Shown: positions 1 through 64,000 of the stretch, one piece after another
How positions within the stretch are numbered: position 1 is the first letter of the stretch
How the letters are laid out: each line of letters starts with the position of its first letter
Assembly: GCF_000519265.1 (NCBI RefSeq)
Contig: NZ_KI912608.1
Location: 2,761,313-2,825,312 of the forward strand
Direction: 5' to 3'
Source of the DNA: Desulfonatronum lacustre DSM 10312
Lineage (GTDB): Bacteria > Desulfobacterota > Desulfovibrionia > Desulfovibrionales > Desulfonatronaceae
Length of the DNA: 64,000 nt
The notes under the pieces: generated by a model
The model's database searches: none
What the model saw: the letters and a program-made list of their open reading frames with translations, nothing else
What the model was told of the DNA's origin: nothing
Program-made: the position numbers and the translations under genes

Positions 1-8
1 TCGCAACA

Positions 9-956
9 ATGTTGCCTAGCACCGCTTCCAGCGGAGATTTCAGGCCTTCCGCGGACAAGCTGGAGCGCATCGGCGCTTCCCTGGTCCAGCACGGGCCGTT
101 GAATGCCAGGGCCTACCTGATGCATCTGGCCCCGCCCGAGGAACCGACCATCGTGCCCACCCTGGAAAAACTGGCGCGCGCGCACGGATACACCAAGATC
201 TTCGCCAAGGTGCCCGAAGGCGCGGCGGCCCGGTTCACCAAGGCCGGATACGCGGCCGAGGCCGTGGTTCCCGGGCTGTATAACGGCCGCGAGGCCGGCG
301 TGTTCATGGGCCGGTATTTCGCGGACTGGCGCAGAGAACCGGCCAATCCCCATGCATTGCGCGACGTCCTGTCGGTTGCCCGGAATAAGGCGGCCCAGGC
401 CGGAACCTCCGCGGCTTCCGCGTCCCGTCCGGCCTCGTCTCCTTCCCTGCCTCGGGACGCACGCATCGTGCCCTTGGGGCCGGACCAGGCCGAGGACATG
501 GCCAAGGTCTACCGCGCCGTGTTCGACTCCTATCCCTTTCCGATCTTTGATCCAGCCTATCTGCGCAACTCCATGACCGGGACCACGCGCTTCTACGGCG
601 TCCTGATCCAGGACCGGCTGGCGGCCCTGGCCTCCGCGGAGGTGGACCCGGAAACCGGGTCAGCGGAAATGACCGACTTCGCCACCCTGCCTGAATTCCG
701 GGGCCGAAAACTGGCCGGAATCCTCCTGGCGCACATGACCGAACGGATGCGGGACCTGGGGCTGAGCACCTTGTACACCATCGCCCGTGCCGAATCCTAC
801 GCCATGAACGTCACCTTTGCCCGAGCCGGATACGTCTTCGGCGGAACCCTGCCCAACAACACGCACATCGGCGGAGGATTGGAGTCCATGAACGTCTGGC
901 ACCTTGCTTTGCGTGAGGACCTTTCCCAACCCTTCACCCGGAACCCGAAAACATGA
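9..956 (+). CDS. ablB: putative beta-lysine N-acetyltransferase (AblB-like); 5' end may lie outside the window
   Basis: AblB acetylates beta-lysine (made by lysine 2,3-aminomutase, AblA) to the compatible solute N-epsilon-acetyl-beta-lysine. The N-terminal third carries the AblB-specific pattern (KIFAKVP, then GYAAEAVVPGLYNG and the FMGRYF-like stretch, residues about 55-105). The C-terminal 150 residues are a GNAT fold with an FRGRKLAGILLAHM acetyl-CoA-binding segment. At 315 residues it is slightly longer than typical because of an Ala/Ser/Pro-rich linker near residues 125-150. The first ATG is only 8 bases from the window edge, so the true start could be upstream. Its stop overlaps the next start (ATGA), implying translational coupling to the ABC importer. 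ablA is expected just upstream but is not visible. Confidence 0.8.
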   Translation: MLPSTASSGDFRPSADKLERIGASLVQHGPLNARAYLMHLAPPEEPTIVPTLEKLARAHGYTKIFAKVPEGAAARFTKAGYAAEAVVPGLYNGREAGVFMGRYFADWRREPANPHALRDVLSVARNKAAQAGTSAASASRPASSPSLPRDARIVPLGPDQAEDMAKVYRAVFDSYPFPIFDPAYLRNSMTGTTRFYGVLIQDRLAALASAEVDPETGSAEMTDFATLPEFRGRKLAGILLAHMTERMRDLGLSTLYTIARAESYAMNVTFARAGYVFGGTLPNNTHIGGGLESMNVWHLALREDLSQPFTRNPKT

Positions 957-1816
957 AAGAAAGCCGCTGGCGGCCATGGCTGTTGCTTTCGCCGTCCCTG
1001 ACCGCCATCTTCTTCCTGCTGGTCGTCCCGGTGCTCTTCGTCGTGGTCTACAGCTTCTGGCTGCGCGCGCCCACCGGGGCGGCCATCCCGGCATTTCAGT
1101 TCGGCAACTATGCCCGCTTTTTCGAAGACCTGTTCTATCCGACCATCCTCTTCCGCACCCTGCGGGTCTCGGTGATCTGCGTCCTTTTGTGCCTGGTCAT
1201 GGGCTACATCCCGGCCTATTTTTTCTACCGCAGCAAATCCCGCTACCGCCAGGCCCTGATCCTGCTGATCATGGTCCCGTTCTGGATCAGCTTCATCATC
1301 CGAACCATGAGCTGGATCAACATCCTCGGGGCCAACGGATTTTTGAACTATACCCTGATGCGCTTCGGGATCATCACTGAACCGCTCTCCCTGCTGTACA
1401 ACGAAGCGGCCGTGCTCATGGGGCTGATCCAGTATTTGTTGCCGTTCATGATCCTGAACATCTACGTCAGCCTGGAGGCCATCGACAAAAATCTGCTGGA
1501 AGCGGCCCGGAGCATGGGCTGCAACGAGTGGCAGGCCTTCAGGGAGGTCACTTTGCCGCTGAGTCTGCCCGGAGTCAGCGCCGGATGTCTGCTGGTCTTC
1601 GTGCTTACCGCGGGCACTTACCTGCCGCCGATGATCCTGGGCGGACCTGGCAACGAAATGATCGCCAACCTGATCTTCAACCGGGTCATCGGCACCCTTG
1701 ATTGGCCCTTCGGATCGGCCATCAGCGTGATCCTGCTGCTGCTTCTGGGATGCATCGTCTGGACCTACAACCGCTATCTGGGCATCAATACGCTGTTCAA
1801 GGCGTTCAAGAGCTAA
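953..1816 (+). CDS. ABC transporter permease, PotB type (polyamine/opine/amine family)
   Basis: Inner-membrane permease of a spermidine/putrescine-type importer. About six hydrophobic segments are visible, the first at residues 10-32. The binding-protein-dependent transport motif that docks the ATPase is present near residues 180-200 (EAARSMGCNEWQAFREVTLP). Length (287 aa) fits PotB. It overlaps ablB by 4 bases and is followed after 4 bases by the second permease, so the genes form one transcription unit. Coupling to ablB and a proline-racemase-like gene suggests a substrate such as a betaine, amino acid or amine. The substrate cannot be read from the permease. Confidence 0.85.
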   Translation: MKESRWRPWLLLSPSLTAIFFLLVVPVLFVVVYSFWLRAPTGAAIPAFQFGNYARFFEDLFYPTILFRTLRVSVICVLLCLVMGYIPAYFFYRSKSRYRQALILLIMVPFWISFIIRTMSWINILGANGFLNYTLMRFGIITEPLSLLYNEAAVLMGLIQYLLPFMILNIYVSLEAIDKNLLEAARSMGCNEWQAFREVTLPLSLPGVSAGCLLVFVLTAGTYLPPMILGGPGNEMIANLIFNRVIGTLDWPFGSAISVILLLLLGCIVWTYNRYLGINTLFKAFKS

Positions 1817-1820
1817 GGCC

Positions 1821-2612
1821 ATGAAACTTCCCTTTTCCGGCTGGTCCCTGATCCGACTGTACACCATCCTGGTGTACCTGTTCATGTTTTTGCCCATCGT
1901 GGTGGTGATCGTCCTCTCCTTCAACCCGCAGCAGTTCGCCAGTTTCCCGATGCAGGGCTTCAGCCTGAAGTGGTATGTCCAGCTGGCCCAGAACGAGGCC
2001 ATTTTGCGGGCTTTCAAGAATTCCCTCGTCCTGGGCACCCTCACCGCGTTGATCGCCTCGGCCATCGCCGTGCCCGCGGCCATGGCCTTTGTCCGCTACA
2101 GCTTCAGGGGCAAGAACACCCTGAACACCCTGCTGCTCGCGCCGATCATGATCCCGGAAGTGGTCCTGGGCGTGGCCTTGCTACTGTTTATCCGCTGGCT
2201 GCAACAACCCAAGAGCTTCGCCCTGCTCCTGGCCGGACACGTGATCCTGACCCTGCCCTACGTGCTGCTCATCGTGCAGGCCCGGATGGTGAGCATCAAG
2301 CGGGTTTACGAGGAAGCCGCCTTGTCCTTGGGCGCAAGCCCGTTCCAGACCTTCAGGGAGGTCACGCTTCCGTTGCTCATGCCTGCGGTCCTGGCCGGAA
2401 TGCTCTTCTCCTTCACCATTTCCTTCGACGACATCACGGCCACCCTGTTCTGGGCCACGGCGGAGCACCAGACCGTGCCCGTGCGTATCTTCGGCATGCT
2501 CCGCCATTCCATCAGTCCGGAAATCAACGCCCTGGGCACGGTGATGATCGTGTTCACGATCATGACCCCGCTTTTGGCCGGGTATTGCATCCGAAGATTT
2601 TCGAAGAATTGA
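1821..2612 (+). CDS. ABC transporter permease, PotC type
   Basis: Second inner-membrane permease of the same importer. It has an N-terminal transmembrane helix (residues 10-32), five further hydrophobic segments, and an EAA loop near residues 155-180 (EEAALSLGASPFQTFREVTLP). Its 263 residues match PotC. The start is 4 bases after the PotB-like stop, and 30 bases separate it from the binding-protein gene, which has its own GGAGG ribosome-binding site. Confidence 0.85.
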   Translation: MKLPFSGWSLIRLYTILVYLFMFLPIVVVIVLSFNPQQFASFPMQGFSLKWYVQLAQNEAILRAFKNSLVLGTLTALIASAIAVPAAMAFVRYSFRGKNTLNTLLLAPIMIPEVVLGVALLLFIRWLQQPKSFALLLAGHVILTLPYVLLIVQARMVSIKRVYEEAALSLGASPFQTFREVTLPLLMPAVLAGMLFSFTISFDDITATLFWATAEHQTVPVRIFGMLRHSISPEINALGTVMIVFTIMTPLLAGYCIRRFSKN

Positions 2613-2642
2613 ACCACGAACCCATAACCCCTGGAGGGAACC

Positions 2643-3788
2643 ATGCAGAAACAACTCAATGACGTTCGTGAACGGTACGTGTCCGGGGATCTGTCCCGGC
2701 GGGACTTCGTCAAGTACTGCGCCGTGGCCGGCGTGGCCGCGGGATTGGTGGGCGGGCCGTTCGGTCTGGCGCGCCAGGCCCTGGCCCAAGGCAGCATCCG
2801 CTTCGACGGCTGGGGCGGAACCACCTCCCAGGCATTCCGCCGCTATGCCTTCGAGCCCTTTAGCCAGGCCACGGGCGTGCGCGTGATCGACGGCGAGTTC
2901 GGGGACATGGACACCTACCTGACCCGGGTCATCGCCTCCTTTCCCCCTGGCGGCGAGTTCAACCTGGCCCACTTAAGCGGCGTGTTCGACTATGCCCGCT
3001 ACGTGGGGCTGGAGTTCAACTCCGCCCTGGACGAGTCCAAGATCCCGAATCTGGCCCTGGTCATGGAATCCATGATCACGCCCTACCGCAAGCTCACCCC
3101 GGAGGCTCTGTCCGCCGTGCCCTACAACCTGGGCCAGACCGGCATCGCCTACAATACCAAGTACATTTCCAAGGATAAGGCCGAGGAACTGGGCGCTTCC
3201 CTGCTCTGGGACGAAAGCGTGCGCGGCAATCTGGGCAGCTGGGGCGACTGGCGGACGAACATCTGGTACGCGGCCCTGCATACCGGACAGAACCCCAACG
3301 ACATCCAGGACATGAACGCGGTCTGGGACGCCCTGCGCGCCCAGGTGCCCATGGTCAAGAAGTACTGGGGCTCGGGCGCGGAACTGATGAGCCTGTTGGC
3401 CGGCGAGGAAATCTACGCCACCGTGGCCTGGTCCGGGCGCATCGCCCACCTGCAAAACGACGGCTATCCCATCGGCTTCCTGGCGCCGAAGAACTGCTAT
3501 TCCTGGCAGGAATGCATTTTCGTGATGAAGGGCACGGACCTGGACGTGGCCCAGCAGCTGCTGGACTTCATGCTCGCCCCGGAAGCCTCCATTGCCGTGG
3601 CCGAAGGCCAGATGTATCCGCCCAGCCTGGATCCCACCAAGGTGGACCTGCCGGAGAGCATCCAAAAGCTGCCGGCCTTCGACCCCACCGGCAAACTGGA
3701 CGGTTACCTCTTCGCCGATCCGCTGTACTGGAACGGCAACCAGATGGAATGGGCCGAGCGCTGGGATCGCATTCGAGCGACGAGCTAA
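2643..3788 (+). CDS. extracellular solute-binding protein, PotD type, with Tat signal
   Basis: Periplasmic ligand-binding component of the importer. Residues about 17-50 form a twin-arginine signal (LSRRDFVKYC followed by a hydrophobic Ala/Gly/Val stretch and a probable AQA-type cleavage site). Tat export would deliver a folded protein. The mature part has the two-lobed spermidine/putrescine-binding fold (FDGWGGTTSQAFRRYAFEPF near the N terminus; AVPYNLGQTGIAYN about residue 160). The 381-residue length is normal. A strong GGAGG precedes the ATG. A perfect hairpin lies between this gene and the ATPase gene, which may favour higher binding-protein expression. Confidence 0.85.
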   Translation: MQKQLNDVRERYVSGDLSRRDFVKYCAVAGVAAGLVGGPFGLARQALAQGSIRFDGWGGTTSQAFRRYAFEPFSQATGVRVIDGEFGDMDTYLTRVIASFPPGGEFNLAHLSGVFDYARYVGLEFNSALDESKIPNLALVMESMITPYRKLTPEALSAVPYNLGQTGIAYNTKYISKDKAEELGASLLWDESVRGNLGSWGDWRTNIWYAALHTGQNPNDIQDMNAVWDALRAQVPMVKKYWGSGAELMSLLAGEEIYATVAWSGRIAHLQNDGYPIGFLAPKNCYSWQECIFVMKGTDLDVAQQLLDFMLAPEASIAVAEGQMYPPSLDPTKVDLPESIQKLPAFDPTGKLDGYLFADPLYWNGNQMEWAERWDRIRATS

Positions 3789-3796
3789 CGGATTCG

Positions 3797-3826
3797 GTAG
3801 GGTCGAACCTGCGGGTTCGACCCTAC
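3797..3826. other. perfect 13-bp-stem hairpin between binding-protein and ATPase genes
   Basis: GTAGGGTCGAACC and its exact reverse complement are separated by a TGCG loop. There is no following T-run, so it is not a standard terminator. It may be an mRNA-stabilising or processing hairpin at the 3' end of the binding-protein message, or a small dispersed repeat. Confidence 0.6.
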
Positions 3827-3862
3827 ACTTCCACCTAACCACAACCCCAACAGGCGACCACC

Positions 3863-4978
3863 GTGACGACCACCCCAGAATACGCTGTTCAACTCAAAGG
3901 CCTTTCCAAACATTTCGGCAAGGTTCAGGCCGTAAAACCCATTGATCTGAACATCGAGCAAGGCTCCCTGGTGACGCTGCTCGGGCCCTCGGGGTGCGGC
4001 AAGACCACTATTTTGCGGATGATCGCCGGTTTGGAGCATCCCACCAGCGGAGACATCTTCATCAAGGGCCGACGGGTCAACGAGGTGCCCATCCACAGGC
4101 GCAACCTGGGCATGATCTTCCAGAACTACGCCCTGTTTCCGCACAAGACCATTTTCGACAACGTGGCCTTTGGCCTGAAGTATCGAAGCGTGCCCAAGGA
4201 CGAAATTCGGGAAAAGGTCCGTCAGGCCCTGGAACTGGTCCGCCTGCCGGACGTGGAAAAGCGCCATCCGGCCCAGCTCTCCGGGGGTCAGCAGCAGCGC
4301 ATCGCCCTGGCCAGGGCCATTGTCATCGAGCCGGACGTCCTGCTCATGGACGAGCCCCTTTCCGCCCTGGACGAGAATTTGCGCGAGGAAATGCGCCGGG
4401 AGATCGACAATCTCCAGCAGATGATCGGCGTGACCACCATTTTCGTGACCCATGACCAGCGCGAGGCTCTGAGCATGTCGGACAAGATCGTGGTCATGCA
4501 CGACGGGGTCTTGCAGCAGGAAGGCCCGCCGGAAGAGGTCTACAACCATCCCGTGAACCGGACCGTGGCCGACTTTCTGGGCACGTCCACCTTTTTCCCG
4601 GCAACGGTCCTGGGCCGGGAAGACGGCTTGTATAAAGTCCGCCTGGACGACGGGACGCTCTTTCTGGTCAAGAACGGTCGCGATTGGGCCGACCAGAGCC
4701 GGGTGGAACTGGTGATCCGAGCCCAAAAGCCGAACATCGTTCCGGCCGGGGACGACGAGGCCATGGACCAGCCGAACCACTTTTCCGGGAAGATCAAGGA
4801 CCGCAGCTACATGGGCGGCGAAGTCAGCTACTTCGTGGAGCTGAAGAACGGTCTGGAGTTGCACGTGGTCACCCTGGGCGACCAGCAGCCCATGAAAATC
4901 GGCCGTAAAGTGGACGTGCACATTCCCCCGGACCACTGCGGCCTGCTTCCCGCGTCTTCCCCCTCTATCGGTTCATGA
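3863..4978 (+). CDS. ABC transporter ATP-binding protein, PotA type
   Basis: Cytoplasmic ATPase that powers the importer. Walker A GPSGCGKTT is at residues 41-49, the signature LSGGQQQR near residue 138, Walker B VLLMDEP near residue 160, and the switch histidine lies in FVTHDQ. A C-terminal TOBE-type regulatory domain follows (residues 240-371). The start is GTG at 3863. Its 3' end overlaps the next gene by 4 bases (ATGA), tying the racemase-like enzyme to the importer. Confidence 0.88.
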   Translation: MTTTPEYAVQLKGLSKHFGKVQAVKPIDLNIEQGSLVTLLGPSGCGKTTILRMIAGLEHPTSGDIFIKGRRVNEVPIHRRNLGMIFQNYALFPHKTIFDNVAFGLKYRSVPKDEIREKVRQALELVRLPDVEKRHPAQLSGGQQQRIALARAIVIEPDVLLMDEPLSALDENLREEMRREIDNLQQMIGVTTIFVTHDQREALSMSDKIVVMHDGVLQQEGPPEEVYNHPVNRTVADFLGTSTFFPATVLGREDGLYKVRLDDGTLFLVKNGRDWADQSRVELVIRAQKPNIVPAGDDEAMDQPNHFSGKIKDRSYMGGEVSYFVELKNGLELHVVTLGDQQPMKIGRKVDVHIPPDHCGLLPASSPSIGS

Positions 4979-6081
4979 ACCTGCCCTTGCGAGCCGAAGA
5001 CGTCGCCCGAGTCTTCTTCGCCAGGCACCCTCGCCGCGTCCAGACCGTGGACTCCCATACCTGCGGCGAGGCCACCCGCCTGATCGTCTCCGGAACAGGT
5101 CCAATCCCGGGACGGTCCATGGCTGAAAAGCGGCGCTGGTTTCAGGATAACCTGGACCCCCTCCGGCTGCGCCTGACCCGGGAGCCGCGCGGCCACCGGG
5201 ACATGGTGGCCGCGGCCCTGACCGAGCCGGTCTCGCCGGGCGCGGCCTTCGGCCTGATCTACATGGACGCCTGCCGCTACCCCCACCTCTGCGGCCACGC
5301 CACCATCGGCGCGGTGACCTCCATGCTGGAACTGGGGCTGCTTGGTCCTGGCAGTGGCCCGGACAACACTCGGATTCAGCCGGCCCCCGAAGATCCGCTT
5401 GCCCTGACCCTCGTCGTGGACACGCCCTCAGGTCCCCTGCACGTCGAGGCCCGACTGGACCCAACGGACACGTCCCGCGTGTCCAGCGTGACCCTGACCT
5501 CGGTCCCGGCCTTCGTGTTCGCCGAAAACGTGTTCCTGGACGTCCCGTCCCGGCTCTTCGGTCTGGAACGACTGCGCGTCGATCTGGTCTGCGTCGGCGG
5601 CTTCTTCGCCATGGTGGACCTGGATCAGCCGGGGCTGGAGATCGACACGGCCTCCCCGCGCCGGATCATCGAATTGGGCATGGAAGTCATCCGGCTGGCC
5701 AACGATCAAATCCGCGTCCATCACCCCCTGCGCCCGGACGTCGCCACCGTGGACGTGACCGAGTTTTACCGGCACACTGGGTGCCGCGAAGGGCACGGTT
5801 TCGTGGTTTACGGCGAAAGCCACCTGGACCGCTCGCCCTGCGGCACCGGGACTACGGCCAAACTGACTTTGCTGTTCCACAAGGGGCTGCTCACGGACGA
5901 CGCGGAGTACGTGAACCACGGCCCGCTGCGGACCGCGTTCACGGCGTGTATCCATGAACAGACAACGGTGGGGGAGTATCCTGCGGTCACCGTGCGCTTC
6001 ACCGGCAGCGCGCACCTTACCGGGCTGCACGAATTCGTCCTGGATCCCGATGACCCTTTTCCGGAGGGGTATCTTCTTTGA
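4975..6081 (+). CDS. proline racemase / 4-hydroxyproline epimerase family enzyme
   Basis: Cofactor-independent enzyme of the proline racemase superfamily, using two cysteines as acid/base. Both are present: the first in PHLCGHATIG (about residue 105) and the second in SPCGTGTTAKL (about residue 285), with the substrate-binding DSHTCGEATR near the N terminus. Cys at the first site favours racemase/epimerase over trans-3-hydroxyproline dehydratase, which has Ser or Thr there. The 368-residue length is normal, with a slightly long N terminus. Translational coupling to the ATPase gene implies that the imported compound is a proline-type or related amino acid. This substrate link is an inference. 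Confidence 0.8.
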   Translation: MNLPLRAEDVARVFFARHPRRVQTVDSHTCGEATRLIVSGTGPIPGRSMAEKRRWFQDNLDPLRLRLTREPRGHRDMVAAALTEPVSPGAAFGLIYMDACRYPHLCGHATIGAVTSMLELGLLGPGSGPDNTRIQPAPEDPLALTLVVDTPSGPLHVEARLDPTDTSRVSSVTLTSVPAFVFAENVFLDVPSRLFGLERLRVDLVCVGGFFAMVDLDQPGLEIDTASPRRIIELGMEVIRLANDQIRVHHPLRPDVATVDVTEFYRHTGCREGHGFVVYGESHLDRSPCGTGTTAKLTLLFHKGLLTDDAEYVNHGPLRTAFTACIHEQTTVGEYPAVTVRFTGSAHLTGLHEFVLDPDDPFPEGYLL

Positions 6082-6114
6082 ATAATGTCATTTCTAGTCC
6101 AAATCTTCTTTTTC

Positions 6115-6231
6115 GGTGTCGGAATCGGTATCGGTATCGGAATCGGTATCGGAATCGGAATCGGAATCGATACTGTTTGTGCGTCAAGGATTCTAATTCG
6201 ATCCCGATACCGATGCCGACGCCGACTCCGA
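6115..6231. repeat. inverted array of degenerate TCGGNN hexamers
   Basis: About ten tandem copies of a TCGGWA hexamer (6115-6171) face about five copies of the complementary NNCCGA hexamer (6199-6231) across a short loop. This could form a very long stem. A related element with fewer, differently mutated units lies at 23673-23762 and shares the loop edge TTCGATCCCGAT and an ACAGCATT right flank. Both sit just after the stop of a plus-strand gene, so they may act as terminators. Confidence 0.85.
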
Positions 6232-6300
6232 TGACAGCATTTTCTCGAGCGAAAAACGCATTGCCGAAGCAGAATTGGTATGACATCCTCGCGAGGACCA

Positions 6301-7917
6301 ATGACCCAACCTGATCTGATTCTGGAAAACGCCCGGATACGGACCATGGACCCGGCCATGCCCTGGGCCGCCTCCCTGGCCATGCATGCCGGACGTATTG
6401 TTTCCGTTTCTCCGGAACGGAGGCACCCCGAACCGGCCTTTGCCAAGGCCCGCCGGATCGACCTGGAGGGGCGGCTGGTGCTGCCCGGCTTCTGGGATTC
6501 CCATTTTCATTACTACCAGTGGGCCATGGGCCGACAGGGCGCGGCCCTGGACCAGGCCCGAAACTTCGGCCACTGCATGGAACTCCTGCGGGAGTTGGCC
6601 GAGCGCCCCGGGGAAAGCTACTGGATCCAGGGACAGGGCTTCAATGAGTCCGACTGGCCGGAAAACCGCCTGCCCTTGCGCGGGGACCTGGACCAGGCCT
6701 GTCCGGATCGGCCCGTGTTGATCTGGCGCTGCGATCTGCACCTGGCCGTGGCCAGCTCCAAGGCCCTGGAACTGGCGGGGGTGGACGAGGCGGTGGCGGA
6801 CCGGCATGCGGGGTTGATCGAGCGGGACCAGCAGGGCCGCCTGACCGGCATCCTGCGCGAGGAGGCCGTGAACTGCGTCAAACGGGCCATCCCTGAACCC
6901 ACCTTCGCCCACACGCGGGAGATCATGGACCGAGCCCAGGCCGGGCTGCACGCCCTGGGCATCACCGGGGTGCACGACGTGCGCCTGGCCGGGAACATCT
7001 CCGAGTCCGCGCTGACCTTCCGGGTCTGGCAGGCCCTGCGCCAGGAGAAGCGGCTGCAACTGCGCTGCTGGACCAGCCTGCCCGGGGAGAACCGGGCCGC
7101 GGCCGCGGAAATCGGCCTGCGCACCGGGCTGGGGGACGAATACTTGCGATTGGGCCACCTGAAGTATTTCATGGACGGCGGCATGGGCGCCCGAACGGCC
7201 TGGATGCTGGAGCCGTACACGGACACCGGGAACACCGGGCTGTGCCTGATCCCGCCCGAGGAAATGCTTCAGGAGGTCCTCCTGGCCGAAGAGGCCGGGC
7301 TGGCCGTGATGGTCCACGCCATCGGAGACCGGGCCGGGCATGAGCTGGTGAGCGTTTTCGAGGAAGTTCAACGCCGCCGCCCCCCCTCGGCCATGCCCCT
7401 GGCCCTGGAGCACCGCATCGAGCACGTCCAGGTGCTCCGGGAGGAGGACATCCGCCGCCTGGCGGCCCTGAACATGCCGGTCACGGCCCAGCCGCCGAAC
7501 ATGATCCTGGACATCAACATGATCAACCAGTGCGCCGGAGACGTCGGACGCAACGCCTACGCCTTCCGCTCCATGCTGGACGCCGGGCTGTGCCTCCTGT
7601 TCAGCTCGGACTGCCCGGTCTGCGACCCCAACCCCCTGGTGGGCATCCAGGCCGCCGTAACCCGGGCCCGGGCCGACGGGACGCCCGAGGGCGGGTGGCA
7701 TCCGGAGTTGAAAATCAGCCTGGACCAGGCCGTGGCCGCCTACACCAGTTCCCCGGCCAGGGCCTACAACCTCGCCCACCGACACGGCGCGATCAAACCC
7801 GGCGCGGCCGCGGACCTTGTGGTCCTGGACCGGGACATCTATACTTGCGACCCCGCCGACATCGCCGCCATCCCGGTGGCCATGACCGTCTTCAACGGCC
7901 GCATCGTCCACGAGTAA
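6301..7917 (+). CDS. amidohydrolase, YtcJ/N-substituted formamide deformylase family
   Basis: Metal-dependent amidohydrolase of the YtcJ-like group: N-terminal beta-sandwich, DSHFHYYQW metal ligands (residues about 63-71), a lysine/HAIGD region and a C-terminal GAAADLVVLDRD typical of dihydroorotase-like barrels. An upstream in-frame ATG exists at 6280, but the ATG at 6301 has GAGGA 4-9 bases upstream and starts right at the conserved QPDLILENARIRTMD, so 6301 is chosen. Enzymes of this family cleave C-N bonds in N-acyl or cyclic amides. The exact substrate is unknown. Position after the amine importer and racemase-like gene suggests a linked catabolic role, but the hexamer repeat array separates them. 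Confidence 0.8.
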   Translation: MTQPDLILENARIRTMDPAMPWAASLAMHAGRIVSVSPERRHPEPAFAKARRIDLEGRLVLPGFWDSHFHYYQWAMGRQGAALDQARNFGHCMELLRELAERPGESYWIQGQGFNESDWPENRLPLRGDLDQACPDRPVLIWRCDLHLAVASSKALELAGVDEAVADRHAGLIERDQQGRLTGILREEAVNCVKRAIPEPTFAHTREIMDRAQAGLHALGITGVHDVRLAGNISESALTFRVWQALRQEKRLQLRCWTSLPGENRAAAAEIGLRTGLGDEYLRLGHLKYFMDGGMGARTAWMLEPYTDTGNTGLCLIPPEEMLQEVLLAEEAGLAVMVHAIGDRAGHELVSVFEEVQRRRPPSAMPLALEHRIEHVQVLREEDIRRLAALNMPVTAQPPNMILDINMINQCAGDVGRNAYAFRSMLDAGLCLLFSSDCPVCDPNPLVGIQAAVTRARADGTPEGGWHPELKISLDQAVAAYTSSPARAYNLAHRHGAIKPGAAADLVVLDRDIYTCDPADIAAIPVAMTVFNGRIVHE

Positions 7918-7981
7918 TGCCCCCTCCTCGGCTGACCTTGCTGATGCAGACGCCCGGCGAGAGAAATGCGAGAGGATCATC

Positions 7982-8743
7982 ATGATAAAGAACGAGATGC
8001 ACCGCCTGCTGGACGACGTGGCCCAGGGAAGGACCACGCCGGACAAGGCCCTGGAACGCCTGCGCTACGCCCCTTTTTTGGAGGTTGGGTGCGGCGTGAA
8101 CCTGGACACCCACCGAGCCTTGCGCACGGGCCACGGAGAAACGGTTTTCGGTCAGGGCAAGGACCCCGAACAGATGGTCAAGGCCGTGGGCGGCTTGGCC
8201 GCTTCCGGGCAGCCGGTGCTGGCCACCAGGGTGAATCGGGAACAGTCCGAAGCGCTGTGCGCGGCCTACCCGCAGGGCGTGTACTGGCCCCGGGCCCGGC
8301 TTTTCAGCCTGGGCGCGGAACTCCCCGTAAACGAGCCCTGGCCGAATCAGGGCAGGGTGGTCGTGGCCTGCGCCGGGGCCGCGGATATTCCCGTGGCCCT
8401 GGAAGCCTTCGGCACGGCCGCGTTTCTGGGGCTGGACACGGGACTCATCAGCGACGTGGGCGTGGCCGGACTGCACCGCCTGCAACCGCACATGGAGGCC
8501 CTGTTCCAGGCCAAACTGCTGATCGTGGTCGCCGGCATGGAGGGGGCCCTGCCCAGCGTGCTGGCCGGACTGACCGGAAAGCCGATCCTCGCCGTGCCCA
8601 CTTCCGTGGGATACGGGGCAAGCTTCCAGGGGCTGGCCGCGTTGATGGCCATGCTCAACTCCTGCGCCCCGGGCATCGCGGTCCTGAACATCGACAACGG
8701 GTACGGGGCCGCCTGCATGGCCGCGAAAATCTTGGCCCAGTAG
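7982..8743 (+). CDS. larB: nickel-pincer cofactor biosynthesis protein LarB
   Basis: LarB carboxylates nicotinic acid adenine dinucleotide in synthesis of the nickel-pincer nucleotide used by LarA-type racemases. The C-terminal AIR-carboxylase-like domain is clear (GMEGALPSVLAGL, VPTSVGYGA, SCAPGIAVLNIDNGYGAA, residues about 180-245). Length (253 aa) is normal. larC and larE, which complete the pathway, are not in this window. Another family member with PurE-like activity is less likely. Confidence 0.85.
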   Translation: MIKNEMHRLLDDVAQGRTTPDKALERLRYAPFLEVGCGVNLDTHRALRTGHGETVFGQGKDPEQMVKAVGGLAASGQPVLATRVNREQSEALCAAYPQGVYWPRARLFSLGAELPVNEPWPNQGRVVVACAGAADIPVALEAFGTAAFLGLDTGLISDVGVAGLHRLQPHMEALFQAKLLIVVAGMEGALPSVLAGLTGKPILAVPTSVGYGASFQGLAALMAMLNSCAPGIAVLNIDNGYGAACMAAKILAQ

Positions 8744-8911
8744 GGTCGCGACCGTCATATAGTCCCGACTCCCCACGTGCCTCCCTCTGGACTTGTCTTC
8801 AAACGCATCCCGCTGTAAACCTTGCCGCCATGACCAAGCACGACCCGCGCCCCTTTCAACCGCCCTCACGCCTGACTGGAAATCTCACCGGCATGCGTCG
8901 GAGACAGACGG

Positions 8912-9595
8912 GTGTCGGCTTTTGAGATCCGGGGCAAAGTCGCCCCGTGCACGCTGTTTCGCCCCTTGACGCCGAACCTGGAAGAACTGACCGCCGACGT
9001 GGACAGCCGTCTGAGCCGGACGCCGGAGTTCTTTCGCAACATGGCCGTCATCGTGGATCTGAGCGGGCTGGGGGAGTTACGCGAAAGCATCAATTTGCAG
9101 GCCCTGGTCCGGACCTTGCGCGAAAAAGGGCTGACGCCCGTGGGCATCCAGGGCGGGAACGAATATCAGGAGCGCCTTGCCCCGACCCTGTACCTGGGGG
9201 TTTTCCCCGCCGGGAAACAAGCCTCTTCGCCAGTGCAGACGGAACAGCCCGCCTGCCCGTCCCAGGAGAAGCAGGCCATGCTGGTGGAAAAACCGGTCCG
9301 GTCCGGACAGCAAATCTATGCCAAGGGCCGCGACCTGATCGTCCTGGCCCCGGTCGGGCCGGGGGCCGAAGTCATCGCCGACGGCAACGTCCACATCTAC
9401 GCTCCGTTGCGCGGACGGGCCCTGGCCGGGGTAATGGGCAATGAAAACGCGCGTATCTTTTGCAAGGAACTGCGCGCGGATTTGATTTCCGTGGCCGGAT
9501 TTTATCAGGTCAGCGAAGACCTGCCCGAGGACCTGCTCGGCCGACAGGTTCAGGTCAGACTGGTCGGACATCAATTGCTGGTCGAGGCGATCTGA
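8912..9595 (+). CDS. minC: septum site-determining protein MinC
   Basis: FtsZ-assembly inhibitor that works with MinD to block polar division. The C-terminal MinC beta-helix domain is visible (residues about 125-215: VRSGQQIYAKGRDLIVL, then GAEVIADGNVHIYAPLRGRALAG). The N-terminal half is the shorter, less conserved FtsZ-binding domain. GTG start at 8912 with GGAGAC upstream. 66 bases separate it from minD. Confidence 0.92.
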   Translation: MSAFEIRGKVAPCTLFRPLTPNLEELTADVDSRLSRTPEFFRNMAVIVDLSGLGELRESINLQALVRTLREKGLTPVGIQGGNEYQERLAPTLYLGVFPAGKQASSPVQTEQPACPSQEKQAMLVEKPVRSGQQIYAKGRDLIVLAPVGPGAEVIADGNVHIYAPLRGRALAGVMGNENARIFCKELRADLISVAGFYQVSEDLPEDLLGRQVQVRLVGHQLLVEAI

Positions 9596-9661
9596 TCCGT
9601 CCGCCGCCAAGACTCGAAACACATTCAACACCCTGAACAGCGTTCTTGATCAGGAGGAACC

Positions 9662-10468
9662 GTGGGAAAAATTATCGTTGTCACGTCCGGAAAGGGAGGA
9701 GTCGGCAAAACCACCTCCAGCGCATCGCTGGCCACCGGCCTGGCACGGCGTGGTTTTCAAACCGCCGTCCTGGATTTCGACGTCGGCCTGCGCAACCTGG
9801 ATCTGATCATGGGCTGCGAGCGGCGGGTGGTCTATGACTTCGTGAACGTCATCCAGGGCGACGCCACGTTGAACCAGGCCCTGATCCGCGACAAGCGCGT
9901 GGAAAACCTCTATATCCTGCCGGCCTCCCAGACCAAGGACAAGGAAGCCCTGCACCAGGACGGGGTGGCCAAGGTTCTGGAGGACCTGAATTCGCGCTTC
10001 GACTTCATCATCTGCGACTCCCCGGCCGGAATCGAACACGGCGCCCTGATGGCCATGCATTTCGCGGACGAGGCCATCGTGGTCACCAACCCCGAAGTAT
10101 CCTCGGTGCGCGATTCAGACCGTATTCTGGGACTGTTGCAAAGCAAGACCGTCAAGGCCAAGAACGGCGAAGTGATCAAGGAACACCTGCTGCTGACCCG
10201 TTACGACCCCGAACGCGTCCAACGCGGGGACATGCTCAGCGTGGAGGACGTTCAGGAAATCCTGGCCATTCCCCTGCTCGGGGTCATCCCGGAATCCAAG
10301 TCCGTCCTGACCGCATCCAACTCCGGTGAACCCGTTATCCTGGACGAAGCCAGCGACGCCGGACAGGCCTATGCCGACGCGGTCTCCAGGCTGCTCGGGG
10401 AAGACGTCGCTCACCGCTTCATCCAGCCGGTCAAGAAGGGATTCTTCTCGCGGTTGCTGGGGGGTTGA
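9662..10468 (+). CDS. minD: septum site-determining ATPase MinD
   Basis: Membrane-cycling ParA-family ATPase. It has the deviant Walker A GKGGVGKTT (residues 10-18), the FDVGLRNLDL switch region and a C-terminal amphipathic membrane-targeting helix (KKGFFSRLLGG). GTG start with AGGAGG 7 bases upstream. minE starts 1 base after its stop. Confidence 0.95.
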   Translation: MGKIIVVTSGKGGVGKTTSSASLATGLARRGFQTAVLDFDVGLRNLDLIMGCERRVVYDFVNVIQGDATLNQALIRDKRVENLYILPASQTKDKEALHQDGVAKVLEDLNSRFDFIICDSPAGIEHGALMAMHFADEAIVVTNPEVSSVRDSDRILGLLQSKTVKAKNGEVIKEHLLLTRYDPERVQRGDMLSVEDVQEILAIPLLGVIPESKSVLTASNSGEPVILDEASDAGQAYADAVSRLLGEDVAHRFIQPVKKGFFSRLLGG

Positions 10469-10469
10469 G

Positions 10470-10724
10470 ATGGGTATTTTCAGCTATTTTCGGTCCAAGA
10501 AGTCCACGGCCCAGGTCGCCAAGAACCGCCTGCAGATCATCGTCGCCCACGAACGCGCCCAGAACTCTGGCTATGATTTCCTGCCCAGACTGCGCCAGGA
10601 AATCCTGCTCGTGGTCCAGAAGTACGTCCATGTGGAACTGGAACACATCAACGTGGACGTGAACCGCGACGGGGACTGCGAAGTCCTGGAGTTCAACGTC
10701 ACCTTGCCGGACAGCAAGTCATAG
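10470..10724 (+). CDS. minE: cell division topological specificity factor MinE
   Basis: 84-residue MinE, which stimulates MinD ATPase and drives pole-to-pole oscillation. The N-terminal membrane-binding helix and the MinD-contact region (AKNRLQIIVAHER) are present, followed by the dimerisation domain (YVHVELEHINVDV). The ATG is at 10470; a longer in-frame reading from 10326 lies inside minD and is not the start. Order minC-minD-minE is canonical. Confidence 0.95.
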   Translation: MGIFSYFRSKKSTAQVAKNRLQIIVAHERAQNSGYDFLPRLRQEILLVVQKYVHVELEHINVDVNRDGDCEVLEFNVTLPDSKS

Positions 10725-11011
10725 CTCGTGGCAACTATTCAGCACATCCTGGGTAACGTCTCCTTCCAACGCTGGATTTCCGCCTTCCCGGGATGTCGTT
10801 TTTTTCCCTGCCGTCCCGAATCAAAGTCATACCCGCGAAGGCGGGTATCCAGTCCGCTATCGCACGGATGAGCTGAGTAGTTCGCCCGTGAACCCTTTGC
10901 GCGTGAATCGCGCCTTCTGGGCATCCGCTTTGGTCAGCGATTGCCGTCTTTTGTCTCTTGCTCGCTGCAGCCCGATCTCCCTTGCCAATTTCCGAAACAT
11001 TTGATGGCGGC
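10725..11011. other. intergenic region with one small palindromic repeat
   Basis: No gene is supported between minE and the convergent response-regulator gene. It contains one dispersed palindromic unit at 10827-10853 (GTCATACCCGC GAAG GCGGGTATCCAG), of the same family as the pair at 46460-46538. No clear terminator was found. Confidence 0.6.
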
Positions 11012-12379
11012 TCAGACTTCTTCCCCCCGCTTGGGAATTTCAATCTGATATTTCCGCACCTTGTAATGCATCGCTCTTCGGCTGATGCCCAGCAGGTCGG
11101 CGGCATCCTTTTGCACCCAGTTCACGTGTTTGAGGGCTCGAACAATCGCGTTGCGCTCGCTTTCGTCCAGGGAAAGCACCGAGGCGTCAGGCTGCTGCGT
11201 GGATGGCTCCAGGAGTAGATTCTCGGCGGAGAGCACCGGATTGTCCGACAAAAGGGCGGACACCTCCAATACATGACGCAACTCCCGGACATTCCCCGGC
11301 CATGGATACTTCTCCAAGCGAAGCAGGGCGGCTTTCGAAAGGGAGGGGCAAGGCATGTTGGACTGTTCACAGAAGGATTTTAGAAAAAAATCCGCCAGAG
11401 CAGGGATATCCTCCCGACGATCCCGCAATGGCGGGACGTGTACCCGAACGACCTTCAGGCGGTAGTACAGGTCCTCCCGAAACGTCCCTTGCCCCACCAT
11501 GGCCGCCAGGTCGGCATTAGTGGCCGCGACAACCCGGCAGTTGACCTTGGCGACATGAACATCACCAAGCCTGCGCACGGTCTTTTCCTGTAGAAAACGA
11601 AGCAACCTGGTCTGCATCTCCATGGATATATTGCCGATTTCATCCAGAAACAACGTGCCTTCATTCGCCGCTTGGATCAACCCCTGCTTTTCCCGCAGGG
11701 CATGGGTGAATGCGCCCTTGATGTGACCGAAGAGTTCGCTCTCCAGCAATGTCGGCTGCGTTGACCCGCAATCAACCACCACCAGCGGCCCGTTTGCTCG
11801 TCTGCTCATCCGGTGCAGCAACCGGGCGACAAGTTCCTTGCCTGTTCCGGATTCTCCTTCAACGAGCACGGTGACGTCACTTGGGGCAACACGCTTGATC
11901 AACGTCAACAGCTTGGCCATGGCCGGGCTTTGTCCCGTCACCAGCCCGATATCCCTCATGCCGGAAGGGACAGGACTCGTCTTTGGTGTGCTCGGCCTTC
12001 CGGCAAGCACCTCCTTGACCTTGGCAACGAGCTCCCGCCCATCGAACGGCTTGGTCAAATAGTCGGCTGCTCCCTGCTGAACGGACGCCACAGCCTCGGG
12101 GATGCGTCCGTAGGCCGTCAGCAAAATAACCGGCAATCCGGGCCATCCCTTCTGAACTTCTTTCAACAGTTCCTGCCCGTTCAGTCCGGGCATCCGGATA
12201 TCGGAAAGAACCAGATCCACGGCCTGGTCGTGCAATTGCGCCAAAGCATCATGACCGTCCTGGGCGGTCAGCACGGAGAATCCAGCGGAAACCAACCTTG
12301 TTTTCAGAAGGTGGAGAATATTCGGGTCGTCATCCACTACCAGAACACAGTTTTCAACGAGATCTTCTACTTGGCTCAA
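11012..12379 (-). CDS. glrR: sigma-54-dependent response regulator, GlrR/QseF type
   Basis: NtrC-family activator. The receiver domain (residues 1-120) has acidic residues DDD at 16-18, phospho-acceptor D60 (LVLSDIRMPG) and K in YLTKPFD. The AAA+ domain (about 150-380) has Walker A GESGTGKE and Walker B LFLDEIG. The sigma-54-contact loop reads GAFTHA instead of the usual GAFTGA. A Fis-type helix-turn-helix is at the C terminus (DAADLLGISRRAMHYKVRKY). It is the last gene of a kinase, lipoprotein, regulator operon, the order of E. coli glrK-qseG-glrR, and overlaps the lipoprotein gene by 4 bases. A perfect sigma-54 promoter lies beyond the kinase gene at 14667. Confidence 0.85.
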   Translation of the reverse strand: MSQVEDLVENCVLVVDDDPNILHLLKTRLVSAGFSVLTAQDGHDALAQLHDQAVDLVLSDIRMPGLNGQELLKEVQKGWPGLPVILLTAYGRIPEAVASVQQGAADYLTKPFDGRELVAKVKEVLAGRPSTPKTSPVPSGMRDIGLVTGQSPAMAKLLTLIKRVAPSDVTVLVEGESGTGKELVARLLHRMSRRANGPLVVVDCGSTQPTLLESELFGHIKGAFTHALREKQGLIQAANEGTLFLDEIGNISMEMQTRLLRFLQEKTVRRLGDVHVAKVNCRVVAATNADLAAMVGQGTFREDLYYRLKVVRVHVPPLRDRREDIPALADFFLKSFCEQSNMPCPSLSKAALLRLEKYPWPGNVRELRHVLEVSALLSDNPVLSAENLLLEPSTQQPDASVLSLDESERNAIVRALKHVNWVQKDAADLLGISRRAMHYKVRKYQIEIPKRGEEV

Positions 12380-12981
12380 TTAACGACTCCAGGCGCGGAG
12401 AGTTGACGTTTTTGTTGCTCCAAAAATTGAAACAAGGCCTCCAGTTCCTCGACCTGGCTCCGCAGCAGGGAGACCTCTTTCTGTAACACCTCGGCCTGCC
12501 TGGATTTCTCCTCGTATTCCGCGCGTACCACCCGACTATCCTGCCGCACTGTGTGGAAATCCAAGACAACCTGGAGCACAGGGCGCATCAGGACCGGGGT
12601 AAGGGGCACATCTCCATCCTTGAGTCTCGGGGTGAAATTATCAAAATCGTGCAAATGCCGTGCGACCTCGTCCATATCCTCAGCGGACAGCAAGCCGGAA
12701 AGAGCCGCTCCCAGCATCGCTCTGTCCAAAATATCCACCGTATCCGTCTCCAGGGCAACCCTGAGGAACAGTGAGCGCGCCTCGACATAGTCCTCACGCT
12801 GGTAGGCGCTCAGCGCCCGCGCCAGCCGATCCTGACCCAGGCTCCAGTCCTCCTCGCCCAACGCAGGCCGAAACAAGGCCTGCTCCAGTCTCCACGGAGT
12901 CCCACCGGTGGTGCAGCCCAAGAACGCCGTGGCCAGCAAGACCGCCAAGACGAAAGCAATTGTACGAAACAGTCGCTGCAT
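12376..12981 (-). CDS. QseG-like outer-membrane lipoprotein between sensor kinase and regulator
   Basis: 201-residue lipoprotein. It has a hydrophobic signal peptide ending in an ATAFLGC lipobox (Cys about residue 23) and a tetratricopeptide-like or helical body (ALSAYQREDYVEARSLFLRVAL). A C-terminal coiled coil follows (heptads around residues 155-190, EYEEKSRQAEVLQKEVSLL). Start at 12981 is set by the signal peptide and lies 5 bases after the kinase stop; upstream in-frame reading runs into the kinase. E. coli QseG occupies the same position and modulates the kinase QseE/GlrK; the assignment rests on synteny and architecture more than similarity. Confidence 0.75.
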   Translation of the reverse strand: MQRLFRTIAFVLAVLLATAFLGCTTGGTPWRLEQALFRPALGEEDWSLGQDRLARALSAYQREDYVEARSLFLRVALETDTVDILDRAMLGAALSGLLSAEDMDEVARHLHDFDNFTPRLKDGDVPLTPVLMRPVLQVVLDFHTVRQDSRVVRAEYEEKSRQAEVLQKEVSLLRSQVEELEALFQFLEQQKRQLSAPGVVN

Positions 12982-12986
12982 GAACC

Positions 12987-14420
12987 TTACGCCCTGCGGT
13001 CCGAGACCAGGGGGAGCGTGAAACAGAACGCGCTTCCGGTTGATGACGTATCCTCCAACCATATCTCTCCTGAATGCGCCTCGATGATCTGCCGGGAAAT
13101 GCTCAATCCCAGCCCAGCTCCATCGGAAATTTTTTGTACGCCTTCTCCACGGTAGAAACGCTGAAAAACATACTTTCGTTCTCCCGGGGGGATTCCCGGA
13201 CCTTGATCCATGACACAGGTCTTCACCATGTTGGATGCCTCCAGTACCGTGACGCTGATTGCGACCAATGAATCGCACGGGGCGAATTTCAGGGCATTTC
13301 CCAGCAGGTTGAAGAGCACCTGTTGGATATGTTCCTTGTCGGCTAAAACCCAAATCACTTCCCCTAGCCGAGGTGCCTCGACGGTGATGGATTTTTTCAC
13401 GGCAATGGGTTGGATCCGCTGGACGGCTTCACGGACCAGATCCAGGAAGGGCAGGGCTTGCACATGGAGCTCGATCCGCTTTGAACCCAGGTTGGATATC
13501 TGCATCAATTTCGCAAGTAGATCGGAAAGCCTGTGCGCCTCTTTTTGCGCTATGTCCAGGTAGGCTGACTGTCTTTGATCAACCGCTCCCAGGACCCCGT
13601 CCTGGACAAGACTGACGGCCTCCCGGATGCTCGTCAACGGAGTGCGGATTTCGTGGCTGAGCATGGATATGAACTCCGCGCGCATCTGGGCTTCCACATC
13701 TAGGCGCTCGGCCATTTCGTTGAACGCCTCAGCCAGTTCCCCCAGTTCATCCGTGGAATTCGTCCGGATCGGCTGGAATTCTTCATCATTAGCCATTCTG
13801 CTGATGCCCAGACGAATTTCCCGTAGCGAACGGTTCAAATGCAGGGCGATTCCCAGGCTCGCTGCTACACCAAAAAAAGTCGCTGCCGCGAGCCCCACAA
13901 GACCCCAACGGTATGCGGCCTCTCCTCTGGCGTAAATCTCCTGAACGCTCCCATTGATCCTTTCAAAAAGATTCAGGCGATCCATCGAAATCAGGGTGAT
14001 CCACCGCTCAGTACGTTCTTCGTCAGGAAGTTCGGCATGATCCCCATTGTGGAGATATTTTGCAAGGTCCGCCTGTAAGAAAGAAATTCCAGGAGAAGGA
14101 TCACCTTGAGTGACAAATCCGTCTACCAGGAGACGGAGGGTTTCCAGGTGATCCCAAGAGGCCGAAAGATACTCCTCCCGACCCAAAATCTGGTACTTCC
14201 GAAGATTTTCAAGATAACTCAAAAGAGTACTCATGACTTGATCGGATCTCGCGACCATGGCGAAATCGTCATTGACGATCCGTCCCGATGTGGAGACGAC
14301 GTCCTTGATTCCCAAGAAAAGGGAAAAGATTATGACGTAGAAGATCGTAATCAGAGCGAGACTCCATACCAGGAGTTTCGTCGTTACTCCGATGCGCAAC
14401 GGAATCGATGCTCTCTCCAT
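12987..14420 (-). CDS. glrK: membrane sensor histidine kinase, GlrK/QseE type
   Basis: Inner-membrane kinase. TM1 is at residues about 12-38, followed by a roughly 140-residue periplasmic helical sensor, TM2 near residue 180, a HAMP domain, a dimerisation domain with phospho-acceptor His in SHEIRTPLTSI, and an ATP-binding domain (N box NLLGNALKFAP, G boxes DQGPGIP and GAGLGLSI). ATG at 14420 is preceded by GGGAGGG; a GTG 12 bases upstream is possible. It presumably phosphorylates the GlrR-type regulator two genes downstream. Confidence 0.85.
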   Translation of the reverse strand: MERASIPLRIGVTTKLLVWSLALITIFYVIIFSLFLGIKDVVSTSGRIVNDDFAMVARSDQVMSTLLSYLENLRKYQILGREEYLSASWDHLETLRLLVDGFVTQGDPSPGISFLQADLAKYLHNGDHAELPDEERTERWITLISMDRLNLFERINGSVQEIYARGEAAYRWGLVGLAAATFFGVAASLGIALHLNRSLREIRLGISRMANDEEFQPIRTNSTDELGELAEAFNEMAERLDVEAQMRAEFISMLSHEIRTPLTSIREAVSLVQDGVLGAVDQRQSAYLDIAQKEAHRLSDLLAKLMQISNLGSKRIELHVQALPFLDLVREAVQRIQPIAVKKSITVEAPRLGEVIWVLADKEHIQQVLFNLLGNALKFAPCDSLVAISVTVLEASNMVKTCVMDQGPGIPPGERKYVFQRFYRGEGVQKISDGAGLGLSISRQIIEAHSGEIWLEDTSSTGSAFCFTLPLVSDRRA

Positions 14421-14666
14421 TATCCCTCCCACTCCGGTGTTGCTCCACGGCCCTTCGCTCCGGCTCTATCATGTCAGGCCACTTCACGGATCACAACCGC
14501 GTGATTTGACGATTCTCACCCCCCTGTCTTCTGTCAGACGCGGATCACTTGATGCCTCCGGCTTTCAAGCAAGAGGGGGCGCAAAAAATGAAACCTGAGT
14601 ACCGAAACTGCACGACAACCCACAGGGGGACTCCAGCAAAACCATTTAAATTCAAACTGTTGAGTA

Positions 14667-14682
14667 TGGCACGCGGATTGCT
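14667..14682 (+). promoter_or_regulatory. consensus sigma-54 (-24/-12) promoter
   Basis: TGGCAC, five bases, then TTGCT: an exact match to the RpoN consensus TGGCAC-N5-TTGCW. It points to the small exported-protein gene starting at 14772 and lies between that gene and the divergent kinase operon, whose last gene is a sigma-54 activator. Two TGTCAG half-sites at 14472 and 14532 could be parts of activator sites; GlrR in enterobacteria binds TGTC-N10-GACA, and neither half-site has a good partner. Confidence 0.8.
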
Positions 14683-14771
14683 TTTTTGAGATTGTCTCCG
14701 ATCATCGAGGTCTGGAGGTTTATTCCAAACCGTCACGTCATCATGGCGTGGCCTAATCAGGTGGAGGTTGT

Positions 14772-15017
14772 ATGAGAGGCTTTCTGACTGGAATCGTTTT
14801 GGGCTTCGTTTTTATGGTTCCTTTTGCGCTGGTCGCTGGAACGTTCGAAAAAGGGCAGGATATGATTGTTTGCATTCATGAAGGAAGCATGAGCATCGTT
14901 ATGACGGAAGCAGAGTGCCCAGGCGAAACCCGTGCGGGTACTCTGGTCGAAGTGTCAAGCGAACATGTCGATGTTCAGGTTGATGAGGAAGTGTTTCGCG
15001 TGCCTTTGACTCAATAA
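14772..15017 (+). CDS. small exported or membrane-anchored protein, sigma-54-driven
   Basis: 81-residue protein with an N-terminal hydrophobic segment (residues 4-22, ending ALVAG) and a short acidic extracytoplasmic part with two cysteines (about residues 34 and 49) that could pair. GGTGGAGG precedes the ATG. No family recognised. It sits 90 bases downstream of a perfect sigma-54 promoter, which makes it the likely main target of the adjacent GlrK/GlrR-like system. This regulatory link is an inference. Confidence 0.7.
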   Translation: MRGFLTGIVLGFVFMVPFALVAGTFEKGQDMIVCIHEGSMSIVMTEAECPGETRAGTLVEVSSEHVDVQVDEEVFRVPLTQ

Positions 15018-15278
15018 CGGGAATTGGGTTCCGAGAGACGTTGTTTTCGTGGAACCATGTGCCAGAGCAGGAGGTTGCCGTAAAAATTGTCCTCACCTGG
15101 AAGAAGGGCATATTCACCGCAAGCAGTGCAATAGCACTGAAGGGTGCTCGCTTGGGAATGACCTGATTCGGAAGTCGGTGATAATTTGCGGCGACCTCCT
15201 GAAACTGCTCAAGAAGAACGCAATATCTTTCTCGATAATATTATCTTGGTTGCGTAACGAGAAAAGGAAGATAAAAAA

Positions 15279-15404
15279 ATGCTTGTTCATAATGTCATTG
15301 GTATGAGCCTTGTGTTCCTTGCATGCATGATCATTGCAATGCATTCGCTCTTCCGATCAAACAAAAAACATCTCGGAAGAGCTACGCTTGCCGACAAGCG
15401 TTGA
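15279..15404 (+). CDS. possible 41-residue single-span membrane protein
   Basis: Short reading frame with AAAGGAAG ahead of the ATG. One hydrophobic segment (MSLVFLACMIIAM, residues 9-21) is followed by a basic tail (FRSNKKHLGRA). The surrounding 15018-15506 interval is more A+T-rich than the left flank and otherwise shows no gene. A small inverted repeat (CGCTTG/CAAGCG) overlaps its end. Coding status is uncertain; the evidence is a ribosome-binding site plus a membrane-protein-like pattern. Confidence 0.35.
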   Translation: MLVHNVIGMSLVFLACMIIAMHSLFRSNKKHLGRATLADKR

Positions 15405-15506
15405 CAACTCACGTTTCAGTCCGATGAAAATACGTCTCGGCTTCAAACCCTCGAAGCCTGCCTAGAAAAAAAACGTATAATCAAACAAGATGGAATCAAA
15501 AACACC

Positions 15507-16178
15507 ATGAAGATGCTTTCACGGCTAGCCGCTCTTCTATTCCTATCGCTCCTACTGAACGCAGACGATCTGTTCGCCAGGTCGGTATACGTCGCGGAAT
15601 TGCAGCAGATCACTCAACGGACCGGCACATCCACTGACCATCGGATCGTGAAGATGCTGCCCTCCGGAGCGTTGCTGACCGTCCTGGAAGAAAGTGATGG
15701 GTGGCTGCGCGTGCGGGATGCGGATGGCAGCACTGGGTGGGTACTGCAACGGTTCACTACAACCGAACTGCCTGCGCGGCTGCAACTGGAACAACTCCGG
15801 CAAGAACATGAGAACCTTCGAGAGACATCCGGCGGAGCTGTGGGCCGGATCGCCGAGCTGGAAGCGGCAAAGAATCAACTGGAGAGCGCCCTTTCTGAAA
15901 CAATCAGGAACTATGATGTCTTGGAGCGGGAACACACGACGCTGCTCTCGGAAGCAGCCCATGTCGTGGAACTTCGGGAGCGCCACGATTCCACCATGGC
16001 GCAACTGGAGCAAGCGCAAGACCAAGTTCGAAGACTCAGTTCCGACAACGAGGAACTCCGAACATCGGAGCGTCTTCGTTGGTTTTTATCCGGTGGCGGG
16101 ATCGTTTTCACGGCCTGGTTTTTCGGCTTCTTGAGCGGACGGGTGCAACGAAAACGTCGCGCCGGTCTGCAATACTGA
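15507..16178 (+). CDS. SH3-domain, coiled-coil, membrane-anchored protein (TIGR04211-like)
   Basis: 223 residues in the order signal peptide (1-25), bacterial SH3 domain (28-88, with GALLTVLEESDGWLRVRDADG and GWV), long coiled coil (90-185) and C-terminal transmembrane segment (about 193-213) with a basic tail. This layout matches the YgiM-like SH3-and-anchor family, predicted to be periplasmic and tethered to the inner membrane, with a likely cell-wall role. It is followed after 138 bases by a FeeM-like acyltransferase gene on the same strand. Confidence 0.75.
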   Translation: MKMLSRLAALLFLSLLLNADDLFARSVYVAELQQITQRTGTSTDHRIVKMLPSGALLTVLEESDGWLRVRDADGSTGWVLQRFTTTELPARLQLEQLRQEHENLRETSGGAVGRIAELEAAKNQLESALSETIRNYDVLEREHTTLLSEAAHVVELRERHDSTMAQLEQAQDQVRRLSSDNEELRTSERLRWFLSGGGIVFTAWFFGFLSGRVQRKRRAGLQY

Positions 16179-16316
16179 TCCCCGCCGGAAAGCTATCTCT
16201 CAACTATGCAACTATTTCAGTACATCGGTGCATGGCCATACACCTATTCTGGATTCCATTTAAAATTAGAAGGTTATACATGCGCACGATAACCATGCAC
16301 GCAGGTTGGTAAAGAA

Positions 16317-17183
16317 ATGTACCGACCCAAGCAAAGATGGCTGCCCTTTTCCAACGAATCGTTTCCGGAAACCATGTGCCGGCACACCCCGGATGATATT
16401 GACTACGTATTCAAAATCGCGGACGATTCGAACGAGCTTTGCCAAGCTTATCACCTTCTCTACAAGGAGTACCTGAACGCCGGCTACACTCAAGAAAGTC
16501 CACGAGAACTTCTGTTTACGCCACACCATCTGCTCCCCACAACCACGGTCTTCTTGGCCAAGGCCAAGGAAACCGTCTTGTCCACCGCCACCCTTGTCTA
16601 CGATTCCAAGCCGTCCGGCCTGCCCATGGACGCCTTGTTCCACGCTGAATTGAATACATTGCGCAAAAAAAACCGAAGAATCCTGGAAGTCTGCTCTCTG
16701 GCCTCCAAGAGCTGCGTTTTTTCGCGGCGTGGCATCCAAAATTTCACAAAGCTGATTTTCCTATATTGCGTTTTTTTAGACATCGACGACGTCTGCATCA
16801 TGGTCAATCCGAGACACGTCCACCTGTACAAAAACAGATGCGACTTCGAGATCTTCTCGGAAGAAAAATATTATCCAAAGGTCAATGCCATAGCCGTGGC
16901 TTTGCGTGCCGATGTGCACAAGGTAAGAGAAAAGCTCGGTCGAGTATTCTTAAAATTTTCCTACCAATATAAACTCTTCTCCTACTATCTTTCCTTGAGT
17001 ATCGCCATTGACGCCAATATTTTCAGGGGAATCGACGACTCTCAATCCTCGAAAACTTGCCGCAATCCCCTGGACGCAAACCTTATCAACCGGATTATGG
17101 ATAACAAGGGAGATGTCCTGTCAGAGCTTCCCTTGGCATTTAAAAAACTGCTCTATGAGACCTACCCCGGGATATGCATCTGA
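16317..17183 (+). CDS. FeeM-like N-acyl amino acid synthase / GNAT-related acyltransferase
   Basis: 288-residue protein with the acyl-homoserine-lactone-synthase-like GNAT fold seen in FeeM-type N-acyl amino acid synthases and exosortase-associated acyltransferases. Indicative segments are YHLLYKEYLNAGY (about 45-57), TTTVFLAKAKETVLSTATLVYDS (about 78-100), EVCSLA (about 122) and VNPRHVHLYK (about 162-171). The last 80 residues are less conserved. Members join a fatty acyl group from ACP to an amino acid or unknown acceptor. No exosortase or acyl-carrier gene is nearby. Codon use and G+C are lower than in the genes to the right, suggesting acquisition. Confidence 0.6.
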   Translation: MYRPKQRWLPFSNESFPETMCRHTPDDIDYVFKIADDSNELCQAYHLLYKEYLNAGYTQESPRELLFTPHHLLPTTTVFLAKAKETVLSTATLVYDSKPSGLPMDALFHAELNTLRKKNRRILEVCSLASKSCVFSRRGIQNFTKLIFLYCVFLDIDDVCIMVNPRHVHLYKNRCDFEIFSEEKYYPKVNAIAVALRADVHKVREKLGRVFLKFSYQYKLFSYYLSLSIAIDANIFRGIDDSQSSKTCRNPLDANLINRIMDNKGDVLSELPLAFKKLLYETYPGICI

Positions 17184-17281
17184 AAGCCGGCCGTGGATAG
17201 ATGACGTTGAACAAGATACATAAGAAGCTTGTAGATGACTTCGCACGAGGCCGGTCTGTTTTCGGCCCTTTGTGCATCACT

Positions 17282-18253
17282 TTATTCACCATTCGATGAT
17301 TGGTTGGAGAGGAAATCCCGGTAGGTCAGAGCCAATCCCTCCCGCAAACCCAGGGTGGGTCGCCAGCCCAAAGCTCTCATTTTCCCCACGTCCAGCAGCT
17401 TGCGCGGAGTGCCGTCCGGCTTGTCCGTGTCCCAGACGATCCTTCCTTCGTACCCGACTGTCTCGCGGACTATCAGGGCCAATTCCTTGATGGTCTGGTC
17501 CTCGCCGGAGCCGATGTTCAGCAGCGGCGCGATGTCCTCCTTCAGCAGCCCGGCATAGTCCTCCTCGGGCGAATCCATCAGGTACACACAGGCTCGGGCC
17601 AAGTCGTCCACGTGCAGAAATTCCCGGCGCGGCGCGCCCGTGCCCCAGAGCGTGACATGCGGCGCGCCGGAGGCCTTGGCTTCGTGGAACTTGCGGATCA
17701 TGGCCGGGATGACGTGGCTGCCGGCCAAGTCATAGTTGTCATTGGGGCCGTAGAGGTTCGTGGGCATCACGGCCAGAAAGCGGGTCCCGTACTCCCGGTT
17801 GTAGGCCCAGCACATCTCGATGCCCGCGATCTTGGCCACGGCGTAGGGTCTGTTGGTGGGCTCCAGGGGACCCGTGAGCAGATACTTCTCTTTCATGGGC
17901 TGCGGGCAGTCCCTGGGAAAGATGCAGGACGACCCCAGAAAGAGCAGCCGTCGCGTTCCGCAACGCCACGCCTCGTGGATCACGTTGGTCTGGATGGCCA
18001 GATTGACGTGAATGAACTGGGCCGGATAGGTGTTGTTGGCCAGAATTCCGCCCACCTTGGCCGCTGCCAGAAAGACGGAGTCCGGACGTTCCTGCTCAAA
18101 AAACCGGCGCACGGCCCCTTGATCGGTCAAATCCAGCTCCGCGCTGGTCCGCTGAAGAACGTTCCGGCACCCCTTGGCTTCCAAAGTCCGCACCAGGGCC
18201 GAACCCACCAGGCCGCGATGGCCGGCTACGTAGATTTTTGCGTTGTTTTGCAT
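17282..18253 (-). CDS. fcl: GDP-L-fucose synthase
   Basis: Extended short-chain dehydrogenase that epimerises and reduces GDP-4-keto-6-deoxymannose to GDP-L-fucose for surface polysaccharide. The Rossmann motif GHRGLVGSALV is at residues 11-21, SSCIFP provides the catalytic Ser, and YAVAKIAG the catalytic Tyr-x-x-x-Lys. The GRIVWDTDKPDGTPRKLLDV C-terminal block is characteristic. Length 323 is normal. The partner gmd is not in the window. Confidence 0.92.
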   Translation of the reverse strand: MQNNAKIYVAGHRGLVGSALVRTLEAKGCRNVLQRTSAELDLTDQGAVRRFFEQERPDSVFLAAAKVGGILANNTYPAQFIHVNLAIQTNVIHEAWRCGTRRLLFLGSSCIFPRDCPQPMKEKYLLTGPLEPTNRPYAVAKIAGIEMCWAYNREYGTRFLAVMPTNLYGPNDNYDLAGSHVIPAMIRKFHEAKASGAPHVTLWGTGAPRREFLHVDDLARACVYLMDSPEEDYAGLLKEDIAPLLNIGSGEDQTIKELALIVRETVGYEGRIVWDTDKPDGTPRKLLDVGKMRALGWRPTLGLREGLALTYRDFLSNQSSNGE

Positions 18254-18265
18254 GGCGATGTGTTT

Positions 18266-19051
18266 TTACAGGGTTTGGTTCTCTTCGTTTTTTCGAAACC
18301 CGTGTTCAAACTCCGGGGCGTAGAGTCTGGAGGTGGTGGCCAGTTCCTGGCTGGGGAGGACGAGAAAGATGGTCTGGCGCTCCCAGAGCGGTTTTGCCTC
18401 GGTCGTGGCCAGTTTGTCCAGGGTCAGGCGCTGGATGTTTTCTTCCGGCCAGCCGACGCGGTGAGCGGCGATGATCGTGGTGTCCGGGGGGTAGCCGCCG
18501 GCGAGCAGTTCCTGGGCCAGCTTTAGGTGGCTGGGGCCGCTGAGGTAGACGGCCAGGGCCGCCTGGTGGACGGCCAGCCCCCGGAGCTGTTCCAGCTCCG
18601 GGACCCGGGTCCGGCCGTCCAGGCGGGTCAGGATCAAGGTCTGGCACATCTTGGGGATGGTGAAGGATACGCTGGCCGCGGCCGCCGCGGCCATGGCCGC
18701 GGTCACGCCGGGGACCACGGCGTAGAAAATCCCCTCCGCGTCCAGGAGCCGAGCCTGTTCGCGCACCGCGCCGTACAGGCCGGGGTCGCCGGTATGCAGC
18801 CGGACCACCCGTCGGCCCGCATGGACCGCCTCGCGGATCAGTTCGTGGGTCTGGTCCAGGGTCAGTCCGGAGGAATCCACGATCCGGCATCCGGGCCTGG
18901 CTCCTTCCAGCGTGGCCATTGGAACCAGGGAGCCGGCGTAGATGATCAGGTCCGCTTCGCGGATCAGCCGTTGGGCCTTGAGGGTCAGCAGTTCCGGGTC
19001 ACCAGGACCCGCGCCGACGAAGAAGACGTTGGGAGAAGGCGTTGAACTCAT
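18266..19051 (-). CDS. cobM: precorrin-4/cobalt-precorrin-4 C11-methyltransferase
   Basis: Cobalamin pathway SAM-dependent methyltransferase. The canonical FVGAGPGDPELLTLKAQRLI is at the N terminus, followed by YAGSLVP, VRLHTGDPGLYGAVREQ and VVPGVTAAMAAAAA. 261 residues, normal. In an anaerobe the cobalt-first (CbiF) reaction is more likely. Its start overlaps the cobL stop by 4 bases, so the two corrin genes are co-translated. Confidence 0.92.
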   Translation of the reverse strand: MSSTPSPNVFFVGAGPGDPELLTLKAQRLIREADLIIYAGSLVPMATLEGARPGCRIVDSSGLTLDQTHELIREAVHAGRRVVRLHTGDPGLYGAVREQARLLDAEGIFYAVVPGVTAAMAAAAAASVSFTIPKMCQTLILTRLDGRTRVPELEQLRGLAVHQAALAVYLSGPSHLKLAQELLAGGYPPDTTIIAAHRVGWPEENIQRLTLDKLATTEAKPLWERQTIFLVLPSQELATTSRLYAPEFEHGFRKNEENQTL

Positions 19052-20391
19052 GGCTTGGGCTTGTGACTGCTGAGCAGAAAGACGGGGTTTTGGGCGCTGA
19101 TGCGCAGGTCGTCGGCCAGAGGAACGCCGTGCCCGGCCTGGATCTGAACGATTTCCAGATCAAGGCCGCGGCGCTCCAGGAATGTTTTGGCCCGGTGCAT
19201 GCTTCCCAGAAGCACGGTCGCGGCCACCAGCTTCCCACCGGGTTTGAGCCTGCCCCAGGCTGTTTCCAAAATATCCTGCGGAACATCATCCGGGCCGCTT
19301 TCCTGGGTGTTGCCCAAGCTGCTTTTGGGGCTGCTTTTTAGGCTGCTTTTTGAGCTGCTTTCCGGGCTGCATACTAAACTGCTTCCGAGGCCGCCGCCGA
19401 GGAAAATCCGATCCGGGTCGGGTAACGCTTCCAGACATCCGGGCATCAGCCCGTGGGCCACCTGGACCCAGAAGGCGTTGGTCCGCCGGACGTTCTCCCG
19501 AATCATCGCGGCGCGGCGCTCCTCACGTTCCACGGCCACCACGCCACCCCGGGACAGCAGCAGGCCAGCCTCAATGCCCACGGAACCGCATCCGGCCCCC
19601 AAATCCCAAAGCAGATGATCCGGCTCCAGGGCCAGGGCCGCCAGGGCCGCGGCCCGAACCGTCGGCTTGGTGATCAGGCCGCGCTCGTGAACGTAACTCT
19701 CAACGGCCATGCCCAGGGTCAAGGTGACTTCCGACTCCTGAACGCGCTCCAGAAGGACGAGGTTCAACGGAGAGAAGGCACGTTCGACGGCCTGTTCCAA
19801 GGTGTACGCATCCCAGTTCTGGCTGGGCAGTCCCAGGTCCTCGAAAACCCACATTCGGAAGCTGTCCGCCCCGCGTTCCAGGAGCATCCCGGCCAGGACC
19901 GCCGGGGTATGCCGCTCGTCCGTATACACGGCCACCCGCTGTTCGCGGCCCAGGGCCGCGAACAGCGGCGTGGTTCGATCCCGACCGTGCAGGGAGACCG
20001 CCGGGACGTCCTGCCAGGCGATGCCCAGCAGTGCCGCGGCGGCCTGGAGCGTGGTGGTTCCGGGATGCAGGCGAACGTTTTCACGTCCCAAACGGCGGAC
20101 CAGAAGCGGACCGATCCCGTAAAAGCAGGGGTCCCCGCCCACCAGCACCACCACGCGGCGTCCGGCTTCCCAAGCCTGGTCCAATCGCTCCAGCGGCGAG
20201 GCCAGGGGAGCCTTGAGCACAACTCGTTGGCCGTGAAAATCCGTGTATTGATTCAAGATCCGTTCCCCGGCCAGCAAGAGATCGGCCTCCTGGATCAAGT
20301 GATCCAGCTCCGTACGGTCATGACGCGGGCTTTGCCCCAGTCCGAGGACTTCCACGGGGTGGCGGATCGGTTGGGCGGGATGAAGGGACAT
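19048..20391 (-). CDS. cobL: precorrin-6Y C5,15-methyltransferase, CbiE-CbiT fusion
   Basis: Bifunctional corrin enzyme. The N-terminal CbiE methylase (about 1-205: PVEVLGLGQSP, VVLVGGDPCFYGIGPLL) is followed by the CbiT decarboxylating methylase (about 230-447: ALEPDHLLWDLGAGCGSVGIEA, DRIFLGGGLG). ATG at 20391 is chosen because it directly precedes the conserved CbiE start; upstream in-frame reading has only a TTG. A Ser/Lys-rich 15-20 residue insertion encoded by a short tandem repeat (about 19318-19372) follows the GGGLG glycine loop. Confidence 0.9.
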   Translation of the reverse strand: MSLHPAQPIRHPVEVLGLGQSPRHDRTELDHLIQEADLLLAGERILNQYTDFHGQRVVLKAPLASPLERLDQAWEAGRRVVVLVGGDPCFYGIGPLLVRRLGRENVRLHPGTTTLQAAAALLGIAWQDVPAVSLHGRDRTTPLFAALGREQRVAVYTDERHTPAVLAGMLLERGADSFRMWVFEDLGLPSQNWDAYTLEQAVERAFSPLNLVLLERVQESEVTLTLGMAVESYVHERGLITKPTVRAAALAALALEPDHLLWDLGAGCGSVGIEAGLLLSRGGVVAVEREERRAAMIRENVRRTNAFWVQVAHGLMPGCLEALPDPDRIFLGGGLGSSLVCSPESSSKSSLKSSPKSSLGNTQESGPDDVPQDILETAWGRLKPGGKLVAATVLLGSMHRAKTFLERRGLDLEIVQIQAGHGVPLADDLRISAQNPVFLLSSHKPKP

Positions 20392-20565
20392 GGTTCGGGC
20401 CTGAGGGTTGCGCGAGGGCTGGATGCTGAATATGACAACCTTTCTTGACGGCTGGAGAACGTCTTGCCGGGGCGAAGGACCGTTTGCCAAAAATCCTTCA
20501 CGACAAGGCGAAATATGTTTTCAACCGGACCGCCGCGGCGGTCATGCTTACCAAAGGTTCGGATC

Positions 20566-21135
20566 ATGAGCAAAGAAAACGTCGGCGACAGAATCCGCAA
20601 GCTGCGGGAGGAGCGGGAAATCAGCCGGGAGCAGCTGGCCGAGCGCACTGGCTTGGCTCCGGAATTCATCGCCCGCATGGAAGACTCCGGAGACGTCCCT
20701 TCCCTCGGCCCGTTGTTGAAGGTCGCCCGAGGGCTGGGCGTGCGCTTGGGCACGTTTCTGGACGATCAGGTCAGCCGCGATCCGCTGATCGTGCGCCTTG
20801 AAGAGCGCCAGGCCGGACTGAACATGCACAAGGACCACGGCGGCCCGCTGGCCCTGCGCTTCTTCCCCTTGGGCCTGGGCAAGACCGACCGCCACATGGA
20901 GCCCTTTTTCATCCAGGTGCTCCCTGACCCGGCCCAGGAGAACCCTCTCTCCGCCCATGAAGGCGAGGAATTCATCGTGGTCGCCTCCGGAGAGATCGAA
21001 CTCCGCTACGGTCAGGAGGTCCAGCGGCTCAAGGCCGGAGATTCGGTCTATTACAATTCCGCGGTTCCGCATCATGTGGGCGCGGTGGGCCCGGAATCCG
21101 CGGAGATCTACGCGGTATTGTACATCCCGGAGTAA
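20566..21135 (+). CDS. XRE-family transcriptional regulator with C-terminal cupin domain
   Basis: 189 residues. Helix-turn-helix at 6-60 (DRIRKLREEREISREQLAERTGL), then a cupin ligand-binding barrel at about 110-185 (HEGEEFIVVASGEIELRYG, LKAGDSVYYNSAVPHHV). Family members (PuuR/SutR-like) sense small metabolites. The ATG at 20566 starts the helix-turn-helix; earlier in-frame sequence does not resemble the family. It is divergent from cobL. The acyl-CoA ligase gene downstream is on the same strand after a repeat. Confidence 0.85.
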   Translation: MSKENVGDRIRKLREEREISREQLAERTGLAPEFIARMEDSGDVPSLGPLLKVARGLGVRLGTFLDDQVSRDPLIVRLEERQAGLNMHKDHGGPLALRFFPLGLGKTDRHMEPFFIQVLPDPAQENPLSAHEGEEFIVVASGEIELRYGQEVQRLKAGDSVYYNSAVPHHVGAVGPESAEIYAVLYIPE

Positions 21136-21197
21136 CGTTCAGCCTAAACCAGTATCACTACAGTGACACTTCCTTTTCCATCGTCTGATCAGGATTT

Positions 21198-21278
21198 TTA
21201 ACCACGGGGCACACGGGGAACACAGGGAAAAAAGTTATGGATTGACGGAATACCTTCCCCCTGTCCCCCGTGGTTTAA
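21198..21278. repeat. imperfect inverted repeat (ACCACGGGG / CCCCGTGGT)
   Basis: A left arm around 21198-21228, with repeated CACGGGG units, is partly complementary to 21257-21278 (CCCCTGTCCCCCGTGGTTTAA). It probably forms a stem between the XRE-cupin gene and the ligase gene. It could terminate the former or be a dispersed repeat. Confidence 0.5.
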
Positions 21279-21366
21279 TCATCAGCGGCGGCAGAGGGTG
21301 CATCAACATGTCGAAGTAGTGATATATTTTGAGATCAACGAAATAAACGCCTCTCACGGAGCATTC

Positions 21367-23019
21367 GTGGACAAGCCAATCCTTCGAGAAATCACCCTGG
21401 GCCGGCTTCTGGACGAGGCCGTCAGGGATTATCCGGACAATGACGCCGTGGTCTACGTGGACCGCAACTTCCGCCTCACCTATCAGGAGTTCGGGGAGGT
21501 GGTGGATCAACTGGCCAGGGGCCTGATGCACCTGGGGGTGCAAAAAGGGGAGAAAGTGGCGATCTGGGCCACCAACGTGCCCTACTGGGTGGCGCTGCAG
21601 TTCGCCACGGCCAAAATCGGCGCGGTGCTTCTGACCGTGAACACCAACTACAAATCCAGCGAACTGGCCTACCTTCTGGAGCAGTCCGAGGCGGAAAACA
21701 TCTTTCTGATCGACGGGTTCCGGGACACGGACTACGTGGCCACGGTCAACGAGCTGGTCCCCGAATTGCGCGTCGACCCTCGCGGCCATCTGCGCAGCAA
21801 GCGGTTTCCGCATCTGAAGCGTGTTTTTTTTCTGGGGCCGGAAAAGCACCGGGGCATGTACTCCATTCCCGAACTGCTGGCCCTGGGGCACATGGTCTCC
21901 CAGGCCGACTACCTGGCCCGCCAGACCACGCTGGATCCCCACGACGTGGTGAACATGCAGTACACATCCGGGACCACCGGCTTTCCCAAGGGGGTGATGC
22001 TCACCCACTACAACATCGCCAACAACGGCTTCTGGATCGGCGAAAACCAGCTCTTCACCCACAAGGACCGAATCTGCCTGCCGGTGCCGCTGTTTCACTG
22101 CTTCGGCTGCGTGCTGGGCGTGCTGGCCGCGATCAGCCACGGCAGCACCCTGGTGATCCTGGAAGGATTCAACCCGGTGCATGTGATGGCCTCGGTGGAG
22201 CAGGAGCGCTGCACGGCCCTCTACGGCGTGCCGACCATGTTCATCGCCGTGCTGGAACACCGCCTGTTTCCCAAGTTCGACTTCAGCTCCCTGCGCACCG
22301 GAATCATGGCCGGATCGCCCTGCCCGGTGCGGGTGATGCGCCAGGTCATGGACAAGATGTACATGCGCGACATCACCATCTGCTACGGCTTGACCGAGAC
22401 CTCGCCGGTGATGACCCAGACCCGGGTGGACGACGACGTCAACCGCCGGGTGGCCAGCGTGGGACGGGCCATGCCGGCCATCGAGGTCCGGGTGGTGGAC
22501 CCGGAAACCAACCAGCCCGTGCCGCCGGGCGTCCAGGGCGAGGTCTGCTGCCGGGGCTACAACGTGATGAAGGGCTACTACAACATGCCCGAGGCCACGG
22601 CCCAGACCATCGACGCGGACGGCTGGCTCCATTCCGGAGATCTGGGCGTGATGGACGACGACGGCTACCTGGCCATCACCGGACGGATCAAGGACATGAT
22701 CATCCGGGGCGGGGAGAACGTTTATCCCCGGGAGATCGAGGAGTTCCTGTACACCATGGAGGGCATATCCGACGTCCAGGTCGTGGGCGTGCCCAGCCGC
22801 AAGTACGGTGAGGAAGTGGGGGCGTTCATCATTCCCAAGCCCGGCGTGACGCTCACTCCGGAAGAGGTCAAGGACTTTTGTCGAGGCAAGATCGCTCGTT
22901 ACAAAACGCCGAAATACATCGCCTTCGTGGAGTCCTACCCCATGACCGCCAGCGGCAAGATCCAGAAATACAAGCTGCGCGAAACCGCGGGCAAGCTGTT
23001 TCCCGAGGCCATGCGCTGA
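21367..23019 (+). CDS. AMP-dependent long/medium-chain acyl-CoA ligase (FadD-like)
   Basis: Adenylate-forming ligase that activates fatty or related acids to CoA thioesters. P-loop MQYTSGTTGFPKGV at about residues 198-211, YGLTETSP (about 340), the hinge GRIKDMIIRGGENVYPREIE (about 437) and catalytic Lys in MTASGKIQKYKLRE. A GTG at 21298 is in frame, but GTG at 21367 has CGGAG 6 bases upstream and directly precedes the conserved KPILREITLGRLLDE, so it is preferred. 550 residues, normal for the family. Confidence 0.85.
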   Translation: MDKPILREITLGRLLDEAVRDYPDNDAVVYVDRNFRLTYQEFGEVVDQLARGLMHLGVQKGEKVAIWATNVPYWVALQFATAKIGAVLLTVNTNYKSSELAYLLEQSEAENIFLIDGFRDTDYVATVNELVPELRVDPRGHLRSKRFPHLKRVFFLGPEKHRGMYSIPELLALGHMVSQADYLARQTTLDPHDVVNMQYTSGTTGFPKGVMLTHYNIANNGFWIGENQLFTHKDRICLPVPLFHCFGCVLGVLAAISHGSTLVILEGFNPVHVMASVEQERCTALYGVPTMFIAVLEHRLFPKFDFSSLRTGIMAGSPCPVRVMRQVMDKMYMRDITICYGLTETSPVMTQTRVDDDVNRRVASVGRAMPAIEVRVVDPETNQPVPPGVQGEVCCRGYNVMKGYYNMPEATAQTIDADGWLHSGDLGVMDDDGYLAITGRIKDMIIRGGENVYPREIEEFLYTMEGISDVQVVGVPSRKYGEEVGAFIIPKPGVTLTPEEVKDFCRGKIARYKTPKYIAFVESYPMTASGKIQKYKLRETAGKLFPEAMR

Positions 23020-23067
23020 CCCGGCGCGACGGCCTTGTCCGCAGTCTGCTCCACCAGGGACCATTTC

Positions 23068-23628
23068 ATGCGTTTCTCCCTTCCGATCATTGTCGTCCTT
23101 GCCCTGACGAACATCTACCTTCTGGCTCAGTCAGGCGCGCCCGTGCGGGATATGGAGCCGGTTTCGGGCGAGGAACGCTTGGTGAGCGCCGAGCATCAGC
23201 TGGAACTGCTCAAGGCCCAGGACAAGATCACGATTCTCAAGCTGATGCTGGACCGCTACCGCGAGGCCAATACCCACCGGCTGCGCCTGACCGCCTACAC
23301 GGCCAGACCGGAGGAAACCAACGAAGATGTGGACAACACCGCGATCATGCAAACCCCGCGACCCGGGTGGACGGTGGCGGTCTCCCACGACCTGCGGGGC
23401 TGGCTGGGCAAACGGGTCTACGTGGAGGGCTTCGGAGTACGGTTTGTCGGGGACCTGATGAATCCCAGATTCACCAAATCCATCGACGTCCTGGTGGCGG
23501 ACGTGGACGAGGCCCTGGCCATCGGCGTGATCCAGGACGTCTTCGTGACCCTGATCGAGCCTCTTCTTCCGGAGCACTACGACGGCGACTTCGATATCAC
23601 GGCCGTGTTCAACTGGAATCGGGAATAA
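23068..23628 (+). CDS. periplasmic 3D-domain (MltA/RPF-like) protein
   Basis: 186 residues. N-terminal hydrophobic anchor (3-20), short helical linker, then a 3D double-psi barrel (about 70-165). The three conserved aspartates are in the VEGFGVRFVGDLMNPRFTKSID and ADVDEA segments. Such domains occur in lytic transglycosylase-like and cell-wall proteins. ATG at 23068 is selected because CAGGGA lies upstream and the hydrophobic segment follows at once. Confidence 0.8.
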   Translation: MRFSLPIIVVLALTNIYLLAQSGAPVRDMEPVSGEERLVSAEHQLELLKAQDKITILKLMLDRYREANTHRLRLTAYTARPEETNEDVDNTAIMQTPRPGWTVAVSHDLRGWLGKRVYVEGFGVRFVGDLMNPRFTKSIDVLVADVDEALAIGVIQDVFVTLIEPLLPEHYDGDFDITAVFNWNRE

Positions 23629-23672
23629 CGGATCAATCCCGAAAGGGTTGTGTGTCCGCTCTTGCTCCGGCA

Positions 23673-23762
23673 ATCGGGGTCGGTATCGGTGTCGGAACAG
23701 GAAGTAATATTGAACGCCTCCCGGCTTTTTCGATCCCGATTCCGACTCCGACCCCGACCCCG
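23673..23762. repeat. second inverted array of TCGGNN hexamers
   Basis: Four TCGG-type hexamers (23673-23696) face five complementary NNCCGA units (about 23731-23762). It shares the TTCGATCCCGAT junction and the ACAGCATT flank with the 6115-6231 copy but has a different unit number and loop. It lies after the 3D-domain gene and before the convergent glycosyltransferase gene, so it may be a bidirectional terminator. Confidence 0.8.
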
Positions 23763-23843
23763 GCAACAGCATTACTCTGTGCTGAGTCGTTACGAGATTT
23801 GAGCCGCGACGCAACAATTGGAGTTTTTCTTCGGACTATTCGG

Positions 23844-24875
23844 TTATCCGAACGTCTCCAGGCAGGCGTCCCGAGCCATTTCGGCATAAAAATGACGATG
23901 TTCCAGGGGCAGGGGCAAGGCCTTGTCCGTGGCCAGGGAGGCGTAGGTCTTGAGCAGATGTTCGCGGACCAGCCTCATGCCGTTTTTGCGTCGGGTTCCG
24001 GCTCCGGAAGCCAGGAGTTCCTCGACCAGCTGGATAATTTCCCGGGCCCGGATCGTGGCGCTGTGATCCCGCTGCACCCGACGCTTGCCGCGCCGGGCGA
24101 TTTCTCCCAGCCGTTCCGGATCGGCCAGGGCCTCGTGAGCGATGCAGGCCGCGGCTGAGGCATCGTTGCTGGGATAGATCAGGATTTCCTCACCAGGGAC
24201 AAACGCATCGCGCAGGCCGTTTTCCACGTCCTCGGTGAGCACCGCCGCGCCGCAGGCCGCGGCCTGGAACAGGCGAAAATTCAACTCCCCCACCACGCTC
24301 TGGTTGATCACGATCCGACTGCGCCCGAAGATCGGGGCGTACGCGCCCTGCTGGACAATGGTCGGGCAAGTCTGACGGAACCGGCGCAGAAACGGCCCTC
24401 GATTTGGATTCAGCGGTGGATTCAGCGTCCCCACGAAACTGACCGGAATGTCCCGCTCCACGCCGGGATCCCGGTCCACGTCCAAACGACAGTAGAGCGG
24501 AAACCAACGGCATTCCCGCCAGGCCCGAGGGTCCCAAAACAGCTTCAGATAATCCTTCTGGGCCACCAGGAACAGGTCGAAGGCCCAGCTGTACGGCACA
24601 TGCCAGGGGTTGCAGTACTGGTCGATGGAATACCCCACCACCACCCCCGGCAGTCGTTCCAGGCCAAAGACCTCCAGCGGTCGACAGCGGTCCACCCAGA
24701 CGGTCAGCTCCGGCCGGAAATCCCGGGCCGAAAGAATCTCCCACAGTTCACGCGGACCGATGAGATGCTCCAGGGTTACGTCATGCCCCGCCCCCTTGCC
24801 CATGGTCAGAACGTGGTGCCCCATGTTCCTCCAGGCCGGGACGAAGTCCGTTCCGCCAACACTCAGAATGCGCAT
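23844..24875 (-). CDS. glycosyltransferase, CgeB-like GT-B fold
   Basis: 343 residues. Several segments fit CgeB/GT1-like transferases: a C-terminal nucleotide-sugar region with GELNFRLFQAAACGAAVLTEDVENG (about 215-240) and DPERLGEIARRGKRRVQRDHS (about 272-292), and an N-terminal RILSVGGTDF. No signal peptide. The sugar donor and acceptor are unknown. 10 bases separate it from the CysH-like gene upstream on the same strand, so they are likely co-transcribed although no functional link is obvious. Confidence 0.7.
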   Translation of the reverse strand: MRILSVGGTDFVPAWRNMGHHVLTMGKGAGHDVTLEHLIGPRELWEILSARDFRPELTVWVDRCRPLEVFGLERLPGVVVGYSIDQYCNPWHVPYSWAFDLFLVAQKDYLKLFWDPRAWRECRWFPLYCRLDVDRDPGVERDIPVSFVGTLNPPLNPNRGPFLRRFRQTCPTIVQQGAYAPIFGRSRIVINQSVVGELNFRLFQAAACGAAVLTEDVENGLRDAFVPGEEILIYPSNDASAAACIAHEALADPERLGEIARRGKRRVQRDHSATIRAREIIQLVEELLASGAGTRRKNGMRLVREHLLKTYASLATDKALPLPLEHRHFYAEMARDACLETFG

Positions 24876-24885
24876 GCTTCGTGCC

Positions 24886-25584
24886 TCAGAAGTATCCCAG
24901 ACTCCGCAGTGTTTCCATTTGCCGTTCCTTATCCTGATCCCTGCCGGCCCGCTCCCCCCCTCCCGCGGCCTGATCCGGCATCGCGGTACAGGGAATGCAA
25001 CCCAGGGAGCGGTAGCCTTGGGTGTAGAGCGTGCAATACGGCAGCCCTTGTTCCATGATGCAGGCCCAAATGTCCATTTCCGTCCAGTCCAGGATCGGGT
25101 TGACCTGGAGATAGTCCGGGGCTTCGCGAAGCTCCATGGGCTTGCGCCCGCTTCGGCTGGCCGATTCGTCCCGGCGCAGCCCGGTGAGCAGGGCGGACAG
25201 GCCGAGATCGCCGACGGCCCGCTGTAAAGGGAAAATTTTCAGATCACGGCAACAGGCCAGCTTGTCTTGGGCCACGGGATAACCATCCAAAGGGATGTCC
25301 GGGCGCTGCACGTGCAGGTCAACATCCCACTCCCGGGCCACCTGATCGCGCAAGGCCAGCACCTCGGGAAACTTCAGCCCGGTATCCAGATTCACGGCCC
25401 GGCAGGGAGCCATGCCACGCTCCTGAAGCAAAGAACGCCACAGCCAGAGGACCACGGTGGAATCCTTTCCCCCGGTCCAGGCCACGGCGGTCCGTTCAGG
25501 ACCGTGTCCGGCCAGAACCTGTTCAAGGATGTGCCGGGATTGGAGAATTTTTTCGTGAAGCATGGTGTTTCGCCGCAGTTTCAT
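24886..25584 (-). CDS. phosphoadenosine/adenosine phosphosulfate reductase-family (CysH-like) Fe-S protein
   Basis: PP-loop ATPase/reductase fold: AWTGGKDSTVVLWL (PP-loop, about 35-48), LNLDTGLKFPE-like VNLDTGLKFPE (about 66-76), TGLRRDESASR (about 138) and a tetra-cysteine set CCRDLK plus SLGCIPCT that in assimilatory APS reductases binds a [4Fe-4S] cluster. The C-terminal ECGLH catalytic cysteine of true APS/PAPS reductases is absent; the protein ends METLRSLGYF. It may therefore act in a different sulfur or nucleotide transfer. Start at 25584; an internal ATG at 25563 is also possible. Confidence 0.65.
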   Translation of the reverse strand: MKLRRNTMLHEKILQSRHILEQVLAGHGPERTAVAWTGGKDSTVVLWLWRSLLQERGMAPCRAVNLDTGLKFPEVLALRDQVAREWDVDLHVQRPDIPLDGYPVAQDKLACCRDLKIFPLQRAVGDLGLSALLTGLRRDESASRSGRKPMELREAPDYLQVNPILDWTEMDIWACIMEQGLPYCTLYTQGYRSLGCIPCTAMPDQAAGGGERAGRDQDKERQMETLRSLGYF

Positions 25585-25740
25585 TCATTCTGTTGTATGG
25601 CTCCGGGCTTGAGGTGGCCGAGCCAAAATCCGGACGGGCCGCGTGGAGCTCCGTTGCCGGATAAACAGTCCACGGGGTGAGAACATGCCCAGGACGAAAT
25701 CCGTTGTCCAGGTATAAGGTGGATCTGCTTTTGACCTTAA

Positions 25741-25887
25741 CAGTTGAAAAATCCCCAATTGCTGCGTCGCTGCAAAAAATTCAAACTCTCACGTATGAAT
25801 AAGTACGCTTCGATCTTAAGTTTTTTTTTGCTCCTTGCACTTGGGGTTTTTGAACGGACTGTGAATAGGGACTTTTTCAGCACTCAG
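25741..25887. mobile_element. palindromic MITE, copy 1
   Basis: Non-coding element of about 147 bp. It has terminal GTTGAAAAA inverted repeats, an inner pair CCCCAA(G/T)TGC / GCACTTGGGG and a central stem GCAAAAAATTCAA / TTAAGTTTTTTTTTGC around ACGTATGA. It begins after TAA. Related copies are at 38408-38555 and 52459-52609. The small open frame through it comes from the repeat sequence and is not taken as a gene. Confidence 0.85.
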
Positions 25888-25966
25888 TCAAAGACCGTAC
25901 TTTTCAAAAACGTACGTATCTGCTCTATTCATCGCGGACGGCAACCATCAACGCAAAGAGAATAAT

Positions 25967-26416
25967 ATGTACGCCATCGCAGTCAACGGTAGCCCTCGCA
26001 AGGGCGGCAACACGGAATTCCTCTTGAATCGCGTCCTCGAACCCCTGGCCAAGGCAGGCTGGGAGACGGAATTAGTCCAGGTCGACGGGCAAAATATCCC
26101 CGGCTCGGTCTACAGAAACATGGGCTCTGGTCGGGACAAGGGCGAGGTGGAAAAGGACGCCGAGGGGCTTGGCAACATGAAGAATCTTGGTCAGGTTATC
26201 GCCTGGCTGGGTCAGGCGATACAACCGCATGTGGGCAGCTTCCCGGCCCTGGCCGTCTGTCCGGAAATCCGGGCCACCCTGCGCATCCCGGACGATCACG
26301 CCATCGGCTACGCCTTGCTCTTCGGACGCCCGGCGGTGCAATACCACCGCCCCGTCAAGCGGAGGCCGGCCAGGGTCAACATGCTTGGGTTAGGAGACCC
26401 TTCAAAATCATTTTGA
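25967..26416 (+). pseudogene. collapsed relic: flavodoxin-fold reductase ends fused to nitroreductase C-terminus
   Basis: 149 codons stay open, but the product is a patchwork. Residues 1-42 match the start of NADPH-dependent FMN reductase/iron-sulfur flavoproteins (VNGSPRKGGNTEFLLNRVLEPL). Residues about 47-85 match the C-terminal end of the same family (VYRNMGSGRDKGEVEKDAEGL, NLGQVIAWL), with the middle 80-100 residues, including the Cys motif, missing. Residues about 95-140 match the C-terminus of a nitroreductase (RIPDDHAIGYALLFGRPAVQY, then RPVKRRPA). Two nested deletions of neighbouring genes would explain it. A functional micro-protein cannot be excluded. Confidence 0.65.
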
Positions 26417-26713
26417 ACGGCCTCCCCATCCCCCTGAACGACATCGCCGGGGCGCCCAGCGCCCCGGCGCTCACCTCAACGCAAAAACTTTCATGGACAC
26501 ACAACCAGCATCATTCTTGCCCGGTTCCTTGAATGTGATTCGCCTCGTTTTTTTGACTCTTCGACCACTCCGCATAATACTGACCTCGGGAGGGGCAAAA
26601 AGGTGGTTTCAACGACTGAGAAGGTTGGTCCTGGGCAGCTAAATGTCATGAAAAGTAAGGCATTGTGCGCGGCCAGGTTTGTGTCCGAATAGGGTTTTGA
26701 CAATCCGTGGCGA
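26417..26713. other. intergenic, no gene seen
   Basis: G+C falls and reading frames are short on both strands. No terminator or promoter recognised with confidence. The right end leads into the conserved recombination-site-like segment at 26714. Confidence 0.5.
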
Positions 26714-26756
26714 GGAGAGGTGGCTTTTTGCGAAGTCAGGATAATCATACTGTTAG
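26714..26756 (+). other. attI-like or shared insertion-site sequence upstream of a gene cassette
   Basis: 43 bp ending in the core-like GTTAGGC (26752-26758). By hand alignment it matches 47085-47127, the segment before another cassette, at about 33 of 43 positions (shared TTTTTGCGA, ATAAT, ACTGTTAG). Sequence left of the G/TT cut lies outside the cassette, so the similarity suggests that both cassettes entered the same kind of site. Confidence 0.55.
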
Positions 26757-26769
26757 GCTGCATAATCAC

Positions 26770-27336
26770 ATGCAAGAACATCTGGCTTCGGCGAACGCGA
26801 GAGCGGCTCAACTGATCTCAATAGCCGAGCAGTTGTTCGGCCCCATGAGCTCACCTTGGACGTACGCTGGAGTCACGTTTCGCGATCAGCCTCCGCATCT
26901 GTACTACTTTCCGGAGGCAACTTCGGTTCAAATCGCATTAAGTCTGCGTGCTGTTGGGGATGATCTGCAGCGAGACTTTCAGCTTTCTCACGAGGTATGT
27001 CATCTCCTGTATCCGTCGATCGACCCTATTCAGCCCGACGAGCCAAGAACAATCGTCCTGAATGAAGGTATATCGGCCTACTTTTCCGTGATTGTCGTCG
27101 CCACTGACTATGGCGACGAAGCTGCGGGGATCGCCCTCGAAAACCTGGCCACGCACTCACCCAATTACTTCAGGGCATTCAAGCTCGTGTTAGCGTTGAT
27201 GCAGCGCGATAGAGACGCAATAAAGAAGTTAAGAGCCATTCAACCGATGATCAATGAGACTGTCACGCAAGACCTGCTTGCAGCGGACCTTGGACTGACG
27301 CAGGAAGAAGCCGAAGATCTGGTTGCAATATGCTGA
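26770..27336 (+). CDS. integron-cassette protein with HExxH metallopeptidase-like motif
   Basis: 188-residue protein of unrecognised family. It contains LSHEVCHLL (about residue 77) and, about 30 residues on, LNEGISAYFS. HExxH followed by a Glu-containing helix is the gluzincin zinc-protease pattern. No signal peptide, so it would be cytoplasmic. ATG at 26770 is preferred (12 bases after the cassette core); in-frame sequence before it crosses the recombination core. The gene fills a cassette that begins with GTTAGGC and ends with an attC site whose GCCTAAC is the exact complement. Confidence 0.6.
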   Translation: MQEHLASANARAAQLISIAEQLFGPMSSPWTYAGVTFRDQPPHLYYFPEATSVQIALSLRAVGDDLQRDFQLSHEVCHLLYPSIDPIQPDEPRTIVLNEGISAYFSVIVVATDYGDEAAGIALENLATHSPNYFRAFKLVLALMQRDRDAIKKLRAIQPMINETVTQDLLAADLGLTQEEAEDLVAIC

Positions 27337-27376
27337 GGTCAACGACATCTAAGGAGTTGATGGCTGCCGCGGTGCC

Positions 27377-27448
27377 GCCTAACAAATCGTTCGAGAGGGA
27401 CGCTACGTCGGCAAGCCGACTTCGCGCCCCTCAACTCAAATGTTCCAC
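27377..27448 (+). other. attC recombination site of the cassette
   Basis: GCCTAAC (27377-27383) is the exact reverse complement of the cassette's leading GTTAGGC. It is followed by an imperfect palindrome (GAGGGACGC with GCGCCCCTC, and GTCGGC-AA-GCCGAC at the tip), then a degenerate right core GTTCCAC (27442). Folded single-strand architecture and position right after the gene are typical of integron attC sites. The right core is non-consensus, suggesting this is the end of the array. Confidence 0.78.
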
Positions 27449-27526
27449 ACCCGAGAACAGCATGTCCCTGAAACTGGATGAACCACCGTTGACACCCGAA
27501 CCCATTCAGATTGAAGGAAGCACCTC

Positions 27527-28009
27527 GTGAAGCCTCTGACTCCCAAAGATGTCCAGGCGGCGCTGGACGCCCTCGGATTGAACATCCGCGTACAACGCTT
27601 CAACGCCTCCACCGCCACGTCGCAGCAAGCCGCTGACGCCGTCGGCACTGAGCTTGGCAGTATCGTCAAGAGCCTCTGCTTCTTCATCGGCGAGGAGCCG
27701 GTCATCGTGCTCGGTTCCGGGGACCAGCGCATGGACGAGCGCAAGATTGCCGCGCTTCGAGGCGTGAGCCGCAAGAGGGTCAGAATGGCCACTGCGGCGC
27801 AGTCGGTGGAAGTGAGCGGCTACGCGCCCGGCGGTGTGCCGCCGTTGGGCCATCGGAACCGGCTGCCGATTTACATTGACGACATGCTGACGCGCTACGA
27901 AACCGTGTACGCGGCCGCGGGCGCGCCTGACGCCATCTTCCCGATCACGTTCAAGACGCTGGTGGAGGCGACCGGCGGCGCGGTGGCGGACATTGCGAAG
28001 AAAGACTGA
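27527..28009 (+). CDS. YbaK/ProX-type aminoacyl-tRNA deacylase
   Basis: 160-residue stand-alone editing domain (INS/YbaK fold) that hydrolyses mischarged aminoacyl-tRNA such as Cys- or Ala-tRNAPro. The segments GTELGSIVKSLCFFIGEEPVIVL (about 42-64), LRGVSRKRVRMA and GGVPPLGH carry the substrate-pocket residues, including the conserved Lys of the IVKSL helix. GTG start at 27527 with GAAGGAAG upstream. It follows the cassette but has no matching attC of its own, so it is not assigned to the array. Confidence 0.85.
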   Translation: MKPLTPKDVQAALDALGLNIRVQRFNASTATSQQAADAVGTELGSIVKSLCFFIGEEPVIVLGSGDQRMDERKIAALRGVSRKRVRMATAAQSVEVSGYAPGGVPPLGHRNRLPIYIDDMLTRYETVYAAAGAPDAIFPITFKTLVEATGGAVADIAKKD

Positions 28010-28211
28010 GGCACGTCGTCCGTTCAACACCCAACGTCATCTTGCCCATCAGATCGACGACATTAAAAAACCGTCAAGGTCATTTGAATGGGGACGCGCT
28101 ACGAGTAGGAGTGCCCCATAGCTGCGTGTCGATAAATCCGAATCCGCCGGCTCGCTTCCGTGTTCGCGGTTGATACGCTGGCCGCTGAGAATGGGAGGAA
28201 CACAGACAATC

Positions 28212-28835
28212 ATGAACATTTCGATCATTCTTGCTCATCCTGACAAGGCAAGCTTCAACCATGCAATCGCGGCGACCGTTGTCAAGCAGATCGAAAGCAA
28301 TGGACACGCCGTGTCTTTTCACGACCTCTATGCGGAGAATTTTGATCCTTTGCTTGTTTGCGGGGAGATTCCGAAGCATGCCGTATTGCCGGAGTCGGTC
28401 AAAAGCCATTGCGAGGAAATCCGACAAGCCGACGGCATTGTTGTCATCCATCCCAACTGGTGGGGGCAGCCCCCGGCAGTCCTGAAGGGCTGGATCGACC
28501 GGGTGATCCGGCCGGGGATTGCTTACGAGTTCCTGGAAGGGGATTCCGGCGAAGGCGTTCCCAGGGGCCTGTTGAAAGCTCAAGTCGCCGTCGTCTTCAA
28601 CACGTCAAACACCACGCCGGAGAGGGAAAGACAGGTCTTTGGCGACCCCCTTGAGACCATCTGGCGAAACTGCGTCTTCGGCCTGTGCGGGGTCGGCGAA
28701 TTTCACCGCCGTACGTTCGGCATGGTCGTGACCAGCACGGAGAGCGAGCGGAAAGCATGGCTTGAAGAGGCAAGATCATTGCTCGACGGGATATTTCCGA
28801 AAACAGCAAGTTCAGATTTGCCTGCTCGGCAATAG
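28212..28835 (+). CDS. NAD(P)H-dependent oxidoreductase, flavodoxin-like fold (MdaB/KefF/WrbA-like)
   Basis: 207 residues. FMN-binding N terminus IILAHPDKASFNHAIA (about 5-20), HPNWWGQPPAVLKGWIDRV (about 80-98, typical of quinone reductases) and GVPRGLLKAQVAVVFNTSNT. Likely a two-electron quinone or electrophile reductase. ATG at 28212 opens the beta-strand of the flavodoxin fold; GGGAGG is 13-18 bases upstream, slightly far. G+C and codon use are less extreme than in the ABC genes to the right. Confidence 0.85.
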   Translation: MNISIILAHPDKASFNHAIAATVVKQIESNGHAVSFHDLYAENFDPLLVCGEIPKHAVLPESVKSHCEEIRQADGIVVIHPNWWGQPPAVLKGWIDRVIRPGIAYEFLEGDSGEGVPRGLLKAQVAVVFNTSNTTPERERQVFGDPLETIWRNCVFGLCGVGEFHRRTFGMVVTSTESERKAWLEEARSLLDGIFPKTASSDLPARQ

Positions 28836-28877
28836 TTCCATCTTTCCGCCGTGCCGGAACCACGGTCAATCCATCGT

Positions 28878-31517
28878 TCATTCATTCCGCAGCAAGACCC
28901 AGGGCCGGGCGGACAGGACCGAGCGCATTCCGGCCAGGCCGCAGCCCAGAACCACCAATAATCCCAGGGCCAGCACCGTCAGCAGGGTGCCGGGGAGAAA
29001 CGTCCAGGGGTCGTCCAGGACGCGGCGCACGAACCACCAGGCAAGGCCCGTGCCCAGTCCGGCGGCCAGGGAGGCGGCCACGCCGCCCAGGAGCAGGAAC
29101 TCCAGCCCCAGGGTGGTGACCACGTCCCGGCGGGTGGCCCCGCAGACCTTGAAGATCGCGGCTTCGTAGCGCCGCCGATCCAGCCCGGCCCGGACCACTC
29201 CGGCCAGCACCACGACCCCGGCCAGCAGGGTCATGGCCGCGATGGCCCGCACGCCCAGGCCGACCTGGTCCGTGACCCTGGCCACGTCTTCCAGGACGTC
29301 CCGGACATCCACGGCCACCACTCGGCTGAAATCCTCGGACAGGGCGGTCAGCAGGGCCGCCCGCCGCTCCTCCGGCGTTTCCGGCGCCAGGGAGACGGTG
29401 GCGATATGCGTGTACGGCGCGCCGTCCAGGATGCCGGGGGAAAAGATGATCGAGTGATTCAGGGCCAAGGATTCCCAGTCCACCTCCCGCAAACAGGTAA
29501 TCTCGGCCTGGATTTCCCGGCCCAGAATGTTCATCATCAGGGTGTCGCCCAGTCCGGCGCTCAGGCCGCGGGCAATGCCCTCGTCCATGCAGACCCGAGC
29601 CGGGCCGCGATAGTCCTCCGGCCACCAGGCCCCGCCTACGATCCGGACGTCTTCCATGGGCCGGGCGGCAAAGCTCACCCCGCGTTCGCCGCGAATGGCC
29701 CATTCCACGGCAGGGTCCCGCAGGGCCTCTTCCGGGGTCAGGCCGCCGATGGCCGTGATTCGACCGCGAATGGATGGTTGATCCTTCCATTCCAGCAGCT
29801 CCGGCCAGGACCGCGCCGTCTCACGCAACGCCTCGACCCGATTCCGGGGAATGTCCACGAAAAAGAAGTCCGGCGCGTTCCGGGGCAGTTGACGGAGGAG
29901 CCGATCCTGAAAAGAGCCGTCCACCAGGGCCACGGTCACCAGCATGGTCAGCCCCAGGCCCAGGGAAAAGATCACGCTGGCGGTCATGGCTCCGGGTCGG
30001 TGCAGGTTGGCCACGGCCTGGCGCACCAGAGGGCCCGCCCAACGGGGACTGTGCCTGGCCCAATGACCACTGATCTTGGCAGCTCCCCATCCGGCGAGCC
30101 GGGCAGCCCCGTAAAACAGCACCACGCTGACCAGGGCGGCGCTGAAAAAAGCGAGCACGGTCCGGCCGTCGTCCACGGCCGCGGCCATCAACCCGGCCAA
30201 AACCAGCCATGTCACGCCGATCATGGCCCGTTCCCGGAAGCGCAAGGGCCGCGGAACGGGTTGGACATATCCACGGAACAGCTCCGCCGGGCGAAACCGC
30301 AGGGCGAGATACAGAGGCCGGAGCACGAAGGCCAGGGTGGTACACAGCCCCAGGATCAGGGCCGTGGCCAGCACTTTAGGGTACAGGCCCAAAACCGCTT
30401 GCAGGCCAAGACCCCGGGCCAGGGCCGCAGCCCCGAGGTTGGCCAGCCCGACGCCCAGGACCAGCCCCGCGAGGCCGCCGAGCAGGGCCATCACCAGGAC
30501 CTGGGTCAGGCAGAAGATGAAGAGGGTCCGGGAGGTGGCTCCCAGGCAACGCATGGTTGCCAGGGTCGTTCGACGGCCCTCGAAATAGGCCTGAACGCTT
30601 CCAGCCACCCCCAACCCGCCGATGAGCAGGGCGGCCAGGCCCACGAGATTGAGGTATTTGGACAGATTTTCAATGGCCCGGGTCAGCCCTCTGGCCGCGG
30701 AGCCGTGCTCCCGGATCTGCCAGGAGGCTTCGGGAAAAGCGGTCTCCAGCTCGCCGCGCACGGTCCGCGCGGCTGCGGTCCGGTCGCCTTCAGGCGGCAA
30801 GGCCAGGCGCACCGCGTACCGGATCAGGCTGCCGGGCTGGACCAGTCCGGTGGCCTCCAGGTCGTCCAGGGAAATCATCAACCGGGGCCCCAGGCCGAAG
30901 AATCCCGCGGCCTTGTCCGGTTCCCGCTCCAGCACGTCCACCACCCGGAAGGCCGCATCCCCAACGACTATCAGGTCTCCCACCCCGGCCCCGATCCGCG
31001 CCAGCAGCCCGGCTTCGGCCACGGCCATGGGCTCGGCTTCCGGTTCGTGTTCCCTTGTGGCCAACACGGCCTGGAGGTCTGCCCCGGAACGGAGCCGGGC
31101 TTGGCCGTACAATGGATAGCCCTCATCCACGGCCTTGAGTTCGGTCAGGGTCGAGGCCCCGCCCGGTCCACGAGCCATGGCCCGGAGGGAGGCGACCCGG
31201 GACGTTGCCCCGAATGCCCGGAACGCTTCCACGGCAATGTCCGGAATGGGCGCATGGGCCTGGCGCAGTTCCAGGTCCCCGCCGAGAATGGCCCGGGTAT
31301 TGTTCCGGATCCCGGCGTCCAGGGCCGCGGACAAGGTCCCGATCCCGGCCACGGCCCCTACGCCGAGGACCAGACAGAGCAGAAAGATCCCGAACCCCTT
31401 GGGCCGGTTGCGGATCTCCCGTAAGGCCAGGCCCAAGGTGGTGCTCAGCGGAGTCTCCGTTTCCACGGGATTCTCTTCATCCGCCTTGCCAAGGATGTTT
31501 CGAGCAATGTCGGTCAT
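28878..31517 (-). CDS. ybbP: ABC transporter permease, FtsX/YbbP type
   Basis: About 879 residues with two FtsX-like cores. An N-terminal TM is near residues 30-55, a group of helices near 290-420, another group near 440-490, and the last three-helix bundle at 760-870, separated by large periplasmic loops. The size and the two MacB-like cores match the YbbP family, which pairs with YbbA. ATG at 31517 overlaps the ATPase stop (31514) by 4 bases. The E. coli tesA // ybbA-ybbP arrangement is reproduced here. Function is unproven; roles in lipid or lipoprotein extraction have been suggested for related transporters. Confidence 0.8.
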   Translation of the reverse strand: MTDIARNILGKADEENPVETETPLSTTLGLALREIRNRPKGFGIFLLCLVLGVGAVAGIGTLSAALDAGIRNNTRAILGGDLELRQAHAPIPDIAVEAFRAFGATSRVASLRAMARGPGGASTLTELKAVDEGYPLYGQARLRSGADLQAVLATREHEPEAEPMAVAEAGLLARIGAGVGDLIVVGDAAFRVVDVLEREPDKAAGFFGLGPRLMISLDDLEATGLVQPGSLIRYAVRLALPPEGDRTAAARTVRGELETAFPEASWQIREHGSAARGLTRAIENLSKYLNLVGLAALLIGGLGVAGSVQAYFEGRRTTLATMRCLGATSRTLFIFCLTQVLVMALLGGLAGLVLGVGLANLGAAALARGLGLQAVLGLYPKVLATALILGLCTTLAFVLRPLYLALRFRPAELFRGYVQPVPRPLRFRERAMIGVTWLVLAGLMAAAVDDGRTVLAFFSAALVSVVLFYGAARLAGWGAAKISGHWARHSPRWAGPLVRQAVANLHRPGAMTASVIFSLGLGLTMLVTVALVDGSFQDRLLRQLPRNAPDFFFVDIPRNRVEALRETARSWPELLEWKDQPSIRGRITAIGGLTPEEALRDPAVEWAIRGERGVSFAARPMEDVRIVGGAWWPEDYRGPARVCMDEGIARGLSAGLGDTLMMNILGREIQAEITCLREVDWESLALNHSIIFSPGILDGAPYTHIATVSLAPETPEERRAALLTALSEDFSRVVAVDVRDVLEDVARVTDQVGLGVRAIAAMTLLAGVVVLAGVVRAGLDRRRYEAAIFKVCGATRRDVVTTLGLEFLLLGGVAASLAAGLGTGLAWWFVRRVLDDPWTFLPGTLLTVLALGLLVVLGCGLAGMRSVLSARPWVLLRNE

Positions 31518-32233
31518 GGTCCGCCGTCCGCGCCGGGCTCCAGGCGACCGTCCCGCATCACCAGACGCCGTTTGCATTGCCCGGCCAGCGCGGCGTCGTG
31601 GGTCACCAGCACCAGGGCCGCGCCGTGCTCGTGTTGCAAGGCGAACATCCGGCGCATCACCTCGGACCCGGTGGCCGCGTCCAGGTTTCCGGTGGGCTCG
31701 TCGGCCAGCACGATCCGGGGAGCGTCGGCAAAGGCCCGGGCCAGGGCCACCCGCTGCTGTTCCCCGCCGGACAGTTGGGCCGGATAATGCCGCAACCGTT
31801 CACCCAGGCCGACCCGCTCCAGGGACTCCCCGGCCTTGCGCCGCGCATCCGACGTTCCGGCCAGCTCCAGGGGCAGCCGGACGTTTTCCAGCGCGGTCAT
31901 GGTGGGCACGAGATGAAACCCCTGAAACACGATGCCGATCCGCCCGCGACGCAACCGGGCTAGGGCGTCCTCATCCATGCGGGTCACGTCCCGGCCCAGA
32001 ATGTGGATTTCACCGGAGCTGGCCGCTTCCAGACCGGCCATGACCATCAGCAGCGAGGTCTTGCCGGAACCGGACGGGCCGGTCACGGCCACGGTTTCAC
32101 CGGAGGCCACGCGAAGGTTCACGCCGCGCAGAATCTTGACCGTGCTCCCGCCCGCGTCTAGGTTCAGCCGCACGTCGCGCAACCCGATCACCGGATGATC
32201 CTCAACATGACTTCCCTCGTTTTCCGTCCGCAT
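31514..32233 (-). CDS. ybbA: ABC transporter ATP-binding protein, YbbA/LolD type
   Basis: 239-residue ATPase of the MacB/LolD class. Walker A GPSGSGKTS near residue 50, Q-loop VFQGFHLVPTMTALENV, signature LSGGEQQRVALARA and Walker B IVLADEPTGNLD. ATG at 32233 is the only good start. It lies inside the 5' end of the divergent tesA-like gene, so the two coding regions overlap head to head by 39 bases. Confidence 0.88.
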   Translation of the reverse strand: MRTENEGSHVEDHPVIGLRDVRLNLDAGGSTVKILRGVNLRVASGETVAVTGPSGSGKTSLLMVMAGLEAASSGEIHILGRDVTRMDEDALARLRRGRIGIVFQGFHLVPTMTALENVRLPLELAGTSDARRKAGESLERVGLGERLRHYPAQLSGGEQQRVALARAFADAPRIVLADEPTGNLDAATGSEVMRRMFALQHEHGAALVLVTHDAALAGQCKRRLVMRDGRLEPGADGGP

Positions 32234-32905
32234 CACATTCTCGCCTTCCTGGTGGTGTTCATGACCTTCGCAACATCGCATACGCTTTCCGCTCCATCCA
32301 CCGGCCACGCCGCTCCCGGCAACGAGGCCGTGCTCCTGGCCTTCGGCGACAGTCTTACCGCCGGATTCGGGCTGGCCGAGCAGGACGCCTTCCCCGCCGT
32401 GCTCGAAGCCCGCCTGCGCGGGCAAGGCTATCCCGTCCGGGTGGTCAACGCCGGGGCTTCCGGGGATACCACGGCCGACGGCTTGGATCGGCTGGAATGG
32501 GTGCTGGCCGGGTTATCGGCGGATCGCCAAATTTTGGCAATTCTTGAATTAGGCGCCAACGACGCCCTGCGCGGCGTAAACCCGGACATCACCCGCCGCA
32601 ATCTTTCCTCCATCCTGAAAATTTTCCAGGAACGCGGCATCCCGGTCTTCCTGGCCGGCATGCTCTCGCCCCTGAACCTGGGCCGGGACTTCACCGCGCG
32701 GTTCAATGCCATCTTTCCAGACCTGGCCGAAACATTCGACCTGCCCCTCTACCCCTTCTTCCTGGAAGGCGTCGTCGGCAACCCGGCCCTGAACCTCGAC
32801 GACGGCATCCATCCCAACGAGCAGGGCATCATCGTCATCGCGGAGAACATCCTGCCCCTGATCGCCGACTTCCTGCGGACCCACGATGTTGAGCCCGTTC
32901 CATAG
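32195..32905 (+). CDS. tesA: GDSL-family arylesterase / acyl-CoA thioesterase I, TesA-like
   Basis: Periplasmic SGNH hydrolase. Signal peptide (residues about 10-40), block I FGDSLTAGFGL with nucleophile Ser, block II Gly in GASGDTTADGL, block III GANDALRG and block V DDGIHPN with the catalytic Asp/His. 236 residues, as expected for TesA. A second in-frame ATG at 32207 is equally plausible. It is divergent from and overlaps the YbbA gene, the same neighbourhood as in enterobacteria. Confidence 0.88.
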   Translation: MILNMTSLVFRPHHILAFLVVFMTFATSHTLSAPSTGHAAPGNEAVLLAFGDSLTAGFGLAEQDAFPAVLEARLRGQGYPVRVVNAGASGDTTADGLDRLEWVLAGLSADRQILAILELGANDALRGVNPDITRRNLSSILKIFQERGIPVFLAGMLSPLNLGRDFTARFNAIFPDLAETFDLPLYPFFLEGVVGNPALNLDDGIHPNEQGIIVIAENILPLIADFLRTHDVEPVP

Positions 32906-33070
32906 CACAACTTGCCGGAAAAGGGCCGGATTGTCCTTGGCTTGTCGCCATCCGGGTTATGTTTTACTGTCACGGTGAGGCAATATCTTCGGCTTATTAC
33001 TCCCAGTGGGTCCGGAAGAAAAATCCATACTTCGGAACTGAAAGTCTCTTCTTTTTGAGGAGGTTGCACC

Positions 33071-33274
33071 ATGCTCAAATCAATAGAAGCCACTATCGAT
33101 GTAAACGGGGAAGTACGCTTGCGGGAGCCCGTTCGAGTCGGGCATCCTTGCCGTGCCATCGTTACGATACTTGACGATCCGGCTATTCCCGAAACAGCCT
33201 TGTTGAGTGAAGAAAATCTGGCACGGGACTGGCAAAAACCGGAGGAGGATGCGGCATGGTCGCACCTTCAGTAG
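33071..33274 (+). CDS. antitoxin of a MazF/PemK-type toxin-antitoxin pair
   Basis: 67 residues with an N-terminal beta-rich segment (IEATIDVNGEVRLREPV) like small AbrB- or DUF-type DNA-binding antitoxins. An acidic C-terminal tail (SEENLARDWQKPEED) would wrap the toxin. GAGGAGG ahead of the ATG. It overlaps the toxin gene by 19 bases, as usual for such pairs. The identity depends mainly on the neighbour. Confidence 0.7.
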   Translation: MLKSIEATIDVNGEVRLREPVRVGHPCRAIVTILDDPAIPETALLSEENLARDWQKPEEDAAWSHLQ

Positions 33275-33594
33275 GAGATGTCGTCCTTGTCAAATTCCCC
33301 TTCTCCGATTTGTCCGCCAGCAAGTTGCGCCCCGCGGTCATCCTTGCCGCGGTTGACAAGAACGACTGGATTCTCTGCCAGGTCACCAGTAATCCCTATT
33401 CTGACGGAAGAGCCGTTGAGATCGCCGAGTCGGATTTCGATTCCGGCAGCTTGTCGCGAACAAGCTTCGCCCGACCCGGCAAGCTGTTCTCTGCCAACAC
33501 GTCCATTATGCAACGTGTCATTGGCAGTCTGGCATCCTGGAAGCGGAAGGTCATCGTGGATGCAGTGGTGGCCATTCTTTGTCCGAAAAAGTAG
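33256..33594 (+). CDS. MazF/PemK-family mRNA endoribonuclease toxin
   Basis: 112 residues with the PemK barrel: PSVGDVVLVKFPFSD (4-18), KLRPAVILA (23-31) with the conserved RP, and a C-terminal helix with ASWKRKVIVDAV. Family toxins cut single-stranded mRNA at short motifs. Strong GGAGGAGG Shine-Dalgarno inside the antitoxin gene. The first direct repeat of the neighbouring hydroxylase gene begins one base after its stop. Confidence 0.85.
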   Translation: MVAPSVGDVVLVKFPFSDLSASKLRPAVILAAVDKNDWILCQVTSNPYSDGRAVEIAESDFDSGSLSRTSFARPGKLFSANTSIMQRVIGSLASWKRKVIVDAVVAILCPKK

Positions 33595-33749
33595 AGCGTC
33601 CGTCTGAAGGACAACCCCCCGCGTCAGCCCAGGCGCAGCAGGAAATTTCCGGCGACTTGGCGGCGGTAGTCGGCCGAGGCGCGGATGTCGTCGATGGAGC
33701 TGACCGCTACGCGGATCAGGCGGGCTGCCTGGGTGAGGGCGCTTGGGCT
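33595..33749. pseudogene. 155-bp duplicate of the 3' end of the molybdenum hydroxylase FAD-subunit gene
   Basis: Ungapped match, about 13 mismatches by hand, to 34586-34740. Read on the minus strand it encodes the last 40 or so residues of the FAD subunit (SALTQAARLIR ... RRQVAGNFLLRLG) plus 29 bases after the stop. It is in the same orientation as the intact copy, forming direct repeats around the RHH/PIN toxin-antitoxin genes. Confidence 0.9.
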
Positions 33750-33779
33750 TTCATTGACCTGGTGGAGTCGGACACATAG

Positions 33780-33802
33780 TTTGTAGTCAGTTTGATTACA
33801 AA
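33780..33802. promoter_or_regulatory. possible autoregulatory operator of the RHH/PIN module
   Basis: TTTGTA and TACAAA form an 11-bp-spaced inverted repeat just before the antitoxin ATG, overlapping the expected promoter/leader. Ribbon-helix-helix antitoxins usually bind such palindromes. Confidence 0.45.
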
Positions 33803-33812
33803 GGGGGCGATC

Positions 33813-34073
33813 ATGCAGATGACAATCCGCATACCTGAAGAATACATGACTCAAGTCCACGATATTTCGTTACGAACCGGTCTGAAGAAGTCAGACATCG
33901 CCAGATTGGCCATCAAGGACTTTCTCGAACGTTTCGACGTCGTCCCTGGACAGGAGGATAAACCCATCAACAAGGCGTCGGACCTGATCGGCGTTGTCAA
34001 CAGCGGAATTCCTGATCTGGGCCGTAACCACCGTCGCTACATTCTCAAGGGAATCAAGGGCCACGAATCGTGA
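33813..34073 (+). CDS. ribbon-helix-helix antitoxin (VapB-like)
   Basis: 86 residues. RHH/CopG fold in the first 40 (MTIRIPEEYMTQVHDISLRTG, then KKSDIARLAIKDFLERF), followed by a toxin-binding tail. ATG at 33813 has AAGGGGG 7 bases upstream; an in-frame TTG at 33792 lies in the palindrome and is less likely. It overlaps the PIN toxin gene by 4 bases. Confidence 0.8.
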   Translation: MQMTIRIPEEYMTQVHDISLRTGLKKSDIARLAIKDFLERFDVVPGQEDKPINKASDLIGVVNSGIPDLGRNHRRYILKGIKGHES

Positions 34074-34477
34074 ATGCATTGTTGGATACCGGACCCTGGG
34101 TTGCGCTGATCGACGCAAGTGAAACCTCTCATGGGGCGTGCGTTGAGTGGTTTGGTTCGTTTTCCGGCAAGCTTTACTCGACGGAGCCCGTGCTGACGGA
34201 AGTCCTGTATCTTCTGAACTTTTCCCTGAAAGCTCAGCAAGCTGCCCTGGATTATGTCCTTCGAGGCATTGTCACGCTCGTTCCAACTGATATTCAGTCA
34301 CTGGAATCCGCCAAGACGCTCATGGGCAAATATGCCGACCTGCCCATGGATTTCGCTGATGCCAGCCTCGTTGTTCTGGCCTCGGAATCTCGGATATTGA
34401 ATGTCGTGACCCTGGATGAGCGGGATTTCAAAGTGTATCGGACTCAGGACAAAAAGGCTTTTGCCATTTTTCCATGA
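34070..34477 (+). CDS. PIN-domain toxin (VapC-like ribonuclease)
   Basis: 135 residues with the PIN acidic set: LLDTGPWVALID (Asp about 6), EPVLTEVLYLL (Glu about 43), DLPMDFADASLV (Asp about 98-101) and TLDERDF (Asp about 118). VapC toxins cut tRNA or rRNA in a Mg-dependent manner. GTG start at 34070 overlaps the antitoxin stop. Together with the antitoxin it fills the space between two 155-bp direct repeats. Confidence 0.85.
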   Translation: MNALLDTGPWVALIDASETSHGACVEWFGSFSGKLYSTEPVLTEVLYLLNFSLKAQQAALDYVLRGIVTLVPTDIQSLESAKTLMGKYADLPMDFADASLVVLASESRILNVVTLDERDFKVYRTQDKKAFAIFP

Positions 34478-34585
34478 GCATCATGATCAAGTTGCTCCCT
34501 GGGAATTGGATTTGCGGGGATGCTCGTCATTACCTGAACCATTGTCGAAATGCTGCGCGGCCGCGCCGTGAGTGAGGAAACATGA

Positions 34586-34740
34586 AGCGCCCGTCTGAAG
34601 GACAACCGCCCGCGTCAGCCCAGGCGCAATAGGAGGTTTCCGGCCACCTGGCGGCGGTAGTCGGCCGTGGCGCGGATGTCGTCGATGGGGCTGACCGCTT
34701 CGCGGATCAGGCGGGCGGCCTGGGTGAGGGCGCTTGGGCT
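34586..34740. repeat. parent copy of the 155-bp direct repeat (3' end of the FAD-subunit gene)
   Basis: Covers the last about 124 coding bases of the FAD subunit and 29 bases beyond its stop. The same unit stands at 33595-33749. The pair brackets 836 bp holding the RHH/PIN toxin-antitoxin genes. Confidence 0.9.
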
Positions 34741-35445
34741 GAGCTTGCGACCGACCAGGGCCTTTTCCGCCTCGATTGGACGAACCACCGTGGGGCCGAC
34801 GCTGCCCAGGGCCAGCCGCGCTTCTTGGACGATTCCCCGCGGCCCGGTGCGGACCAGCGCGGCCAGGCTGACCACGGCAATGGCCAGGGCGTTGCGCCGG
34901 CCGACTTTCTCGAAGTGCTGGACCTGAAAACCCTCAGCCAAGGGGATTCGGACCTCGGCCAGAATTTCGCCGGGCCGCAGCGCTATCCGCCCTGGGCCGA
35001 GGATGAATTCAGCCAGGGACAGCCGACGTTCAGCGTCTTTGGAGTGCAGCGTGATCTCGGCTTCCAGGGCGTACAATGGGGGCAGGCCGTCCCCGGCCGG
35101 CGAGGCGGTGCAGATGTTGCCGCCAAGGGTGGCCATGTTCCGGATCTGCGGCCCGCCCAGATGGGCCAGGGCCCGGACCAGGATCGGCGCGTGTTCGCGG
35201 ACCAGGGGCGAGTCCAGGCAGGCCCGGTGCGTGACGCAGGCCCCGATGCACAGCATGCCGCGCTCCACGCGGATGGTTTGCAGTTCGGGCAAGCGCTCCA
35301 GACAGATCGCGGTGTCGAATCGCTCCAGGCCCTTCCTGAGGCGGACCAGCAGATCGGTCCCCCCGGCCATCAGCGCCGCGCCGGGATTGTCCGCCAGCAT
35401 GGCCCACAACTCGTTCATTTCGCGGGGCAACAGAACAGCTTTCAT
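34615..35445 (-). CDS. molybdenum hydroxylase FAD-binding (medium) subunit
   Basis: 276 residues of the CoxM/XdhB family that pass electrons from the Fe-S subunit to an acceptor. FAD motifs GGTDLLVRLRKG (about 28-39) and NMATLGGNICTASPAGDGLPPLYAL (about 107-131) are intact. The C-terminal CO dehydrogenase flavoprotein domain ends RRQVAGNLLLRLG. Its start overlaps the Fe-S subunit stop by 4 bases. The 3' end has been duplicated 0.99 kb downstream. Confidence 0.88.
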   Translation of the reverse strand: MKAVLLPREMNELWAMLADNPGAALMAGGTDLLVRLRKGLERFDTAICLERLPELQTIRVERGMLCIGACVTHRACLDSPLVREHAPILVRALAHLGGPQIRNMATLGGNICTASPAGDGLPPLYALEAEITLHSKDAERRLSLAEFILGPGRIALRPGEILAEVRIPLAEGFQVQHFEKVGRRNALAIAVVSLAALVRTGPRGIVQEARLALGSVGPTVVRPIEAEKALVGRKLSPSALTQAARLIREAVSPIDDIRATADYRRQVAGNLLLRLG

Positions 35446-35927
35446 GCCTTTTCCTCCGGTTCGACCCGGTCTTGGTCACGGGCCACGGACTCCACCGCGT
35501 CCACGATTTTTTGGTACCCGGTGCAGCGGCAGAGGTTGCCGGAAAGGGCTTCGCGAATGGCCTGGCGGTCCGGACAGGGCTTTCGGGCCAGCAGATCCGC
35601 GGCCGTTACGACCATCCCGGGCGTGCAGTAACCGCATTGCACGGCCCCGTGTTCGGCAAAGGCACGCTGGACCGGATGTGGGTCCGTGCCCGACCCCAGC
35701 CCCTCCACTGTGACGATGGATCGTCCCTCCAACTGGACCGCGAACATCAGACAGGACAGCTTGGGCACGCCGTCAACCAGCATTGTACACGTCCCGCATT
35801 CCCCACTGCCGCAGCCTTCCTTGGTTCCCAACAGTCCGAGATCTTCGCGCAGCAGATCCACCACCCGCCGGTCGGGTTCGGTTTCCAGTTCCAATGGCCG
35901 ACCGTTAAGAATGCAGCGCACGATCAT
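35442..35927 (-). CDS. molybdenum hydroxylase [2Fe-2S] (small) subunit
   Basis: 161 residues. The plant-type ferredoxin cluster cysteines are in CGSGECGTCTMLVDGVPKLSC (first about residue 40) and the second all-helical cluster in QCGYCTPGM ... CRCTGYQKIVDAV. It matches CoxS/XdhC/NdhS-type subunits. Overlaps both neighbours by 4 bases, so the three subunits are made in stoichiometric coupling. Confidence 0.92.
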   Translation of the reverse strand: MIVRCILNGRPLELETEPDRRVVDLLREDLGLLGTKEGCGSGECGTCTMLVDGVPKLSCLMFAVQLEGRSIVTVEGLGSGTDPHPVQRAFAEHGAVQCGYCTPGMVVTAADLLARKPCPDRQAIREALSGNLCRCTGYQKIVDAVESVARDQDRVEPEEKA

Positions 35928-38236
35928 TTCTTCCTCCGTTTCATGGCCTTCAGCACGCGTTCCGGGGTCAGCGGGGCCTGGCGCACGTCAGCACCGCACG
36001 CCGCGTGCACGGCATTGGCCACCGCGGGCAGGGGGCCGCTCATCCCCACTTCGCCCACGCCCTTCATCCCAAAGGGGCCGCTGGGTTCTTCCACGTCGCA
36101 GGCCGGCGAAACCATGTCCGGCACGTCCAGGGCAGTGGGAATAATGTATGTCGTCAGGGTGTCCGCCCGCACCCGGCCTTCCTGGATATGCATGTCCTCG
36201 CTCAGAGCGTAGCCCAGCCCTTGGGCCACGGCCCCGTGGACCTGCTGCTCAAAGGCCTGGGGATTGAGTACCCGCCCGGCCTCGGTCACGGCCAGATACC
36301 GGCAGACCTCCACCGCGCCGGTCAGCTCGTCCACTTCCACGAACGCCGCGTGAGCCGCATGAGCGAACAGCAGGTGCGGGAAACCGATCCGGAATTCCCG
36401 TCCGCCGCTGACGGCATCCGGGGCCACGGGCATGAACGCCTCGGCCACGGCCTGGCGGTCGGCCTGGGAAAAGAAGGCCCCCAGCCTGGTCAGGGGCAGG
36501 TCCCGGCCCGTGGGCAGATGGCGGATCAGCCCGGGCAGCAGGGCCAGGTCCCTGGGTTCCTCCAGAAAAAAGAACATCGCGGCCCGGGCCAGGAGCTTGG
36601 CCTTCAGGTCCTCACAGGCCGGAATCAGAGCCTTGCCAAAGGTGTATGTGGTCCGTCCGGCGGAAGAGGATCCCGACGGGTGGCAACGGCTGGTATCGGG
36701 TTGCACCATCTCCAACCGGGAAGCGTCCTGGCCGAGGATTTGTCCGGCGATCTGGGCATAGGCCGTGGCATTGCCCTGGCCCATGTCCGCTACCCCGCTG
36801 AAGATGCGGAACATGCCCTCCGGCGTCAGCTCGACCTTGGCTATGGCCGAGTCCGGCAGACCCCGGCCGTAGCCCATGGCATTGTGCACCGCGGCCAGGC
36901 CCACGCCCCGGCGCTTGAAACGCGGGGCCTGGGCCACCCAGGTTTCACGTTCGCGCCACAGGGAATGCTCGGCAACCTTGTCCAGGCAGTCCCTGATGCC
37001 GGTCGACCCGGTCACGGTCACGCCGCAGGCGTTGCGATCCCCCCGGTTCAGGGCGTTTTTGCGCCGCAAATCCAGGGGATCCATACCCAGTCGGTTCGCC
37101 AGGCGATCCATGATCCGTTCCATGCCGAAGCTGACCTGGGCCACGCCAAAACCGCGCATGGCTCCGGCCACCGGATTATTCGTGTATGCAGCCCGACCTT
37201 CGATCTGGACGTTGGGCACGCGGTACGGCCCGGCGGCATGTTCCAAACCCAGGGCCAGCACCTCCCCGCCCAGATGGGCGTAGGCCCCGGTATCCAGCAG
37301 CAGGCGGCAGTGCAGGGCCAGCAGGGTTCCGTCCTTGTCCGCACCCAGTTCATAGTTCATCCGGGCCGCATGGCGGGTGTATCCGGCCAGAAAGCTTTCC
37401 TCCCGGTCCCAGCACATCTTCACGGGGCGACCTTTGGCGTGCATTGCGGCCAGGACCAGCAGACACTGCACCGTGGCCCCGTCCTTGCCGCCGAAACCAC
37501 CGCCGAGATAGGGCGCGACGACCCGGATCCGGGTGGGATCCAGGCCCAGGGCGTGGCCGATCTCGAAGCGATCCCGAAACGGGGCCTGGGTGGAGACGAC
37601 CAGGTGCAATATGCCTTCCTCGTCCTGCCAGGCCACTCCGTTTTCCGGTTCCAGATAGGCGTGGCGCTGGGCCGGAACCGCATACCCGCCGCGCACCCGT
37701 ACCGGACAGTCGGCCAGGGCCGCCTTGCCCCGGCCCGTGATGATGGACGAGCCGACCAGCAGATTGCCCTCGTCCCGCCCGTCATGCACCAATGGCGCGC
37801 CTTTTCGCAGGGCCGATTCCGGGTCGAACACCGCGGGCAAGGGCTCCAGGTCGACGCGGATCGCAGCCAGGGCCTCGGCCAGCGCGCTCTTGGTCTCCGC
37901 CAGGACCAGGGCCACGGGATCCCCGCAATGGCGGACCTTGGTTCCGGCCAGCACGGGCTGGTCCTTGTGCAGGATGCCCTGGCGGTTGGTTCCGGGCACG
38001 TCTTGGCGGGTCAGGATACGGATGATTCCGGGCAAGGACTCGGCCCGGGAGATGTCAACGCTTCGTATCCGGGCATGGGGAACCCCGGCGCGGCGAGCCC
38101 CTGCCCAGAGCAGGTTCGGCGGATACTCATCCACGGCGTAGCGTTCCGTCCCGCAAGCCTTGGCCAGGCCGTCGATGCGCGGCACGGAACGTCCGATTTC
38201 CAGCTGGGGAGCGGGCGCAAGGTGATTGAAGCTCAT
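35924..38236 (-). CDS. molybdenum hydroxylase molybdopterin-binding (large) subunit, xanthine/aldehyde dehydrogenase family
   Basis: 770 residues. N-terminal a/b hammerhead (GRSVPRIDGLAKACGTERYAVD), then Mo-cofactor motifs GGGFGGKDGATVQC (about 245-258), AGAMRGFGVAQ (about 355) and the catalytic Glu in GMKGVGEVGMSG near the C terminus. ATG at 38236 is preferred over an upstream in-frame reading because AGGA precedes it and SFNHLAPAP leads straight into the conserved domain. Purines, aldehydes, nicotinate or other N-heterocycles are possible substrates; the pocket residues alone do not settle it. First gene of a three-gene operon. Confidence 0.88.
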   Translation of the reverse strand: MSFNHLAPAPQLEIGRSVPRIDGLAKACGTERYAVDEYPPNLLWAGARRAGVPHARIRSVDISRAESLPGIIRILTRQDVPGTNRQGILHKDQPVLAGTKVRHCGDPVALVLAETKSALAEALAAIRVDLEPLPAVFDPESALRKGAPLVHDGRDEGNLLVGSSIITGRGKAALADCPVRVRGGYAVPAQRHAYLEPENGVAWQDEEGILHLVVSTQAPFRDRFEIGHALGLDPTRIRVVAPYLGGGFGGKDGATVQCLLVLAAMHAKGRPVKMCWDREESFLAGYTRHAARMNYELGADKDGTLLALHCRLLLDTGAYAHLGGEVLALGLEHAAGPYRVPNVQIEGRAAYTNNPVAGAMRGFGVAQVSFGMERIMDRLANRLGMDPLDLRRKNALNRGDRNACGVTVTGSTGIRDCLDKVAEHSLWRERETWVAQAPRFKRRGVGLAAVHNAMGYGRGLPDSAIAKVELTPEGMFRIFSGVADMGQGNATAYAQIAGQILGQDASRLEMVQPDTSRCHPSGSSSAGRTTYTFGKALIPACEDLKAKLLARAAMFFFLEEPRDLALLPGLIRHLPTGRDLPLTRLGAFFSQADRQAVAEAFMPVAPDAVSGGREFRIGFPHLLFAHAAHAAFVEVDELTGAVEVCRYLAVTEAGRVLNPQAFEQQVHGAVAQGLGYALSEDMHIQEGRVRADTLTTYIIPTALDVPDMVSPACDVEEPSGPFGMKGVGEVGMSGPLPAVANAVHAACGADVRQAPLTPERVLKAMKRRKK

Positions 38237-38407
38237 GAATGGGATTCCTGGTTGACGTTCAAACAGGCAAGGCATACCAAACGCAAACACGTCGTTGTCC
38301 ATGATGCCTGCATGCAGCTTTGGCTACTGATTCCGTGATCTGTCAAGTGCCGGACCGGGAAGAATTTTCGGGATGATGCCCATGCATCCATTCGCGACGT
38401 GGGTTAA

Positions 38408-38555
38408 CAGTCCGTTGAAAAATCCCCAAGTGCTGCGGCTGCAAAAAGATCAAATTCTCACGTATGACTAAATACGCTTCGATCTTGATCTTTTTTTACT
38501 CCTTGCACTTGGGGTTTTTGAACGGACTGTGGAGTAGGACTTTTTCAACTTTCAG
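38408..38555. mobile_element. palindromic MITE, copy 2
   Basis: 148-bp relative of the elements at 25741 and 52459: CAGTCCGTTGAAAAA left end, inner CCCCAAGTGC / GCACTTGGGG pair and a GTTGAA/TTCAAC right end. TAA lies immediately left and one base beyond the right end, consistent with a short TAA target duplication. It lies between the hydroxylase operon start and the divergent MFS gene, so it could affect the promoters of both. Confidence 0.85.
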
Positions 38556-38622
38556 GTAACACATAAATGTGCTGTAGGCCGGTGGTGCATGCCGGCACGA
38601 CCTCCAGCATTCAGGCTGCATC

Positions 38623-39846
38623 ATGTCCATGAACACCGCCGCCGAATCGCCGGATTCCCTGTTCAGCTTTGAATTCGTCGCCTTGAGCGCCATAAGCTTT
38701 CTGGCGTTCTGCAATCTGTCCCTGTTCTACGGCTTCAACGCCTACCTGGAGGGGCTTGGGGTGGCGGCGGCGTGGCGCGGCGTCCTGATCGGCCTGGAAC
38801 CAGCCACGGCCTTTGTCCTGCGACCGATCATCAGCCCATGGCTCACGCCCCGCAACAGCGTCCAGATCATCGGCGTGGGCCTGGTCCTGATCATGCTTGC
38901 TCTGCTCGGGTACTCCCAGGCTGAAAATCTGTGGACCCTGGGCCTGATCCGGATGCTGCACGGCGCCGGCTTCGTGGTGATGATTTCGGCCTGTGTGAGC
39001 GTGCTCGTTCTTTTCATTCCTGAAGGTCGCAGCGGACAAGGGTTCGGGGTGTTCTCCATCACCACCCTCCTGCCGTACGCGGTGCTGCCGCCCCTTGTGG
39101 AGCCGCTGCTGGTCGCGTTCGGCGACGCCTCACGGGTTTACTCCCTGTTTTCGCCCTTGTTCGTGCCGGCACTGTTTCTGCTGCCGGCCGTAGGTCGCGG
39201 GGTCCGCCGCCGCGTGGCCGACCTGCCGGACAAGGCCATGCAACGTCCACGGCTCAAGGACCTTGTCGAGGATCTCCGCACGCCAGGTATTGCCAGGCTG
39301 CTGACGGCCAACCTGCTGTTGTTCATCGCCACCACCACGGTCTTCTTCTACATGAAGGATCATCTGTCGGCCCTGGGTGGCGGCAACCCAGGTTTTTTCT
39401 TCAGCATCTCCACCGGTGCGACCATTCTGGTGCGCATCGCCTGCGGCAAGCTTCTGGACAGGGTCAACCGGGCGGCCATGCTCGGGCTGTTTCTGCTGGC
39501 GCTGGCCGTGTGTTTTCTTCTCTTCAGCCTGGCTGAAACCCCGGACAATATCCTGATCCTGGCCGGACTGTACGGCGTTTGTCTGGGGTTTGTCATGCCC
39601 CAGCTCAACGCCGCCATGTTCGTCATCTCGCCGCGACATCTGCGCGGGTTGAACACGAACATGATGCTTTTCACCATGGACGCCGGCTTCTGGATGGGGC
39701 CGATGCTGGCGGGAACGCTGCTGGCCATGGGTGTGGCCTATGCGGAATTATTCCTGGCTTTCGCGGTTCTGCCCCTGGCTGGATCCGTGATCGCCTGGAG
39801 CATGGTCGGACTGCTGCGGGTCACGCAACACAACGCGGAAAAATGA
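38623..39846 (+). CDS. major facilitator superfamily transporter
   Basis: 407 residues with about 12 hydrophobic segments and a long central cytoplasmic loop (RRRVADLPDKAMQRPRLKDLV, about 188-208). It carries only a loose MFS loop motif. Substrate unknown. It stands alone, divergent from the molybdenum hydroxylase operon and convergent with the ammonia-lyase operon. It could export or import the product or substrate of either, but nothing in the sequence proves this. Confidence 0.8.
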   Translation: MSMNTAAESPDSLFSFEFVALSAISFLAFCNLSLFYGFNAYLEGLGVAAAWRGVLIGLEPATAFVLRPIISPWLTPRNSVQIIGVGLVLIMLALLGYSQAENLWTLGLIRMLHGAGFVVMISACVSVLVLFIPEGRSGQGFGVFSITTLLPYAVLPPLVEPLLVAFGDASRVYSLFSPLFVPALFLLPAVGRGVRRRVADLPDKAMQRPRLKDLVEDLRTPGIARLLTANLLLFIATTTVFFYMKDHLSALGGGNPGFFFSISTGATILVRIACGKLLDRVNRAAMLGLFLLALAVCFLLFSLAETPDNILILAGLYGVCLGFVMPQLNAAMFVISPRHLRGLNTNMMLFTMDAGFWMGPMLAGTLLAMGVAYAELFLAFAVLPLAGSVIAWSMVGLLRVTQHNAEK

Positions 39847-39902
39847 TCCGGGGGAGACGCTTTCCTGGTGCGTGGCCGCGTCAACCTTGGGGGAGAGGGG
39901 CT

Positions 39903-40152
39903 CAGGGCAATTTTGTTCTCACCAAATTTTTCCTGCAAAGACGGCTGGTTTGCCCTGTTTGGAACGGCTCGAAACTCCATCATCGGCCTCGTACCATCAA
40001 GCCGTTGCGCTTTAATAACAAGATGTTGTGCTCGCTGCGATGGGCAACGGCTTGATGAACGATTCCTGGTTCAGTCAGACAGTCGATCCGTCCCAAACAG
40101 GGCAAACCAGCCTCATAACTTCAGGTAGTTACGTGAGAACAAATTTGCCCTG
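39903..40152. mobile_element. 250-bp MITE with 20-bp terminal inverted repeats and 10-bp target duplication
   Basis: Ends are CAGGGCAATTTTGTTCTCAC and its complement with one mismatch (40133-40152). Inside are further nested inverted repeats (GGCTGGTTTGCCCTGTTTGG / CCAAACAGGGCAAACCAGCC; CATCAAGCCGTTGC / GCAACGGCTTGATG). GAGAGGGGCT occurs directly on both sides (39893-39902 and 40153-40162), a perfect 10-bp target-site duplication as made by IS4/IS1634-type transposases. No transposase inside, so it is non-autonomous. The right end supplies the last codons of the adjacent gene. Confidence 0.9.
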
Positions 40153-41202
40153 GAGAGGGGCTGTTTTTTCCTGCTCCGCCCTGATCCGCTCCAGCAGGGC
40201 CCGGGCCTTGTCATTATGCAGCCTGATGGCGGCATAGTCCGGCCGCTCCAGGATCTTCTGCATCAGCAGACCGTCGCTGTCGAACCAGCGCGGCAGGTAG
40301 CCGCCCAGGAACCATCCCCCGGCGCACAGCCGTTCGACGGCCCCGCCCACCTCCGCCTGCCCCAGGTTCAGGAACGCCTGGAGCGTCACGCACCCTTCCC
40401 GCAGGGCCTCGCTTTCCAGCCCTTCCAGAACACGGGGAAAATCCGCGCCCAGTGAGGGGAACTGGAACCGGGCCGTGCCCGTGCCGGGAAAGGCCTGCAC
40501 TTGGTGAACGGTCTGGCCGCCGGCCGGCAGGGTATTGGACGCCTCGGCAAACGTGCGCTGGAAATCCCGGTCCGCCAGGATGAAATCCAGAATATCCCGG
40601 TGCCTCTCAGGCAGGTGGACCCTGTGCGGTCGATCTCGGACGGTCTTGAACTGCAGGATGCAGGACATCCGGCCCGAGGCCCCGTCCCAGCCCTGGCTCG
40701 GGGGCAGCAGGCCCAGCTCCAGGGCGTAGTCGGCCATCTTCGCCTGGACGCCGAAGAGCTGGGTCACGATGTGATTGGTCACGGCCTCGGCGTAAATCCC
40801 TTCCACGGGCAGGCTTTCCGCCAAGGGTCCGTGGACGTACGTGTTGATCATATCGGCGATGTTTCGCCTCCGGTGGCTTTTCAGCACCAGATACTGCCCC
40901 ACTTCCAGCAGCCCGGCAAAGGGCGGCGAGCTGCGGTAGAGCGCTCCGTGGGCGACAATCACCCCGTCCGCGGTCTTGCAGACCACGGAGCTGAGCTGTT
41001 GCTCCTGGTTCAATTCCAGAATCCGCCGCGGAATATAGTAGTCCTCCACGGGATAGGCGTCGCCGTACACCGCGTGGTAGAGCCGGGCCACGCCGGTTTC
41101 GTCCCCCGGGGCGAACAGGCTGAGCGCAACCTCCTGCTCCACGTCCGCCGTCAGCGGGTCGGCCGCGAAGCGTTCGACGAAATACTGCTTGTCTTCGGGC
41201 AT
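40129..41202 (-). CDS. GNAT-like protein paralogous to the middle of the adjacent fusion enzyme (third gene of operon)
   Basis: 357 residues. N-terminal GNAT-like half (GVARLYHAVYGDAYPVEDYYIPRRIL, then LEVGQYLVLKSHRRRNIADM as the acetyl-CoA region) and a C-terminal half ending in the hallmark GWFLGGYLPRWFDSDGLL. The same order occurs in the 45316-46359 protein and in residues about 415-785 of the fusion protein. Separated from the fusion gene by 17 bases with AAGGAGA before the ATG. Its last residues (QGKFVLT) are encoded by an inserted MITE; without the insertion the frame would end PLPQG. Substrate unknown. Confidence 0.75.
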   Translation of the reverse strand: MPEDKQYFVERFAADPLTADVEQEVALSLFAPGDETGVARLYHAVYGDAYPVEDYYIPRRILELNQEQQLSSVVCKTADGVIVAHGALYRSSPPFAGLLEVGQYLVLKSHRRRNIADMINTYVHGPLAESLPVEGIYAEAVTNHIVTQLFGVQAKMADYALELGLLPPSQGWDGASGRMSCILQFKTVRDRPHRVHLPERHRDILDFILADRDFQRTFAEASNTLPAGGQTVHQVQAFPGTGTARFQFPSLGADFPRVLEGLESEALREGCVTLQAFLNLGQAEVGGAVERLCAGGWFLGGYLPRWFDSDGLLMQKILERPDYAAIRLHNDKARALLERIRAEQEKTAPLQGKFVLT

Positions 41203-41219
41203 GATCCATCTCCTTCCGG

Positions 41220-44200
41220 TCAGTGCAGGGCCGCGACAACGCCGCCCACCGCCTGCACGGTCCGGCCTTCAGCGGCAATGTCCCGGGTCAGTTTTTCCAC
41301 CAGAACTTCCAGGGACTGCTCGTCGTCGTTCCAGATCAGGGGGCGGGAATCCTGCTGGGTATGGCCCAGGACATCCAGCACCGCCTGGTACAGGCCCGCG
41401 CCGGCGGGTGAGAGCAGGGGGCGCGGGTCGTGGCTGCCGGACATCCGGGCCGCGCGCAGGGACACGGCCTGGACCCCGAAGATCAGGGCCATGGCGGTGT
41501 AGGATTGCAGGGAGCGGATGGATGTGCGGGCCAGGACCGCGGAGTTGAAGCCCTGGCTGTTGATGTTCTGGTTGAACTGCTCGGCGTGGGTCGGGAAGCG
41601 GTCGGCAATGGGCGCGCCGTGGTAGGACAACAGGGGCATGATGGAGTTGGCCGCGATCTGCAGGCCCTTGAGCCCCATGTTCACCTTGCGCTCCGGGTTG
41701 CCCACCAGGGAGGCAGGCAGGCCGGCGTTGAATTCCGGAGCCGCGAGCAGGGCGATCTGGGTGTCCATGTGCTTGGCCGCCAGACCCAGGTAGTAGCGCA
41801 GATGGTCCATCCACACGGCCACGTACTGGCCGAGGAAGTTCCCGCTGTGCAGGCTCAGGCAGTTGTCGCCGTCAATGAGCGGGTTGTCGTTGGCCGAATT
41901 CATCTCGGTTTCCACGGCCGCGGCGGCCAGGCGCAGCCCGTCCAGCACCGGGCCCACGAACTGGGGCAGGCAGCGCAGGGAATAGCGGTCCTGGGCCGGC
42001 TGCCCGTCCAGCACCTCGTGGTGGCCGTCCAACTCGTTGCGGCACATGGCTGACCCGTCCAGGAGCCGGAGCATCAGCTCCGCGGCCAGGACCTGGCCGG
42101 GATGCGGCTTGAGCTTCTGGATGAAGGGATGAAAGGACTGGTTGGTGCCGCGCAGGGCCTGGATGACCAGGGCGTGAAAGCTCAGGCACAGGGCCGTCAG
42201 GCGGCGGGCGTCGTAAAGGCAGTTGGCCGCGATCCCGGTCATCACCGAGGTGCCGTTGACCATGCCCAGGCCCTCCTTGGGCCCCAGGGTGAAGGGCTTC
42301 AGGCCAAGGCGCTCCAGGGCCGTCAGACAGCTCACGGTTTCACCGCGCATGTCCACCTGGAAGCAGGGATCAGCCCCGACCAGGGCCCCGGCGATGGTGG
42401 CCAGGGGCGCCAGATCCCCGCTGGCCCCGATGGAGCCCATGTCCCGGACCAGGGGCGTCACGCCGTTGTTCAGAAAGAGCACGGACCGGTCAATGAGTTC
42501 CCGGCGCACGCCCGAGGCCCCGCGCAAGTGGGAATTGACCCGCAGGAGCATGGCCGCGCGCACGTCCTCCAGGGGGAGATATTCTCCGGCGCAGACGTTC
42601 AAAAAGCGCAGCAGGTTGTTTTGCAGGGCGCAGAGGTCGCTTTCGGGGATGGTCACGTCGGCCATGCCGCCGAACCCGGTGTTCACCCCGTAGATGGGTT
42701 CGCCGGTGCGCACGGCCCATTCGATGAACGAGGCCGAGGCCTCGACCCGGTCCATCACGGACCGGTCCGTGGTCAGCCGGACCGGCCTGGCGTGCCGGGC
42801 CCCGGCCACCACTTCATCCACGGTCAGCCCTTCGCCGGACAGAACCACTTCCTCGATCCGGGCGGCCTGGAGCCATTCCCGGTCCAGGGCCGCGGCCTTG
42901 GCCTGGGCGGGCCGCTTCAGCGCGGAGACACAGGCCGGATTGGACTCGATGTCGCGCAGGATCAGATCCAGGATGCGGTGCGCCCGCTGGGAATAGAGCT
43001 TGATGGAATCAGGCCCGGGCATGTCCAGGACCTTTTGCATCAGCAGGCCGTCGGTCTCGAACCAGCCCGGCAGCAGCCCGCCCAGGAAATAGCCCTGCTC
43101 GCGCAGGGCGGTCACGGCCTGGCCGCACCAGGACTCGCCGAGATTGACGAACACCTGGAGCACCCGGGCCCCGGACTTGCCGGTTCCGGCTCGGGAATCC
43201 GCGGCCAGGGCCTGGGACTCGAAACCGGCCAGGCTGCGCTCGAAATCCGGTCCCAGGGTCAGGACATGCATCCGGGCCACCTGGGCAAAGGCGAAGTATT
43301 CCGTGGAAACCCGGGTGGCGATGCCCGCCGGGGACTCGTCGTCGCCCGGCAGCACGAGGCGGTCCAGCCGGGCGTCCTGCAGCAGATAATCAACAGCTTC
43401 CTGGTAAACGGCCGGGACATGCAGCCGACGCTGTTCATCACGGGTGCGGCCGAACAGCAGGAGCGTGGAAACGCGGTCGTCCGGATGCTCCGTGGTCCCA
43501 TAGGCGGCCGCGGGCATCAGCCCGATTTCCAGGGCCGTTTCCACCAGCCCGCACATGGCCGCGAACTTCTGGGTGACCACCTGATGGCAGGGGGCCTCGC
43601 TGAAAAAGACCTCCACGCCGTGCCGGGGAATGAGCGCGTCGCGGATGAACTCCTGCAGGGCCAGGGGAACCTGGGTGCCGCGGTAGGCCGGATGGATCAC
43701 GTGGGAGCCGATTTCATAGACGCCGTGATGGGGCGCGGAGCTGCGGAACAGACTGCCGTAGCCGACGATGTCGCCGCCAGGGGTGCGGGCCACGGCGCTG
43801 TGGACCAGGCCCAGCCGGTTCTCCTCCAGCAGCCGCTCCGGGATGTAATAGGTCTCAAAGGGAAAGGAGCCGCCGAACACTTCGTAAAAGAGCCCGGCCA
43901 CGCCCCAGGCGTCGTCCATGTCGTCGCCCATGTCGCCGTCCATGCCGCCGTCCATGCTTCCTTTTGAGCGCAGCCCGTCCACGGTGAATTTCTGGCCGGG
44001 TTCGATTGTCCGGGCTTCGGCTTGCAGCCTGGACAGGGCCTGGTCCAGGGTCATGGCCACCTGCCTGGTGTCAACGGTCCAGTCGGCCAGCTTGCCCATT
44101 TCGTTCTTGGGCAGTTCCGGGCCAAAGGTGACGGCGCCCGGCTGCTCGACCCGGTACAGCCGACCGGCCAGATGGACGCGCAACGCGTCGCGCATTGCCG

Positions 44201-45272
44201 GGCCCGGCGTGAACCCGTCCTTGAGCACCACGAAGGCCTTCAGCCGGTCGCCCTCCTCCCGGCGCATCAGCCGCACCGCGCAGTCGGCCACGGCCTCATG
44301 GGCCAGCAGCGCCTCCCGGACCCGGGCCGGATAGACGTTGATCCCGGCCACCTGGACCGCGCTGTCCAGGCGCTTCTTGACGAAAAACCGGGTCTCGTCC
44401 ACCCATTCCAGGGCGTCCTGGAAGGCAAAGGGCTCGGACTGGCCGCCGTCTTCCAGATCGCGCACGAACTGGTCCTCTCCGAAGCGCTTCCAGGTGGCCA
44501 TCAGGGTCAGCGGATCGTCGGGATTGGAGCGGTGGCCCATGGCCCCGCTTTCCGAGGATCCGTAGATCTCGAACATCACCTGCAGCCCTTGGCGCTTGAG
44601 GGTGCGGATGATTTCCGGCGGACACGGTCCGGTGGACGTGACCCCGATCACCCCGGCCGGAAAACGCTCCTTGGTTTCGGAACACAGCCTCCAGATGTGC
44701 GGGAACCCGATCAACGCATCGCCCGGGGCCAGATCCTTGATGATTCGCGCGGGCCGCTTGAAGCGCAGGTCGCGGAGTTGCGCCCCCAGAACCTTGGGAA
44801 TCAGAACCGTGTAGATGAAGCCGTAAATATGGTGCGGCGGGACGAGGCCCAGAATCCGTTTGGTCCCCTGGAGCATTTCGGCCAGATGCAGGGCGTCCTG
44901 CTCCAGGAAGTAATAGTCCCGTACAATGGGCTTGGGCTCGCCGGTACTGCCCGAGGTGTAAAAGGTGATCACCTGGGGCCTGGGCCCGACCTGTTCCAGC
45001 AGATGCCCGGCCCACTGGCCCAGGGTGGCCAGCCCGCCCAGCCCGGCGTCAACCTCCCCGGTCAGTCCAAAAAATCCGCCCACCCGGGAAGCGATCAAAG
45101 CCAGCTGGTCCGGCGATGTGGCCAAAGGGTCCTGGGCCAGGGCGCTGTCCGGAGTGAGCAGCAACTCATCCCCGAACACGTCGGACGTTTTGCGCAGCTT
45201 CTTCAGTTCGGCATAGACAACGGCCCGCGTGAGATGAAAATAGTCGTCCAGGTCAAGAGATATCTGCCCCAT
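41220..45272 (-). CDS. trifunctional fusion: adenylate-forming ligase, GNAT-like region, aromatic amino acid ammonia-lyase
   Basis: 1350 residues in three blocks. (1) About 1-400: adenylate-forming ligase related to coumarate/acyl-CoA ligases, with TSGSTGEPKP at 106-115, YGSSESGAMGH at 237-247 and the catalytic-Lys motif LPKNEMGK at 387-394; the N-terminal part is short. (2) About 415-785: GNAT-like region with HPAYRG at 527-532 and GYFLGGLLPGWFETDGLL at 727-743, joined by an Asp/Met/Gly-rich linker (439-454) encoded by a short tandem repeat. (3) About 806-1350: full-length MIO ammonia-lyase with YGVNTGFGG at 861, the MIO tripeptide in GASGDLAPLA (950-952) and NSANDNPL-type NSANDNPLI. The selectivity pair is Phe-Leu (890-891), as in plant phenylalanine ammonia-lyase, rather than Ser-His of histidine lyase. 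A plausible route is Phe to cinnamate, then activation by the ligase. GGAGGA precedes the ATG. Confidence 0.85.
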   Translation of the reverse strand: MGQISLDLDDYFHLTRAVVYAELKKLRKTSDVFGDELLLTPDSALAQDPLATSPDQLALIASRVGGFFGLTGEVDAGLGGLATLGQWAGHLLEQVGPRPQVITFYTSGSTGEPKPIVRDYYFLEQDALHLAEMLQGTKRILGLVPPHHIYGFIYTVLIPKVLGAQLRDLRFKRPARIIKDLAPGDALIGFPHIWRLCSETKERFPAGVIGVTSTGPCPPEIIRTLKRQGLQVMFEIYGSSESGAMGHRSNPDDPLTLMATWKRFGEDQFVRDLEDGGQSEPFAFQDALEWVDETRFFVKKRLDSAVQVAGINVYPARVREALLAHEAVADCAVRLMRREEGDRLKAFVVLKDGFTPGPAMRDALRVHLAGRLYRVEQPGAVTFGPELPKNEMGKLADWTVDTRQVAMTLDQALSRLQAEARTIEPGQKFTVDGLRSKGSMDGGMDGDMGDDMDDAWGVAGLFYEVFGGSFPFETYYIPERLLEENRLGLVHSAVARTPGGDIVGYGSLFRSSAPHHGVYEIGSHVIHPAYRGTQVPLALQEFIRDALIPRHGVEVFFSEAPCHQVVTQKFAAMCGLVETALEIGLMPAAAYGTTEHPDDRVSTLLLFGRTRDEQRRLHVPAVYQEAVDYLLQDARLDRLVLPGDDESPAGIATRVSTEYFAFAQVARMHVLTLGPDFERSLAGFESQALAADSRAGTGKSGARVLQVFVNLGESWCGQAVTALREQGYFLGGLLPGWFETDGLLMQKVLDMPGPDSIKLYSQRAHRILDLILRDIESNPACVSALKRPAQAKAAALDREWLQAARIEEVVLSGEGLTVDEVVAGARHARPVRLTTDRSVMDRVEASASFIEWAVRTGEPIYGVNTGFGGMADVTIPESDLCALQNNLLRFLNVCAGEYLPLEDVRAAMLLRVNSHLRGASGVRRELIDRSVLFLNNGVTPLVRDMGSIGASGDLAPLATIAGALVGADPCFQVDMRGETVSCLTALERLGLKPFTLGPKEGLGMVNGTSVMTGIAANCLYDARRLTALCLSFHALVIQALRGTNQSFHPFIQKLKPHPGQVLAAELMLRLLDGSAMCRNELDGHHEVLDGQPAQDRYSLRCLPQFVGPVLDGLRLAAAAVETEMNSANDNPLIDGDNCLSLHSGNFLGQYVAVWMDHLRYYLGLAAKHMDTQIALLAAPEFNAGLPASLVGNPERKVNMGLKGLQIAANSIMPLLSYHGAPIADRFPTHAEQFNQNINSQGFNSAVLARTSIRSLQSYTAMALIFGVQAVSLRAARMSGSHDPRPLLSPAGAGLYQAVLDVLGHTQQDSRPLIWNDDEQSLEVLVEKLTRDIAAEGRTVQAVGGVVAALH

Positions 45273-45315
45273 GGCGAGGGTCCTCCGAGGTGAGTGGATG
45301 TGAGGGTGAACGGGG

Positions 45316-46359
45316 TTACTGGTTTTTTGCCGGACGGTCGCGGTCCGTGCGGATCAGCTCCAGAAGCATCCGCGCCTCTTCAGGGTAGAGTTTGATTCTG
45401 GAAAAGTCCGGTTCTCCGGCGACTTTTTGCAGCAGCAACCCATCCTGATCATACCAGAGCGGCAACAATCCGCCCAGGAAATACCCCTTGGTCCGGGCCG
45501 CGTCCACTGCCCCGGTGCAGCCCGGTCGCTCCAGGGGCAGCACGATCTGATAGACGTGACGCTCCGGGAAGTCCTGTTCCATCCGGGCCAGGACGGCGCC
45601 GAAGTCAGGCCCGATCCGGTCCACGGTCATTTTGACCAGATCAGCCTTGTCCATGGGCTGGATCGCGGCCTCGGTGGAACCGGTCGGGCCGGGATCGTCC
45701 CGGAATTCGCGATCCAGGTTACGGCTGGCGTAGAGGGCGCGCAAGACGTCGGCGTAGAGACGGGGAAGATGCACGGCGTGGGGCCGGTCCCGCAGGATGA
45801 TGAACCCGTCCAGCAGGCTGATCCGGCCTGAGCCCGGTCCGGCGTGTTCTTCGGGCCTGGGCGGCATGGCCTCGATTTCCAGGGCGCCGTAGAAGCTGTT
45901 GTATTTGATGCCCATTTTCTGGGTGGTGACATGGTCGCAGACGGTCTGCCCGTAAATGACGTCCACTCCCAGGCGCTCGGGCGGGGCGGTATTAATCCTG
46001 GCGGCCAGACGCATGGCCAGGGAAGAGGTGCGGTAGGCCGGATGCACGATCCAGGATCCGGCCTCCATGATCCTGTGTCCCGGAGGGTTGCGGAACAGGG
46101 CGTACAGGCCGACGATATCGCCCTTGTCCGTGCGCCCGAGCACCTGGTACAGATCCGGCCCGGCATTCAGCCGGACCAGCTCCTCCGGATCATAGACATA
46201 ATCCACCGGAAACATCTCGCCGTACACGGCGTGGAACAGCCGGGCCACGCCAAGTCCGTCTTCGGGCCGGAACTCGTCCACCACGAACTTTTGGCCGGGT
46301 TCGATGACATGGGGCGCGGCGCGCATGGCCGCGAGGCATTCTTCCCTGGATTTGGGCAT
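45316..46359 (-). CDS. GNAT-like protein, first gene of the ligase/ammonia-lyase operon
   Basis: 347 residues, paralogous to the 40129 protein and to the centre of the fusion enzyme: EPGQKFVVDEF (about 22-32), GVARLFHAVYG, WIVHPAYRTSSLAMRLAARI (acetyl-CoA region, about 115-134) and GYFLGGLLPLWYDQDGLL (about 298-315). ATG at 46359 is chosen for AAGGAAG upstream; the upstream in-frame extension reads into a palindromic repeat. 43 bases separate it from the fusion gene. Acyl donor and acceptor are unknown. Confidence 0.78.
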   Translation of the reverse strand: MPKSREECLAAMRAAPHVIEPGQKFVVDEFRPEDGLGVARLFHAVYGEMFPVDYVYDPEELVRLNAGPDLYQVLGRTDKGDIVGLYALFRNPPGHRIMEAGSWIVHPAYRTSSLAMRLAARINTAPPERLGVDVIYGQTVCDHVTTQKMGIKYNSFYGALEIEAMPPRPEEHAGPGSGRISLLDGFIILRDRPHAVHLPRLYADVLRALYASRNLDREFRDDPGPTGSTEAAIQPMDKADLVKMTVDRIGPDFGAVLARMEQDFPERHVYQIVLPLERPGCTGAVDAARTKGYFLGGLLPLWYDQDGLLLQKVAGEPDFSRIKLYPEEARMLLELIRTDRDRPAKNQ

Positions 46360-47084
46360 GGGGTTCTTCCTTTTCAGTGCGATGGGCGATTGGCTGCGAG
46401 GCGAAAGCTTTTGGTAATTGCTCAAAAGGGCCGGGCAAACCCCCAAATTGCCTCTGCCCCTGGATTCCCGCCTGCGCGGGAATGACTGAAATGGCACGTT
46501 CTCTCAAGCTCGTCATGCCCGCGCAGGCGGGAATCCAGGTCATTTTGAGAAGTTACAGCTTTCGCCATGAACATGCCGGTTTCCGGAGGGGAAGCGGGAG
46601 TTCAATGTAATCATGCATCATCAGAAGCCGCAAGCCCCGCGACAAGTTCATACGGACTTTTGATTCCGATGCAACGGTTCTTGACTGATGGCGAAACGAT
46701 CAGGAGCCAGATACGATTGCTTCCACCCCAAATGTCGTTTAAAGGCTTCAACATTTGGTACGTTATCGGTTTCCTGAAGCCAGTACCGGATTTGACGATG
46801 CGTGATAACGTTCCGGTGGGACACTGGCCTTCAAGACCTTCGCCCATTCGGCAAAAGTGATCACGGTGTATCCATCATTTCCTCCGAGGTTGGCTTTATG
46901 CCCCGCTCTTGTGGTGAGTATTTGGCTGCCGCATAAAGCTGACTTCAGCACGAAGCATGAAGCTGACCTCGGAGTCAAGATGGATTTGGCAGACACAACT
47001 CAAGGCGCTGAAATAACGTGGAAAATTCGGACTATTCTTTCAAAAAATACTTGCCGAATCAGCAGGTGTTAAGGCCGGGAATTT
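46360..47084. other. intergenic region with a pair of palindromic repeats; no gene supported
   Basis: Contains inverted copies of a widespread 27-bp palindromic unit at 46460-46486 and 46512-46538 (CTGGATTCCCGC ... / GTCATGCCCGC ...), which together can form a large stem upstream of the ammonia-lyase operon. From about 46560 the G+C drops. Short frames on both strands (46567-46860 +, 46611-46847 -, 46763-46996 -) show no recognisable family. Confidence 0.6.
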
Positions 47085-47127
47085 GGAGGGGCGGATTTTT
47101 GCGAGTTCCGTATAATAACACTGTTAG
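47085..47127 (+). other. attI-like or shared insertion-site sequence before the second cassette array
   Basis: Matches 26714-26756 (TTTTTGCGA, TATAAT-like, ACTGTTAG) and ends in the core GTTAGAC (47123-47129) that starts the next cassette. No integrase gene is nearby. Confidence 0.55.
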
Positions 47128-47145
47128 ACAGGGGAGAAACAAGAA

Positions 47146-48195
47146 ATGCCGAATGTTCCGACGTTCATCAAGCCGTCTCGGACTGTGGACGAGGTTCAAC
47201 CGCTGTCACAGGCCGTCACAATCTTGAACAGCTTGCGTGGCGTCGAAACATCGGTGGTTCTTGACCTGAATATCCTAAACATGATGCGCAGTGTGATGTC
47301 GGGGGACAGCACACTGGACGAAGAGAATCTCTCTGGCCTTGTCGATTTCTTCAACAGCAATCCCGTTAGCATCACGCCGGGCTTCGCGTTCGGAGAAACT
47401 GACAAGGAGTATGTCACGGGACTCCGTGCTGACTACGAGAAGTTTATGTCGCGGTATTGTCCCGGATACATCGACACTCCTAACTGCACGCACGATTTCG
47501 GGAAACGAGCCAGGAGCAGAGAGTTCAAGAGGCTTGGCCGAGGCGACCGATACACTCTCGTAATAATGTACACGGCCATGTTGGCGATCCAAGTGATCAG
47601 CAAGGAGTCCCAGGGGGCGTCGCCGGAGCAAAAGTTCTCGGCATACTTGGATTTCATGAGAACCGACGCAGATATGGTTTCTGCCATTGAGGCTGAGGTG
47701 GCCAAGTACTGGTTCTTCGACAGAACCCGCGTCAGAGACGAGTCCTTCAGGTCTCGATGCAAAATAATACGCGACAACTTCAATAAAGGCGGAAAAGGGC
47801 GTGGGCGGCTGCAGTACACGTTGAACTACGCGAGAGATTTGGCCTATTACCGCTTCACGGCGCTTCAGGATGGCAAGCCGTTAGATGGCGTCGTTCAGGA
47901 CTGCTGGCTCGTGACCGCTGATCAAGCTCTCATAGAAGTCGCGAAGTCGATTTACTTCTATCCTTGCGAGGGTGAGGCCGCGAAGTTTGTTGCGCTAGCG
48001 CGTAACGAGGAGCAAGAGCACAGTGATTACTGGATATACTGTGACGAACTTTTTCAAAGCGCTGTGGTAAGGCGGCAGAGGTCGGGGAAAGCTCTCGCCC
48101 CGATGACGAAGAAGTCTTGGGAAAAGTTGTTTTCATCCCAGCGGCGCCTCGAAAATAAGGTCCTCGAATATTGGCCTGAAGAAGAAAATGTCTAA
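47146..48195 (+). CDS. integron-cassette protein, unknown; weak PIN-like features
   Basis: 349 residues, no family recognised with confidence. Features seen: VVLDLNILNMM near residue 38 and CWLVTADQALIEVA near residue 255, spacing and style reminiscent of PIN-like nucleases, plus many basic residues in the middle (KRARSREFKRLGRGDRY). No signal peptide or membrane segment. The ATG is 17 bases after the cassette core and the stop lies inside the GTCTAAC of its attC, leaving almost no free DNA, which is typical of cassettes. Confidence 0.6.
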   Translation: MPNVPTFIKPSRTVDEVQPLSQAVTILNSLRGVETSVVLDLNILNMMRSVMSGDSTLDEENLSGLVDFFNSNPVSITPGFAFGETDKEYVTGLRADYEKFMSRYCPGYIDTPNCTHDFGKRARSREFKRLGRGDRYTLVIMYTAMLAIQVISKESQGASPEQKFSAYLDFMRTDADMVSAIEAEVAKYWFFDRTRVRDESFRSRCKIIRDNFNKGGKGRGRLQYTLNYARDLAYYRFTALQDGKPLDGVVQDCWLVTADQALIEVAKSIYFYPCEGEAAKFVALARNEEQEHSDYWIYCDELFQSAVVRRQRSGKALAPMTKKSWEKLFSSQRRLENKVLEYWPEEENV

Positions 48196-48252
48196 CAAAG
48201 CCATGGAGCGCGACGGCTGCTTCGCAGCCGCGGCTCATGGCTGGCGTTGTGC
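48190..48252 (+). other. attC site of the first cassette in the 47-kb array
   Basis: GTCTAAC (48190-48196) is the exact complement of the cassette's opening GTTAGAC (47123). Inner arms AGCCATGGAGC / GCTCATGGCT and CGGCTGC-TTC-GCAGCCG form a long imperfect stem with unpaired bases, then the right core GTTGTGC (48246-48252), which opens the next cassette. Confidence 0.85.
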
Positions 48253-48302
48253 TTAAAACAAAAGTTTGACAATAATCTTAAATTTAAGGAACATCACAAA
48301 AT

Positions 48303-49847
48303 ATGTTGAAGCTAAAAGATATTTATGTCGGTGACGTTGATGCTAAGAATGAGTTAATTGAAGCATCAGATAGTGAAGCACTAAGATTTATCAAATCATT
48401 TACTGTCAATGATGGCATAGATATAGATGACTACTTCAGCGGAAAAATGTTTTTTATTACAGGATTAAAAGGGACAGGAAAAACAGCATTCCTGAGGTAT
48501 CTTTCGCTATTGGCAAAAAGAAAACATATGAACTCCTTGTTTGTACTATTTAAAAGTAACATTAAGGAAACAGACAGAGCCAAGTTAAGTAAAAATTCTG
48601 ATACAATTGTTATAGAGGAAAAGGGAAGCATAAAATATATTCAAGATTATGAAAAAATTTGGATGCTTTTTTTACACAAAACAATACTTAATCTTTTAGA
48701 AAAAACAGATCAACCTGTATTTATACATGATGATAATTGGAAGAAATATAAATATGCTGTTTTAGGGGCTGATTATGGAAACAAGGCATTAGGTGTACTT
48801 CGCTATTTCCCAACAATATCAAAGGGAATGATCAATTTTTTTATTCCAGAAGAATACAAAGATTACTTTCAAATTGATTTAGGGGAAAATAATGCAGGTC
48901 AGGTAAATTTTTCATTACTCGTTAATACAATAAATGAATTTTTCTCAAATCTTACACCATCCGAAGGAAAAGTTTTTCTTTTTGTGGATGAATTAGAATT
49001 GAATTTAGGAAGCCAAGAGCAATACAAAAGAGATATACTCTTAATTCGGGATCTAATTATCGCGGTTGAACATTTAAATAGAGAGATGGCTATTAAAAAT
49101 TTCCCTGTCAAAATTTTTTGTGCTGCAAGAAGGGAGGTCATTACAGCTGTAGATGGTATCGGAAAAGAAATTGCTAAACCAACCGAAGACTTTGGTGTTG
49201 AGTTGATTTGGAATTCAAGAATTGGTAGCGAGAACGAATCATTTGATCACCCATTAATCCAGTTAATCGCAAAAAAAATAAATGTTTCTGAAGAAATTAA
49301 AGGAATTCAATCTGATTTTGAATGTGAAGAATTAATATATAAATATTTCCCCCAATCTATCAATGGTATTCACATTACCAAATACTTGTTAGATCGATCA
49401 TGGTTCCGTCCAAGAGATTTTTCGAGAATGTTAAGACAGATTACGAAACAATATGGAAAAATGGATAAGGGGTTTACACAAGCCTGTTTCGAAGGAACGC
49501 AAAAAGCCTATGCTACAAGTAGTTGGACAGAAATCGCTGAAGAATTAGCGGCTAAATATAAAAAGGGAACGATTCGATCTGTAGAAAAACTATTCAGTGG
49601 TGTACCAAAACAATTTTCGTTTGAGGATATTCAAAAAATTGCTAAAACCAAATCAAAACACAGTAGGGATTTAGATGAATTTATCGATTCAAGAAACCTT
49701 TCCGAGCTTTTAGCAGATTTGTTTCAAATCGGATTTATTGGCAATTCAAACCCTTTCCGATTTCATTTTAGGGGGGATGCAAATCTTAATCTTGAAGCCG
49801 ATATGGTAGTGCATCGAGCTCTTTGGCCCTATTTTTCGATTATTTAA
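48303..49847 (+). CDS. A+T-rich P-loop ATPase in an integron cassette (Sll1717-family-like)
   Basis: 514 residues. Walker A GLKGTGKTAFL near residues 57-67, Walker B VFLFVDELELN near 223-233 and a C-terminal helical region (RPRDFSRMLRQITKQYGK, about 377). The arrangement resembles the Sll1717-type P-loop ATPases often found in defence or mobile islands; this family call is tentative. The gene is strikingly A+T-rich compared with everything to its left (about one-third G+C by eye), showing foreign origin. It has AAGGAA before the ATG and its own cassette ends. Confidence 0.65.
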   Translation: MLKLKDIYVGDVDAKNELIEASDSEALRFIKSFTVNDGIDIDDYFSGKMFFITGLKGTGKTAFLRYLSLLAKRKHMNSLFVLFKSNIKETDRAKLSKNSDTIVIEEKGSIKYIQDYEKIWMLFLHKTILNLLEKTDQPVFIHDDNWKKYKYAVLGADYGNKALGVLRYFPTISKGMINFFIPEEYKDYFQIDLGENNAGQVNFSLLVNTINEFFSNLTPSEGKVFLFVDELELNLGSQEQYKRDILLIRDLIIAVEHLNREMAIKNFPVKIFCAARREVITAVDGIGKEIAKPTEDFGVELIWNSRIGSENESFDHPLIQLIAKKINVSEEIKGIQSDFECEELIYKYFPQSINGIHITKYLLDRSWFRPRDFSRMLRQITKQYGKMDKGFTQACFEGTQKAYATSSWTEIAEELAAKYKKGTIRSVEKLFSGVPKQFSFEDIQKIAKTKSKHSRDLDEFIDSRNLSELLADLFQIGFIGNSNPFRFHFRGDANLNLEADMVVHRALWPYFSII

Positions 49848-49942
49848 TTGAAAATTATCCTTGTCCAAAGTTTTGTAGCCAATTGAGTACATGTGTTATC
49901 TATCCGCAGAGTTAGAAAATTAATATACTATCGGACAAAATT

Positions 49943-50002
49943 GTACAACAAACGGGTCAACGCGGACTCGCTTAAGCTCGCCGGTTACCCTACACGTTAG
50001 CG
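49943..50002 (+). other. attC site of the ATPase cassette
   Basis: GTACAAC (49943-49949) matches the complement of the cassette's leading GTTGTGC at 6 of 7 positions. Arms GGGTCAACGCGG / CCGGTTACCC pair with two bulged bases around a GCTTAAGC tip. The right core GTTAGCG (49996-50002) opens the following unit. Confidence 0.8.
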
Positions 50003-50024
50003 CTCAACATACAGGGAGTCTTGG

Positions 50025-50960
50025 TTGATCGATTTCATTCTGGAAAATAAAGAATGGTTATTCTCCGGTGCAGGAGTGACTGCCATATTGGTAGTTGGAG
50101 GCTGGCTATTTAAGCATTCAAGATCGACGCCAACTGCATCCCAGCCAAACCTAACGTCAGCGGTGCGGGTCGCTCTCGTTCAAGCCCAGCTTCCACCTGC
50201 AAAAAACATTCTACCGAACTCCGAGGTCGCGAGCATCGTTATGAGGTTTAATCAGGTTCTCGATCTGATGAACGAGAAGAGAACTTATGGTAAATACACC
50301 ATTGCTGGCTTGGCACAGCTGATGAAAATTCACTCCGTTGGCGAGCTGGAAAGTGTGTTTCTTGGTAGTCAAGAACCATCATTTGAATTTATTGACCATT
50401 TCTGCGATACATTTGGGGTTAATAGGAACTGGCTTATCGAGGGAAAGAGTGCACCTTTTACAGGGCTTGAAGAAACACATTACGATCCGCTGGAATATTT
50501 GGAAGAAATCGAGACTCTGGCGCCAAACAGAATCTACTTCATTAGGTCGGCATCGGAGATGGGGGAAGTCTTTCTGCTACTTAAGTTTTTCGATCATAAG
50601 TACAGGATTGTTGACCGAGTCTGGCACATTAGTGACCATGTTGGCGCTGGCGGTCAAAGTCAGATATTCGGAATGTATCGGCTAATATTGGCGCTTCAAA
50701 AGAGTGGACTCAACACCACCTGTGGCGGGAGAATTCTGCCGAAAGATAAGTTCAACGATCTTCTCAGTGGCAAGGTGTTTCCAGGATCGATAATCGATTT
50801 TCCAGCGCAAGAAAATCCATGGTGGGATGATTTCGTTGATGTTCACCATAAATATCCGATTTCATCAAGCTATGAGTCCCGGTACGGAAAGGGGTTCATG
50901 GCCGCCCAATCAATAGTTCGCTGGAAACTAAAGGAGAAGGGCAAAAAGGGACATCCATGA
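50025..50960 (+). CDS. membrane-anchored protein with XRE-like helix-turn-helix; probable third cassette gene with altered end
   Basis: 311 residues. One transmembrane helix (residues about 12-29), a low-complexity Ser/Pro/Thr stretch, then an XRE-like DNA-binding region (YTIAGLAQLMKIHSVGELESVF, ending FGVNRNWLIEG, about 88-143). The C-terminal half is unrecognised. TTG start at 50025 with CAGGGAG upstream. The cassette core ahead of it (GTTAGCG) has no matching CGCTAAC after the gene; instead the last codons (GKKGHP) come from a dispersed repeat starting at 50939, so the original 3' end and attC seem lost. Confidence 0.6.
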   Translation: MIDFILENKEWLFSGAGVTAILVVGGWLFKHSRSTPTASQPNLTSAVRVALVQAQLPPAKNILPNSEVASIVMRFNQVLDLMNEKRTYGKYTIAGLAQLMKIHSVGELESVFLGSQEPSFEFIDHFCDTFGVNRNWLIEGKSAPFTGLEETHYDPLEYLEEIETLAPNRIYFIRSASEMGEVFLLLKFFDHKYRIVDRVWHISDHVGAGGQSQIFGMYRLILALQKSGLNTTCGGRILPKDKFNDLLSGKVFPGSIIDFPAQENPWWDDFVDVHHKYPISSSYESRYGKGFMAAQSIVRWKLKEKGKKGHP

Positions 50961-51212
50961 TAAGAAAGTCAAGTGGGAAGATGGAGATTCCCTGAACATC
51001 CCGGTTTGAGAATTCCGGGTGTTATGAAATGTTGCCCGCAGCCGACGATTTTTTCTCTAGCTTGGGTCGAGTTTGGTTACCGACCAGACATCCATTTGCA
51101 GCATGAGGCTGGGAGATATGGCTCTATGCCCCTCCCTTGCGGAAATAGCCTTCGCTGAAGAGTAAGTTTGGGTTAACCCTGCCGGCCTCGAAACAGGCTT
51201 ACAGAAGCATCA
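50939..51212. repeat. 273-bp structured repeat, copy A
   Basis: Starts GGGCAAAAAGGGACATCC and ends ACAGAAGCATCA, with conserved blocks GAGTTTGGTTACCGACCAGA, GATATGGCTCTATGCCCC and GGGTTAACCCTGCCGGCCTC. Copy B is at 56669-56941 in the same direction. Conserved blocks contain small hairpins (GTTTGGT/ACCAGAC, GGGTTAACCC), suggesting a structured RNA or DNA. No coding capacity. The opening motif recurs at 51240-51256. Confidence 0.75.
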
Positions 51213-51373
51213 TGGCAAGTGCCATTCGCATAGGCAAAAAGGGCAAAAAGGGACATCCATGATAAGCAAGTCAAAAGGGGAAAAAAGGGACAGGCTAAAT
51301 ATGCTTGACAGGCGCGGATATTCACGTTTACTTTCACTTTCACCTGCCAACTCAAGACCTCCCGGAGGAGAGC

Positions 51374-52297
51374 ATGGGACGCATAGCCAGATTTGTACGA
51401 GATGACCGACCTACCATCTATCACGTCATGTCCAGAACGGCCTTGGACGGCTTTCCATTGCAGGACGTCGAGAAGGACCGCCTCATGGCCATTGTGGCCA
51501 GGCTTTGCAAATTCTATTTTGTGGATTTGCTTGGGTTTTGCCTGATGGGCAATCATTTTCATCTGGTGGTCAGGATGCACACCGAGGAAGCGGCTACGGA
51601 TGCGGAAATCGTGAAGCGATTCAAGAAGCAGTTCGGGGAGGATGCCGTAATCTTGCCGCACCAAGTACAGGACTATCGGCGGCGGCTGGTTAATTTGGGG
51701 GCCTTCATGAAGGATATCAAGCAGGGTTTCACCCGGTATTTCAACAAACGCAGAAACAGAAAAGGCTTTTTCTGGGGCGATCGGTTCAAGAGTCTGATTG
51801 TCCAAGAGGGCGCCAGCCTGGTCAATTTGCTGGCCTATGTGGACCTTAATCCCGTCCGGGCCGGTTTGGTGCAGAAGCCCGAGGACTACCGCTGGTCCGG
51901 CCTGGGATATCTGGTGCAGCGAGGGAACCGGGACGGTCTGCTTGATCTGGACCTGGGTTTGAAGGAGTGGAATGAGCTTGAGCCGAAGGAGATCGTCCGA
52001 AAATATCGACAGTTCGTCTATGAAACCGGAGCTATGGACACCGGCAAGGGCAAGCAGCTCAATCCGGAAATTGTCAAACGCGAACGGAAGAAGGGCTACA
52101 AGCTAAGCCGCACCGACGTCTTCCGCCACCGCTGTCGATATTTTACTGATTCCGGCATCATCGGCTCCAAAGAGTTCGTGTCCGAGGTGTTCGACGGGGT
52201 AAAGCACCTGCTGGATTCCAAGGATGAGAGGAGGTTCACGCCGGTTGGCGGGATGGATGGGGTGTATTCGATGAAGCGGTTGGGGGCTGGGGGGTAA
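51374..52297 (+). CDS. REP-associated tyrosine transposase (RAYT, Y1 transposase), intact
   Basis: 307 residues. Y1 transposase core: YHVMSRTALDG (about 20-30), GFCLMGNHFHLVVRM with the HUH pair (about 54-68) and the catalytic Tyr in GFTRYFNKRRNRKGFFWGDRFKS (about 117), followed by LLAYVDLNPVRAGLV. The C-terminal extension is basic. GGAGGAG precedes the ATG at 51374. A 110-bp copy of its upstream region and first 14 codons is found at 61735-61844. RAYTs are domesticated relatives of IS200/IS605 transposases linked to REP-type palindromes. Confidence 0.88.
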   Translation: MGRIARFVRDDRPTIYHVMSRTALDGFPLQDVEKDRLMAIVARLCKFYFVDLLGFCLMGNHFHLVVRMHTEEAATDAEIVKRFKKQFGEDAVILPHQVQDYRRRLVNLGAFMKDIKQGFTRYFNKRRNRKGFFWGDRFKSLIVQEGASLVNLLAYVDLNPVRAGLVQKPEDYRWSGLGYLVQRGNRDGLLDLDLGLKEWNELEPKEIVRKYRQFVYETGAMDTGKGKQLNPEIVKRERKKGYKLSRTDVFRHRCRYFTDSGIIGSKEFVSEVFDGVKHLLDSKDERRFTPVGGMDGVYSMKRLGAGG

Positions 52298-52393
52298 TTG
52301 TTATCAGCTATTCGTTGCTTGGGAAGAGCAGGAAGGGACAGACTCAACTCTTTACTCTAAGATTCCCTCTGCTGAGAACTGACTGCACTGCCA

Positions 52394-53358
52394 ATGCCAA
52401 GAGCCAATCGATACTTTGTTCCAGGTCATGTTTGGCACATTACCCACCGGTATCATAACAGTCCGTTGAAAAACTCCCAAGTGCTGCGTTGCCGCAAAAA
52501 GTTCAAACTCTCACGTATGAACAAATACGCTTCAACCTTGAACTTTTTTTGCTCCTTGCACTTGGGGTTTTTGAACGAACTGCCGGATAAGGACAATTCC
52601 AACACTCAGTAAGCGGGAGTTACTCCTCAAATTTTCCCGGGACAGGCAAAATTGGATCAATTGGCTTTTTGAGGCCAGGAAGCGATACCAGCTTCAGATC
52701 CTCAACGACACCGTCACCTCGAATCACATTCGCCTCTTGGTTTTCAGCGAGGAAGACATCACGGCCCTGCCCAGGTCAATCCAGTTGGTTGCCGGCAGAA
52801 CCGCCCAGAAGTACAACCAGCGTAAAAGGTCGTAAGGGTGCGTTTTGGGAAGACCGCTACCATGCCACAGCCGTGGATACGGATAAGCATCTACTCAAGT
52901 GCATGCTGTACATCGATCTGAACATGGTCCGGGCCGGGATTGTGGAACATCCCCGACAATGGCATTTCACCGGATATCACGAAATCACTTCACCACCTGA
53001 GAGGTACCGACGCATCAACCGTGGCAAACTGCTCGAACTCCTGGAGGGCACGGACGAAGCCACTCTGACCCGTGATTATGCAACTTGGGTCGATGATGCA
53101 CTTGGTTGCGGCGAAAGACGGGAACCGGACTGGACAAACAGCATTGCCGTGGGGACCAGGGCATTTGTGGAGAGGTTTCAGGCAAAGCTGGGATTCAAGG
53201 CGGTTGGGAGAAAAATTGTTGAGAACGGTAAAAGCTCTGGATCGGTGCTTCGCGAGACAACAGACTCTTACAATGCCCATTTTAATGATGAAATTGGGGT
53301 TCTAAGGCAAAATAACAGTCTTAGATGGAACGTATCATCAGAAAATTCAAATGATTAA
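52394..53358 (+). pseudogene. second RAYT gene, broken by a MITE and a frameshift
   Basis: Start PRANRYFVPGHVWHITHR (52394 on) is typical of RAYTs. A 151-bp MITE (52459-52609) interrupts it at the codon after the HITHR-Tyr-His stretch, with TAA on both sides. The reading resumes REFLLKFSRDRQNWINWLF-like and LNDTVTSNHIRLLVF, then a one-base insertion in an A-run at 52824-52827 shifts the frame. The rest (KGAFWEDRYHATAVDTDKHL, YIDLNMVRAGIVEHPRQW) continues to 53358. Not functional as one protein. Confidence 0.85.
52459..52609. mobile_element. palindromic MITE, copy 3, inside a RAYT gene
   Basis: 151 bp, CAGTCCGTTGAAAAAC to CCAACACTCAG. Direct TAA at 52456-52458 and 52610-52612 is the target duplication. 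Removing the element and one TAA restores the RAYT frame. This copy fixes the true ends of the family. Confidence 0.9.
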
Positions 53359-53573
53359 CTCGGTCCGACCCCGTCTGGTCCTTGACAGCTTCCGGACTAC
53401 TCTCGGATCGCCACGAATTCTGGCAGTGCCAACCAAGTGGGCGCAAACAGTGCGGCTTTAAGCGGTTGGCGTTTTTTGTAATATATTGGATTTCTACAGT
53501 TTTACTCATGGCATGAATAGTGCTATAAGAGATGCAAGACCATAACGGTCCAACCTCAACAGGAGAAAAAATC

Positions 53574-54032
53574 ATGAAAAAGCTTTACGCGGTTGCAACC
53601 ATGGCTTTCGTACTCTGCCTGACCGGGCTGGTCCTTTCAGGCACGGCCTTTGCCGACAGGTGCGTGGACAATGGAGACGGAACAGTAACGGATAACGGAA
53701 CCGGCCTGATGTGGCAGAAAGCAACGGCTGGACCAATGAACTGGGATGCGGCCATGAGCTATGCATCCGGCCTTTCATTGGCTGGGCGTTCCGACTGGAG
53801 GTTGCCGGGCAGAGATCGACTAGAAGAGCTGTACCATTCTCCCTGTAAAGGTATGATTGAATTGTCCTTCCCGGCCTACTGGTCGTCTACTACCAACGCC
53901 AACAATACGAACAACGCGTGGCACGTCAACTTCAACAACGGAAACGTGAACAACAACAATAAGTCGAATAGCAGCTACGTTCGTGCCGTGCGTGATGCAC
54001 ATTCAAATACCAAGGTTATAAGAAAATATTAA
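53574..54032 (+). CDS. exported DUF1566 (Lcl C-type) protein with Asn-codon-rich variable-like tail
   Basis: 152 residues. Signal peptide (1-23, ending GTAFA), then DUF1566: DNGDGTVTDNGTGLMWQKA (about 27-45), SDWRLPGRDRLEELY (about 74-88), YWSSTT (about 103) and a tail made almost entirely of AAC/AAT codons (NANNTNNAWHVNFNNGNVNN) ending YVRAVRD. DUF1566 proteins often bind ligands on the cell surface and are common targets of diversity-generating retroelements. AGGAGA before the ATG at 53574. Confidence 0.75.
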   Translation: MKKLYAVATMAFVLCLTGLVLSGTAFADRCVDNGDGTVTDNGTGLMWQKATAGPMNWDAAMSYASGLSLAGRSDWRLPGRDRLEELYHSPCKGMIELSFPAYWSSTTNANNTNNAWHVNFNNGNVNNNNKSNSSYVRAVRDAHSNTKVIRKY

Positions 54033-54126
54033 TTACTGGATGTTCCTCCGCAGGCTGATTTGGAGCCTCGACACTTGCCTGGAGTATCTTTGTCCCTGGG
54101 TCAACTTATCTCCCCCCTGCTCAACG

Positions 54127-54158
54127 CCGCCTGTCCCTTTCGGGATGGGCGGTTTTTT
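54127..54158 (+). terminator. rho-independent terminator
   Basis: CCGCCTGTCCC - TTTC - GGGATGGGCGG stem followed by seven T residues, 95 bases after the DUF1566 stop. Confidence 0.8.
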
Positions 54159-54340
54159 TCTGGATCGTGATTATCACAAAAGCCGACGCCACTCTCCAGA
54201 CTTTGGTCAGGAAGAAAGGACGGAGGCGGCCCGTCGCCCAGGCGCTTGCTGAGCTTGGTGTGGCGGGCTTGAGGGCGGTGCATCCTGGGAAATCGGGGTC
54301 AGGTCTTGTATTTTAATTTTCCTTCAGGGAAGGCGTTAGC

Positions 54341-55205
54341 ATGACCAGACCGCTACGGTTGAGTTTCCCGGCGCCCTCTATCATGTGACTGCCCGGGGGA
54401 ACGCTCGATCAGAGATCTTTCTGGGGGAAACGACCGGTTGTTGTTTCTCTCCATCCTTGCCGATCTGGTTGAGCGGTACAACTGGATCTGCCATGGATAT
54501 TGCCTTATGGGCAATCACTATCACCTCTTGATCGAGACACCGGATGGAAACCTCTCGGAGGGCATGCGGCAGCTGAACGGAATCTACACGCAAAAATTCA
54601 ACCGGAGCCACGCAAGGGTGGGGCATGTCTTTCAGGGACGTTTCAAATCCATTGTGGTCGAGAAGGACTCCCACCTGTTGGAGTTGTGCCGCTATGTCGT
54701 TCTTAATCCGGTCCGGGCCGGGATGGCTCGGCATCCCAAGGATTACCCGTGATCCAGTTATTGCGGCACTGCCGGGTTGAAAAAGAAGCTGGCCTTCCTC
54801 TCCGCGGACTGGACCCTTGCCCAGTTCGGGAATGACCGGAAGCATGCGCAACGAGAATACCGAAGGTTTGTCCTTGCGGGGATGGGTGAGGAGTCCCCCT
54901 GGAAGAAGCTTGTTGGGCAATGCCTCTTGGGGGAGGAGGCTTTCCTGGAAAAGCTCTTTCCATTTCTCCAGAAGAAAGCCGGATTCACTGAAATCCCTCG
55001 GGTTCAACGCTTTGCGCTGCGACCTCCACTGGGGAAGGTATTCCCTGGAGGGCAGTCAAAAACGAGCCGGAACAAGGCCATTGCAACCGCACACATTGAG
55101 CACGGCTACTCCCAGCAGTCTCTTGCCGCGCACCTCGGGCTTCATTATGCCACTGTCAGCAGGATCATCAAAAAAGAACAAGATAAGTTAAAAAACAAGA
55201 CCTGA
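54341..55205 (+). pseudogene. third RAYT gene with C-terminal helix-turn-helix, decayed
   Basis: Conceptual product starts TRPLR(V)EFPGALYHVTARGN and keeps GYCLMGNHYHLLIETPDGNL, FQGRFKSIVVEKDSHLLELC and YVVLNPVRAGMARHPKDYP. It ends in a DnaA/Trp-repressor-like helix-turn-helix (IEHGYSQQSLAAHLGLHYAT). Damage: a missing base near 54358 (CGGTTGAG), another near 54433 (GAAACGACC), and a Trp codon changed to TGA at 54750-54752, after which the same frame continues to 55205. Confidence 0.85.
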
Positions 55206-55388
55206 CCCTATGTCAGATGTCAGGGAATCCATTGACACCAATTATCCAGCTATGCGAATTATCGAAAAATTCATTACTAACTTTATGGAAGTTTGCTCTG
55301 GAAATTTAAAGCCGCAGGGTGTGGCTAGCCATATGGTGCCATGATAGTATGCTTGAAAATTCTATCAACAGACAAGGAGAAGAAAGTA

Positions 55389-56654
55389 ATGCTTGCATGT
55401 GACGGCATTTGTAAAAAAATCGGTTTGGTGGCGGCATCGTTTATTTTGGCACTGCTTATGGTTCAGACCTCCTTGGCCGCGGCTGTGGATCGTGATCTGG
55501 CCTTGAAGGTTGCTGGCAATTACCTTGAGTACTTGGTGCAGACCTTTGACCGCTGGCCGGAAGCGGACCCGTTTATCGAGTCCCTAACCCCGGTGTTTTA
55601 TAAAGAAACCAAGGTTTTTTGGCATGTAGATGTGAGCCCTTCCGGTTTCCTCCTGATTTCCTCCCGTGACGAGTTGTCGCCAATAAAGCTCTACTCCGAA
55701 ACCGGACAATTCGATCCCGATCGGGCCACCAAGCAGGGGGCTCCGGAGTCCTGGATCATTCCGGAACAATTCTTAAGCGTGGTCGCGGTTTCCTTCGCCA
55801 CGAAGATCAGGGCACCTCTACAGGGCGATGAGGGCGTTAGCCGCCAAATCCGACAGGCTTGGGATCTGTTTGGCCAACCTCGGGCATGGAAGACCCTTTC
55901 CAAGACCTCCGCCCATCCCCCGCGCACTGTCGGTCCGCTTGTCACGGCCCGTTGGGGCCAGGCCCCCCCCTACAACCGGCGTACCCCGAAGGTCGAAGGG
56001 GAGAATACGAGGGTGGGATGCGTGGCTACAGCTTGGTCCATGCTTCTCCGGCACTGGCAATGGCCGAAGCGCGGACGGGGCGTGAAGACCCATGTCTGGC
56101 AAGGTCAGGAACTCACTGTGGACTTCGGAGCCCAGACTTGGAACTGGGACGTCATGCCCGACGTACTCACGACGGATTCGTCCCCGAAGGCCATCGGAAG
56201 TGTTGCTTTACTTGGTTATCAGGTGGGCGTGGCTGCGGAAATGAACTGGGGGCTTGAGACTTCAGGATCTGATCTGTATGCCAACGAGGTTTTACATCTG
56301 TATTTCCGCTACCGCGACGGGATGCGACAACTGCAACGCGGAGAGTTTTCAGCCGAGGACTGGTTCGCCGCATTTCGCGAAGAGTTCGATGCCCCGACTC
56401 CCCGGCCCATTATCATGTCCATTTTCGATGATAACGGCGGCCACGAAGTCCTGGCGGACGGTTACCAGACCGGACCAACCAACATGGTGCATTTGAACAT
56501 GGGATGGGACGGCATGCAGAATGCGTGGTACGATGTGACCAGCGACTTCGTCACTGGCGAATGGTCCTGGAAAGGGATACGTTCGGTGATCGTGACTGGA
56601 ATCGAGCCGGACAGATCCAATAATTGGGTGACTCCCGCGATCAACTTATACTGA
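55389..56654 (+). CDS. secreted C10-family cysteine protease (streptopain/interpain-like)
   Basis: 421 residues. Signal peptide (residues about 8-30), a propeptide region of about 150 residues, then the catalytic domain with nucleophile Cys211 in RVGCVATAWSMLLRHWQWP and His352 in GGHEVLADGY, plus NMGWDGMQNAWYD. These match the C10 pattern (TGCVATA; GHA.V.DGY). Probably secreted as a self-cleaving zymogen. ATG at 55389 follows AAGGAG. An earlier in-frame ATG at 55341 lacks a site. It is a single gene between RAYT relics and an IS110 element, so probably acquired. Confidence 0.85.
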   Translation: MLACDGICKKIGLVAASFILALLMVQTSLAAAVDRDLALKVAGNYLEYLVQTFDRWPEADPFIESLTPVFYKETKVFWHVDVSPSGFLLISSRDELSPIKLYSETGQFDPDRATKQGAPESWIIPEQFLSVVAVSFATKIRAPLQGDEGVSRQIRQAWDLFGQPRAWKTLSKTSAHPPRTVGPLVTARWGQAPPYNRRTPKVEGENTRVGCVATAWSMLLRHWQWPKRGRGVKTHVWQGQELTVDFGAQTWNWDVMPDVLTTDSSPKAIGSVALLGYQVGVAAEMNWGLETSGSDLYANEVLHLYFRYRDGMRQLQRGEFSAEDWFAAFREEFDAPTPRPIIMSIFDDNGGHEVLADGYQTGPTNMVHLNMGWDGMQNAWYDVTSDFVTGEWSWKGIRSVIVTGIEPDRSNNWVTPAINLY

Positions 56655-56668
56655 ATAATTATAATCAG

Positions 56669-56941
56669 GGGCAAAAAGGGACATCCATGATAAGAAAGTC
56701 AAGGGGGAAGACGGAGTTTCCCCGATCATCCCGGTTTGAGTAAACGGGTGCCTTGATTTTGCTCTCCTGCCGACCTTTTGACTCGCTTCTTTGGGTCGAG
56801 TTTGGTTACCGACCAGACATCCATTTGTCGCATCAGGCCGGGTGATATGGCTCTATGCCCCACCCTTTGTAAAATGGCCTTTGCGGAAGAGTAAGTTTGG
56901 GTTAACCCTGCCGGCCTCGAAACAGGCATACAGAAGCATCA
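56669..56941. repeat. 273-bp structured repeat, copy B
   Basis: Same start and end as copy A (50939-51212), strongest agreement in the last 150 bases. Lies between the C10 protease gene and the IS110 element. Direct orientation relative to copy A. Confidence 0.75.
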
Positions 56942-57034
56942 CGGTTTTGAGCCGTTCGCGTAGTCCCTTATTATGCGAGGAACGGCAGGGTGTCGGCAAA
57001 GCTTTTGGTCTTGATCCCGGTGTACGCCGTTGAA

Positions 57035-57129
57035 CCTGGCTTGATCTGATTTGCTGCTGTTGCCTATTGCATTCTCATCGTTACGCCACAAACAAATTCG
57101 GCAACAGCGGCGAATCGGATCAAGCCAGG
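57035..57129. other. long imperfect hairpin downstream of the IS110 transposase
   Basis: CCTGGCTTGATCTGATTTGC and the following bases to 57064 pair with 57100-57129 (GGCAACAGCGGCGAATCGGA, then TCAAGCCAGG) across a 35-base loop. It sits in the non-coding end of the element. In IS110/IS1111 elements a structured non-coding RNA from an element end guides target choice; this hairpin is a candidate part of it. Confidence 0.5.
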
Positions 57130-57153
57130 GCCGGGATTGTGTCGCAATGTCTT

Positions 57154-58185
57154 TTATGCTGCCATCTGCTGCTCCCTGTAGGCAAAGGGCTTTTCGCTTT
57201 TATCTACGGCCAGCAGGTAGGCCACCAGTTTTCTAGCCACGGCCAGGGTAGCGGTATTTCGATGTGCCTTGACCAACATGGCTTTGTGGACCTCGGCCAA
57301 TTGCTCGTTCCAGAGAGGAGCGATCTTGGCGGCTTCGATCAAAATGCACTGCAGGTGTTTGTTGCGTTTCTTGGAAATTGGGCCGCGCGAGGATTTCCCC
57401 GCGGATTCTTTTTGGGCGCTGCACAATCCACAATAGCTGACCGCCTGGGTTACATTGGAGAAACGATTGTGATCGCCAATTTCCAATACCCAGGTCAGGG
57501 CCAAGATCTCACCGACTCCAGGAATGGTCATCAAGCGTTCAACACGTTCCCTGATGGCTGTGTGCCCACGCAACACGGAGATCAATCTTTTCTGGGCAGC
57601 CTTGAATAATTCCAAATTTGCTCTGCTCATTTTCAGCAGGTTGATCACGGATTCCGGCACCTCCTCAACTTTTTCGAGGTACTGGTGAAAATACTTTTTT
57701 CCGTGAATCCGCTGTTTGTCGTATTGGGCGCCGACTTCCATCAACAGACCTGAAATTTTGTTTTTGGTTTTTACGCCCATACGCATGACAAAATTGCGGT
57801 AACGCATGATTCTGCGCAACTCCCGTGTTTGTTGAGGAAGCATATAGCATTCCGGCAACAAATTGGTTCGGAGCAAATCGGCAAGTATTGCGGCATCCAC
57901 CCGGTCGTTTTTCTTTTTTCCGGCAATTATGGCCTTGAGCATCTCAGGGTGGGCAACCTTGAGCTCAACTGCATGAGGTTTGAGATGGTCATAAATCCAT
58001 CCTGTAAACATGGTGGCCTCCATTGCCCCGATCCAAGGCGTCGTAAATGTCTTCACCCAATCATTGATTGATTTTCTCTGAGAGGGAATAAAACCTTCCT
58101 TGATAATCTTCCCGGCAACGTCTTTGATGCAATAGGCGATTTTCCTCTTGTGAACGTCGAGTCCGATATAGTACAAGTTTTCCAT
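57154..58185 (-). CDS. IS110-family transposase (DEDD recombinase)
   Basis: 343 residues. N-terminal RuvC-like DEDD fold: Asp in YIGLDVHKRK (about 8), Glu in GAMEATMFTGW (about 55) and the Asp pair in KNDRVDAAILADLL (about 90-98). The C-terminal Tnp20 domain has IPGVGEILALTWVLEIGD and the serine-containing GPISKKRNKHLQ. Intact and full length. ATG at 58185 preceded by GAGGAGGG. Element ends are not obvious, as usual for this family. Confidence 0.92.
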   Translation of the reverse strand: MENLYYIGLDVHKRKIAYCIKDVAGKIIKEGFIPSQRKSINDWVKTFTTPWIGAMEATMFTGWIYDHLKPHAVELKVAHPEMLKAIIAGKKKNDRVDAAILADLLRTNLLPECYMLPQQTRELRRIMRYRNFVMRMGVKTKNKISGLLMEVGAQYDKQRIHGKKYFHQYLEKVEEVPESVINLLKMSRANLELFKAAQKRLISVLRGHTAIRERVERLMTIPGVGEILALTWVLEIGDHNRFSNVTQAVSYCGLCSAQKESAGKSSRGPISKKRNKHLQCILIEAAKIAPLWNEQLAEVHKAMLVKAHRNTATLAVARKLVAYLLAVDKSEKPFAYREQQMAA

Positions 58186-58556
58186 GGAAGCCCTCCTCTG
58201 GTTGTGATTCTGGGCGAGCATGTTCTCGTCCCAGCAGAGCCTTGAGCCATTTCATACCACGGGGGCTTCTTTCCTCCAAGTACCTGTTCTTATACATTTA
58301 AACAGGCTAAATATGCTTGCTACTCGCTACGAAAAACTAGCTGCCACTTTTCTCGCGATGGTACAATCGCATCGCGCATCTGTGGCTGATAATTTTGAAA
58401 CAGGCTCTAAAAGAGAATGCTCGAACAAATGTATGTAGATTAAGCTGTATTACAAGGAGCTGCTGCCGGACAATTTTCGCGCTATGCTACAAAATTGCCG
58501 CAGAGCGCGACGTTCGGCGCCATCATCACATCACCGATCCAACAGTGGAGGTTAGG
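58186..58556. other. IS110 left flank and GH1 leader; no gene
   Basis: Non-coding. Contains a small AACAGG/CCTGTT inverted repeat near 58286-58307 and the phrase ACAGGCTAAATATGCTTG (58304-58321), which also occurs before the intact RAYT (51290-51307) and marks RAYT-related repeats. The IS110 outer end probably lies here. No clear promoter seen for the GH1 gene. Confidence 0.5.
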
Positions 58557-60062
58557 TTGTCCATCAAGAAAGACAGCAAAGAGTTTCTGAAGAAGGCAAG
58601 CATTGCGAGTCTTGGATTGGCAGGATCATCGCCGAGCACAGTCATCCAGGGAGACACGGGTACGCACTCGCTGCCGAACCCCGCACTGCAGACTTTCCCA
58701 CCAGGGTTCCTCTGGGGCGTCGCCACGGCGTCCTACCAGATAGAAGGATCCCCCGATGCGGATGGCAAAGGCAAGTCAATCTGGGATACCTATGCGCATA
58801 CCCCCGGAAAGATGAAGAATGAGGACACGGGTGACGTCGCGATCGATCACTACCGCCGGTACAGGGATGACGTGCTGCTGATGAAGGACATGGGAGTCAA
58901 CGCCTACCGGTTCTCCATCTCCTGGCCTCGCATCTTCCCGACAGGATGCGGTAGGCCCAACCCCGGGGGGCTCGATTTCTACAGCCGCCTGGTGGATGAA
59001 CTGCTCAAGGCAGATATCAAACCGTTCGCCACGCTCTATCACTGGGACCTGCCACAGGCGCTGCAGGACAAGGGTGGTTGGCAGTCGCGGGTAACGTCGA
59101 TGAACTTCGCAGACTATGCGGGGTTAGTGGCCGAGAAGTTGGGCGACCGGATCAAAAACTTCTTCACGCTCAACGAGTTGCAAAACTTCGTGGACATGGG
59201 TCACCGCGGTACCGAACTCACAGTCCAAGGCAAGCCTGTGCGAATTGAGCTTGCGCCGGGTCTTGCTCTGCCGATTGGTGCGCTGAATCAGGTGGCCCAC
59301 CACGCCGTGCTTGCGCATGGGCTTGCGGTGCAGGCCATCCGGGCGCGGGGCTCTGCGGACATCAAGGTCGGCCCGGCTGATGTACTGTTCTCCGCCGTGC
59401 CCCTGATTGACGCGCCAAACCACGTGGCCGCCGCGAAGGCTGCGACACGGTCCTACAACTGGCGGTTTCTGGACGTGATGCTCTCGGGCCGCTATAGCGA
59501 CGACTACCTTGTTTCAGCCGGGCCCGATGCGCCGCGCTTCAGCGATGAGGACCTGCGCGCCATCGCTTCACCGAACGATTTCGTGGGTATCAACATCTAC
59601 GTGCTCAAGAACTACGTTCTGGCTTCGGACGTTGAGCCTGGGTGGCAGGAGATACCAACGAGTATCTCGCACCCCAAGATGTTCTCGCCCTGGCACAGCT
59701 TTTCGCCTGAGGTGCTCTACTGGGGGCCGCGCCTGCTCAACGAAATCTGGAAACCGAAGGCGATCTACATCACGGAAAGCGGCTGCGCCGCTGCCGATAC
59801 GGTCACCTCCGATGGTCAGGTATATGACACGGACCGCATCATGTATCTGCGCGCTGTCATGGGAAACCTCCATCGGGCGATGGCCGAAGGAGCGCCCGTC
59901 AAGGGCAATTTCGTGTGGAGTGCTTTCGACAATCTGGAATGGACTAGCGGTTACGGCACCCGCTTTGGTCTTGTGCATGTGGACTTCAAGACCCAGAAGC
60001 GCACGCCGAAACTTAGTGCCGCCTGGTTCAGAGAGACGGCCCGGCGCAACACGATAGTGTAG
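58557..60062 (+). CDS. exported glycoside hydrolase family 1 (beta-glucosidase-like)
   Basis: 501 residues. N-terminal Tat-like leader with a degenerate motif (DSKEFLKKASIASLGLAGSS instead of RR-x-F-L-K), then the GH1 barrel: FPPGFLWGVATASYQIEG, YRFSISWPRIFP, acid/base Glu207 in TLNELQNF (usual NEP is NEL here) and nucleophile Glu407 in YITESGCA, FVWSAFDNLEWTSGYGTRFGLV. TTG at 58557 is the likely start because GGAGGT lies 4-5 bases upstream; no ATG fits. Moderate G+C and lone position suggest transfer. Confidence 0.85.
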   Translation: MSIKKDSKEFLKKASIASLGLAGSSPSTVIQGDTGTHSLPNPALQTFPPGFLWGVATASYQIEGSPDADGKGKSIWDTYAHTPGKMKNEDTGDVAIDHYRRYRDDVLLMKDMGVNAYRFSISWPRIFPTGCGRPNPGGLDFYSRLVDELLKADIKPFATLYHWDLPQALQDKGGWQSRVTSMNFADYAGLVAEKLGDRIKNFFTLNELQNFVDMGHRGTELTVQGKPVRIELAPGLALPIGALNQVAHHAVLAHGLAVQAIRARGSADIKVGPADVLFSAVPLIDAPNHVAAAKAATRSYNWRFLDVMLSGRYSDDYLVSAGPDAPRFSDEDLRAIASPNDFVGINIYVLKNYVLASDVEPGWQEIPTSISHPKMFSPWHSFSPEVLYWGPRLLNEIWKPKAIYITESGCAAADTVTSDGQVYDTDRIMYLRAVMGNLHRAMAEGAPVKGNFVWSAFDNLEWTSGYGTRFGLVHVDFKTQKRTPKLSAAWFRETARRNTIV

Positions 60063-60109
60063 TGGCAAGATACAAGGGGGCAGGGAAGGGGACGAAAAAG
60101 GGAATATAA

Positions 60110-61678
60110 ATGAAAGCAAAAATAATTCAATTTCTAATGGTTTTAGTTTGGACAAGTTTCCTTCTGGTTGGCTGCGGGGGCAATTCGGCAACACCATCCA
60201 TTCCGCTTGCGACAACCTGCGCTAATTTGAATGGCACAAGTATTGATGATGTCACCATTACGTCCACGAAGTGGTACGAAGCCTCAGGCGATCATCCTGC
60301 CTTCTGCCAGGTGAATGCAACCCGGCCGCCCTATCTGGACATGGAAATCGATCTACCGGCAAACTGGTCCGGCAGGCTCTGGCAGCAAGGTGGAGGCGGC
60401 TTCGACGGGAGAATCACTTCAGCCATCACCACGGATGCAACGACAGGCGCTATCACCAGCATGAGTATCGCCTTGAAAGAAGGGCTTGCAGTATATGCCG
60501 CATCGAATGGCGGAAATCGCGCAACAGCTCCAGCCCAGGCGGCGCCACTGGTCTGGTCGGATGGAACGCAAGACGGCGTCACGTCGGCCAGAGACTATGC
60601 CTATACGGCATTAAGCACGACCCGTGAATTCGCCCGGGCCGTCACTCTGAAATTCTACGGAAGATCTCCAAGTCATACTTACTTTAACGGCTGTTCCAAC
60701 GGCGGTCGCAATGCCTACATAGCCGCCGATCGCTGGCCTGAAGACTATGACGGTATCGTGTCGGGCTGCATGGTCATGGACATTACAGGACAAACAGTTG
60801 CCTGGATGGATTTAGGTGCAAAGTCAGGCACAGAAACGATGCCCTCGGCAGCGCAGTGGCAAGCGGTGACGGCGGCTTCCATGGCGGCCTGCGATGCACT
60901 AGATGGCGTTACCGACGGCATGATTGCCAATCAGGCTGCCTGTGATTTCGATGCGGCCACGTTGCAGTGTGGTGAACCGACAGCGGATCCCGATCCTGCT
61001 ATCTGTTTGACTGCCGAGCAGGTGCAGACTGTAAAAGACGTCACATCCGATCTGAAACTCGGGGACGGTACGACGGTCTATTCCGGCTACAATTGGACAG
61101 ACTGGTATTCACATGTCGTTTATTATGGTCTTCTGGGCGGGGGAAATGCCTTGCTGGCGACGGGAGATGCGGCATGGTTCAGTGATTTGGCAAAACGGCA
61201 ATCCTTCATCCTGGATCATGATTACCCGATATTTCAATATGGTTTGCGCATCATCGGAGCCAATCCCGATAAAAGCAGGGTCGCGGCTTTTGTAGCGTCG
61301 GGTCGGAAATTGATATCCTGGCACGCTGGATCGGACAACCTGAGCTCGTTTAACGATCATGTTCGCAATTATTCAACCATGATGAACTTGGCCGTGGGGC
61401 AGGGCCTCACCGATCCGGAAACCCATACCCGTTTCTTTGTCGTGCCCGGAGGAAGCCACACAGACGGCGAGGACTTGACGGAGATCAACTGGTTTAATGC
61501 CATCACTCAATGGGTTGAAATGGATATCGCTCCAGAACAATTGCTTTATAACAAACGCGATAAAACAACGGGAGAACTGCTGCGCACGCTACCCGTTTGT
61601 CGCCATCCCCAGTATCCAAGATATAACGGGGCAGGCGATGTGAATGACGCGGCAAATTATACCTGTACGACGCCCTAA
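60110..61678 (+). CDS. tannase/feruloyl esterase-family lipoprotein
   Basis: 522 residues. Lipoprotein signal with FLLVGCGG (Cys about 22), then the tannase alpha/beta hydrolase: WQQGGGGFDGR (oxyanion region), catalytic Ser196 in FNGCSNGGRNA, Asp in ISWHAGSDNLSSF and His in VVPGGSHTDGED. Most family members have Cys directly after this His (disulfide to the Cys before Ser); here it is Thr. A lid domain lies between Ser and Asp. It follows the GH1 gene by 47 bases, and both act on plant or phenolic glycosides/esters, so co-expression is likely. Confidence 0.82.
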   Translation: MKAKIIQFLMVLVWTSFLLVGCGGNSATPSIPLATTCANLNGTSIDDVTITSTKWYEASGDHPAFCQVNATRPPYLDMEIDLPANWSGRLWQQGGGGFDGRITSAITTDATTGAITSMSIALKEGLAVYAASNGGNRATAPAQAAPLVWSDGTQDGVTSARDYAYTALSTTREFARAVTLKFYGRSPSHTYFNGCSNGGRNAYIAADRWPEDYDGIVSGCMVMDITGQTVAWMDLGAKSGTETMPSAAQWQAVTAASMAACDALDGVTDGMIANQAACDFDAATLQCGEPTADPDPAICLTAEQVQTVKDVTSDLKLGDGTTVYSGYNWTDWYSHVVYYGLLGGGNALLATGDAAWFSDLAKRQSFILDHDYPIFQYGLRIIGANPDKSRVAAFVASGRKLISWHAGSDNLSSFNDHVRNYSTMMNLAVGQGLTDPETHTRFFVVPGGSHTDGEDLTEINWFNAITQWVEMDIAPEQLLYNKRDKTTGELLRTLPVCRHPQYPRYNGAGDVNDAANYTCTTP

Positions 61679-61734
61679 AAGGTATCACTTCCCCAACCAA
61701 TAAATAATTTGACAGGGCAAAAAGGGAAATATGA

Positions 61735-61844
61735 TTGACAGGCGCGGATATTCACGTTTACGTTCACTTTCACCTGCCAACTCAAGACCTCCCGGAGGAG
61801 AGCATGGGACGCATAGCCAGATTTGTACGAGATGACCGACCTAC
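61735..61844 (+). repeat. 110-bp copy of the RAYT upstream region and first codons
   Basis: Matches 51305-51414 with one mismatch, including GGAGGAG and the first 14 codons of the RAYT, then stops. It is followed by GAGGGACAAAAGGGCTAATATGCTTG, a phrase common to the RAYT-linked repeats. A truncated element remnant. Confidence 0.9.
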
Positions 61845-61957
61845 GAGGGACAAAAGGGCTAATATGCTTGTTTATGAGTAACCGATTCTACCACACCCAT
61901 GCCAGAGATTACTTCAATCAGACCATAGAGTCGATCCTTCCTCATTTCTTTCTCCCA

Positions 61958-62073
61958 TGTCCGATATCCGACGTCTGATGTCCGACCACTGGCCACTGAC
62001 CACTGACTACTGACCTCTGATCCCTGCCTACTGACACCTGATCACTGCCCTCTGCCCTCTGATCACTGATTAT
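61958..62073. repeat. degenerate CTGAYNNCTGA-type low-complexity tandem repeat
   Basis: About 115 bp of imperfect 7- to 10-base units (CACTGAC, CTCTGAT, CACTGGC, CCTGATC). No open frame. The 61679-62489 gap otherwise contains only the RAYT fragment, and a short G+C-poor stretch with duplicated CCCGAACGGATAGGAT (62397-62414, 62420-62437). Confidence 0.7.
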
Positions 62074-62489
62074 GGCTTGATTTGTGTGGGTTATTCTGTT
62101 CACTTCGCTTGTGAGAAAAAGTGATACCTGGATGAGTTTTGTTCTGTTCTGCACAGGCAGGTCTGTTTGTTTCTGGAAACCGGCTTGAACCCAAAGCATG
62201 TTCTGCCTGGTCAGGGATTAGAAAAATACTGATATACCTCCATAGTGATGTAATGAGCTTCAAGTTAACTCCTTTACAGCATATTGTATGAGTACCAAGG
62301 GCTATCGATATTCTAAGGCGGGCTGTGCCCGCAACCCAAGCAGCAAGAAAAGAATGCTGCACCACTGAGCTTGTCCAAGGACTTGATCATTTGCAAGTCC
62401 CGAACGGATAGGATCGGCTCAGCCCGAACGGATAGGATGGGCGCGTGCTATCAGAATAAAAAAGGAAATACAAAACAAATAAGTTTGAA

Positions 62490-63833
62490 ATGAAAACAAT
62501 TACCTTACTTACTCAGCTTCTTAAATTCAAAAACGATTCAAAACTAACTGCTCAGAAAGTACAGGAATTGTCTCGTCAAAGGTTTACATCTTTACTGGAA
62601 ACGACCTATCACGCTTCGGTTTTTTACCGGGACCTTTACAGTTCTCACGGAATTAAACCCAGTGACCTGAGAGACATTACCCCTAAAGATCTTCCCATTA
62701 TTTCCAGAACAATGGTGTTGGATAACTTTGATGCTTTGATTACCGACCCATCCATTACCCGTAAATCGGTCGAGGAATTCCTCAGCAATGACACCAATCC
62801 GCAAAACAGATTCAGAGGTAATACGGTGATGCATACATCCGGAACTACCGGTGTTCCAGGAATATTTTTATACTCAAAAAAGGAATGGAGTTTTATAGCG
62901 GCCCTTGTAGTTGCCCGGATTTCACAGCCTGTTTTTAGGCCTTTCAATAAACTCCGGCTTGCTTTTCTTGGAAAAACCGGGGGACATTATGGAGGAGTTA
63001 CACTCACCAGTGATGCACCAAAACTTCTTTACAATACCAGTTTTTTTAACCCGGAGGATATTCAAAGCTTGATTTCCGGTTTAAATGAGTTTCAACCTGA
63101 TATCATTTCAGGATATGCAGGCACAATATATCAGCTGGCACTGGCAAAAGCAGATGGCCGGTTAAAAATTAAGCCGGAGCGTTTACAATCCTCAGGAGAA
63201 GTGCTCACAGATAATATGCGGCAGGCAATTGAAAGAGCGTTCAACCAGGATGTAATTGACTTGTATGCCTGTTGTGAATCCATTGTAATGGGTATTCAAA
63301 AAAGTGGCAGTGAGCCTTTTCACCTTTTTAATGACTGGCACCACTTCGAAGTTATTGATGAAAAAGACAACTTAGTTCCGGAAGGTACGCAAGGGTCTTT
63401 GTTGGTCACGCCTCTCTACAAAACATTGCAACCACTTACTAGATACCGTTTGTCGGACACCATGGCAATTAAAACAACTGAGCCATTCATTACGTTAAAC
63501 AGATTTTCAGGAAGAACCGGAGATACGCTCACATATATAGATCCACAAGGCATCAAACATACCATTCATCCTTATGATATGTTAGCGTTTTATGTTCCTG
63601 GATTGCGGCAATTTCAGTTTGAGCAAACCTCTCCCAACACCTTACTGCTTCGTATTTCTGTCCATGATGGTTATAGCGATACCAAACAGGTCGCAGAAAA
63701 AAAACTACAGGACATTCTTGTGAAGGTAAATATCCAAAAGTTCGTTACGGCAAAAGTAGAGCTTGTCGAAACGATAGGCGTGAATCCCAAAACAGGGAAA
63801 TTCAAAACCGTAATACCATATCTTAGCAGCTAA
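62490..63833 (+). CDS. phenylacetate-CoA ligase-like (PaaK/CapK) adenylate-forming protein
   Basis: 447 residues. N-terminal helix region HASVFYRDLYSSHGIKPSDL (about 42-61), P-loop-like VMHTSGTTGVPGIFLYSKKE (about 112-131), a PaaK-type middle domain (SGYAGTIYQLALAKADG) and a C-terminal domain with TRYRLSDTMAI and the Lys-containing NPKTGKFKTVIPY. Such proteins activate aryl or acyl acids, often within polysaccharide or pigment loci. The gene has visibly lower G+C than the left half of the window and no partner genes, so it looks horizontally acquired, perhaps from Bacteroidetes. That source is a guess from codon style. Confidence 0.75.
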   Translation: MKTITLLTQLLKFKNDSKLTAQKVQELSRQRFTSLLETTYHASVFYRDLYSSHGIKPSDLRDITPKDLPIISRTMVLDNFDALITDPSITRKSVEEFLSNDTNPQNRFRGNTVMHTSGTTGVPGIFLYSKKEWSFIAALVVARISQPVFRPFNKLRLAFLGKTGGHYGGVTLTSDAPKLLYNTSFFNPEDIQSLISGLNEFQPDIISGYAGTIYQLALAKADGRLKIKPERLQSSGEVLTDNMRQAIERAFNQDVIDLYACCESIVMGIQKSGSEPFHLFNDWHHFEVIDEKDNLVPEGTQGSLLVTPLYKTLQPLTRYRLSDTMAIKTTEPFITLNRFSGRTGDTLTYIDPQGIKHTIHPYDMLAFYVPGLRQFQFEQTSPNTLLLRISVHDGYSDTKQVAEKKLQDILVKVNIQKFVTAKVELVETIGVNPKTGKFKTVIPYLSS

Positions 63834-63850
63834 TCATGCGATAATAATTC

Positions 63851-64000
63851 CATTTTACGTGAGCCCACGGGGTCGGACCGAGCCAACCCTTTGATTAATT
63901 GAAGCAAATAGTTCAAATATGCTTGTTTTTCTCCTTAGAATGCCAATTTTGCCTTCAAAAATGCCATTCCAAGACTCCCTCTGCTGAAAACTGATTTCAC
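63851..64000. repeat. RAYT-associated sequence motifs at the window end
   Basis: GGGGTCGGACCGAG (63869-63882) is the exact complement of 53359-53372 beyond the second RAYT. AAATATGCTTG (63916-63926) and CTCCCTCTGCTGAAAACTGA (63975-63994) resemble 52366-52382, just before that RAYT. Another RAYT may start right outside the window. Confidence 0.5.

What the first reader, a model, noticed from the sequence alone, without database searches (positions are those of the whole stretch)
40129..46359. Operon with a ligase-GNAT-ammonia-lyase fusion enzyme flanked by two stand-alone GNAT paralogues
Seen: three tightly spaced minus-strand genes (gaps of 43 and 17 bases). The central 1350-residue protein joins an adenylate-forming ligase (TSGSTGEPKP, LPKNEMGK), a GNAT-like region and a complete MIO ammonia-lyase (GASGDLAPLA). 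The outer two proteins are paralogues of the fused middle region, sharing EPGQKF.VD, HPAYR and GYFLGGLLPxWxxxDGLL. Known: ammonia-lyase plus coumarate-type ligase makes cinnamoyl/coumaroyl thioesters, as in photoactive-yellow-protein chromophore or aryl-polyene pathways, where these are normally separate proteins. Inference: a single polypeptide may convert Phe to an activated cinnamoyl unit and hand it to an acyltransferase, with two extra acyltransferases tailoring the acceptor. I know of no described system with this layout.
Basis: partly seen in the sequence, partly recalled or inferred. Interest (0 to 1): 0.88.

Follow-up and report, generated by a model that had tools for sequence, protein, structure and literature searches.

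The report
Ligase-acyltransferase-lyase fusion in sulfate-reducer relatives
One large bacterial protein joins three enzymes that together look able to turn the amino acid phenylalanine into an activated cinnamic-acid unit and attach it to another molecule, and it belongs to a family of gene clusters, spread through sulfate-reducing bacteria, for which I found no description.

Summary
A 1350-residue protein joins a short coumarate-CoA-ligase-type adenylating domain, a GNAT acyltransferase-type region and a complete phenylalanine-type MIO ammonia-lyase. It lies in an operon between two GNAT paralogues. The fusion is not an assembly error: it is intact in five genomes of the window's order and one Desulfobulbaceae MAG (68-97% identity), always just behind the same stand-alone GNAT, with dN/dS about 0.13-0.22 in all three domains against the closest copy. 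The lyase aligns end to end with Anabaena PAL and keeps the Phe-selective residues.

New here: the GNAT family (below Pfam cut-offs) is widespread in Desulfobacterota, in a recurring neighbourhood: benzoate-CoA-ligase-type ligase, acyl carrier protein, GNAT, three-subunit molybdenum hydroxylase, MFS transporter, HisC-like aminotransferase, ATPase-GNAT protein. The carrier is sometimes fused to the GNAT. The fused GNAT falls in the ligase/carrier-adjacent branch. So the fusion is probably a carrier-less, self-feeding variant: Phe to cinnamate to activated cinnamoyl to GNAT acyl transfer. Acceptor, product and role are unknown. PYP, aryl-polyene and catabolic readings are disfavoured. I found no description of this layout, but my literature access was limited. 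New variant of a known kind.

The parts
45316..46359 (-). GNAT A (347 aa), stand-alone tandem-GNAT protein directly upstream of the fusion
   Evidence: Directly upstream of the fusion in all six genomes; own branch of the GNAT tree
41220..45272 (-). Tri-domain fusion ligase-GNAT-ammonia-lyase (1350 aa)
   Evidence: Single frame in six genomes
44073..45272 (-). Adenylate-forming ligase domain, residues 1-400
   Evidence: TIGR02372 264 bits (cut-off 334.7), motifs A3, A5, A8, A10 kept in all six with minor substitutions
43908..44072 (-). Linker, residues 401-455, variable, no carrier domain seen
   Evidence: 53-54% identity between window and distant orthologues, dN/dS 0.40 against the closest copy
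42918..43907 (-). Tandem GNAT-like region, residues 456-785
   Evidence: Structure model, N half GNAT Z 12.8; Glu520 invariant in 49/49, Arg531 in 48/49, loop Gly lost
41223..42851 (-). Phenylalanine ammonia-lyase domain, residues 808-1350
   Evidence: 680 bits to Anabaena variabilis PAL 2nyn over 542 residues; F890-L891 selectivity pair
42417..42425 (-). MIO-forming Ala-Ser-Gly triad, residues 950-952
   Evidence: GASGDL conserved in all six fusions
40129..41202 (-). GNAT B (357 aa), stand-alone tandem-GNAT protein downstream of the fusion
   Evidence: Present also in G004 (adjacent) and G021 (displaced about 8 kb); 37% to the fused GNAT
38623..39846 (+). MFS transporter of the recurring neighbourhood
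   Evidence: PF07690; MFS beside GNAT/molybdenum-hydroxylase genes in many genomes
35924..38302 (-). Xanthine-dehydrogenase-family molybdenum subunit
   Evidence: PF02738 and PF20256; below every NCBIfam equivalog cut-off; neighbour of the GNAT family across the phylum
35442..35927 (-). 2Fe-2S subunit of the molybdenum hydroxylase
   Evidence: NCBIfam matches below cut-off
34615..35445 (-). FAD subunit of the molybdenum hydroxylase
   Evidence: NCBIfam matches below cut-off

Best explanation
The fusion is a self-feeding cinnamoyl-transfer enzyme in a specialised-metabolite-type gene neighbourhood. Step 1 (strong sequence support): the C-terminal lyase deaminates L-Phe to trans-cinnamate. Step 2 (good support): the N-terminal ligase adenylates the cinnamate and makes an activated cinnamoyl thioester, probably cinnamoyl-CoA. 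Step 3 (inferred from fusion, gene order and fold): the central GNAT-type region transfers the cinnamoyl group to an amine or hydroxyl of an unidentified acceptor. It is a variant of a ligase + acyl carrier protein + GNAT set found in relatives; the lyase was added, the ligase is of another family, and the carrier protein is gone. Step 4 (weak, from gene neighbourhood only): GNAT A, the molybdenum hydroxylase, the HisC-like aminotransferase and the MFS transporter make, modify or export the acceptor or product.
For: Lyase: end-to-end match to Anabaena PAL (680 bits), with the MIO triad, catalytic Tyr861, the F890-L891 pair, Gln1094, Arg1100 and Glu1231 conserved in six orthologues. PMC5651878 names FL as the PAL and YH as the TAL signature and counts the residues at AvPAL 78, 311, 317 and 359 among active-site positions. 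It is the only lyase of this family in the genome. Ligase: best specific NCBIfam match is 4-coumarate-CoA ligase, with complete A3/A5/A8/A10 motifs. GNAT: fold model, invariant Glu on the strand before the CoA loop. Hand-over: benzoate-CoA-ligase-type ligase, carrier protein and GNAT are adjacent in L036, L174, L182, L201, L205, L206, L207, L209, L234, L241, and the carrier (VDSLDY motif) is fused to the GNAT in L197-L199. Fused GNATs are one clade (100/100) nearest those of L206/L209 (84/82). Purifying selection on all three domains.
Against: No activity has been measured. The GNAT region's CoA pyrophosphate loop lacks the usual glycine (RGTQVP), and the window copy lacks the final Gly/Ala too. 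The C-terminal half of the GNAT region has only weak, partial GNAT-like matches (Z under 8). No carrier protein gene was seen beside the fusion. Ligase and lyase miss the curated equivalog cut-offs. The grouping of the fused GNATs with L206/L209 has only moderate support. Acceptor and product are unknown.
Confidence: 0.55

Rival explanations
1. The fusion supplies cinnamoyl or coumaroyl starter units to the aryl-polyene-like type II polyketide cluster elsewhere in the same genome.
For: That cluster (L029) has a ligase 62-65% identical to the fused ligase domain and no ammonia-lyase of its own; the two ligases are close relatives.
Against: The cluster lies 0.9 Mb away and has its own free ligase. 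G005 has the same cluster but no fusion. G004 and G021 have the fusion but no such free ligase. The fused GNAT has no obvious role in that pathway.
Confidence: 0.1
2. The fusion makes the chromophore for a photoactive yellow protein (PYP).
For: The ligase domain's best specific family is 4-coumarate-CoA ligase TIGR02372; PYP operons pair a lyase with a ligase (PMC12826048).
Against: No PYP in the genome: best PAS-type match 31.6 bits against a cut-off of 143. Selectivity pair F-L points to Phe, not Tyr.
Confidence: 0.02
3. Anaerobic aromatic catabolism: Phe is turned to cinnamoyl-CoA for degradation, with the xanthine-dehydrogenase-family enzyme acting like 4-hydroxybenzoyl-CoA reductase.
For: Benzoate-CoA-ligase-type relatives in sister clusters; the hydroxylase's top solved match is 4-hydroxybenzoyl-CoA reductase.
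Against: No dearomatisation hydrolase, and no match at all to this crotonase-superfamily model in the genome, while 11 of 14 control genomes ring. The hydroxylase scores 445 against the reductase cut-off of 994.6. Carrier-protein fusions and GNATs do not fit catabolism.
Confidence: 0.08
4. The middle region has lost acyl transfer and acts only as scaffold or sensor; the protein just makes cinnamoyl-CoA or an acyl-adenylate.
For: Degenerate CoA loop; weakly matching second half.
Against: Glu520 and Arg531 are kept in nearly the whole family; dN/dS of the GNAT segment (0.22) is like that of the enzymatic domains. The loop glycine is missing in the ligase/carrier-adjacent relatives too, so its loss is a family trait rather than local decay.
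Confidence: 0.15
5. The lyase domain is an aminomutase making beta-phenylalanine rather than cinnamate.
For: Lyases and mutases share the fold and MIO; both families match.
Against: The closest solved relatives are cyanobacterial PALs (680 bits) rather than enzymes named mutases (about 170-268 bits). Fusion to a coumarate-type ligase argues for an arylacrylic acid.
Confidence: 0.05

Closest known systems
Cyanobacterial phenylalanine ammonia-lyases (AvPAL, NpPAL)
   Same: Full-length match, MIO triad, F-L selectivity pair, active-site residues
   Different: Free-standing proteins; here fused to a ligase and a GNAT
PYP operon lyase + p-coumaroyl-CoA ligase (Halorhodospira type)
   Same: Lyase and coumarate-type ligase combined to make an activated arylacrylate
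   Different: Separate genes, Tyr-derived, with a PYP; here one polypeptide, Phe-type, no PYP, added GNAT
Aryl-polyene-type cluster ligases in the same order
   Same: Closest relatives of the fused ligase domain (62-65% in the window's genus)
   Different: Part of a polyketide cluster without lyase or GNAT fusion
PAL-ligase gene pairs (cyanobacteria, Herpetosiphon) and two-domain PAL(N)-ligase(C) fusions (Enhygromyxa, a Thiomargarita MAG), seen
   Same: PAL coupled to an acyl-CoA-ligase-family enzyme
   Different: Different ligase family, reversed domain order, no GNAT, often next to polyketide or peptide synthases
Ligase-ACP-GNAT-molybdenum-hydroxylase clusters of Desulfobacterota (found here)
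   Same: Same GNAT branch, same MFS, hydroxylase and GNAT A neighbours
   Different: Ligase of the benzoate-CoA-ligase family, a carrier protein present, no lyase

Membership tests
Phenylalanine ammonia-lyase (bacterial, MIO) | MIO-forming Ala-Ser-Gly and catalytic Tyr | tested here: met
   GASGDL at 949, Tyr861 in YGVNTGFGG, all six orthologues
Phenylalanine ammonia-lyase (bacterial, MIO) | F-L selectivity pair (YH in TAL) and carboxylate-binding residues | tested here: met
   F890-L891, Gln1094, Arg1100; aligned to AvPAL
Phenylalanine ammonia-lyase (bacterial, MIO) | NCBIfam PAL equivalog TIGR01226 cut-off (680-position model) | tested here: not met
   386 bits against 519; still the best of all NCBIfam lyase models for this domain
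Phenylalanine ammonia-lyase (bacterial, MIO) | Release of trans-cinnamate from L-Phe | not testable with these tools
   Needs an assay
4-coumarate-CoA ligase (TIGR02372) | Curated equivalog cut-off | tested here: not met
   264 bits against 334.7: filed only as a relative
Adenylate-forming (ANL) ligase | A3, A5, A8, A10 motifs with catalytic Lys | tested here: met
   TSGSTGEPKP, EIYGSSE, KKRLDSAVQVAGINVYP, LPKNEMGK
GNAT superfamily | GNAT fold | tested here: met
   N-terminal half: Z 12.8, 162 residues, 2.6 A to 2j8m
GNAT superfamily | Q/R-x-x-G-x-G/A CoA pyrophosphate loop | tested here: not met
   RGTQVP; glycine missing in 44 of 49 family members, Arg kept in 48
GNAT superfamily | Second (C-terminal) GNAT-like half | tested here: inconclusive
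   Model pLDDT 89.5 but best Z 7.8 with 83 residues
PYP chromophore pathway | A PYP gene in the genome | tested here: not met
   31.6 bits against 143.05
Aryl-polyene pathway | Gene within or co-occurring with the polyketide cluster | tested here: not met
   0.9 Mb apart; fusion without cluster ligase in G004 and G021, cluster without fusion in G005
Anaerobic benzoyl-CoA-type catabolism | Ring-opening hydrolase (TIGR03200) | tested here: not met
   No match
Ligase-ACP-GNAT-hydroxylase cluster (described here) | Ligase coupled to a GNAT of the same branch, with hydroxylase, MFS and GNAT A beside it | tested here: met
   but hydroxylase and MFS are absent next to the fusion in G075 and G078
Ligase-ACP-GNAT-hydroxylase cluster (described here) | Acyl carrier protein | tested here: not met
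   None seen in the fusion or beside it

The most novel reading that the evidence does not exclude
The tandem-GNAT family is a class of carrier-protein- or adenylate-fed aroyltransferases at the heart of an undescribed, phylum-wide metabolite pathway of Desulfobacterota (ligase, carrier protein, GNAT, molybdenum hydroxylase, HisC-like aminotransferase, ATPase-GNAT, exporter). The fusion would then be a single-protein machine that makes its own cinnamoyl donor from Phe and passes it inside the protein to the acyltransferase without a carrier protein.
Probability: 0.3. Interest if true: 0.78.

Novelty: new variant of a known kind. Interest (0 to 1): 0.6.

Why it matters
Lyase, ligase and acyltransferase are normally separate proteins. 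One natural polypeptide joining them would be a ready-made biocatalyst for cinnamoyl amides or esters from Phe, and a Rosetta stone for an otherwise anonymous gene cluster in anaerobes little studied as makers of specialised metabolites. The conserved neighbourhood gives a concrete target for finding a new metabolite class, and the odd GNAT family raises the testable question of how a GNAT takes an acyl group without a normal CoA-binding loop.

Tried and rejected
Assembly or frameshift artefact: rejected, six intact orthologues. PYP link: rejected. Aryl-polyene supply: disfavoured by presence and absence. Catabolism: disfavoured. Carrier domain hidden in the linker: none by Pfam and none seen by eye. 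Sequence search of solved structures with GNAT B found nothing convincing, so the fold was predicted. Whether the second half has a known or new fold: left open. Literature searches for such fusions or clusters gave no description; the library is open-access only and preprints are not held, so absence is weak evidence. Ligase tree: the free aryl-polyene ligases of the window's genus nest inside the fused ligases, but one fused clade is not rejected (p-AU 0.415), so the direction of the split is unknown. A search of plasmid records found only separate lyases and ligases, none covering 80% of the fusion.

Full report
WHAT IS THERE. The three genes are as described: GNAT A 46359-45316, fusion 45272-41220, GNAT B 41202-40129, all minus strand, gaps 43 and 17 bases, ribosome-binding-like sequences before the second and third starts. 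Pfam and NCBIfam give, in the fusion, an AMP-binding ligase (residues about 6-396; best specific family TIGR02372, 264 bits) and an aromatic ammonia-lyase (PF00221, 466 bits). The middle and the two flanking proteins fall below every Pfam cut-off.

IS THE FUSION REAL. Yes. In the window's genome (single contig, 3.76 Mb) the frame is open throughout. Full-length orthologues exist in four other genomes out of 348 searched in the order: G004 97%, G021 79%, G075 69%, G078 69%. A sixth is in a Desulfobulbaceae MAG (L060), 73% in its best segment. GNAT A directly precedes the fusion in all six. Between window and G004, dN/dS is about 0.13 (ligase), 0.22 (GNAT), 0.20 (lyase) and 0.40 (linker). L060 and G075 are MAGs, so their taxonomic assignment is less sure than the protein.

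THE LYASE. It aligns end to end with Anabaena variabilis PAL (2nyn, 680 bits over 542 residues) and Nostoc PAL. MIO triad, catalytic Tyr861, F890-L891, Gln1094, Tyr1097, Arg1100, Glu1231 and Gln1235 are kept in all six fusions. According to PMC5651878, FL at the selectivity positions marks PAL and YH marks TAL. The curated equivalog cut-off is not reached. The nearest free PAL found is in a Deltaproteobacteria MAG (L139, 65%); the fused lyases are one clade. It is the only member of the family in the genome. Inference: Phe to trans-cinnamate.

THE LIGASE. All adenylation motifs are intact. Its nearest free relatives are ligases of aryl-polyene-like type II polyketide clusters in the same genus (62-65%). 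These nest inside the fused ligases, but a single fused clade is not rejected (p-AU 0.415).

THE GNAT REGION. An AlphaFold2 model on 49 family members is confident (pLDDT 87.7, pTM 0.87). The first half is a GNAT fold (Z 12.8, 162 residues, 2.6 A to 2j8m). The second half, folded alone (pLDDT 89.5), gives only partial GNAT-like matches with Z under 8, so its fold stays open. Glu520 is invariant in 49 of 49 family members and lies on the strand before the CoA loop, where several GNATs keep a catalytic acidic residue (the latter from my own knowledge). Arg531 is kept in 48 of 49, but the loop glycine is absent in 44 of 49, including the window (RGTQVP).

THE WIDER SYSTEM. GNAT A relatives occur in 70 of 345 genomes of the order, and relatives of the fused GNAT in 41 of 328 good genomes of the phylum sample. 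Their neighbourhoods repeat. Of 37 loci in the order, 15 hold a molybdenum hydroxylase like the window's, 21 a HisC-like aminotransferase, 21 an ATPase-GNAT protein (RsbW-like N-terminus, GNAT-like C-terminus), 18 an MFS transporter, 13 a benzoate-CoA-ligase-type ligase and 14 a carrier protein. In the 20 phylum loci the numbers are 9, 11, 10, 11, 3 and 3. None of these appear in seven control loci. At my rough estimate, chance would put a hydroxylase in about 1% of such loci. In the window genome the hydroxylase (34615-38302) and MFS (38623-39846) genes flank the operon. The HisC and ATPase-GNAT genes lie just beyond the window at 66547-68974, on the same strand, behind some 18 kb of mostly lower-GC DNA with transposase-like genes. 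In G021 the HisC gene directly precedes GNAT A.

LIGASE, CARRIER AND GNAT BELONG TOGETHER. In L036, L174, L182, L201, L205, L206, L207, L209, L234 and L241 a ligase, a small carrier protein and a GNAT are neighbours. In L197-L199 the carrier is fused to the N-terminus of the GNAT. In the tree of 65 GNATs the six fused domains form one clade (100/100), next to the ligase-carrier-adjacent GNATs of L206/L209 (84/82, moderate), while GNAT A lies in another branch. The fusion is thus best read as a ligase-GNAT pair of this system with another ligase, a lyase added and no carrier. The missing loop glycine in the carrier-adjacent relatives would fit acyl-carrier donors; for the fusion, cinnamoyl-CoA, cinnamoyl-AMP or a carrier acting in trans all remain possible.

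RIVALS. No PYP. The aryl-polyene cluster and the fusion do not co-occur regularly. No dearomatisation hydrolase and no match to its crotonase-superfamily model in the genome, against catabolism. Two-domain PAL-ligase fusions of another ligase family and order exist in Enhygromyxa and a Thiomargarita MAG, and PAL-ligase gene pairs in cyanobacteria and Herpetosiphon: coupling of PAL and ligase has arisen more than once, which supports the coupling but lowers the novelty of that part.

SHOWN AND INFERRED. Shown here: existence, conservation, domain make-up, active-site motifs, predicted GNAT fold of the first half, repeated gene neighbourhood. Inferred: all catalytic steps, the hand-over, the donor, the acceptor, the role. 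Novelty rests on a limited, open-access literature search.

Noticed in passing
L029 (own genome C1:3704001-3724000): Type II polyketide, aryl-polyene-like cluster with ketosynthases, carrier protein, MMPL-type exporter and a free coumarate-type ligase but no ammonia-lyase; several radical SAM genes alongside.
   Followed up: partly
window 46500-64000: GC falls from about 0.65 to 0.35-0.59, with transposase-like genes near 51.3, 54.4 and 57.2 kb: probably inserted DNA separating the operon from the HisC/ATPase-GNAT pair beyond the window.
   Followed up: partly
L039:8093-9640 and L040:6575-8092: Two proteins of the own genome with an RsbW-like ATPase N-terminus and a tandem-GNAT C-terminus, distant kin of the operon's GNATs; function unknown.
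   Followed up: partly
L230 (G434:C100, about 7.6-11.8 kb): Four tandem-GNAT genes of this family in a row in another Desulfobacterota genome.
   Followed up: no
L102:285-3479 and L121:8878-12189: Two-domain PAL-ligase fusions (lyase first, another ligase family) in a Thiomargarita MAG and Enhygromyxa salina.
   Followed up: no
L032:2459-2728: In G021 a remnant of the fusion's C-terminus lies joined to an unrelated small ORF directly upstream of the displaced GNAT B: trace of a recombination.
   Followed up: no
window 9-956: GNAT protein resembling beta-lysine acetyltransferase AblB, beside a spermidine/putrescine-type ABC transporter operon.
   Followed up: no

Follow-up and report, generated by a model that had tools for sequence, protein, structure and literature searches.

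The cassette array at 47123–50002 of the analyzed window (the whole 64,000-nt stretch, bases 2,761,313–2,825,312 of the complete 3.76 Mb chromosome of Desulfonatronum lacustre) is very probably a sedentary chromosomal integron that has lost its integrase gene, intI, by deletion, and one of about seven dispersed attI platforms, all now without intI, that an IntI acting in trans would have served in the past. The features of the locus, and of a second platform in the same window, are as follows:

26739–26758, plus strand: second, diverged attI, with core GTTAGGC at 26752–26758
26770–27336, plus strand: cassette gene of the second platform, 188 aa
27377–27448, plus strand: attC of the second platform (model R1, 36.6 bits, E = 8.9e-7); its GCCTAAC pairs 7/7 with GTTAGGC
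46630–46672, minus strand: stub of the deleted intI 3' end, coding for GIKSPYELVAGL...
46679–47105, plus strand: conserved, multicopy intergenic region between intI and array, matching the intI–attI interval of G005:C4 and other platforms
47106–47129, plus strand: attI TTCCGTATAATAACACTGTT, with core GTTAGAC at 47123–47129
47123–48245, plus strand: cassette 1, opened by GTTAGAC (47123) and closed by GTCTAAC (48190), 7/7
47146–48195, plus strand: cassette 1 gene, 349 aa, with its stop codon inside attC 1
48190–48252, plus strand: attC 1 (R1, 40.1 bits, E = 1.3e-7; fold z = -4.4)
48246–49995, plus strand: cassette 2, opened by GTTGTGC (48246) and closed by GTACAAC (49943), 6/7
48303–49847, plus strand: cassette 2 gene, 514 aa, P-loop ATPase of the Sll1717 family
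49943–50002, plus strand: attC 2 (R1, 18.0 bits, E = 0.031)
49996–50938, plus strand: cassette 3, truncated, opened by GTTAGCG at 49996
50025–50960, plus strand: cassette 3 gene, 311 aa, with a homologue annotated as helix-turn-helix regulator
50939–52297, plus strand: REP/RAYT (IS200-like) element (NF047646, PF01797)

These positions bear out the two complete cassettes, and the third opened by GTTAGCG, that the first-pass annotation had delimited by the core rule. The palindromes of 60–63 bases it had seen starting at the closing cores measure 63 and 60 nt, and the three genes do fill their cassettes. Among them, the cassette 1 gene had no Pfam, NCBIfam or PADLOC matches, the cassette 2 gene matched NF047389 (E = 1e-75, 255.6 bits; cut-off 75), and the cassette 3 gene shares 45% identity over 305 columns with a cassette-borne gene of Vibrio parahaemolyticus. 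Cassette 3 has neither closing core nor attC, as a plus-strand search downstream found no CGCTAAC; the REP/RAYT element truncates the array here, encodes the final residues of gene 3 and has removed the attC. GC content is 28–54% across the cassette stretch vs 61–69% immediately to its left.

As an Rfam scan of the window gave no matches, we built our own covariance model, R1, from 10 attCs of annotated plasmids, none of them from the D. lacustre genome. An alignment that included long Vibrio attCs (A1) misplaced their arms and was replaced by A2, and two simple attC pattern scans returned nothing or mostly chance palindromes. Within the window, R1 found attC 1, attC 2 and the third site at 27377–27448, so that the covariance search suggested by the first-pass annotation recovered both attCs it had proposed. 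Across the genome, the same search gave at least eight matches at E ≤ 1, a lower bound because scoring covered 150 of the 2,080 first-look candidates; seven of the eight sit 0.6–7.3 kb downstream of an attI on the same strand. The match at G000:C1:1751092 was counted as false, as it lies in a chemotaxis-receptor gene (judged by eye) with no attI pattern nearby. Folded as DNA, attC 1 is far more stable than its shuffles (z = -4.4; 0 of 200 shuffles as good), and attC 2 is not (z = +0.8; 155 of 200 shuffles as good); since attC 2 fails this measure, we did not accept folding energy as sole evidence. The R''/R' and L''/L' arms with an extrahelical base are recognized through R1, weakly so in attC 2. 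When core pairing and a hairpin were both required downstream of attI cores, 7 of 19 cores qualified at 7/7 pairing and 11 of 19 at 6/7 or better, compared with 3 and 18 of 600 random GTT sites, respectively. The 19 cores come from all species examined (the genus and one outgroup), after skipping 3 of 22 copies that lacked a GTT or right-hand sequence.

The left end of the array, which the first-pass annotation had missed together with the second platform (26739–27448), identifies the locus more closely. A repeat of ~450 bp precedes GTTAGAC, and all of its copies whose core is intact terminate at that core. Its homologues adjoin an intact, divergently read intI in G005:C4, G006:C18 (where the attI core is degenerate) and G008:C9, of which G008 belongs to another family. 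Judged from its sequence, the ~450 bp left of GTTAGAC is thus a true attI. The 43-nt stub to its left matches the 3' end of the G005:C4 intI at 95% identity, and a tblastn search with IntI residues 311–362 matched it at E = 1.8e-5. Because the stub directly abuts the upstream region that begins at 46679, we conclude that intI was deleted in the window; and since the attI homologues adjoin intact intI genes while the stub persists, the locus is an intI-deleted integron and not a stray cassette cluster.

The exact 20-base attI motif occurs in six copies in the genome (465394+, 1045513+, 1099186+, 2529449+, 2808418+ and 3491314-), of which 2808418+ is the window platform; the diverged attI at 26739–26758 marks the seventh platform. 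A further candidate attI, at 2,685,748, is followed by no cassette and was left out of the count, and L088 (Bacteroidales) was discarded as a chance match of the attI pattern. First-cassette cores pair 7/7 at five platforms (window, 26752, 3491314, 1045513 and 2529449, where pairing relies on an attC at L089 8007–8077 with a broken R' core) and 6/7 at two (465394 and 1099186). Platforms 2,529,449 and 1,045,513 fail the strict pairing-plus-hairpin rule and pass the looser pairing rule or the covariance model. A TIGR02249 profile search of the complete chromosome found no integron integrase, extending genome-wide the absence that had been reported for the window; five sub-threshold matches (best 82.5 bits, cut-off 265) fall on two Xer-like genes and one other recombinase. 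An intI may be carried on a plasmid missing from the assembly.

Deletion of intI is directly visible at only two of the seven platforms, the window with its stub and 1,045,513. The left flank of the latter is 89–93% identical to that of G005:C4 over about 4.5 kb, and G005:C4 and G001:C116, which are orthologous to it, retain intI; in D. lacustre, ~0.28 kb (L092 5211–5487) replaces a ~1.17 kb intI-bearing stretch (L028 11876–13045). In G004, matches to this flank fall on contigs (C11 and C8) where no attI was found.

The sister species G004 carries the window locus with the same flanks, 96.8–98.1% identical on the left up to the core and 98.6% on the right from the REP/RAYT element onward. Between them lie four other cassettes, with core pairs GTTAGGT/ACCTAAC, GTTCTGT/ACAGAAC, GTTAGGC/GCCTAAC and GTTATGC/GCATAAC, all 7/7. 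The last G004 attC is cut at R' by the same REP/RAYT element, which ends the array there as well, and RAYT/REP sequences also stand at the array ends of other G004 platforms. A search of G004 gave no integrase match at E ≤ 1e-30. Since the flanks are the same and the four cassettes are different, the array did turn over; the first-pass annotation had named identical flanks without cassette turnover in relatives as an observation that would speak against it, and the opposite is found.

Several other explanations deserve consideration. Homologous recombination between platforms, instead of IntI, could have exchanged the arrays at the shared locus, as attI repeats on the left and RAYT elements on the right supply two-sided homology at several platforms. 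Such exchange would move arrays without creating a 7/7 opening and closing pair for each cassette, and the four cassettes of G004:C3 occur at none of the other platforms compared by DNA, which makes this route improbable. It is unlikely, though a serious contender, that the platforms spread as a mobile, attI-bearing segment from which intI was already missing, so that most copies never included this gene: their ~440 bp repeats resemble one another at every site, and the signs of a lost intI are confined to the two D. lacustre copies described above. Against this stand the stub retained in the window, the intI fragment retained at G005:C23 and the ragged left ends of the copies, which share no fixed end; these ragged ends led us to abandon a mobile element of fixed termini as an explanation. 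Finally, an IntI active elsewhere could have inserted the cassettes off-target, into attG-like sites, to give an ordinary CALIN (a cluster of attC sites that has no integron integrase). Cury et al. proposed off-target insertion as a route, according to the available text of PMC8618304, and an array that has no integrase nearby is in keeping with it. We consider this explanation very improbable, as it is contradicted by the insertion point, a conserved attI that adjoins intI in three relatives.

By the established mechanism, IntI inserts a circular cassette at attI through its folded attC, with the crossover between G and TT, and the cassettes of a D. lacustre integron with a deleted intI would have entered in this usual way. 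An IntI encoded at one platform, or brought in, would then have served all platforms in trans, and later deletion of intI would have frozen the arrays; we infer this service in trans, the order of events and the present inactivity. The first cassette would adjoin whatever promoter the attI region holds. A promoter scan for Pc found 6 candidates vs 6.7 expected from shuffles; a TATAAT was noted in attI by eye.

The scatter of about seven platforms over one chromosome suggests a past in which one integrase supplied many docking sites simultaneously. G005 has one platform with an intact intI and one (C23) with an intI fragment, and its C4, C8 and C17 share the same first cassette, which is ~170 bp long and gene-less. 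Among these three loci, the attIs are 75–82% identical and the first cassettes 93–98%, as would fit one integrase serving many attIs in trans. The copy at C23 shows little or no such excess (cassette 82–85%, attI 74–83%), attI and cassette identities are about equal or little different in cross-species pairs, and no whole cassette is common to two platforms within the D. lacustre genome. The case for traffic in trans, made from sequence identities, therefore concerns one short gene-less cassette in one genome, G005. This cassette (L028 13824–13995, L102, L100 and L105) contains a perfect hairpin, GTTCCCGCGACGCnnCCGCGTCGCGGGAAC, and is present in up to three copies per G005 array, its cores almost back to back. 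In a tree of attI copies, some loci cluster with those of other species (G001_C1 with G005_C4, and G000_1099 with G007_C57); the window and G004_C3 are nearest by identity (91%), without firm tree support.

The usual description of an integron pairs a single integrase with a single, adjacent attI. We tentatively propose, at somewhat less than even odds, a distributed integron in this Desulfovibrionales lineage, in which one trans-acting IntI serves many scattered attI platforms, so that cassettes would be captured at many loci at once and the seven docking sites here could be reused by any incoming IntI of the lineage. Our search of the open-licence literature turned up no report of genomes with several attI platforms.

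The locus resembles sedentary chromosomal integrons, such as the Vibrio superintegron, in its attI, attC hairpins, core-pairing rule and head-to-tail cassettes of unrelated genes, and the cassette 3 gene has its homologue in a Vibrio array. It differs in that D. lacustre lacks intI and has short arrays at many sites instead of one long array. Measured against a complete integron, it has an attI beside the first cassette that is conserved with intI-bearing relatives and complementary cores (7/7 and 6/7 in the window, four of four at 7/7 in G004), and only the 43-nt stub for an intI gene. The first-pass annotation had called the array CALIN-like. This holds insofar as the cassettes lack an integrase, which is absent from the whole genome, and attC 1 and attC 2 reach the threshold of at least two attC sites given in the text available from PMC9024848; it falls short in that the window keeps a recognizable attI and an intI stub and is one of seven platforms in the genome, each with its own attI.

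For CALINs in general, off-target insertion, intI loss or rearrangement are given as possible origins (Cury et al., as cited in the available part of PMC8618304). In Xanthomonas, an ancestral platform has likewise lost intI, and CALINs occur at seven loci across species; intI there is at one locus beside ilvD, and attI copies elsewhere are not described in the available sections of PMC12444791. One survey lists no complete integrons among its Desulfovibrionaceae (PMC11434368, in the portion available). According to the accessible text of PMC9024848, IntegronFinder 2.0 detects no attI outside class 1 integrons, so platforms such as these would appear in its output as single attCs or as CALINs with no relation to one another, and one with a lone attC, such as that at 27377, would fall below its default threshold of two attCs. 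Seven attIs without an integrase, alongside relatives that retain the enzyme at one of these platforms, give a direct view of CALIN origin by intI deletion and offer a natural system for testing whether one IntI runs many capture sites.

Many cassette genes look like defence or toxin-antitoxin genes by sequence resemblance. From the other platforms, 20 proteins were searched in Pfam and 10 of these in PADLOC. The cargo includes a restriction enzyme and a methyltransferase, two AAA ATPases matching PDC-S59 and an FRG protein matching PDC-S15, as well as RES, HEPN/DUF4145, PIN, NYN-LOTUS and Schlafen-type AlbA_2 proteins, the last encoded beyond the region of confidently traced cassette borders. 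The type II restriction enzyme and methyltransferase (L089 6007–8009) form the first cassette of platform 2,529,449.

Elsewhere in the window, 41220–45272 encodes a 1350-aa protein in which an AMP-binding ligase (closest to the 4-coumarate-CoA ligase model) is fused to an aromatic amino acid ammonia-lyase, and an IS110-like transposase, recognized by eye, lies at 57154–58221, close to where the low-GC region ends on the right. Upstream of the window attI, a 20-bp motif, GCATAAAGCTnACCTCGGAG, occurs at 46882–46901 (minus strand) and 46955–46974 (plus strand), giving one inverted and one direct copy; it is conserved upstream of attI copies and is perhaps an operator.

What the first reader, a model, noticed from the sequence alone, without database searches (positions are those of the whole stretch)
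47085..47127. The two cassette loci share a 43-bp upstream sequence, a possible attI or secondary attachment site
26714-26756 and 47085-47127 agree at about 33 of 43 positions, with shared TTTTTGCGA, ATAAT and ACTGTTAG, although this DNA lies outside the cassettes. Two independent insertions at random sites would not share it. It could be a duplicated attI, a preferred secondary site, or a conserved cassette promoter.
Basis: partly seen in the sequence, partly recalled or inferred. Interest (0 to 1): 0.62.

Follow-up and report, generated by a model that had tools for sequence, protein, structure and literature searches.

The report
Dispersed integron attI sites, integrase lost
The two matching 43-base stretches are docking sites where a bacterial gene-capture system (an integron) inserts genes; this genome carries about nine such sites, each holding different genes, although its own capture enzyme gene is broken or gone.

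Summary
In detail: 34 of 43 bases match, and the next best place in the window matches 26. The motif is the integron attachment site (attI) of this bacterial lineage. Own genome: 9 copies with up to 3 mismatches, control 0, plus one more diverged copy. In sister genomes the same site lies about 250 bp from a divergent intI scoring above the integron-integrase cut-off, the classical layout. The own genome has no intI above the cut-off; its best hits are XerC and XerD. The 47-kb site keeps a broken intI, then two attC-ended cassettes. The 26.7-kb site is a diverged attI with one cassette and no recognisable intI, where a sister species keeps a truncated intI. At five loci shared with sister species the first cassette differs. 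In one sister genome, 5 of 8 located attI sites hold the same gene-less cassette first, up to 98% identical where leaders are 64%: cassettes move among dispersed attI sites, presumably by an integrase acting in trans. A promoter reading is not supported; ATAAT sits where the attI L box should be. A new variant of a known kind.

The parts
47096..47123 (+). attI core at 47 kb; crossover G^TT between 47123 and 47124. ATAATAAC / ACT / GTTAGAC reads as L box / spacer / R box.
   Evidence: same core beside intI in sister genomes. L/R box naming rests on recalled attI1.
46671..47095 (+). integron leader shared with the other type A copies; holds repeated GCATAAAGCTGACYTC-type motifs
46613..46875 (-). 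intI pseudogene: 5' part (about codons 1-73) joined to the last ~57 bp by an internal deletion of about 1.16 kb, with frameshifts and stops; ends ...GIKSPYELVAGLAASDDA*
47124..48246 (+). cassette 1: ORF 47146-48195 (349 aa, no Pfam or PADLOC match)
48190..48246 (-). attC of cassette 1; bottom strand folds better than all 200 shuffles, z -4.8
48247..49996 (+). cassette 2 (about 33% GC): ORF 48303-49847 (514 aa, weak P-loop ATPase matches below cut-off); attC 49943-49996 by eye
49997..50960 (+). possible further cassette or array end: ORF 50025-50960 (311 aa, no family); from 50939 the DNA is again shared with sister genome G004
26725..26752 (+). attI core at 26.7 kb (type B variant); crossover between 26752 and 26753
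26753..27441 (+). single cassette: ORF 26770-27336 (188 aa, no family above cut-off); attC 27377-27441; the bases after it (TTCCAC) read as right flank
   Evidence: bottom strand z -2.8
25643..28878 (.). interval that differs from sister genome G005 at the same place, where G005 has an attI with a truncated intI (codons 1-323)

Best explanation
The shared 43 bp is the attI site of a chromosomal integron family special to this genus (relatives elsewhere in the order). The ancestral genomes carried several copies of the platform intI-leader-attI at different places. An integrase cut attI at G^TT and inserted cassettes there; the two window loci are two such platforms. Their own integrase genes have since decayed (47 kb: internal deletion plus frameshifts; 26.7 kb: no recognisable trace), leaving attI with its last cassettes. 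While an active integrase existed somewhere in the cell, it most likely served all attI copies in trans. Shown by computation: attI identity, its linkage to intI in sister species, the decay, and cassette turnover at shared loci. Inferred: the trans action and the timing of integrase loss.
For: Copy number: 9 copies at <=3 mismatches, control 0; a tenth at about 3690213 with a weak core score of 17.6, above the best shuffled score of -0.7. intI linkage: G005 C4, G005 C23 and G008 C9 have intI divergent from the site, intI start about 250 bp from the crossover; in G006 C18 an intact intI has a core-like sequence (score 30.3, TG^TT altered) upstream. intI remnants at 5 of the 9 own copies (L021, L022, L023, L026, L030). 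No intI over cut-off in the own single-contig genome. Conservation: 22-bp core differs 5-8% between copies, spacer about 35%. Cassettes: attC follows at 8 of 9. Shared loci with unlike first cassettes, 5 of 5 compared. The same gene-less cassette is first at 5 of 8 located G005 attI sites; in 10 of 10 pairs of these five its first 60 bases are more alike than the leaders, best case over 172 bases 168/172 against leaders 122/192.
Against: No recombination was measured. The 26.7-kb copy shares little beyond about 45 bp, has no intI trace (tblastn), and rests on type B relatives (L024, L103) and position. Trans action could be replaced by several integrases that died recently at each locus; G005 still has one intI above cut-off (5' end interrupted by a repeat) and a truncated one. 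The leader tree is poorly resolved (11 of 15 branches open). Cassettes could also be swapped by homologous recombination. Most relatives are drafts, so their site counts are lower bounds. Core conservation may date from when intI was intact.
Confidence: 0.9

Rival explanations
1. Secondary genomic sites (attG-like): an integrase inserted cassettes off target at ordinary sequences that happen to resemble each other.
For: The own genome has no intI over cut-off, and CALIN elements are proposed to arise partly this way (PMC8618304, passages seen).
Against: The six type A copies share about 200 bp or more of leader, five carry intI remnants, and the same core flanks intI in sister genomes. Off-target sites would not share these.
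Confidence: 0.06
2. Conserved promoter for the cassettes, with ATAAT as -10 box, kept by selection for expression.
For: An ATAAT/TATAAT string is conserved, and integrons do have a Pc promoter near attI (general knowledge; legend of PMC8618304 seen).
Against: The scan finds no + strand sigma-70 pair in 46850-47200; the one + strand hit in 26480-26830 lies at 26553-26581, 144 bp before the core. Conservation peaks at the crossover.
Confidence: 0.03
3. Dispersed copies arose by recent duplication of one platform together with its first cassette, not by cassette insertion at many attI sites.
For: L076 and L078 of G005 share 810 bp at 95%.
Against: L076 and L078 have different first cassettes; the gene-less cassette is more alike than the leaders in 10 of 10 pairs; own copies sit at different loci, five of them with counterparts in sister genomes.
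Confidence: 0.08

Closest known systems
Sedentary chromosomal integron attI (intI-attI-cassettes)
   Same: Divergent intI about 250 bp away in sister genomes, G^TT crossover, attC-ended cassettes downstream
   Different: Here about nine copies in one chromosome and no working intI
CALIN / SALIN (attC sites without integrase)
   Same: attC cassettes with no intI above cut-off in the genome
   Different: These keep a recognisable attI and often an intI stump, so their origin by integrase loss can be read directly
Xanthomonas integron with inactivated intI (PMC12444791, abstract and passages seen)
   Same: Ancestral platform, repeated intI decay, CALINs elsewhere in the genome
   Different: There intI sits at one locus (ilvD); here the attI platform itself is at many loci
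Gene-less (ORF-less) cassettes of Vibrio (PMC11014356, abstract and passages seen)
   Same: Cassette without ORF between other cassettes
   Different: Here one about 175-bp gene-less cassette recurs as first cassette at several attI sites, with GTTCCCG in place of GTTRRRY
attG secondary sites
   Same: Cassette junction at G^TT outside a complete integron
   Different: These sites have leader and intI remnants; attG described here from passages of PMC12444791 and recall

Membership tests
integron attI site | lies beside a divergent intI | tested here: met
   Met in sister genomes G005 C4, G005 C23, G008 C9; at 47 kb only a pseudogene; at 26.7 kb no trace
integron attI site | cassettes begin exactly at a G^TT in the site | tested here: met
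   Homology of three shared-locus pairs ends at offset 1-3 from the crossover (L030/L086, L022/L087, L023/L077), of L024/L103 at offset 1; attC-bearing cassette follows at 8 of 9 own copies
integron attI site | L and R core boxes | tested here: inconclusive
   ATAATAAC-ACT-GTTAGAC resembles attI1 only as recalled; no alignment to attI1 was run
integron attI site | integrase-dependent recombination at the site | not testable with these tools
   needs an assay
complete integron | intact intI in the same genome | tested here: not met
   no match over the TIGR02249 cut-off in the 3.76 Mb single contig; best hits are XerD (over cut-off) and an XerC/XerD-type recombinase (over the NF001399 cut-off only)
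CALIN | at least two attC sites without intI | tested here: met
   47 kb: two attC sites (48190-48246 folded; 49943-49996 by eye). 26.7 kb has one attC only
attG secondary site | no platform sequence around the junction | tested here: not met
   leader at six copies, intI remnants at five
sigma-70 promoter | TTGACA-like and TATAAT-like pair using the ATAAT | tested here: not met

The most novel reading that the evidence does not exclude
A distributed integron: one integrase gene served about nine attI sites scattered over the chromosome, so cassettes were exchanged among many small arrays; the attI sites can outlive the integrase and keep being filled whenever an integrase is present in the cell or returns by transfer.
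Probability: 0.45. Interest if true: 0.7.

Novelty: new variant of a known kind. Interest (0 to 1): 0.5.

Why it matters
CALIN elements are common and their origin is argued over (off-target insertion, intI loss, rearrangement; PMC8618304 passages). Here the attI and often an intI stump are still readable at many loci in one genome, so integrase loss can be shown locus by locus, and sister species give a natural test of whether an integrase works in trans on remote attI sites. If it does, a genome's cassette pool is spread over many expression sites instead of one array.

Tried and rejected
Promoter scan: no sigma-70 pair on ATAAT. Plasmids: no match to 46650-47130. Rfam search of 26000-55000: two chance-like hits below gathering score, no attC family. 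Empty-site search for the 47-kb platform: its upstream flank is held only by G004 of 7 other genus genomes, apart from an 80-90-bp dispersed repeat at its end, and the downstream flank is multi-copy, so no empty site was found. Leader tree: mostly unresolved; used only to say the own copies are not one clean clade. The heuristic attC finder also lists many false hairpins inside ORFs; I kept only those beside an ORF end with R'' and R' boxes, by eye. A shared one-base frameshift of the 47-kb intI and its G004 counterpart suggests the gene was dead before the split, but a GTG start could bypass it, so I did not rely on it. An early idea that CTGTTCC in G005 marked empty sites was wrong: it is the gene-less cassette. 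Papers: searches for multiple, orphan or remnant attI gave 0 papers or only general integron papers; that is the basis for calling this not seen in print. I did not look for attI around the other IntI types (G006 C94, G009, G014, G017, G047, G050).

Full report
Observation. The two 43-base stretches match at 34 of 43 positions; nothing else in the window comes near (26 of 43). The exact pattern has 2 matches in the window against none expected and 9 in the 3.76 Mb single-contig genome at up to 3 mismatches, reversed control 0.

Two classes. Six copies (2529439, 465384, 1045503, 2808408 = window 47096, 3491312 and 1099176) share a leader of at least about 200 bp, in five of them about 400 bp or more. 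Two others (2788037 = window 26725 and 3159243) have a variant core, TTTTTGCGAAGTCAGGATAA; the second has an orthologous copy in G005 (L103) whose leader still shows the GCATAAAGCTGAC repeats of the first class. The ninth, 2685747 (-), is the most diverged and has no cassette that I could find. A tenth at about 3690213 was found through the gene-less cassette beside it.

Identity. In sister genomes the site sits beside an integron integrase. G005 C4: intI 98436-99359 (-), 352.5 bits, site at 100297 (+). G008 C9: intI 385383-386312 (+), 365.7 bits, site at 384657-384687 (-). G005 C23: partial intI and site at 40054. tblastn with the G008 and G006 proteins (483 and 493 aa) places intI codon 1 about 250 bp from the crossover and finds decayed 5' intI pieces at five own copies. 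The own genome has no intI above the TIGR02249 cut-off; its two best hits are XerD, over its cut-off, and an XerC/XerD-type recombinase over the NF001399 cut-off only. Of 61 genomes (own and relatives), 9 have an intI over the cut-off and 8 have the site at up to 2 mismatches. G008 has a second attI, leader 75% identical over 390 columns, with no intI found beside it.

Window loci. At 47 kb the - strand 46613-46875 holds the intI stump: the 5' part joins the last 57 bp directly (reference positions -701 and -1863), and its frames are broken. Then come the attI core 47096-47123, cassette 1 (47124-48246) and cassette 2 (48247-49996). The bottom strand of the first attC folds at z -4.8. At 26.7 kb the core 26725-26752 is followed by one cassette (26753-27441), attC z -2.8. 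In G005 the same neighbours flank an attI with intI codons 1-323, so the 26.7-kb cassette stands where a sister keeps a half-decayed integron.

Core. Between own type A copies the last 22 bp differ by 7.6% on average, the spacer at -111 to -140 by 35%, and a second conserved block at -141 to -200 by 13.7%. I read ATAATAAC-ACT-GTTAGAC as L box, spacer and R box by comparison with attI1 as recalled. The ATAAT is therefore more likely an integrase box than a -10 box, and no promoter pair uses it.

Cassette turnover. Five own loci have counterparts in sister genomes: 47 kb/G004 C3, 465 kb/G004 C20, 1045 kb/G005 C4 and G001 C1, 26.7 kb/G005 C23, 3159 kb/G005 C1. In 5 of 5 the DNA just after the crossover differs. 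At 47 kb the upstream flank is 94.6% identical over 1949 columns and the downstream flank 98.6% over 652, yet nothing aligns between offsets +3 and +3815; the downstream flank is a multi-copy sequence. For 465 kb/G004 C20 the G004 contig ends about 1 kb past the site.

Trans action. A gene-less cassette of about 175 bp (TTCCCGCGACGC..., shorter forms exist) is first at 5 of 8 located G005 attI sites (L077, L078, L079, L103, L125; not L076, L080, L081), at one in G004 and one in G000. Its first 60 bases are more alike than the leaders in 10 of 10 pairs; over 172 bases L078 and L125 agree at 168/172 while their leaders agree at 122/192. In pairs with the shorter forms the 172-base figure falls to 0.74-0.81. 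So the cassette moved between platforms. Of these five G005 platforms tblastn found intI sequence at two (L077, L079; L103 and L125 were not in that search, but L103's leader was compared), one interrupted near its 5' end by a dispersed repeat, the other truncated. An integrase acting in trans is the simplest reading; several integrases that died recently is the other.

Cargo. First cassettes of other own copies include a type II restriction enzyme with a methyltransferase (PADLOC PDLC03512, E 5.2e-73, with several MTase_II models), two ATPases matching PDC-S59 (E 4.1e-16 for the first cassette at 465 kb and 1.8e-28 for the second ORF at 3491 kb), a RES-domain protein and a DUF4145/HEPN-like protein. 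The window cassettes themselves match no defence model.

How platforms spread is open. In G003 an integron lies where this window has none (about 32240-32263), flanked by 50-bp direct repeats at 86% identity; G005 C23 has 65-bp repeats at 75%. Repeats of this kind at two of the 24 loci given to (one of them, L083, too short to test) are a hint only; other loci there gave other repeats or none.

Organism. The one named relative is a Desulfovibrionales MAG (GEM2.Bin26, REDL01000058.1), which is G001 contig C1 by length and matched sequence. A finer name for the own genome was not tested.

Literature seen. PMC2426708 (abstract and passages): nearly a third of intI genes are pseudogenes, and 20% of bacteria carry more than one. 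PMC8618304 (passages): proposed origins of CALINs. PMC12444791 (abstract and passages): intI decay in Xanthomonas. PMC9229058 (passages): CALINs and single orphan cassettes in Shewanella. [quoted passage not shown] Searches for multiple or orphan attI gave nothing.

Noticed in passing
L077, L078, L081, L103, L125 (G005); L021 offset +3828; L123:8240; L124:9702: A gene-less cassette of about 175 bp starting with the palindrome GTTCCCGCGACGCNTCCGCGTCGCGGGAAC recurs after attI and attC sites; 15 matches in 4 of 61 genomes at up to 3 mismatches, 11 of them in G005. Its R box GTTCCCG departs from GTTRRRY.
   Followed up: partly
window 32240-32263: Empty site: sister genome G003 has a 7.25-kb stretch with an integron inserted here, flanked by 50-bp direct repeats (86%).
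   Followed up: partly
window 46920-46985 and the same place in other copies: Second conserved block in the leader with two or three GCATAAAGCTGACYTC-type repeats in both orientations near the intI start; possibly an operator or integrase-binding region.
   Followed up: no
window 25740-25870 and many loci: Dispersed repeat of about 150 bp (AACAGTCCGTTGAAAAACYCCCAATTGCTGCG...) found in many loci here; one copy interrupts intI of G005 C4.
   Followed up: no
window 46414-46500 and 51278-52300: REP-like dispersed repeat (about 87 bp, many copies in the genus) before the 47-kb stump, and a multi-copy gene that looks like a REP-associated transposase (named by eye) after the array.
   Followed up: no
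L091, L092 (G043), L090 (G027): attI-like cores in another family of the order, in genomes without any intI match at 1e-25; one of them (G043) is a single contig.
   Followed up: no
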